IMG/VR virus record: IMGVR_UViG_3300034198_015954
Coordinates: 1-23,775 of that record
Source: a virus
Strand: one strand, 5' to 3'
Length of the DNA stretch: 23,775 nucleotides
The notes below the pieces were generated by a model. It worked only from the letters and a program-made list of their open reading frames with translations. It had not been told where the DNA came from and did no database searches. A program made the position numbers and the translations under genes. Below, piece after piece: positions 1-23,775 of the stretch. Position 1 is the first letter of the stretch, and each line of letters starts with the position of its first letter.

Positions 1-699
1 CGCCACAGATCCTTGATCATAGACTATAGATTCATATTCTAGGGTCATTGTATTTGTATTAAATTCATTAGCATCATAGCTCATATCGCCATGACTCCAT
101 GATTTGATCCTGGGATTAATTAACTTATAACTAAGATATCGCCTACGGCTCATAGTATAAAGTGTAATCGATTTAAAAATATCCACAGATTTATTATTAT
201 CTAATCCGTATCTAAAGTTGGATCTTGGATCGTTGGCCGGTCTATATTTTGTTTCGCCAAACGCTGCGCTAGGCAAAGATCGATCTGCAGAATAATATCC
301 AAAATATATAGCCCAAAGAGCATTCATGATTCCATGACTATCGTCGTGAAATGTTAAATTTAGAGGATCGTAAGTAATATTTTTATAAATTATTTTCTTG
401 CGATTGTATTGATTTTTAATAACAGAATCTACAGTAAATTTAGGCAGGTCTGCACTTTTAATTAGATAGCCAACTTCGCTAGAATGTTTATTAATAAATG
501 TTTGACTTTTGACTGCTTGCGTATCGATCTCAAATTGGGCATAGAATAAAAACTTAGTTCTTGGAGTTAATCTGTAGGAATTAGGCAAGAATAGCCTAGT
601 GGCATGTTGCCAATTCCCCATGTTGCCTTTGGGATTAGTAGCTTCCTGAAGAAATCCGTCAGCCAGCCCACTTAGAAATTTTGTAAATTTATCAGCCAT
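1..699 (-). CDS. Tail-tube-fold protein, baseplate tube-initiator-like (gp54/gp48-like), 3' end outside window
   Basis: The frame is open from the ATG at 699 to the window edge, so 233 N-terminal residues are visible and the C-terminus is missing. After a short N-terminal helix-like segment and a line reading NWQHATRLF, residues about 45-60 (PRTKFLFYAQFEI) resemble the first strand of the tube fold and match the style of KLKYRFRVTFL in the gp19 neighbour. Later segments (YDPLNLTFHDDS, ESIVYDQGSV) are of the kind seen in T4-like tube and tube-initiator proteins. In T4, gp54 and gp48 use this fold to cap the baseplate and start tube polymerisation, and I infer that role here. A tube paralogue is the main alternative. 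It lies directly downstream of gp19, past a terminator, and has its own promoter. No Shine-Dalgarno sequence is visible. Confidence 0.65.
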   Translation of the reverse strand, partial: MADKFTKFLSGLADGFLQEATNPKGNMGNWQHATRLFLPNSYRLTPRTKFLFYAQFEIDTQAVKSQTFINKHSSEVGYLIKSADLPKFTVDSVIKNQYNRKKIIYKNITYDPLNLTFHDDSHGIMNALWAIYFGYYSADRSLPSAAFGETKYRPANDPRSNFRYGLDNNKSVDIFKSITLYTMSRRRYLSYKLINPRIKSWSHGDMSYDANEFNTNTMTLEYESIVYDQGSVA

Positions 700-704
700 A
701 CAAC

Positions 705-712
705 TATTTATG
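705..712 (-). promoter_or_regulatory. T4-type late promoter, CATAAATA
   Basis: On the minus strand the sequence reads CATAAATA, then GTTGT, then ATG at 699. T4 late promoters have TATAAATA at about -13 to -6, so +1 would fall on or next to the A of the ATG. No other leader or Shine-Dalgarno sequence is available, so a leaderless mRNA is predicted. The site follows the terminator of the sheath/tube unit immediately. Confidence 0.65.
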
Positions 713-716
713 CCAC

Positions 717-746
717 AAAAAAACCCGGATTAAATCCGGGTTTTTT
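717..746 (-). terminator. Intrinsic terminator after the sheath-tube operon
   Basis: An A run (717-723), stem CCCGGAT (724-730), 3-nt loop, stem ATCCGGG (734-740) and T run (741-746) form a strong GC hairpin flanked by A and T tracts, so it could act in either direction. For minus-strand transcription it lies just beyond the gp19 stop codon and would separate that unit from the downstream tube-fold gene, which has its own late promoter a few bases on. Confidence 0.85.
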
Positions 747-758
747 AGTTTTATGTAA

Positions 759-1397
759 TTATGCGCCGCGGAAACCAGTTGTAGTATCGCCGATTGTTCT
801 AGCAATACCAGCACCAATACCACGATCAACTCCGGAGCCAGTAGCTCCTTTGAATTGAATAGCATTATCGTACACAATAGTCAATGCTACAGTGGCCGGT
901 TCGTTGGTACCGTAATTTAAATCACCATAATCAACGTTTTGTAGGAAACAACCGTAAAGTTCAAACCTTTCTAATACCGACAATGCATCTGCACCGTTAC
1001 CGCCATCTAATACTTCGATGTTGGTTTGGAACTTGTAGTCTATACCTGAGCGAGCTGAAGCTTGCTCTAAGAAGTCAAACTGTTTCTGAACCTGCAACCC
1101 AACTGCTCTCTGCACATTGCCGTTGGCATCATCTCGTAGATTAATTGTAACATTTTCCCACGAGTATTTGCCAGCTAGTTTGATTTTTGAGTTATAGATA
1201 TCGATTGGCATTTCTTCAAAACTAACTTTGGGTCTGGCTGCATCAATAACTTGTTTGGTTAACTCAATTGTATCGCCTGCTCCAAAGCCTAGAAATGTTA
1301 CGCGAAATCTATATTTTAGTTTTGGCATCAACAAAGCTGAGCTTGTGTCAGCTGTGTCGTTTGGGACGCCAAATCTACCTAGTGATGTAATTGACAT
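759..1397 (-). CDS. 19: Tail tube protein gp19
   Basis: This 212-residue protein matches the usual size and pattern of the T4-like tail tube protein. It forms the rigid inner tube through which DNA passes and around which the sheath is assembled. Visible features are the N-terminal strand LMPKLKYRFRVTFLGF (about residues 23-38), the central EEMPIDIYNSKIKLAGKYSW region, and a C-terminal strand pattern ending YGTNEPATVALTIVYDNA. The gene starts one base after the gp18 stop codon. Its Shine-Dalgarno sequence GGAGAG lies inside the last codons of gp18, which fixes the start and suggests translational coupling and stoichiometric output of sheath and tube. It ends just before a strong terminator. 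Family assignment rests on sequence pattern, length and the adjacent sheath gene. Confidence 0.85.
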   Translation of the reverse strand: MSITSLGRFGVPNDTADTSSALLMPKLKYRFRVTFLGFGAGDTIELTKQVIDAARPKVSFEEMPIDIYNSKIKLAGKYSWENVTINLRDDANGNVQRAVGLQVQKQFDFLEQASARSGIDYKFQTNIEVLDGGNGADALSVLERFELYGCFLQNVDYGDLNYGTNEPATVALTIVYDNAIQFKGATGSGVDRGIGAGIARTIGDTTTGFRGA

Positions 1398-1398
1398 T

Positions 1399-4300
1399 TT
1401 AGATCTCTCCTGTGTTTCTTAGTCTTAGTGGAATATAAATGAACTCAATTGCTTTAACTGGAACAATTGCTATATCCACGTAGAGTTCGTTACGATCAAT
1501 TCTGCTTGGTGTATTATTTGAATCATCGCAAACAACCACAAAGTCATATAATGCTCTCAACGATACCAATTCTAACAACAGGCTCTCTACAGCACCTTTG
1601 ATCTCATCTCTTGTGAGTTTGTCGTTAGGTTCAAACAAATATGGTCTTGCCAGTTTGTTTAATTGACTTCTTAGATAGACTACTAAACGTGCTACGTTGA
1701 TTCTATCTAGTGCAGAAGCGTTTCTTCCTCTAGTCTTTTGGCCAAATGCAACATGCCCAACACCTACAAAGAATGGAATTGGATTGATCTTCAATTCGTA
1801 AAGTGTGTCGCGCTGACCTTCATTGAGTTGAACAGTTTGGAATTCATTGCTCAGAGAATCAATATAACCAACTGATGTTGCATTAACAATACCGCCGCGA
1901 CGTGTACCAGCAGGTGCAAACCATGGATAGCTGACAGCATCGCTGAGTGCAATAGTCTTCAACATCATATGACTTGCCGGGACCACTGCGTTGGTTCCAC
2001 TAAGATCAGTGGTAAATCCATTTGGATAGTAAACTGCCAAATATTCGTCATAGCTAACAATACCGTCGTCGCCGTTGTCTGTGACTGCTAATGCATTAGT
2101 TGCCCAATTTGTCAGTGTAGTAGCATCGCTCTTCAGGCGCAATGGAGTATCACCGATAACAAAAGCTGTTAGGCCGCGGTCGATGTTAAGATTGATCAAG
2201 TTCTGCATGACTTCTGGATATCCGGGAGCGGCAATCATGTTGAAGTTTCTGCGCTCTTCGTCTCGAATTTCTAAACTAGTGTCGACTACACTCTTCATAG
2301 CTGCAATCACAACCTTACGCTGTGCTTTACGACCAAAGGATCCTGAACCATCTTCGTTGTTAGCAGAAGCTGTAACCCAACGATCAGTCCAGTAATTAGT
2401 CATTGCTGGTGCACCTGGCATTCTTAGATTGTCTTCTGCGGTATTGACATAGTTATTAACATAACGCTTTACGTTACCGCTAGATCTACGTGTGTTCCAT
2501 AACAGCATGCCTTTTGGATATAGGTCTGGGTCCGGAGCGTCAAAGTCTAGGAAGTCGCTGGTTAGTAAATCAGTAATCGTTGCCGGAGTGCTTTCTTGGC
2601 CGTTTAGATCCCAACGAGCATCTCCGAAAAGAATTCCCTCTTCGGTGATTTGATCAGTTTTATCAACTAACTGCCACTCTAAAGCGTCACCGTTCCAACG
2701 ATAAATCTCAGGAAACTCTTCTAAATTTGCTGTAGAGATCCAAAGATCTCCAGCTACTAGAGCAGTTCCGTCACTTTGTGTAGTAGGTGCTGTTGCAGCT
2801 ACTTGTGGGCCGTCTGGATCTGTAGTTGCGAATACATTCTTGTAACCTTTCCATGTAGATCCATTATGAATCATAATATCAACTTCGCCTACTGCTGGAT
2901 TGAACCAAAGTTGACCGTCTTTTGGTTCGTTCAATGGTGATGTACCGGATGATGTATAATTTTCAGCAGCCAGTGGTTCCCAGTTAGTTGCGATATAATC
3001 ATCTGCAGCACCTGCGGTAGTTGCATAGAAGTTTGCTGTACCAGTACCTACAATGATGTTGTAGGTTGTAAACAAAGTTGAAATACTCAGTCCAACGGTT
3101 TCGGACATTCTAAAGTCGCCGCCTGCTTTGTGATAAATCTGTAATTCGTTATCAGCAGTCACTGAAGCTTCAACATATTCCATAGCCAAAGCATTGATCG
3201 CCGAAGCAATCGAGATAGCATCAGCACCTGTGCCTGTAGCTGTAAATGTTACAGTGTATGCTGTGCTTAAACCTAGTGATCCGACACTACTTTCTTTAAT
3301 TGTAAAAGTTTTACTTCCGGACGATAAAGTTCCAGTAGTAATCATTTTAGATGTGATCACAGTATTGCCAGTAGAACGTCTACGCCATAATCTATATTCT
3401 ACAGTTTCTAATGTAGAATCTGCACCTGCATTAACGTCCGGGCGAACATATGAATAATTTTCAGTAGCATTAGTTTGAACGAATACCGAATCAACCGGAA
3501 TATTTTTACCGCCGTTTGATCTATCTAGATAATATAATGCTGCATCTGTAGTTGCATATAACGGAGCAGAGTATGCAATCCATGTATTTGTACTTCCGTT
3601 CCAACGGCTTAATCGAATTCTAGAACCATTTCCTGGCTCTGTAGTTTTAATCCATACAGAACCTGTAGGATAGCCTTGAACTGTTGAAGTTAGATCTGCT
3701 CTCTTGTACAATGGAACATTTGTATGCGGACTATGGGTTAGTTTTGGTTGATAATATGTACCAGCTGTAAATCCAAGATTGGTTAATGGAGTGCCGGTTA
3801 CATTAGCAAGAACGATTCTACCGCTGCGAGTCGAGTCGCCGTCAATTTCTGTAGAACCGTCGGAATATAAATTCAACTTACCGTTGACTACCGCTGCGGT
3901 CACACCTTGTGTATTAGCTAGTCCGTTGATCGCATTTTTCAACCCTGCTAATCTAAGTGCAAGAGTTGCACCTGCGGGTACTGTAACTAATGTTCCGTTG
4001 ATGGTAAATTGATTATTTTGTGTTAACGAAGTTACTGTGGATCCAGGAACTGTTGGCCAGCTTGCTGCCCATTCTGGTGACCCAACTAATACCCAGTCGC
4101 CTGCATTAATTCCCATGCCTTGATTACCAGGACTCTTATAAAATAATCTTGCAAATTCTTTATCGTCATCTAATGCTGCAGTTGATTCCCAAACTATTGC
4201 ATAGTCTCCAACAGATCCAACTGCACCACTTGGGCAGCGACCGTGATTATCGTACGAACTAGGAATGATCTTTGCAGAATCGTCGTCGGTTAGCACTGTT

Positions 4301-4797
4301 ACAGGCTTAACTGTGAATTTTTGACCTCCTGCTGCTGCTGTAGCGGAATTCCATTCATGAACCCCAAATGCTGTAGAATCAGTGTTGACCCACCATGCAC
4401 CGTCTGTAGACTCAGATCCCGGAATGGTAGTTTGGCCTTCTAATTGATTCAAATCTACGTTAGCTCTTACAACAAAAGCTGCGTTAGATGAACCTAACAA
4501 GCTGTAAGCTGCTAAAAGTCCGTATTCGTTTCTTTCGCCGCCATGCACTGGGTTTCCAGTTGCTGTCTTTTCAAAGAAAGGAACACCAAAGAATTCTGTT
4601 AGATCTCGTTGACTGGTTAGTTTAAATGCCTTGCCTGCATTTGCGGCGGTCGTTGCCGAAGCGGTAGAAGTACCTGCTCCGTTTAATTTATTCTCTGCGG
4701 TAGCCACTACGATAAGAGGTACTGTACCTGGTTCAGCAGGTGTATAGAAACTCTCATCAATTACGGTGACTTGTACGCCCGGGGATGTTAGTGCCAT
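1399..4797 (-). CDS. 18: Contractile tail sheath protein gp18, enlarged
   Basis: This is the major contractile sheath protein. The N-terminus (SPGVQVTVIDES, then GTVPLIVVATAENK) and the C-terminal third (RRGGIVNATSVGYID, INPIPFFVGVGHVAFGQKTRG, RINVARLVVYLRSQL, VDIAIVPVKAIEFIYI) are typical of the T4-like sheath core that interlocks neighbouring subunits. At 1132 residues it is far longer than T4 gp18 (659). The excess lies in the middle, roughly residues 120-720. It contains repeated short modules of the type [GD]xxWxx...WNGxxxxW, with tryptophans at about W149, W399, W649 and W701. These probably form domains on the outer tail surface. AGGAG a few bases upstream supports the ATG at 4797, and a CTAAATA late promoter lies 32 bases upstream. 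It is co-transcribed with gp19. Confidence 0.95.
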   Translation of the reverse strand: MALTSPGVQVTVIDESFYTPAEPGTVPLIVVATAENKLNGAGTSTASATTAANAGKAFKLTSQRDLTEFFGVPFFEKTATGNPVHGGERNEYGLLAAYSLLGSSNAAFVVRANVDLNQLEGQTTIPGSESTDGAWWVNTDSTAFGVHEWNSATAAAGGQKFTVKPVTVLTDDDSAKIIPSSYDNHGRCPSGAVGSVGDYAIVWESTAALDDDKEFARLFYKSPGNQGMGINAGDWVLVGSPEWAASWPTVPGSTVTSLTQNNQFTINGTLVTVPAGATLALRLAGLKNAINGLANTQGVTAAVVNGKLNLYSDGSTEIDGDSTRSGRIVLANVTGTPLTNLGFTAGTYYQPKLTHSPHTNVPLYKRADLTSTVQGYPTGSVWIKTTEPGNGSRIRLSRWNGSTNTWIAYSAPLYATTDAALYYLDRSNGGKNIPVDSVFVQTNATENYSYVRPDVNAGADSTLETVEYRLWRRRSTGNTVITSKMITTGTLSSGSKTFTIKESSVGSLGLSTAYTVTFTATGTGADAISIASAINALAMEYVEASVTADNELQIYHKAGGDFRMSETVGLSISTLFTTYNIIVGTGTANFYATTAGAADDYIATNWEPLAAENYTSSGTSPLNEPKDGQLWFNPAVGEVDIMIHNGSTWKGYKNVFATTDPDGPQVAATAPTTQSDGTALVAGDLWISTANLEEFPEIYRWNGDALEWQLVDKTDQITEEGILFGDARWDLNGQESTPATITDLLTSDFLDFDAPDPDLYPKGMLLWNTRRSSGNVKRYVNNYVNTAEDNLRMPGAPAMTNYWTDRWVTASANNEDGSGSFGRKAQRKVVIAAMKSVVDTSLEIRDEERRNFNMIAAPGYPEVMQNLINLNIDRGLTAFVIGDTPLRLKSDATTLTNWATNALAVTDNGDDGIVSYDEYLAVYYPNGFTTDLSGTNAVVPASHMMLKTIALSDAVSYPWFAPAGTRRGGIVNATSVGYIDSLSNEFQTVQLNEGQRDTLYELKINPIPFFVGVGHVAFGQKTRGRNASALDRINVARLVVYLRSQLNKLARPYLFEPNDKLTRDEIKGAVESLLLELVSLRALYDFVVVCDDSNNTPSRIDRNELYVDIAIVPVKAIEFIYIPLRLRNTGEI

Positions 4798-4828
4798 TGG
4801 TTAATCTCCTGGTTTCAATTGCTCAAAG

Positions 4829-4835
4829 TATTTAG
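4829..4835 (-). promoter_or_regulatory. Late promoter CTAAATA for gp18-gp19
   Basis: CTAAATA on the minus strand lies 31 bases before the gp18 ATG. The predicted leader is about 26 nt and includes the AGGAG ribosome binding site. The heptamer is a variant of the T4 late box and recurs ahead of the 17949 operon. Confidence 0.6.
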
Positions 4836-4837
4836 CG

Positions 4838-4875
4838 GATACCAAGAAAAATTAGCTGTTAGATACCAATAAAAA
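4838..4875 (+). repeat. Short direct repeat between divergent late promoters
   Basis: Two 14-base copies, GATACCAAGAAAAA (4838-4851) and GATACCAATAAAAA (4862-4875), differ at one base and are offset by 24 bases. They lie between the leftward gp18 promoter and the rightward promoter at 4889, so a protein-binding or promoter-associated role is possible but unproven. Confidence 0.45.
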
Positions 4876-4888
4876 GGGAACAAAAAGG

Positions 4889-4896
4889 TGTAAATA
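4889..4896 (+). promoter_or_regulatory. Late-promoter-like TGTAAATA
   Basis: TGTAAATA is followed by TTTG and then ATG at 4901. The spacing is one base shorter than at the gp13/gp14 and 699 promoters, so the transcript would start at or within a base of the start codon. Confidence 0.5.
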
Positions 4897-4900
4897 TTTG

Positions 4901-5236
4901 ATGCGCCCCTTATGTAAGTGCGGTTTAAGACCCCGAGCTATTAATTACTATAAAAAAGAAAAGGCTTTTTATAGAAGCCTTTGTGAAACCTGTGCATCTA
5001 AGGGTCTAAGAGCAGGAATTCCTAGATGGAAAACCGCTGGTTACACTCTTAAAGCCCAGTGCGAAAAATGTGGATTTAAATCTAAGATTTCTGAAATATT
5101 TAGAGTATTTCACATAGACGGAAATCTTAATAACTGTAGACCTTCGAATCTTAAAACATTATGCAGTAATTGCTCTATTGAAATCAGCAAAGGCGATTTA
5201 GGCTGGAAGCAGGGAGACCTCGTTGCAGATTATTAA
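4901..5236 (+). CDS. Small zinc-finger / HNH-like protein
   Basis: This 111-residue basic protein has four CxC or CxxC pairs (C5/C7, C28/C31, C54/C57, C88/C91) and a core FHIDGNLNN..PSNLKTLCSNC (residues 70-91) that follows the HNH pattern of His, Asp-Gly, Asn and a terminal Cys pair. I recognise it as resembling a small protein often called HNH endonuclease in T4-like cyanophages. The first His of the usual HHxDG is Phe70, and the His that normally follows the last CxxC is Ser92, so nuclease activity is uncertain. It may simply be a zinc-stabilised nucleic-acid binder. A TTG at 4898 could add one residue, but the ATG at 4901 fits the promoter spacing better. Its 3' end overlaps the dNMP kinase gene by 39 bases on the opposite strand. 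Confidence 0.8.
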   Translation: MRPLCKCGLRPRAINYYKKEKAFYRSLCETCASKGLRAGIPRWKTAGYTLKAQCEKCGFKSKISEIFRVFHIDGNLNNCRPSNLKTLCSNCSIEISKGDLGWKQGDLVADY

Positions 5237-5839
5237 ATCTTTAGCTTGCTTGTATAAATCATCAATAGACCCGTTATTGTTCAGAATCTGATCAAACTCG
5301 GTGCCAACCCATGCAGTTTCACTGGCATGAATTTTAAGCATTTTTAATTCATTGATAGCAATATTACTACCTCGATTAGCATCAACAGCAAGATCGTACC
5401 AGTTAGGCAATTCCCCTCGCTGTACCCAGACGATTTTACCCCCGGCTCTACGGATACTTTCTATTTCGTTAGGAAATCTGCAATCACTGATAACCACACT
5501 GTCTTTGCTGGTTCGAAGTTTATTTTCTAACGAGACTATCCATATATCATCGTGGAATGATTTACGACAAACCTCGGTCCCCCAATACTGTAAAACCCAA
5601 CGAGGCGTAAGTGTGGGCATGTTTAGCTTTTTAGCCCACCATTGATCTACCTGTTCTCTCCACTCGCGAGCTTCCTTAGTTCTGCCTTCGAGCATAGTCC
5701 GATCCCACCCAAAAACTGCACTCACGGCATCTTTTAGAGTAGATGCAAAACTTTCTCTACGAAACTCGTGGAAATTTACTAGATAGTCGGCAACTGTATC
5801 TTTTCCCGAACCAATAAAACCGCAAATTCCTATAATCAT
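5198..5839 (-). CDS. 1: Deoxynucleoside monophosphate kinase (T4 gp1 type)
   Basis: This 213-residue P-loop kinase is of the T4 gp1 family, which phosphorylates dNMPs, including modified ones in T4, to supply phage DNA synthesis. The Walker A loop GFIGSGKDT is at residues 7-15. The conserved block SDCRFPNEIESIRRAGG and an acidic/aromatic substrate region (WVLQYWGTEVCR) are present. It is slightly shorter than T4 gp1 (241). The start at 5839 has AGGAG five bases upstream. A sigma70-like promoter lies just upstream, overlapping the gp13 stop codon, which fits an early enzyme inside a late structural region. Its last 39 bases are also coding, antisense, for the HNH-like protein. The function is well supported; the substrate range is not determinable here. 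Confidence 0.92.
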   Translation of the reverse strand: MIIGICGFIGSGKDTVADYLVNFHEFRRESFASTLKDAVSAVFGWDRTMLEGRTKEAREWREQVDQWWAKKLNMPTLTPRWVLQYWGTEVCRKSFHDDIWIVSLENKLRTSKDSVVISDCRFPNEIESIRRAGGKIVWVQRGELPNWYDLAVDANRGSNIAINELKMLKIHASETAWVGTEFDQILNNNGSIDDLYKQAKDLIICNEVSLLPA

Positions 5840-5860
5840 ATAATCTCCTAACGATACTAT

Positions 5861-5889
5861 ATACTATAGGAATTTGATATCGATGTCAA
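5861..5889 (-). promoter_or_regulatory. Host sigma70-like early promoter for dNMP kinase
   Basis: On the minus strand a perfect -35 TTGACA (5889-5884) is followed after 17 bases by TAGTAT (5866-5861) as -10. Transcription would start near 5854, leaving a leader of about 15 bases that carries AGGAG. The -35 overlaps the TGA stop of gp13. This is the only TTGACA-type promoter I could support in the window. Confidence 0.6.
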
Positions 5890-6644
5890 CCGAGTATGAA
5901 TGAATAACCCTGGCCGCCGGACACGAGTGTTTCTAATTCTTTAGTTAACCGATCTAGATCTGTTTGTGCTTCTGCTTTCATTGCAGCGCCATTTAAACTA
6001 CTTCCCCCGCCTGGTCCTGCGATTTGAGCGAACTTTTCACGTGCTTGACCCAGCATCATTTTACAGTTAGCCAATGAATAATCTTTGATCCATTGCCCCG
6101 CATAGACATCATTGATTATAGTAAAATCTGGTTTTGTATTATACGCCCATAACAACACCGTTTCTTCGCTGCGGGGGCGTTGATGAATAACTAAATTATG
6201 ACTTTGAGGGTTCCACGTAAAATTAATAAATGATCCAAACATTTTACCCACTAATTCCTGGTACTGTGAAAATAATTCATAGGTTGCTAGCCCTCCCATA
6301 TTAGTCGAGCTCAGCAGATAGGTATTAGAATAAGCTAGATTAAAAGGTTCAAATACAGTGCCGCCGGAGCCGCTGCCGGTTCGAGAACCAACACTTCTTC
6401 GATAAATCTGCCGAACCTGTTGAATTTCGGTAGGTAATCGATATTCGTTCTTGTCAACTTCTAATGTTAGATAAATGAAACTTTCTTCAACGGCATTATC
6501 AGAGCGTTGTCTAAATACGCCTAATGCACGGTCTAGCGCGGTTTCATAATGTTTAGGATCTAATTCTATGTCAATCATGCCATCGCCTAGCATAGTTTTA
6601 CAATAGTCATAGACTCCTTGGCGGGTTTGAGAGTTTGTAGTCAT
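5886..6644 (-). CDS. 13: Neck protein gp13
   Basis: This 252-residue protein resembles the T4-like neck protein gp13, which joins the filled head to the tail. Its N-terminus (DYCKTMLGDGMIDIELDP.. ALDRALGVFRQRSDNAVEES, about residues 13-55) fits the gp13 pattern of a short helical segment followed by a conserved acidic/aromatic stretch. VRQIYRRSVGSRTGSG and FGSFINFTWNPQSHNLV lie in the beta-rich middle, and a helical tail with a GPGGGSSLNG linker ends the protein. The frame stays open to 6938, but that extension lies antisense to gp14. The ATG at 6644 fits the mirrored late promoter, so I use it. gp14 and gp15 begin divergently 31 bases away. Assignment to gp13 rather than another neck protein rests partly on this context. 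Confidence 0.8.
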   Translation of the reverse strand: MTTNSQTRQGVYDYCKTMLGDGMIDIELDPKHYETALDRALGVFRQRSDNAVEESFIYLTLEVDKNEYRLPTEIQQVRQIYRRSVGSRTGSGSGGTVFEPFNLAYSNTYLLSSTNMGGLATYELFSQYQELVGKMFGSFINFTWNPQSHNLVIHQRPRSEETVLLWAYNTKPDFTIINDVYAGQWIKDYSLANCKMMLGQAREKFAQIAGPGGGSSLNGAAMKAEAQTDLDRLTKELETLVSGGQGYSFILG

Positions 6645-6649
6645 ATATG

Positions 6650-6657
6650 TATTTATC
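6650..6657 (-). promoter_or_regulatory. Late promoter GATAAATA for gp13
   Basis: GATAAATA, then CATAT, then ATG (6644). With T4 late-promoter geometry the first transcribed base is the A of the ATG, so the mRNA would have no leader and no Shine-Dalgarno sequence. Confidence 0.65.
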
Positions 6658-6662
6658 GTGCC

Positions 6663-6670
6663 GGTAAATA
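6663..6670 (+). promoter_or_regulatory. Late promoter GGTAAATA for gp14-gp15
   Basis: GGTAAATA, then CATAT, then ATG (6676). It is the mirror image of the gp13 promoter and again predicts a leaderless mRNA. It is the only visible promoter for the rightward run to 10252. Confidence 0.62.
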
Positions 6671-6675
6671 CATAT

Positions 6676-7947
6676 ATGCCAAGATTAAGCCTATACCGCC
6701 CAGACAAGGGCAATGATTTTAAATTTATCGACCGAACCGCATGGGAGATGTTCCAAGTGGGCGGAACCGATGTATTTGTACACAAATACTTAGGTCCAGG
6801 TAATTCAGTGCAGGCAGACAGTCCTGCAGTTCCTGCGTACTCGACAGATAATCCTTCACAGATACAAGATCTGCTGTTCTTAGAAAACAGAGATAGGAAA
6901 TACGACCCTGATATTTTTATACTTCGTGGTGTGTACAATTTGACAGATACGGATTTTAATCTCAGTCAATTTGGATTATTTCTACAAAACGATACTGTGT
7001 TTATTACTTTTCATATCAACGACACTGTAGAAAAACTAGGACGAAAAATTATTGCAGGAGATGTGTTAGAATTACCTCATTTAAAAGACGAGTTTGCATT
7101 GAACGATCTTCAGTTTGCTCTCAAACGATTCTATGTGATTGAAGAAGTGACTCGAGCAGCAGAAGGATTTTCAGTGACATGGTATCCACATCTCTATCGT
7201 GCGAAATGTAAACCATTAGTCGATAGCCAAGAATTCAAACAAATACTCGATCAAGCCCTAACTGACGAAAATGGAGATCCGTCTAATACCACTCTTAGAG
7301 ATATTATGTCTACATATGAAAAAGAAATGCAGATAACTCAAGCAGTTCTTGATCAAGCCGAAACTGATGCTCCTAAAAGTGGTTATGATACAACTAGATA
7401 TTACAGCGTTAGCCAGCGAGAGGATGGTAAAATTGATTTGATCAGTGTCGACGACACTACGACACTAGTTTCTCTAGAAAACAGAGCCACTGACGAAAAC
7501 GGAATACCATTGGTTGATTCAAATGGTGAACCTATATATGCAGAATATACTGCTAGTAGTGAATTTGTCAGTCCCGCTATGGATAATTATTCCAATGAAC
7601 GAGATCAGGATGCAATACCGCCTAATGGTGCAGCATTTAGTTCTGGAATAGCATTTCCTGTACAAGCAGCCAGGGGCCAATTTCATCTTCGCACAGATTA
7701 TAAACCTAATAGATTGTTTAGATTCAACGGTAAGCGATGGCTCAAATACGAGGACGACATCAGAATGACTATAAGTAATCTTGGACCCTCGGACGTCGTC
7801 AGCGGACAACCGTTTGAAGGAAAAGATGTTCGATATACACAAAAGACCGGATTCATTAACAACCCTATCACCGATACTATAGACGGAAAAGTTGTTAAGC
7901 AACGACAAAGCCTTAGTAAGGCTCTAAGACCCGAGGCAGACGACTAA
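6676..7947 (+). CDS. 14: Neck protein gp14
   Basis: This 423-residue protein fits T4 gp14. The strand-rich part SQFGLFLQNDTVFITFHIND..GRKIIAGDVLELPHL..RFYVIEEV (about residues 95-165) parallels the gp14 pattern of FGxxVQDEVxLxINP, a GDLIYFP segment and a domain that ends near a tail-facing surface. gp14 works with gp13 to seal the head and attach the tail. T4 gp14 is 256 residues; the extra length is C-terminal and includes LFRFNGKRWLKYEDD (W355 and neighbours), a WNG-type motif also seen in gp15 and gp18. A GTG at 6658 would add six residues, but it lies in the spacer of the inverted repeat, upstream of the promoter box, so the ATG at 6676 is preferred. Its stop overlaps the gp15 start (TAATG). 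Confidence 0.85.
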   Translation: MPRLSLYRPDKGNDFKFIDRTAWEMFQVGGTDVFVHKYLGPGNSVQADSPAVPAYSTDNPSQIQDLLFLENRDRKYDPDIFILRGVYNLTDTDFNLSQFGLFLQNDTVFITFHINDTVEKLGRKIIAGDVLELPHLKDEFALNDLQFALKRFYVIEEVTRAAEGFSVTWYPHLYRAKCKPLVDSQEFKQILDQALTDENGDPSNTTLRDIMSTYEKEMQITQAVLDQAETDAPKSGYDTTRYYSVSQREDGKIDLISVDDTTTLVSLENRATDENGIPLVDSNGEPIYAEYTASSEFVSPAMDNYSNERDQDAIPPNGAAFSSGIAFPVQAARGQFHLRTDYKPNRLFRFNGKRWLKYEDDIRMTISNLGPSDVVSGQPFEGKDVRYTQKTGFINNPITDTIDGKVVKQRQSLSKALRPEADD

Positions 7948-9590
7948 TGGATCATTTTTATGACGGACAAATAAGACGCTATGTTACACAATTTATGCGT
8001 TTTTTTATCGGATTCAAATATCAATCCGGCGACGGAGACTTCAGACATGTTCCGGTTACATACGGAGACCTTACACGCCAAGTAGCAGCTATTATTAGAG
8101 ATAACAGCGAAAACAAAATGCCTACTGTACCGCGTATTGCCTGTTATATAACAGGATTAGAATTAGACACTTCGAGATTATCAGATCCAAGTTTTGTTAG
8201 TAAATTAAATATTAGAGAACGTGCCTATACTAATGAAAACGGTATGATCGAATATAAAAATGTTCAAGGTGGAAACTATACCGTCGAACGATTACATCCA
8301 ACGCCATTTAAATTAAAATTAAAAGCAGATCTTTGGACATCTAACACTGATCAAAAATTACAATTATTAGAACAGATTTTGGTATTTTTTAATCCTAGTT
8401 TTGAAATACAGACCACTGATAACTATATAGACTGGACTAGTCTTACTACAGTTTTTTTAGACAATGTGACATTTAGTTCTAGAACTATTCCCCAAGGTGC
8501 AGAGTCTGATATTGATATCTGTAGTATGGAGTTTACAACACCCATATATATTTCAACACCCGCAAAGGTCAAGAAATTAGGTGTTGTTCAAGGAATTAGA
8601 TTTAATATTTTTGACGAATCTGGAAATCTTCATAATCTAAATGATTTAACCATCGACTTAAATGCAGAAAACAACATAGGCGGTCATGCTAATAACTTAG
8701 ACAAATATGGTGTTTTATTGCTTAAAAGTAACAATGGTGGAGAAAATGACTATGATGTTTCTATACTAGACGTTAGCGAAGCTGTGACATCAATTGGACA
8801 AGAGATTCCTAGTAAAACTGGTCCAAGAATAGACTGGAGTACTATATTAGATCTACACGGTGCTTACCAACCGGGGTTATCAAAGATCTATTTTAGGCAA
8901 GCGTCAGGGTTTGAAATACAAGGAAGATTTACTATCAACGAAGTAGATCATAGTTATCTAGTTGTCACAATCGAAGATAAACCGTCTAACACTATAATCT
9001 ATAGTGATGTGTATCCCAGCGGACGATCGACCATCGATGCCATCGTAGACCCTTATAAGTTCAATCCGTTGAAGCATTTTGGTTCAAGGTCTGATATTAT
9101 ACCTGGTACTCGTTATCTTGTGTTAGACACTGTAAATTCTAGCAGCATTAGAGAAAATGGTTTTATGAAGTATGGTCAGAATCCGTTAGACGGTAGCAGT
9201 CGTAATGTCTATGACGGGCCCGATGCTTGGAAAAATACCAACGGGTCTGACCCGTTGATCGAAGTTAACACAATCATAGAGTGGAATGGAAACTCGTGGG
9301 TAAATCTAATGCCTACGTGGGTTACATCGATAGCACCATACGATTCTACAGTGGTTTATCAGCAGGGAAAAATTGTAGTCTACAACGGAATAGTATATCG
9401 AGCTCTAGAAAATATATCTAAACAAGATAATGTATTATTACCCCCTGACAACCCGTTGTTTGAATCGATCGAGTTAGTGTTCCAAAATCTTAAAACTGGT
9501 ATACAGTATCGATGGGCTGGCGACAAATGGTTAAAATCTTTTGAGGGCGAATATCCGTCAGGTTCGTGGCGATTTGATCTAGATCCTTGA
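7947..9590 (+). CDS. 15: Tail sheath stabiliser / completion protein gp15, C-terminally extended
   Basis: gp15 closes the top of the sheath and tube and joins the tail to the neck. The N-terminus (FYDGQIRRYVTQFMRFFIGF, then RHVPVTYGD) matches the T4 gp15 opening, and the PTPFKLKLKADLWTSN and QLLEQILVFFNPSFE segments (about residues 117-153) match its core. T4 gp15 has 272 residues and this protein has 547. The added C-terminal half holds a WNG motif (W446), a carbohydrate-binding-like stretch YDSTVVYQQGKIVVYNGIVY (about residues 468-487) and a final YRWAGDKWLKSF motif (W523). Translation is coupled to gp14 through the TAATG overlap. The extension could decorate the neck or act as a surface-binding module; that part is inference. 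Confidence 0.9.
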   Translation: MDHFYDGQIRRYVTQFMRFFIGFKYQSGDGDFRHVPVTYGDLTRQVAAIIRDNSENKMPTVPRIACYITGLELDTSRLSDPSFVSKLNIRERAYTNENGMIEYKNVQGGNYTVERLHPTPFKLKLKADLWTSNTDQKLQLLEQILVFFNPSFEIQTTDNYIDWTSLTTVFLDNVTFSSRTIPQGAESDIDICSMEFTTPIYISTPAKVKKLGVVQGIRFNIFDESGNLHNLNDLTIDLNAENNIGGHANNLDKYGVLLLKSNNGGENDYDVSILDVSEAVTSIGQEIPSKTGPRIDWSTILDLHGAYQPGLSKIYFRQASGFEIQGRFTINEVDHSYLVVTIEDKPSNTIIYSDVYPSGRSTIDAIVDPYKFNPLKHFGSRSDIIPGTRYLVLDTVNSSSIRENGFMKYGQNPLDGSSRNVYDGPDAWKNTNGSDPLIEVNTIIEWNGNSWVNLMPTWVTSIAPYDSTVVYQQGKIVVYNGIVYRALENISKQDNVLLPPDNPLFESIELVFQNLKTGIQYRWAGDKWLKSFEGEYPSGSWRFDLDP

Positions 9591-9600
9591 TAATTACTAG

Positions 9601-9996
9601 ATGCAAAAACGTGCAGGGATACTTTTTCTATCTAAAAATACAGGTCGAATATTGTTGATACAAGAGGAGTCTAAATGGACTGTTCCGACATTTATTCGAA
9701 ATACTACAGTGTTAGAGGATTGCCAATCAGTGTTTGACGATTTCACTGAGGGTAAAATACTGCCTATTGAACTATACGTTAGTCAAGATAAGGGATTTGA
9801 ATACGGAACATTTGTATGTCTTGTCAACGAAGAATTTACAAAAACATCGGCTAAAACTATATGCTGGGCATCAATGAACGATCTTCCGAAAAATATACAC
9901 ACTGGCCTTAAGACTACGTTAAATAGTGATATAACAAAGACTAAACTCGATACAATATTGGTGCTGATAAATGATACAACAAATACAGAACAGTGA
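9601..9996 (+). CDS. Nudix-fold protein with a degenerate Nudix box
   Basis: This 131-residue protein looks like a small Nudix-fold protein. The opening strands KRAGILFLSKNTGRILLIQE (residues 3-22), the turn KWTVPTF (25-31) and the later strand GFEYGTFVCLV (65-75) line up with Nudix architecture. The catalytic signature GX5EX7REUXEEXGU is not present: the expected Gly after WTVP is Thr30-Phe31, and the REUXEE stretch reads VFDDFTE. It is therefore probably non-hydrolytic or a divergent nucleotide binder. It resembles a short protein in the same place in some T4-like cyanophage genomes, from memory. It starts 10 bases after gp15 without a clear Shine-Dalgarno sequence, so it probably depends on gp15 read-through. 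It overlaps the next gene by 26 bases. Confidence 0.65.
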   Translation: MQKRAGILFLSKNTGRILLIQEESKWTVPTFIRNTTVLEDCQSVFDDFTEGKILPIELYVSQDKGFEYGTFVCLVNEEFTKTSAKTICWASMNDLPKNIHTGLKTTLNSDITKTKLDTILVLINDTTNTEQ

Positions 9997-10252
9997 AAGA
10001 TTTTTAACAGAATATAGCGATTTTCAAAATCGAATTTCTCAAATAAATGATCAAGATCTTCAACATGTGTTGACAAGCAAACTTATACGTCTTAAAGAAT
10101 TAGTTGTATTACTTGACGGAGAACACGAAGTCATGCTTGCAACCAAAAGACTTAGCGGTGAAATGGAAGAATTTCGAAATGAAATCGGAACTGTTCGCCG
10201 ATTTCTTTTCGATACCCTAAAATCCTGGGAAAAATCTAATCTCAACGATTAG
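9971..10252 (+). CDS. Small helical/coiled-coil protein of unknown function
   Basis: This 93-residue protein is not one I recognise by function. It is highly charged and mostly helical in character, with heptad-like stretches from about residue 10 to 85 (for example LIRLKELVVLLDGEHEVMLATK) and no Cys, signal peptide or membrane segment. It starts inside the 3' end of the Nudix-like gene in another frame and so belongs to the gp14-gp15 transcription unit. Its TAG stop shares two bases with the TAA of the giant virion gene on the other strand. Position suggests a minor structural or assembly protein. Confidence 0.7.
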   Translation: MIQQIQNSERFLTEYSDFQNRISQINDQDLQHVLTSKLIRLKELVVLLDGEHEVMLATKRLSGEMEEFRNEIGTVRRFLFDTLKSWEKSNLND

Positions 10253-13200
10253 GCTTGTGCTTCGCCCCAACGTAATATAATAGCAGCCGGTATTGCTGTA
10301 CCGCTGACCTTATAGACGTTGACAGCTAGCACATCTGGACCATTTGGAAATGCACCACGTCCTCCTATGGCAGTAGTTGTCAATTCTTTGAGTTGACTTA
10401 GGTCTAGGTTTGATGTGCTGCCCGGGTTAGTAATAAAGGAAAATACCTGTTCTCCCGGCAATGCATATTGAGGATCACCGAACTGGAATGTCGTTGTCGC
10501 TCCACTGCTGATCGAAGCATTAGAGGTTTGGGTCATGGATGCTCGGATAACTGACGTTGATCCTAGTCTTCTTGTTGTAACTGCTGCTACAGAGGTTCCT
10601 GCTGGAAATTGCGTATAGCTGGTTGCGATTCTAGTTCCCACAGTGGCACCGGATGCATTCCAACTCGCAAGTGTAAAGAATAGATAGTTAGTGTTTGCAT
10701 AGGCACTGTTGGTCGTCGATGCCTGAACCGTGACGGTTACTGTACTACCCGATGTACTGGTACTGTTAGCAATGCTACTCATAACAAATCTAGTGTAGGA
10801 TACCCCAGAAATCAAAGCATATGCGGTTGTGATCGAGATCACTGTCTGCGAAGCAACTATGAAAGGATTCACAGATAATTGATCACCTACAGCGGCTGAC
10901 AATACCGCAGCGTCGGCATCTGTAACTAAAAAGTCACTTCTACCGGTGCTAAAAGCACTGTTATAACCAGTTGAAATAGTGTTGGTATCGACCACTGGTA
11001 TATTGGTACCAACACCGGATGTAAGATTGGCCGGAGAACTCATCACAATTCTTGTATATGAACTTCCAAGATATGAAGGAGTAATGCTTGAGATCGATTG
11101 ATTAGAAGTCAAGAAGTTACTCAGAGTAAATGTTCTTCCAGCTGGAGAGCCCGGAACTGTTGTTATCGCAGCAGATGCTAACGTCACTAGAGTAAATGTT
11201 GTACTTCCGTTGGTTGCAGATATTAGATATGTAGTCGGACTGGTATATCCCGAAATAGTTCCCGCCGAAGGCACCGGCGGTGTGCCAGTTGGCCCTGGCT
11301 GTGATCCAGAAACAGTCACGGTCATTCCCACATACAAAGTAGCAGCAGTGCATGTAAATTGACCTGCTGATCCTACGATATTAACTCCACTTAGTGTACC
11401 AGTGGTGTTCATACTAAGTGTATCACCGACTCTTAATGGAGTAGAACCTGAAAATGAATTATAACTGGAGTTTGTGATAACAAAATCCGATCGAGCAGCA
11501 CTCAAAGCATTAGCATATCCCGATAAGCCCACGGGATTTGCCACAGCGGTAAGAGTATTGGTCACTGTCGTAAATGCTCTCGCGGTCACTGTGGCAGTTA
11601 GTGCTCCTTGTACAATTGCTGTAGACGTAGTTGCTGGTACACCGCCCCAATTAACAGAACCCCCTAAAGCAATTTGTGCAAAACTGGGCTGACCGCCTGA
11701 TGCTGCACTAGATAACCCAGACCAGGAAATAAAAGTTGGATTTGTTGGATAATTTCTAGGATTTAAAATCCCTTCAACAACAATGGCACCTGTGCCGGTA
11801 TCGGCAGTTATGGCTATTTCAGCTAGTAGCAGTTGTGCTCGATTTAATAAATCTCTTTCTCCTAGATCGCCAGTGAGTGCATTAGAAACACTAGGAGCCA
11901 ATCTGATCATGAATGCTGTTTGCTTGGTAGTGGTGATGCTTAAGCCAGTGGCTGCATAATTAAAGAGATAGCCTCGATCATTGTCAAATAACCCATCAGT
12001 GAGCAAAGCAGATCCCCAATGGCTGATTGTTGGAGTTGTAGTACAACTTACCAATTCTACTCCTGAATTGTCGGCATGTGATACAGCAATACCGGCAGTA
12101 AATGTTCTATTGATACCGGCAGTAAAGTTTGATAAGTTAGCTCCCCGAGACACACCAATTAGATTGTTTCCATTCTTTCCAGAGTAAGAAATTAATTCGT
12201 TGTCGATATAAACAACACCCGATGACGGGAATCTGCCGGCGTTGGACAACGGAATACTTGTCGACGAGGAAGTAATAGCTGCCGATAGTCTATTTTTTGC
12301 ACTAGCGTTTTCCACTTCATAGCGAACTGGCAAATTAGCTGTTCGCATGTATGCTTCGGTGTTGACGTTTGAGTTTCTCATTCGATGCAGGAATACAAAT
12401 TTTCCATCGGCACCGCGCATCATGAATTCTACAAATCCTGCTGCATACCATGTATATTGCATGCCTAACATCTGCATGCGCCAGGGCAGTATGTTATATC
12501 CACTTGGTCCAGTACCGTCGGCAGGATCCATGTTCCATTGACTCTGTGGAACATAGAGGTCTGTAGTAATACATATTCTTGCGCCTACAATCGAGCTAGC
12601 ACCTCTCCAGTCAGGGGAAACAGTCATTGCGGTCTGACTAGAAATTCCGGTAACAACATGACTCATTCCTCTAATTACAATTTTATCACCCACTGATAAT
12701 TGATCCTGGAACCTAGTACCTGTGCCGGTTACTTGGTTGCTGTCGATTACTATGGCGGCTGTGCCTGTTAATTGATTAGTACTGGATCTTCGTACCACAG
12801 CCATTTCCTGTCCATCGTATTGATAAAATAGACCATTTTGTTCGTCAAAGGCTCCTATGCGTACGGTTGATCCGTGCCAACGTTTGAGTACCACCTTGCA
12901 ATCGTCTCCCAATGATGCTACAAGATCCGAAATTACTACATTCGATCTTACTCGGAATCTTCTAGCATCAACAACGCTTTCAACAATGTAACTACCGTTG
13001 TATTCAAAAGAAACGCAACCTATTATCTCGATTTCAGCACCTGGCTGTAGACCATGGTCAGTGTCATCTGTAGTAAAAGTAATAACGCTGTTGATGCTGG
13101 TACCACTGGCAGTAGCCGACGCTAGATTGTAACTAGGAGCAAATAATCCCCCAGTGGTGTACATCATGCCCTTTCCGGATTGATATCGAATATATTTTTT

Positions 13201-16200
13201 ACTTTGACGTATGGCTTGAGCACCATGGGAAGGACCGCCTGTACCTAGCTGAACTCCTCCATCAAAGGGCCTATGTGTGAAAAAGCTGTCAGGTCTTACA
13301 TACACAACCCCTGCCAACCCTATGTTTGTACTAATAACGCCTGTTGTTCTTGCTGGGTATCTAATACTTGTAAGACTGGGGACTTGGGTGACTACATGCG
13401 GACCGGTAGCTAATTGATGATTGGCTGATAAAAGATCAACGTTTAACGCTGAAGTATTATTGCCCACTACGGCAAATCTCGTAGTTCCGTTAAAGGAGCC
13501 GGCTGCTACTTCTTCCCAGGTCGCAGATGCTGCCAGCACACGATCAGTCCATGTTCCAGTTTCACCAGTAAACGAAGTCAGTGCAGATGTACTGCCGTCT
13601 GCTATAACCAAAAATCCATCATTGCTATAATCTATGCAATTCCAATTGGCCGAAGTTGGCAAAGTTGAAGCTGCCCATGTTAACGCATTTGTACTAACGG
13701 CTGCATTTACGGTTCCTCTGGCCACAGCAACGAATCTATTAGCCCCGAAAGATATAGCACTCCATGTAGTACTGGCTGGCAAGGCTCCGGTGGCCGCCCA
13801 TGTTGCTCCGTTATCTGGAGAATATGCTGCTGCGGTTCCACCGCTGGCTATGGCTACAAAATAGTTAGATGTTCCTATGAGACCTCCTACTACATCTGAC
13901 CAAGTAGCAGAAGATGGAAGTGTAGACGCTGTCCAACTTGTACCGTTTGAACTATAAGCTGCAGCGGTTCCACCGCTGGCTATGGCTACAAAATATCCCC
14001 CATAATATGTCACAGAAGACCAGGTTGACGACGACGGTAGCGTTGATGCAGACCAAGTCAAACCAAAGTCTGTACTATAAGCTGCAGCGGTTCCACCGCT
14101 GGCTATAGCTACAAAATAGTTAGATGTTCCTATGAGACCTGCGGCGACCGAAGTCCATGTGGTACTGGAAGGCAAAGCTCCACCGGCGGTCCATGACGTT
14201 CCATTTGAACTTTTTGCTGATGCACTACTGCCAGATCTCACAGCGACCCATTGACCATTTGTCCATGCTATACCAGTCCACGAACCTGAAGATGGCAATG
14301 TTTGACTTACCGAATCAAAACTAGGAGCTGGCTGAGAAGTAATCGAAGATAAAATAGTAGTCCCCGGAAGTAATCCGTGGTTTGACGAAAAATCGACTTG
14401 GATAGTAGGAATTGCACCAACATTTAAAATTGTATTATTTGATATACTTCCAGTCAATGCTTCGCTGATTGTTAACGTGGGATATATTGAAACACTATCA
14501 CCGACATAGGTTATCCCAGATGCTGTTACAGATGTGATTGCTCCGTTAGTCCCAATAGATGCCACTGATAAAATAGCATTATTATAGGGTGAAGATCCAG
14601 AAAGATTGGTTCCTAAAACTTTTATTCTATTTCCAATTTTATAGCCAGTTCCCGGAGTTGTAGCTGTGGCAGAATATAGACCATTGCTTCTTATTACTGT
14701 AAACACTGCCGAAACTCCAGCCGGCGAATCGTTTGTACCTGATACCGCAGCATAAGTTGCGTCCCCTGTGGCTCCTAGGGGGGTAGGAACTATTCTATAA
14801 TCTATGATAACACCGCCGGTTACACCGTCAACCAGCATTACGATATCATTGGTTCCGTCGACTCCGCCAAATAGACTACCTAGCCAAGTCACACTGTCGC
14901 CGGAAGTAAAACCTGAACCTCCCGATACTAGCGTGATATCATAAATACCTGTTCCGCCTTCTCTAAGTACCGTGATAGCAGCGCCAACTCCCGATCCAGT
15001 AGTGGACGACATAAACACTGATGTGTATGTACCTGAACCATCAAATGCAGTACCGGTAAATGCAAATGAATTTATACTTCCACCGCTATTAACAGCGGAA
15101 ACAGATATCACGATATCATTAGTGCCATCCGTGCCGCCTAGATCGGAGCCTAACAGTACTATTCTATCTCCCACTGCATAATTTTGACCATTTGCTGAAC
15201 TGTCAGCCGGATCTGATACCGAGTAAGCTCCACTAACTCTATCTACTTTGAATGTTGCCCCGACTCCGATAGGATTTATATTCGAGCCCGACACTCCGGT
15301 ATTTTGTCCGTCTGCTCCTACATAAGTTCTTCCTAACGGCCCTGAAAGATTCAATGTATTTCCATCTAGAGAACTAATAATCAAACCGTTACCGCTAGCA
15401 TCTGATAGAGCCATGTTCTGTTGAACACCTGTCAGATCTACCAATGTTAATGAGGTGCTAGATACACTGCTTACATTGGTTTTTACATTAGCACTCACAG
15501 TGTTGCTTCCAACGGAACCGGATATTGATGTGCCAGCTATAATGCTAGGTGATCCAGAAATAGGCGAACCTGGCGTGGGGGCGGACCCTGTGTATGCAAT
15601 AATAGAACTGCCTGATGTTGAAATAAAACGTGTTTGCACGGTCTGTTCAGATCCATTGCTAAACACAGAAAAAGTGGGTTGACCTATCGATGCGCCTGTG
15701 AAAAATGCTGCTTGCCTAATCTGCACAAATGATGTATACAAGTTGTCATTAGTCGAAGTGCCTACTCTAGCAGAAGCATAGTATGTAAAACTCACAGAAC
15801 TAGGAACATTATAAACTAAAAAACTTCCTTCTGCTCTTGCAAATCCAGAAATAGCAGCATTCAGTCCTTTGACTGTGATAGGTTGGCCAGCTGAAAAACC
15901 ATGTGTGCCTGAAGTTGTTACAGTAATCAGTGAAGATCCAAAACTTCCAGTGCCCACTGAAGCATCTGTGCCCACAGCAATCACCGAGAGGTCAGTGCCG
16001 GGGATTTCATACAGACTTGGGTATTGCCGTATCTGTCCCAATGCTTGCCATTTTGTAGGTTGTAGTCCGTACTCAAAGTCAGCATCAAGCATGGCCTGCG
16101 GAGCAGCTACACGCATGCGTTCTACAGCATCTGTGCCAAAGTCCCATGGTCTTATGGTTTGGTGTGATTCTTCTACAAATATTTGTATTGGCGCCGATGC

Positions 16201-17001
16201 TGATAAACTAGTGGTATCAACAGCAAAGTATACAGTAGTAATGGCATCGCTGGTCTGCCACCAGTAAGGAAAATCTAGATCACTTAACAATTCGCCGTTG
16301 CCGCTGCTTCTTCCTTGTTTCAGGCTCACTGTGATTGGTCTTGAAGAATCAGCAAAATTATATAGAATATTGCCAGTAGATGTATCTGTGATCAATAGGA
16401 ATTCATCAACACTATAGTTTCCTATGACTTTTATCGAAGTAACTCCTGGCTCTTTTGCAGGCATGGCCGAGAGTCCATTTTGTATCACTGCGCTGAAAAC
16501 AGACCAAAGTGTGGTATTTCGAGCAGATGCTCCTGTTTCGCCATTTTGAGGAACATTATTATTTGATAAAAACACCTGCGGCACAGCGGTTTGTGAATAG
16601 GAGGGGCTGACCACTGTATTTGTAAAAATAAAATTGTTTATAATATTTTTTAGATATGTTTGTCCGGCTATTTCAGGACTAACGTCGCCTCTAATTTGTG
16701 GTTCTCCGTCGATCCAAAAGTAATCAGCAATTTTTCGACACTGCACATTACCGCCGTATCTTAGATCGTGTGCTACAGCATCAATAAAATATCCAACGTC
16801 TCTTGTACATTTTTGTGAAGCATAGGTATACCCAACAAAAGGAGCAACACTATTAGCTATCTGATTGTTAATAAATGCCACTACCTGTGCTTGTAAAAAA
16901 CCCTTATTGGCTAACAGTAATGCAACAGCTTTAGGGAAAAGATTATCATCTTTGCTAATACCCGGTTCGAATATATACTTTTTTATCTGCTTCTTTGCCA
17001 T
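10249..17001 (-). CDS. Giant mosaic virion / fibre protein (2250 residues)
   Basis: This is one of the very large structural proteins of cyanophage-type T4-like myoviruses, probably a tail- or baseplate-associated fibre. Segments in order: an N-terminal virion motif (KCTRDVGYFIDAVAHDLRYGG, about residues 64-84, given in part); three beta-repeats (about 577-835) with GDRIxxLGxxLGG and GTNDI; seven propeller-like repeats (about 902-1189); a conserved virion domain (about 1238-1565) with YQSGKGMMYTTGG and DGTGPSGYN; a module with SGVVYIDNELISYSGK; and three C-terminal repeats (about 1815-2190) with GDxLS and YTRxVMSS. It is rich in Ser, Thr and Gly, with very few Cys or Lys outside the N-terminus. 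AAAGGA precedes the ATG. It is the last gene of the operon starting at 17949. A receptor-binding role is inferred, not shown. Confidence 0.8.
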   Translation of the reverse strand: MAKKQIKKYIFEPGISKDDNLFPKAVALLLANKGFLQAQVVAFINNQIANSVAPFVGYTYASQKCTRDVGYFIDAVAHDLRYGGNVQCRKIADYFWIDGEPQIRGDVSPEIAGQTYLKNIINNFIFTNTVVSPSYSQTAVPQVFLSNNNVPQNGETGASARNTTLWSVFSAVIQNGLSAMPAKEPGVTSIKVIGNYSVDEFLLITDTSTGNILYNFADSSRPITVSLKQGRSSGNGELLSDLDFPYWWQTSDAITTVYFAVDTTSLSASAPIQIFVEESHQTIRPWDFGTDAVERMRVAAPQAMLDADFEYGLQPTKWQALGQIRQYPSLYEIPGTDLSVIAVGTDASVGTGSFGSSLITVTTSGTHGFSAGQPITVKGLNAAISGFARAEGSFLVYNVPSSVSFTYYASARVGTSTNDNLYTSFVQIRQAAFFTGASIGQPTFSVFSNGSEQTVQTRFISTSGSSIIAYTGSAPTPGSPISGSPSIIAGTSISGSVGSNTVSANVKTNVSSVSSTSLTLVDLTGVQQNMALSDASGNGLIISSLDGNTLNLSGPLGRTYVGADGQNTGVSGSNINPIGVGATFKVDRVSGAYSVSDPADSSANGQNYAVGDRIVLLGSDLGGTDGTNDIVISVSAVNSGGSINSFAFTGTAFDGSGTYTSVFMSSTTGSGVGAAITVLREGGTGIYDITLVSGGSGFTSGDSVTWLGSLFGGVDGTNDIVMLVDGVTGGVIIDYRIVPTPLGATGDATYAAVSGTNDSPAGVSAVFTVIRSNGLYSATATTPGTGYKIGNRIKVLGTNLSGSSPYNNAILSVASIGTNGAITSVTASGITYVGDSVSIYPTLTISEALTGSISNNTILNVGAIPTIQVDFSSNHGLLPGTTILSSITSQPAPSFDSVSQTLPSSGSWTGIAWTNGQWVAVRSGSSASAKSSNGTSWTAGGALPSSTTWTSVAAGLIGTSNYFVAIASGGTAAAYSTDFGLTWSASTLPSSSTWSSVTYYGGYFVAIASGGTAAAYSSNGTSWTASTLPSSATWSDVVGGLIGTSNYFVAIASGGTAAAYSPDNGATWAATGALPASTTWSAISFGANRFVAVARGTVNAAVSTNALTWAASTLPTSANWNCIDYSNDGFLVIADGSTSALTSFTGETGTWTDRVLAASATWEEVAAGSFNGTTRFAVVGNNTSALNVDLLSANHQLATGPHVVTQVPSLTSIRYPARTTGVISTNIGLAGVVYVRPDSFFTHRPFDGGVQLGTGGPSHGAQAIRQSKKYIRYQSGKGMMYTTGGLFAPSYNLASATASGTSINSVITFTTDDTDHGLQPGAEIEIIGCVSFEYNGSYIVESVVDARRFRVRSNVVISDLVASLGDDCKVVLKRWHGSTVRIGAFDEQNGLFYQYDGQEMAVVRRSSTNQLTGTAAIVIDSNQVTGTGTRFQDQLSVGDKIVIRGMSHVVTGISSQTAMTVSPDWRGASSIVGARICITTDLYVPQSQWNMDPADGTGPSGYNILPWRMQMLGMQYTWYAAGFVEFMMRGADGKFVFLHRMRNSNVNTEAYMRTANLPVRYEVENASAKNRLSAAITSSSTSIPLSNAGRFPSSGVVYIDNELISYSGKNGNNLIGVSRGANLSNFTAGINRTFTAGIAVSHADNSGVELVSCTTTPTISHWGSALLTDGLFDNDRGYLFNYAATGLSITTTKQTAFMIRLAPSVSNALTGDLGERDLLNRAQLLLAEIAITADTGTGAIVVEGILNPRNYPTNPTFISWSGLSSAASGGQPSFAQIALGGSVNWGGVPATTSTAIVQGALTATVTARAFTTVTNTLTAVANPVGLSGYANALSAARSDFVITNSSYNSFSGSTPLRVGDTLSMNTTGTLSGVNIVGSAGQFTCTAATLYVGMTVTVSGSQPGPTGTPPVPSAGTISGYTSPTTYLISATNGSTTFTLVTLASAAITTVPGSPAGRTFTLSNFLTSNQSISSITPSYLGSSYTRIVMSSPANLTSGVGTNIPVVDTNTISTGYNSAFSTGRSDFLVTDADAAVLSAAVGDQLSVNPFIVASQTVISITTAYALISGVSYTRFVMSSIANSTSTSGSTVTVTVQASTTNSAYANTNYLFFTLASWNASGATVGTRIATSYTQFPAGTSVAAVTTRRLGSTSVIRASMTQTSNASISSGATTTFQFGDPQYALPGEQVFSFITNPGSTSNLDLSQLKELTTTAIGGRGAFPNGPDVLAVNVYKVSGTAIPAAIILRWGEAQA
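13826..14140 (-). repeat. Near-identical DNA repeats inside the propeller region
   Basis: Copies at 13826-13885 and 14081-14140 (60 bases each) are almost identical, and a third at 13958-13995 shares 38 bases. They encode repeated YFVAIASGGTAAAYS. Near-identity at the DNA level, not just in protein, points to recent duplication or gene conversion. Confidence 0.9.
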
Positions 17002-17011
17002 GTTTAATCCT

Positions 17012-17551
17012 TTAAGATCCTAATGCTATACTAAGTGCCGAAATTCTCGAATCTACATAATCTTTACGAGTAGCATGTCCGGCTAATGTAGGTGTATTTG
17101 TTATTGTTGCTGTTGCCATAGTAGCTGTTGTAAATCTTGCTTCTGCAGGTGTAATTAATCCTATTGTGGAGTTTTCAATAGATCCAAGATTTATATTGTT
17201 AACAACTACTCTGCCGTTGTCGATAGTTAAGAAATTGGTAGATGCTATACCGATGTATACATCACCGTCTACTTCTAGTCTGTTAAGTACCCCCAACCCT
17301 GTCAACGAACTATTTTTAATAAGAGGAGAAAGACTAATAGTCGAATCGGAGGTATCTAAAAGAGAAAATGGTTGAAGTGTATCGTCGTTACCATTAATAT
17401 TGCTAATGATATTGAAATACAAAGTTCCATTTACTGTAGCATTGCCTTGAATTTGCAGATTTTCGGCCTGCAAGTTACCTGTATTTGAAACTGCAAATCC
17501 CGGACTCGAAAACCCAAAATTTGATTTTAAAGGAGAAAAATTAACACTCAT
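17012..17551 (-). CDS. Small tail-fibre-like virion protein
   Basis: This 179-residue protein is of a style common in T4-like cyanophage fibre regions. The N-terminus FGFSSPGFAVSNTGNLQAENLQIQGNA (given in part: SSPGFAVSN, residues 15-23) starts a series of short beta-repeats, with LTIDNGRVVVNN in the middle. PAEARFTTATM near the end is the type of segment that recurs in phage fibre repeats. The last about 25 residues (RKDYVDSRISALSIAL) look helical and could trimerise the shaft. It lies two bases after the preceding gene and 10 bases before the giant protein, so the three are probably made together. The exact location on the virion is unknown. Confidence 0.65.
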   Translation of the reverse strand: MSVNFSPLKSNFGFSSPGFAVSNTGNLQAENLQIQGNATVNGTLYFNIISNINGNDDTLQPFSLLDTSDSTISLSPLIKNSSLTGLGVLNRLEVDGDVYIGIASTNFLTIDNGRVVVNNINLGSIENSTIGLITPAEARFTTATMATATITNTPTLAGHATRKDYVDSRISALSIALGS

Positions 17552-17553
17552 TT

Positions 17554-17949
17554 TTATCTCGCGATATCAGTGATAGAGTGATAATAGTTACTACTAAATA
17601 TCAACTTTTTTTCCGATGTTCCTATCGGAGAAGCTGCTAATTTTAATTTCGAATCATCAACTGTCACTATTAAATTTATTAAATCATTGCTTAGAGATGT
17701 TTTACCATACATAGTAATACTTGCTCTATCGAGCCCGGCTATCACTAAGCATTTGATTATTTCCTTTTCTGTAGGTCCGGCGTCTACACATATTGTGTAT
17801 TCTGCTGCCATAAATTCACCCACATAAAACTCGTCGATGAGAGTATTATTACGTATCGTAATCCACGGTCCCTTATACGCAAGGTTAACTCCGTGATTAA
17901 ACCGGAGTGTTCCTTTTAAACCTCGGAAAAAATATCTATCAAAGTTCAT
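17554..17949 (-). CDS. Conserved small virion-region protein, function unknown
   Basis: This 131-residue protein is not assigned to a function. It begins NFDRYFFRGLKGTLRF, contains ITIRNNTLIDEFYVGEFMAAEYTI (about residues 31-54, given only as position) and the segment VIAGLDRASITMYGK, and ends in a beta-rich stretch. The aromatic-rich strands suggest a compact beta domain. It is the first gene of a three-gene operon with the fibre-like protein and the 2250-residue protein, and follows a CTAAATA late promoter by 23 bases. No strong Shine-Dalgarno sequence is visible. The operon position suggests a connector or assembly factor for the large fibre protein; this is inference. Confidence 0.7.
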   Translation of the reverse strand: MNFDRYFFRGLKGTLRFNHGVNLAYKGPWITIRNNTLIDEFYVGEFMAAEYTICVDAGPTEKEIIKCLVIAGLDRASITMYGKTSLSNDLINLIVTVDDSKLKLAASPIGTSEKKLIFSSNYYHSITDIAR

Positions 17950-17972
17950 ATCAGCCCAATATTATATTCTAA

Positions 17973-17980
17973 TATTTAGC
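17973..17980 (-). promoter_or_regulatory. Late promoter GCTAAATA for the giant-fibre operon
   Basis: GCTAAATA on the minus strand lies 23 bases before the ATG at 17949, giving a predicted leader of about 18 bases. It matches the CTAAATA heptamer before gp18 and separates the late fibre operon from the upstream glycan cassette. Confidence 0.6.
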
Positions 17981-17999
17981 CAGATGTCGAAAAGCTCTC

Positions 18000-19823
18000 T
18001 TACCTATTATTAGCAACTTTAATCAATTTCTGGTATTCTGGCAGATACAGATATTCAATATCACTGTTAATTAGGGTATTGACAGCATCCTCCAGAGTTT
18101 CAACAAGAGGATCTCCTCCTAGATTAAAACTAGTATTAAAAATAATAGGACACCCAGTAGTTTCGTAGAATTTTTTAATCAATTTGTAATACAGAGGATT
18201 TTGTTGTTCAGTAACTGTTTGGATCCTACAGGTACCGTCAACATGGATTATTGAAGGAATTTTTTCTTCAACTCCCGGTTGACAGTTGACTGCATACATC
18301 ATGTAAGGACTGCTGTCCATACCTCGAAGATCAAACCAATCGTGAACAAAGTCCTGTAAAATACTGCCAGCAAATGGGCGGAAATATTCCCTGTGTTTTA
18401 CACTGTTAACAAAATCCTTGCCGTCGATAAATCTCGGATCAAATAGAATGCTTCGATTGCCTAATGCTCGTGGACCGTTTTCCGACTGACCTTGAAATAA
18501 TGCCACAATATTCTTGTTTATTAAAAGATCAACAATGTCGCTGTCCTCCGCAGAAAGCAACTCAATTCCGTGGGTATCTTTGAATTTCTCTATGTCAAGG
18601 TCAGAATAATTGTACTGAAATCCCAGATATAATCCGTCACGAGAATAATCGATATTACTGCTAGGTTCTAGAGATTTATAAAACATCAAGGCAGCACCTA
18701 TAGCAGTTCCAGCATCATTGGAAATCGGTTCTACATAGATCTCAATGCCTTCATCTTTTAACCCTTCGAGATAAAAATAATTAGCCACACAATTTAATCC
18801 ATAGCCGCCGCTGATCACTACCTTTTTTTCACCTGTTCGAGCAACAGCTGATCGAATTAAATTAAGTACCTGTTGCTGAGTCTGTTTTTGACAAGCATAA
18901 GCCAAATCTCGTCTGTTTTCAAGCAAGGTTATGTCCCCGTTGTCTCCCCACACGGAAATACTTGGTGAATTGTCATTTAAATAGTCAAACAAACCTGCAT
19001 TGACCACAGCACCGTTCGGGTAGGTAGGAACGATCAGATTTCTATTAGACAGTGCGTGACTAGAAGATTCATCAAATAATTCTGGAATTTGATCTGTGGG
19101 TTTTCCATATGGAAAAAGTCCCATGGTTTTTCCTGCTTCAATGCTCGACCAACCACAGTATTGGGTCACTGCTTCGTAGACCTTTGTGATTCCTGCTCTA
19201 TCTGTGATCAAAGCTTCATGAACGCTGCCTGGTTCGTCGTAGATCGAGCTGTCGAAATCCTTGATATAAGCACCCGGATTTGGTCCCCTAAGACCGATGT
19301 GTTTATAAATCGTTTTAAAATTGTTTGGATATGAACAATCATAGACACTTTCGGTTTCCCAGCCTATTACGTTTTCTCCGTTGATTGTTAATGGAATAAA
19401 TGTTCCAGCACCGTCAACGATCACAGCCGTGGCTTTATCGAAACCTGATCTATAAAATGCACAGGCTGCATGTAGTTTGTGATGTACATGGCTAAGGTCA
19501 ACTACTTGTGGATGATTAAATGGTGATTCTTTTCTACTGATCAATCCTAGTTTTCTTGCAAGGCCGGTATAGACATCGTCGCCACTGAAATCGACCTTGC
19601 CTGCGGTGTCTGATAATTTTTGGGTGTGTGCTACAACAAGATAATCTATCTTATCTGTGTAGTCTAAAATCCTAAGCATGGCAGCATATGGCCCGCCGTC
19701 GTATTTGTGTCGACTCAATCTCTCTTCTTCTATGCTAAAGACGATCTTACCATTTTTAAGCAGGCACACACTGCTGTTGTGTCCTCTAGCGATAGCTGCT
19801 ATCCAAATATCTTTGTTATTCAT
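18000..19823 (-). CDS. NodU/CmcH-family carbamoyltransferase
   Basis: This 607-residue protein is a full-length O-carbamoyltransferase of the NodU/CmcH/TobZ type. Such enzymes activate carbamoyl phosphate with ATP as carbamoyladenylate and transfer the carbamoyl group to a hydroxyl, usually of a sugar. Visible family blocks: GHNSSVCLLKNGKIVFSIEEE (from residue 14, part), the metal-binding region HVHHKLHAA (112-120) with VDGAG (136-140), VVISGGYGLNCVANYF (335-350), the signature ENGPRALGNRSIL (448-460), and the C-terminal HVDGTCR and FNTSFNLGG (527-533, 562-570). No key block is missing. The start has AAAGGA. It is the last gene of the cassette, 9 bases after an SGNH gene. Target could be a glycan, lipid or DNA base. 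Confidence 0.92.
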   Translation of the reverse strand: MNNKDIWIAAIARGHNSSVCLLKNGKIVFSIEEERLSRHKYDGGPYAAMLRILDYTDKIDYLVVAHTQKLSDTAGKVDFSGDDVYTGLARKLGLISRKESPFNHPQVVDLSHVHHKLHAACAFYRSGFDKATAVIVDGAGTFIPLTINGENVIGWETESVYDCSYPNNFKTIYKHIGLRGPNPGAYIKDFDSSIYDEPGSVHEALITDRAGITKVYEAVTQYCGWSSIEAGKTMGLFPYGKPTDQIPELFDESSSHALSNRNLIVPTYPNGAVVNAGLFDYLNDNSPSISVWGDNGDITLLENRRDLAYACQKQTQQQVLNLIRSAVARTGEKKVVISGGYGLNCVANYFYLEGLKDEGIEIYVEPISNDAGTAIGAALMFYKSLEPSSNIDYSRDGLYLGFQYNYSDLDIEKFKDTHGIELLSAEDSDIVDLLINKNIVALFQGQSENGPRALGNRSILFDPRFIDGKDFVNSVKHREYFRPFAGSILQDFVHDWFDLRGMDSSPYMMYAVNCQPGVEEKIPSIIHVDGTCRIQTVTEQQNPLYYKLIKKFYETTGCPIIFNTSFNLGGDPLVETLEDAVNTLINSDIEYLYLPEYQKLIKVANNR

Positions 19824-19832
19824 GATTTTCCT

Positions 19833-20759
19833 TTAAAATCCGTAATACATGCCAGGCCACCGAATTCGATCGATGAAACGTTCGGGGAATTGGTATGATC
19901 TTGCTAATAGATGCTCGAACGCTCTCTTATCTTGTTTCATTCGATTTTGAAGTTTATCAATAGATTCTCCAACTTCTTTTGATATACTGATAGTTTCATT
20001 CGAAATGTTCAATTTCTTTGTTAGTTCCTGTTCAATCCATAGCGTGTGTTGAGTGGTAGTGGGATGGATATCTAGGAATGTCTCTGCAGAAGAATTGTTA
20101 GTATCGATAAATTCAAAAGTTAAATCTGCATGCTGTTGACAAAATAATTCCATGGGCATTAACCAATGATCTGAATGTTGATTCCAGATTTTTTCCTGAT
20201 AAACTCTCAACTCTGGTATGGTTTCCCATGCATGATCGACGACTTTATCTACACCGACTCGATTAAAAGGTTTTTCACCATATCCAGGCCCCTCTCTGAG
20301 ATCCTCTCCCATGTTTCTTATATCTCCTATGCTGGTCATGTAATATGTACAACCTGTGGAGTCTAGAAGACCCTGTGTCAGTAATATATGATTCAGTGTA
20401 TGCATGAGGTATGCTGGCTCATAGAAGAATGTTTCGATCCATTTTTTATCGTATAACTCGGCATTGATGTAATTAAAAACACTGCCGCCGGTTTTCCATC
20501 CTTGATTTCTTCCTCGGATATTACCAGGAGCCCACCAATCATTTCTAAGATGACTGCTCCATTGCACTATGACAATATCGTCTTTGCCAAAGTTATAGTT
20601 ACAGTGTGCTTCTGCTACCCTCTCTGCGATGGCTCGATTACCAATACCGGTTAAACCCCAATTATAAGATTCCTCATATTCCAACCCTAGTAGGGTGGCA
20701 TAAGTTGGCCAACTATAACTAGTGTAACTGCATCCAAAAGCAAAAAAACGTTTACTCAT
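19833..20759 (-). CDS. SGNH-hydrolase-like protein, copy 1 (altered catalytic motif)
   Basis: This 308-residue protein has the SGNH/GDSL layout: block I FGCSYT with nucleophile candidate Ser11, GxGN (GIGN, 38-41), a block-III-like VQWSSHLRND (65-74), and a C-terminal FLDIHP (228-233) with His232. The usual DxxH needs Asp three residues before the His, where this copy has Leu229; its Asp230 is one place off. It may be inactive or use a different acid. SGNH enzymes de-esterify or transacylate glycans and lipids. It is a tandem paralogue of the neighbouring gene with the same length and a shared ending WPxxxxGF. The start follows the neighbour's TAG stop directly (TAGATG), with AGGAT upstream. 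Confidence 0.8.
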   Translation of the reverse strand: MSKRFFAFGCSYTSYSWPTYATLLGLEYEESYNWGLTGIGNRAIAERVAEAHCNYNFGKDDIVIVQWSSHLRNDWWAPGNIRGRNQGWKTGGSVFNYINAELYDKKWIETFFYEPAYLMHTLNHILLTQGLLDSTGCTYYMTSIGDIRNMGEDLREGPGYGEKPFNRVGVDKVVDHAWETIPELRVYQEKIWNQHSDHWLMPMELFCQQHADLTFEFIDTNNSSAETFLDIHPTTTQHTLWIEQELTKKLNISNETISISKEVGESIDKLQNRMKQDKRAFEHLLARSYQFPERFIDRIRWPGMYYGF

Positions 20760-21686
20760 CTAAAATCCTATAACAGGCATCGGCCATTTCATTTTACCTA
20801 GATGTTCAGGGAACAAATCAGTGGTATACAATCCCCAAACAAAATCTTTTTTACTGTGTTTTGTTTTTTTATAAAATTCATCCACAATATCAGCAATTTC
20901 CTCCGATGCTGTGAAAGTGTCGTTTGATATCTTTAATTTATCCTTTAGTTCAGCCTGGCACCATAAAAGATGTTGTCGAGGAGTTGGATGAAGATCGTCT
21001 ACATATATGTTTTTTCCATTGTCTGTGTTATCGTAGTAGTTATAGGTAAGATCCGTATATTTTTGAGCATGTACTTCCATCGGGGTCAGCCAGCGATCCT
21101 GATGTTTCTGCCAGATAGATTCTTCGTAGATTTCAAATTCTGGTATTTTTTTCCAGGCTAGTTTAACAGATCCGCGATCGAGTGGATTGGCTATATTTCC
21201 GGTTTCTCCATAATCGGCATTTGTTCTAAGATCCGAACCTAGATTTCGTAGATCCCCTATGCTGGTCATATACCAATCACATCCGATCCCTTGTAAAAAT
21301 CCCTGAACAAGAGACACATGATTCAAAGTGTGCATGACATATGCTGGTTCATAGAAAAATTTTTCAATCCACTCGTTGTCATAGAGCTTTTGATTGATAT
21401 AATTAAACACGCTGCCCGAGGTTTTCCATCGATATGGTCGATCTCGACAACTGTATGGGTGCCAAAAATCATTTCTTAAATGGCTGCTCCATTGTACTAT
21501 AATAATATCATCTTTGGTGAATCGATGCCTGGCATGAGCTTCTGCGATTCTTTCTGCGATGGCTTTATTTCCCAGACCCTCGAGACCGTAGTTATATGTT
21601 TCGTCGTATTCAAAAGATAACATATTAGCCCAAGTGGGCCATGCATAGTGTGTGTAACTACAGCCAAAGGCGAAAAATCTCTGCAT
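20760..21686 (-). CDS. SGNH-hydrolase-like protein, copy 2 (motif intact)
   Basis: This 308-residue paralogue has block I FGCSYT with Ser10, GLGN (37-40), VQWSSHLRND (64-73) and an intact DxxH, Asp230-Asp-Leu-His233, in VDDLHPTPRQH. The triad is therefore complete and a hydrolase or acyltransferase on O-acylated sugars is plausible. Large blocks are shared with copy 1 (AFGCSYT, GSVFNYIN, FFYEPAY, MTSIGD), so the pair arose by tandem duplication. The start is one base after the glycosyltransferase stop, and no clear Shine-Dalgarno sequence is visible, which suggests translational coupling. No signal peptide is visible, so it acts in the cytoplasm or is carried by another route. Confidence 0.85.
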   Translation of the reverse strand: MQRFFAFGCSYTHYAWPTWANMLSFEYDETYNYGLEGLGNKAIAERIAEAHARHRFTKDDIIIVQWSSHLRNDFWHPYSCRDRPYRWKTSGSVFNYINQKLYDNEWIEKFFYEPAYVMHTLNHVSLVQGFLQGIGCDWYMTSIGDLRNLGSDLRTNADYGETGNIANPLDRGSVKLAWKKIPEFEIYEESIWQKHQDRWLTPMEVHAQKYTDLTYNYYDNTDNGKNIYVDDLHPTPRQHLLWCQAELKDKLKISNDTFTASEEIADIVDEFYKKTKHSKKDFVWGLYTTDLFPEHLGKMKWPMPVIGF

Positions 21687-21687
21687 G

Positions 21688-22695
21688 TTAACAGGTAGGA
21701 CATCCAGCAGGTGCAGTAGTAATAGATACCTCCGAATTGCCGGTAGGACTATTTTTAAATTTTTCTATGCCTTTTACTACCGATTCTACGATAACATCCT
21801 CAATCTTATCATTCATCTGCATGATGCCGTCGTTGCCTCGATCAGCCACGTCGTCCATGGTAATACGAATTGGACTGTATCTGCGTACCTGCCCGCCCAT
21901 GTCTAATATATCAAATTTTTCATAATCGGGATAAGACACATTGACAGCAAATGTCGATCCTAACACCACTGTACCGGGTTTGTCGAGTGCCGCTGCTATG
22001 TGCTGTCCTACCGAATCGCAACCAAAGAAATAATCTGCCTGAGAAATAATCCCAGCCCATTGTCTCAGTGCAACGTTCTGTGGAATTGCTACTGGATCTT
22101 TACAACCGTGCTTGGCGAAATCAATACCAATTTCAGACATCAATATAACTGCATATCCTGCTTTTTGCAATTTTTTGACAATATTGATAACATGTGTGCC
22201 TTCAAAACTTCGACCTGAAAGATCGAAAATGATGTTGTTTTCTGCTTTTACTCCCCGACCAAATGGCTGGAAAACGATTACTTTTTCTTTTTTTGTTTTT
22301 TCTTTTACTTCTTTGACAATATTATAACCTAGGAATTTTTCATCGTTAGATAATTTTAAAAATGGTCTCTGCAGCTCTCTGATGCCTTTGTTATTGATGG
22401 CAATATCATAGGCCTGTGCAATAGAACATTTTTGGTTAAAATATTCCCAGATACGATAGGGTTCCGGTGTTTCTAGATCACAATTTATTAGTTTATCTTC
22501 AAAAAGATTTTTGTGCCAGTGATCGTATGCTCGTTCATGGAGAATAGGATGCCCTCTATAAAAATCAGCTCCGCCCTCGCATACTATGATAAAATCTTTG
22601 CTGGTTTCTTCTGCATATTTTTCCAATGCAGGTATAGAGCACAGTACTCGGCCTGCGCCGCCGTTGATAAAAAAGGCTTTGGTTCTTTCAGACAT
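21688..22695 (-). CDS. Glycosyltransferase family 9-like (heptosyltransferase-type) protein
   Basis: This 335-residue protein fits the GT-B fold of GT9 (ADP-heptose:LPS heptosyltransferase-like) enzymes. The N-terminal loop NGGAGRVLCSIPAL (11-24) is the usual acceptor-domain opening. The C-terminal donor-domain stretch ADYFFGCDSVGQHIAAALDKPG (residues 220-241, shown here only as DSVGQHIAAAL) matches the family pattern of Asp/Ser-Gly-His-Ile-Ala-Ala-Ala followed by KPxxxxxGST. It ends CPTC. It is the first gene of the cassette and has TAGGA a few bases before its ATG. The donor sugar and acceptor cannot be inferred. LPS or O-antigen sugars are the usual targets of the family, but a phage enzyme could act on a virion glycan. 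Confidence 0.85.
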   Translation of the reverse strand: MSERTKAFFINGGAGRVLCSIPALEKYAEETSKDFIIVCEGGADFYRGHPILHERAYDHWHKNLFEDKLINCDLETPEPYRIWEYFNQKCSIAQAYDIAINNKGIRELQRPFLKLSNDEKFLGYNIVKEVKEKTKKEKVIVFQPFGRGVKAENNIIFDLSGRSFEGTHVINIVKKLQKAGYAVILMSEIGIDFAKHGCKDPVAIPQNVALRQWAGIISQADYFFGCDSVGQHIAAALDKPGTVVLGSTFAVNVSYPDYEKFDILDMGGQVRRYSPIRITMDDVADRGNDGIMQMNDKIEDVIVESVVKGIEKFKNSPTGNSEVSITTAPAGCPTC

Positions 22696-22711
22696 ATATC
22701 ATTCCTAAAAT

Positions 22712-22736
22712 ATTATAAGACACTATTAATTTAGCA
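22712..22736 (-). promoter_or_regulatory. TATAAT promoter candidate with a TGCTAAA box
   Basis: On the minus strand TATAAT (22717-22712) is preceded by TGCTAAA (22736-22730) with 12 bases between. This spacing fits T4 middle promoters (MotA box plus TATAAT), though the box is imperfect and no activator gene is visible here. No good -35 is present. It is the only promoter candidate for the 18000-22695 cassette. Confidence 0.4.
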
Positions 22737-22770
22737 TCTTTTAAACTAGAGAACAATAGTCTTGAATTAA

Positions 22771-22794
22771 AAAAAGGACCCCAGGGTCCTTTTT
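22771..22794 (-). terminator. Intrinsic terminator after the chaperone-like gene
   Basis: An A run is followed by stem AGGACC (22775-22780), a 4-base loop, stem GGTCCT (22785-22790) and a T run (22791-22794). It begins just past the stop codon of the 22796-23449 gene. It isolates the glycan cassette from the tail-adhesin block upstream. Confidence 0.8.
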
Positions 22795-22795
22795 A

Positions 22796-23449
22796 TTATT
22801 CCGTGCTGTCCGGAGCTTGGAAGGGTTTTATTTTCCAAGGTTCTGTGATCGGCGTTCCGCCAGGTGCTGCTCCATGTGTCTGTGGAATATCTCTCAGAGC
22901 TTGTCTATACTGCTGCCATTGAGCTCTTAGATTTTCTGTCATGTCGCTTGCTTCTCGATGATCAGTGATGGCTAAAACCCTGTTTCGCCATTCTCTGATA
23001 TCTTGCCATGTTATATGAGGTTTTTTCCATGGATAGGGTTTTACAAATTCTTGTGTGGTAGGATCATATTCGATTTCCAAAAACTCATAGGTATGATCGG
23101 GTGGAGGGACTAGAGGTCTTGTATATACAGTACCGTCAGGGAGAGTTTCTTCATGCTGATCCAATATAGCATAGTCTGGAATTTCATCAGCTCCCACCAA
23201 GCAAGCAATAAGAGGATCTTGATTACAGTCTATTTTTACCTTGATCTGATCTACGGGAGTTGGATATGTTTCTCCGTTCTCGTCCGGGGTCTTAAAGCTG
23301 CCATTTAATCTATTGGTCGCTTGGTCCACAAACACCCATATGGTATCGTGTCCATTATAGGTCCAAATTCCAACCTTGTCTAGGGTTCTAGTCTGAGATA
23401 GATAATCGTCTGGAATTGGATATGTAAATGTTTTTTCAATTTTTGCCAT
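22796..23449 (-). CDS. Tail-fibre assembly chaperone-like protein
   Basis: The C-terminal part of this 217-residue protein, residues about 148-192 (WQDIREWRNRVLAITDH, then QYRQALRDIPQ), matches the phage tail-assembly chaperone (Phage_tail_APC-type) pattern, in which the helix pair RNxLLxxTD and YRxALRDIP is typical. The N-terminal 140 residues are less familiar. They hold an IWTYNGHDTIWVF segment and a proline-rich stretch (VPPPD). It lies 4 bases after the Gly/Cys-rich tail protein, which is the usual gene order of adhesin then chaperone, as in T4-like gp37/gp38 and tail-fibre/tfa pairs. The terminator follows at once. A role in folding or attaching the upstream adhesin is inferred from this context. 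Confidence 0.75.
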   Translation of the reverse strand: MAKIEKTFTYPIPDDYLSQTRTLDKVGIWTYNGHDTIWVFVDQATNRLNGSFKTPDENGETYPTPVDQIKVKIDCNQDPLIACLVGADEIPDYAILDQHEETLPDGTVYTRPLVPPPDHTYEFLEIEYDPTTQEFVKPYPWKKPHITWQDIREWRNRVLAITDHREASDMTENLRAQWQQYRQALRDIPQTHGAAPGGTPITEPWKIKPFQAPDSTE

Positions 23450-23453
23450 GTTA

Positions 23454-23775
23454 TTATCCGTAAGTAATTGAAATTAGTCCACCGGCGCCGTGGCCGCCGC
23501 ACCAACAGTTTCCACCATGTGTTTGCGCACTCATGCCGCCACCTCCTGGAAAATAGGATTTAGTGAACCAATTGGTACAAGATCCGTTTGGACCTCCATT
23601 GATACATCCGCCTGGACCATACATGGGTCCGCTGGCAGTGGCTGCTGCCAACATGGCATTTTGTTGGAATCCTTGGGCACACCAGCTATATGTATTGTAA
23701 GTCGATTGCGTGCCTGGGATACAGACATCGCCTCCATACGCACAGCAGCAATAAGAGTAAGGAATGCAGCAGGTA
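23454..23775 (-). CDS. Gly/Cys-rich tail protein, C-terminal part (5' end outside window)
   Basis: The frame is open from the TAA at 23454 to the right edge, giving about 107 C-terminal residues. An internal ATG at 23654 exists, but the frame continues upstream, so the real start is outside. The end GAGGLISITYG is typical of Gly-rich phage tail-tip or fibre proteins. There are 11 Cys, including a CCC run and a CWC, plus several GG runs. No further domain can be named. It is followed 4 bases later by a chaperone-like gene. A receptor-binding or tip protein is a reasonable inference; the Cys content is unusual for this kind of protein and may mean metal binding or disulfides formed outside the cell. 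Confidence 0.7.
   Translation of the reverse strand, partial: TCCIPYSYCCCAYGGDVCIPGTQSTYNTYSWCAQGFQQNAMLAAATASGPMYGPGGCINGGPNGSCTNWFTKSYFPGGGGMSAQTHGGNCWCGGHGAGGLISITYG

Follow-up and report, generated by a model that had tools for sequence, protein, structure and literature searches.

What do four tightly packed enzyme genes do for a phage when they lie between a tail fibre assembly chaperone gene and a giant fibre gene? The question is raised by the window, the whole 23,775-nucleotide stretch of viral DNA analyzed here (IMG/VR record IMGVR_UViG_3300034198_015954). The genes encode a glycosyltransferase (GT), two SGNH proteins and a carbamoyltransferase (CT), and a preliminary description had proposed them as a separately bounded, undescribed accessory system with its own promoter.

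Boundaries and promoters of the cassette

The cassette consists of four ORFs on the minus strand, spaced by 1, 0 and 9 nt and ordered GT, SGNH-1, SGNH-2 and CT in the direction of transcription (22695 to 18000; Table 1), exactly as first placed. It is surrounded by fibre, chaperone, gp15 and sheath-type genes, a structural-region position beside tail fibres as in the host recognition clusters of T4-like phages. The proposed boundaries were recovered as well: a terminator-like hairpin follows the chaperone gene, and a late-type motif lies at the far end, ahead of the fibre operon. The corresponding nTAAATA was found upstream of 47 of the 49 homologues of the gene after the cassette, with 7.3 expected.

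The promoter claim had to be amended. The TATAAT originally named (22717-22712) is not conserved in relatives, while the pattern TTGTTC-N17-TAAATT is present in 17 of the 23 relatives of the window's clade (shuffles expect 0.03). This pattern is a weak match to the plain sigma70 consensus and was absent from the promoter scanner's list. A late motif before the cassette was found in none of the 23 relatives. Judged from these sequences, the cassette promoter of this clade looks early-type and sigma70-like, unlike the late type of the adjacent fibre genes. In other lineages, including cyanophage Sf-FS3, late-type motifs precede GT.

Table 1. Positions of the cassette genes, their conserved neighbours and the regulatory candidates in the window
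Feature	Position	Strand	Basis
GT (P0004), GT9/heptosyltransferase-fold glycosyltransferase, cassette gene 1	21688..22695	-	335 aa; PHROG 8954, fold, donor motif
SGNH-1 (P0003), cytosolic SGNH-fold enzyme	20760..21686	-	308 aa; paralog of SGNH-2, motifs
SGNH-2 (P0002), cytosolic SGNH-fold enzyme	19833..20759	-	308 aa; AlphaFold model, conserved residues
CT (P0001), NodU/TobZ-type O-carbamoyltransferase, final cassette gene	18000..19823	-	607 aa; Pfam, PHROG, motifs
w131, 131-aa pre-fibre gene, conserved neighbour	17554..17949	-	seeded contigs
Giant fibre gene, 2250 aa, conserved neighbour	10249..17001	-	fibre-seeded scan
Tail fibre assembly chaperone, conserved neighbour at the other side	22796..23449	-	PF16778, 8.9e-11
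Terminator-like hairpin and U-tract, chaperone gene/cassette boundary	22764..22801		18-nt inverted repeat; -15.3 kcal/mol, z -3.2
Promoter candidate TTGTTC (22756-22751) - N17 - TAAATT (22733-22728), TGC before second hexamer	22728..22756	-	conserved in clade
Late-type motif CTAAATA ahead of fibre operon, outside cassette	17973..17979	-	upstream conservation in homologues

Predicted activities of the four proteins

The enzyme classes named in the preliminary description (GT9, an SGNH pair and a NodU type) agree with the domain matches and folds. GT matches PHROG 8954 (1.3e-152) and is borderline for the GT9 family PF01075 (21.9 bits, cut-off 22). Its AlphaFold model (pLDDT 89.2) is closest to GT9 enzymes, namely 3tov (Z 24.1), WaaF (Z 21.7), the protein heptosyltransferase TibC (Z 20.5) and WaaC (Z 19.6), with generic GT-B enzymes appearing only from Z 12.6 down. 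The donor motif D227-S228-x-G230-x-H232 shows no variation in 38 relatives and aligns with that of WaaF and WaaC. On the basis of the model, we consider GT to be of the heptosyltransferase type. It stays under the NCBIfam equivalog cut-offs for WaaC (29.7 versus 170 bits), WaaF (23.7 versus 467) and RfaQ (13.7 versus 185), and a PDB sequence search with the GT profile gave no credible match. Only the C-domain was aligned with WaaC by hhalign. The position of WaaC Asp13, the catalytic residue of that enzyme, seems to be taken in GT by Arg16, which is invariant among its relatives; this placement relies on a 3-residue offset in the structural alignment and on the motif, without a residue-level alignment of the N-domain. 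Therefore, activity of GT is not assured.

SGNH-1 and SGNH-2 are 52% identical, and SGNH-1 falls in clade B of the SGNH tree. For neither was there a Pfam match above cut-off, a PHROG or an NCBIfam family match, and a PDB sequence search with the SGNH profile gave no credible match. The SGNH-2 model (pLDDT 87.7) has an SGNH fold, with TesA at Z 12.2 and top rows mostly of SGNH/GDSL enzymes. The GCS and DxHP motifs are kept in SGNH-1, and S11, G38, N41 and H232 are conserved in SGNH-2; the block I Ser, block II Gly and block V His are invariant (S11, G38/G40 and H232), and residue 230, two before the His, is mostly D and sometimes E. In the block III Asn region, Q66-W67 is invariant and accompanied by R72/D74, and N73 is replaced by His in some members. 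No SGNH relatives were found in an annotated collection of 50,697 phage records, so no function can be borrowed from that source. A bacterial origin was also considered, and a genome scan with the SGNH profile returned only two contigs, both from a single Marinimicrobia MAG and both with the phage-type neighbourhood seen here, and no bacterial operon.

CT matches PF16861 (6e-58), PF02543 (6e-27) and PHROG 1601 (5e-162), and both Pfam domains (Carbam_trans_N and Carbam_trans_C) exceed their cut-offs (195.6 versus 27 and 95.5 versus 24 bits). Its solved relatives are 7xb6, NovN, TobZ and GdmN. H114, H118, D137 and D370, which we take to be metal ligands after TobZ, are present together with a QG-SE-GPRALGNRS block in at least 97% of 79 proteins. 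The conserved residues align with 7xb6 and NovN, and both the Kae1-type ligands and the YrdC-like region were found. With 130.4 bits against the 1000 needed for the NodU equivalog NF041651, CT belongs to the NodU/TobZ family, yet it is not NodU itself. A carbamoylated glycan product, as suggested earlier, is plausible.

Linkage to the fibre genes and cyanophage counterparts

The cassette is a conserved, tightly linked unit in many freshwater and marine T4-like phages. Among 80 distinct CT loci, 52 have the arrangement GT-SGNH(1-2)-CT and 23 have GT-CT. In 78 of 80 GT-seeded loci GT is followed by CT or SGNH, a linkage far beyond chance and the opposite of the scattering that would have spoken against a common system. 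The cassette is adjacent in 66 of the 67 w131-seeded contigs with enough flank, and a scan seeded with the giant fibre placed it upstream in 60 of the roughly 62 contigs that could be used. Of the four fibre-seeded cases lacking it, three (L364, L368 and L370) were contig-end artefacts and L372 alone may be real. The chaperone gene adjoins the cassette in many relatives, in either cassette orientation. In one clade the cassette is inverted between unchanged neighbours and transcribed against the late-type fibre genes, from its own conserved sigma70-like promoter. An invertible switch was considered, but in the window the two ends of the cassette showed no convincing inverted repeats (the best pair, I8, is 20 nt, 80% and AT-rich), and the inverted label requires about two changes on the tree. 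Both results suggest a rare rearrangement and speak against such a switch.

In one locus (L165, the same as L354), the slot of the cassette is filled by tryptophan halogenases together with a pair of 2OG-Fe(II) oxygenases, enzymes whose known relatives have aromatic rings or the side chains of proteins as substrates. Many GT-CT pairs likewise have 2OG oxygenases next to them.

The sugar donor is probably NDP-heptose, since HldE, GmhB and HldD are encoded in several non-cyanophage relatives; cyanophages have HldE halves and HldD. No HldE-like match was found in several large contigs, nor was the GmhA marker PF13580 (SIS isomerase) in 15 contigs. As psbA was not found in 20 cassette-bearing records, these are probably not cyanophages.

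The system is undescribed only in part, because cyanophages S-SSM7, P-SSM2, S-CAM3 and Sf-FS3 already have annotations for a GT-CT pair with heptose genes, and clusters of this kind have been discussed as LPS genes (PMC3037559). The cyanophage pair, T4-GC302 (GT) and T4-GC303 (Nol-like carbamoyltransferase), is homologous, adjacent and in the same order; it lies next to tail-fibre genes and is followed by HldE/HldD-like genes. It differs in promoter type and in lacking an SGNH gene of the window's family.

Target of the predicted modification

We infer the biochemistry of the cassette throughout. Our preferred explanation, held with a little less than even confidence, is a fibre-linked heptose-modification cassette that acts on the phage's own fibres or adhesins. 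GT would transfer heptose from NDP-heptose, which would come from the host or, in several relatives, from the phage itself through HldE/GmhB/HldD. An acyl group would be put on or taken off by the SGNH enzymes, and CT would add an O-carbamoyl group to the transferred sugar. The most likely acceptor would be the receptor-binding fibre or an adhesin rich in glycine and cysteine. The modification would take place in the cytosol while assembly proceeds and could tune receptor binding or shield the fibre; the mode of action would resemble that of TibC on the adhesin TibA. No relation of SGNH copy number to adhesin number was visible by eye. TibC, one of the BAHT autotransporter heptosyltransferases, heptosylates its adhesin protein (PMC4358343) and shares the GT-B fold with the phage GT. 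The latter lacks the TibC N-terminal domain, aligning from residue 1 to TibC 91-399, and there is no evidence in it for the dodecamer or iron finger of TibC.

A possible but less probable target is the host surface, where the enzymes would add or alter an acylated or carbamoylated heptose on the LPS core or another glycan early in infection, masking the receptor against superinfection or progeny trapping. The early-type promoter is the strongest evidence for this and counts against fibre decoration; insulation by the terminator and transcription opposing the fibre genes in the inverted relatives point the same way. The best-known carbamoylated heptose is indeed an LPS heptose, modified in Pseudomonas by WapO (PA5005) beside the LPS core heptosyltransferases (PMC8005017). 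The likeness to WapO drawn here is one of predicted function, and that LPS core locus is chromosomal and free of SGNH genes at the place where the phage cassette has them. Host recognition clusters of pelagimyophages and cyanomyophages, with glycosyltransferases and LPS-type genes among the structural-region tail fibres, have been read as host-directed (PMC7029224), although that work stresses GT8 and does not use the word "carbamoyl", whereas the window has a fixed GT9-SGNH-CT unit. Moreover, receptor-editing enzymes would equally predict fibre linkage, and no acceptor site was identified on any fibre.

We nevertheless favour fibre decoration because of the near-obligate fibre linkage, the halogenases and oxygenases in the same slot, which are not expected as LPS editors, and the LPS of Synechococcus WH8102, the listed host of Sf-FS3, from which heptose is absent (PMC4515613). 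The TibC match and the late-type motifs before GT, as in Sf-FS3, also fit this reading, as do the low pI of GT (family median 6.1; E. coli WaaC 9.0, WaaF 7.2) and the absence of clear membrane segments from the GT, SGNH and CT proteins. Against host-surface editing, the cassette has neither a flippase nor a ligase, nor any membrane protein.

It is improbable that the product is a carbamoylated sugar metabolite or that another molecule, such as phage DNA, is the target. TobZ, GdmN and NovN do act on antibiotics, and synteny with the fibre could simply be inherited within one phage lineage. However, the linkage survives inversion, SGNH gain or loss and cassette exchange, and spans freshwater, marine and cyanophage lineages. 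DNA modification was dropped, as the gene neighbourhood gave no support for it. Passenger genes without coordinated function, a possibility raised for cyanophages (PMC3037559), are very improbable given invariant catalytic motifs across wide divergence, the kept gene order and the conserved promoter.

LPS-type genes of large aquatic phages have so far been taken, without test, as possible "stuffer DNA" or as a means of superinfection exclusion. From the fixed link between a heptosyltransferase-type enzyme, CT and one fibre module it is predicted that either the fibre or LPS bears heptose or its carbamoylated form, which can be checked by mass spectrometry in isolated cyanophages. If the fibres are the target, the view of phage receptor binding changes and the co-located halogenases and hydroxylases may be explained. 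The slot by the giant fibre might even be an exchange site for modifiers of receptor-binding proteins, an idea we offer with reserve, occupied mostly by heptosyl- and carbamoyltransferases and elsewhere by tryptophan halogenases and 2OG oxygenases. Phages would then encode the post-translational decoration of their own tail fibres, and viral halogenases would have a native substrate.

Composition and source of the cassette

The four open reading frames were borne out at the exact positions given in the preliminary description; they lie on the minus strand, separated by gaps of 1, 0, and 9 nt. The virus record that makes up the window is 23,775 bases long, and the region recurs with 100% protein identity in a 30,585-base IMG/VR contig.

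Cassette genes in the window and the module occupying their place in one relative
Feature	Location	Strand	Details
GT9-like glycosyltransferase (GT), first gene	22695-21688	minus	335 aa
SGNH-1	21686-20760	minus	308 aa; 52% identical to SGNH-2
SGNH-2	20759-19833	minus	308 aa
Carbamoyltransferase (CT)	19823-18000	minus	607 aa; both Pfam domains present
Tryptophan halogenases (two to three ORFs; PF04820, 6e-85 and 2e-108) with two 2OG-Fe(II) oxygenases	L165 (= L354): 87-5575		upstream of its 131-aa gene

Adjoining the cassette (window 22796-23774; contigs L008, L010, L013, and L017), two to four Gly/Cys-rich adhesin genes with an NGGQCCLWTVP motif alternate with assembly chaperones. The C-termini of the freshwater-clade GTs (window 21688-21760 and relatives) are unconserved and often close in cysteine pairs (GCPTC, CKTC, CCPK); CC motifs also occur in the neighbouring adhesins. 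Unexpectedly, the C-terminal part of the gp15-like tail sheath stabiliser (7947-9590) weakly matches CBM_5_12 (24.2 against 26.2 bits).

Linkage, inversion, and probable duplication

None of 50,697 phage records matched the SGNH protein, but a profile found 194 relatives in IMG/VR. Among the 80 distinct carbamoyltransferases in the loci collected to that point, the arrangements were GT-SGNH-CT (41), GT-SGNH-SGNH-CT (11), GT-CT (23), and others (5). CT or SGNH stood next to GT in 78 of the 80 GT-seeded loci among the matches listed. With the neighbouring 131-aa pre-fibre gene as seed, the cassette adjoined it in 66 of the 67 contigs whose flanks were long enough; with the fibre N-terminus as seed, the cassette was present in 60 of about 62. 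Both counts are drawn from the best 80 matches and include near-copies. Because of this limit, and because most seeds were taken from cassette-bearing loci, the fractions apply to this fibre family and not to all T4-like phages. A second GT copy follows CT in L032-L040, L051, L055, and L059. Two Marinimicrobia MAG contigs (L062, PBPT01000082.1; L063, PBPT01000016.1) carry the full phage fibre-cassette neighbourhood and are probably phage DNA binned with the bacterium.

The cassette is oriented against its neighbours in 22 carbamoyltransferase loci, most of which retain the same chaperone at one end and the 131-aa gene at the opposite end; in the tree, the co-directed form of the window's clade is nested within the inverted ones. 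Most other two-copy loci combine a GT-proximal clade A SGNH gene with a CT-proximal clade B gene. Both window copies belong to clade B, so the pair probably arose by a separate duplication, support within this clade being low.

Predicted chemistry and heptose supply

The GT model (pLDDT 89) matched the GT9 structure 3tov (Z 24.1), WaaF (21.7), the adhesin heptosyltransferase TibC (20.5), and WaaC (19.6), followed by three plant NDH-associated chains (about 18) and generic GT-B enzymes (12.6); as modelled, it resembles GT9-type enzymes far above other folds. Its donor-side motif is invariant, and Arg16 seems to occupy the position of WaaC Asp13. The SGNH model matched SGNH/GDSL enzymes, with Ser11 and His232 invariant, and CT keeps the His/His/Asp/Asp set and a YrdC-like block. 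No clear membrane segment was found in the window proteins; a few relatives touched the threshold.

GmhB-, HldE-, and HldD-like genes occur in cassette relatives, names that give type and not proven function because every score lies below the equivalog cut-off, including the rfaE-domain-II match in 9 of 15 contigs. They adjoin the giant fibre and gp15 genes in marine contigs (L144, and L145 and L146 on sequence inspection) and lie elsewhere in the freshwater contig L147. HldE-like genes stand beside GT-CT in cyanophages Sf-FS3, S-SSM7, and S-CAM3, and HldD-like genes in Sf-FS3 and S-CAM3. In relatives lacking heptose genes, the donor would come from the host. Two cyanophage "phosphoheptose isomerase" genes (L004:13024-13368 and L005:14821-15147), with products of 108-114 aa, fit the model of the EcbF/BcbF capsule phosphatase, so that this annotation looks wrong.

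Expression signals and possible targets

Within the window's clade and its inverted relatives, TTGnnn, 16 to 18 nt, and TAAAWT with TGn before it were found upstream of GT in 17 of 23 sequences, against 0.03 expected from mononucleotide shuffles, which is no true probability because the sequences are related. By eye, TTGACA-N17-TATCAT stands in three of the six exceptions, and in others the start is mis-called or truncated. None of these 23 GT genes is preceded by the late-type nTAAATA, which does stand upstream of all seven sheath genes and, among 49 homologues of the 131-aa gene, of 47. A late-type motif precedes GT in other lineages (S-CAM3, Sf-FS3, the L118 group, and others), so expression may be timed differently from one lineage to another. 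Between the chaperone gene and the cassette lies a hairpin with a U-tract. In several lineages (L028, L041, L044, and L114), the GT start codon follows within 0 to 20 nt of the end of a strong terminator-like hairpin, which is unusual for a leader.

We tentatively propose, at somewhat under an even chance, that the cassette decorates the phage fibre. This is supported by the near-obligate cassette-fibre linkage, and by the halogenases and oxygenases that fill the slot in a single 58-kb contig (L165/L354) where the cassette was not detected. 2OG oxygenases also adjoin many GT-CT pairs, and the LPS of a cyanophage host strain lacks heptose (PMC4515613), both of which argue for the fibre. Editing of the host surface, a plausible if rather doubtful reading, is favoured by the early-type promoter in the window's clade, by the precedent of WapO, the Pseudomonas carbamoyltransferase of LPS heptose (PMC8005017), and by the way in which host recognition clusters have been interpreted in the literature (PMC7029224).

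The pairing of GT with CT, and heptose genes close to it, were already known from cyanophages as LPS genes (PMC3037559). No published account of the present combination was found in a literature search that covered few subscription journals. As far as the literature and sequence collections searched show, the SGNH family between GT and CT, its spread in freshwater and marine phages with psbA undetected, the inversion of the intact cassette as a unit, the contrast in promoter type, and the exchange with a halogenase module are new.
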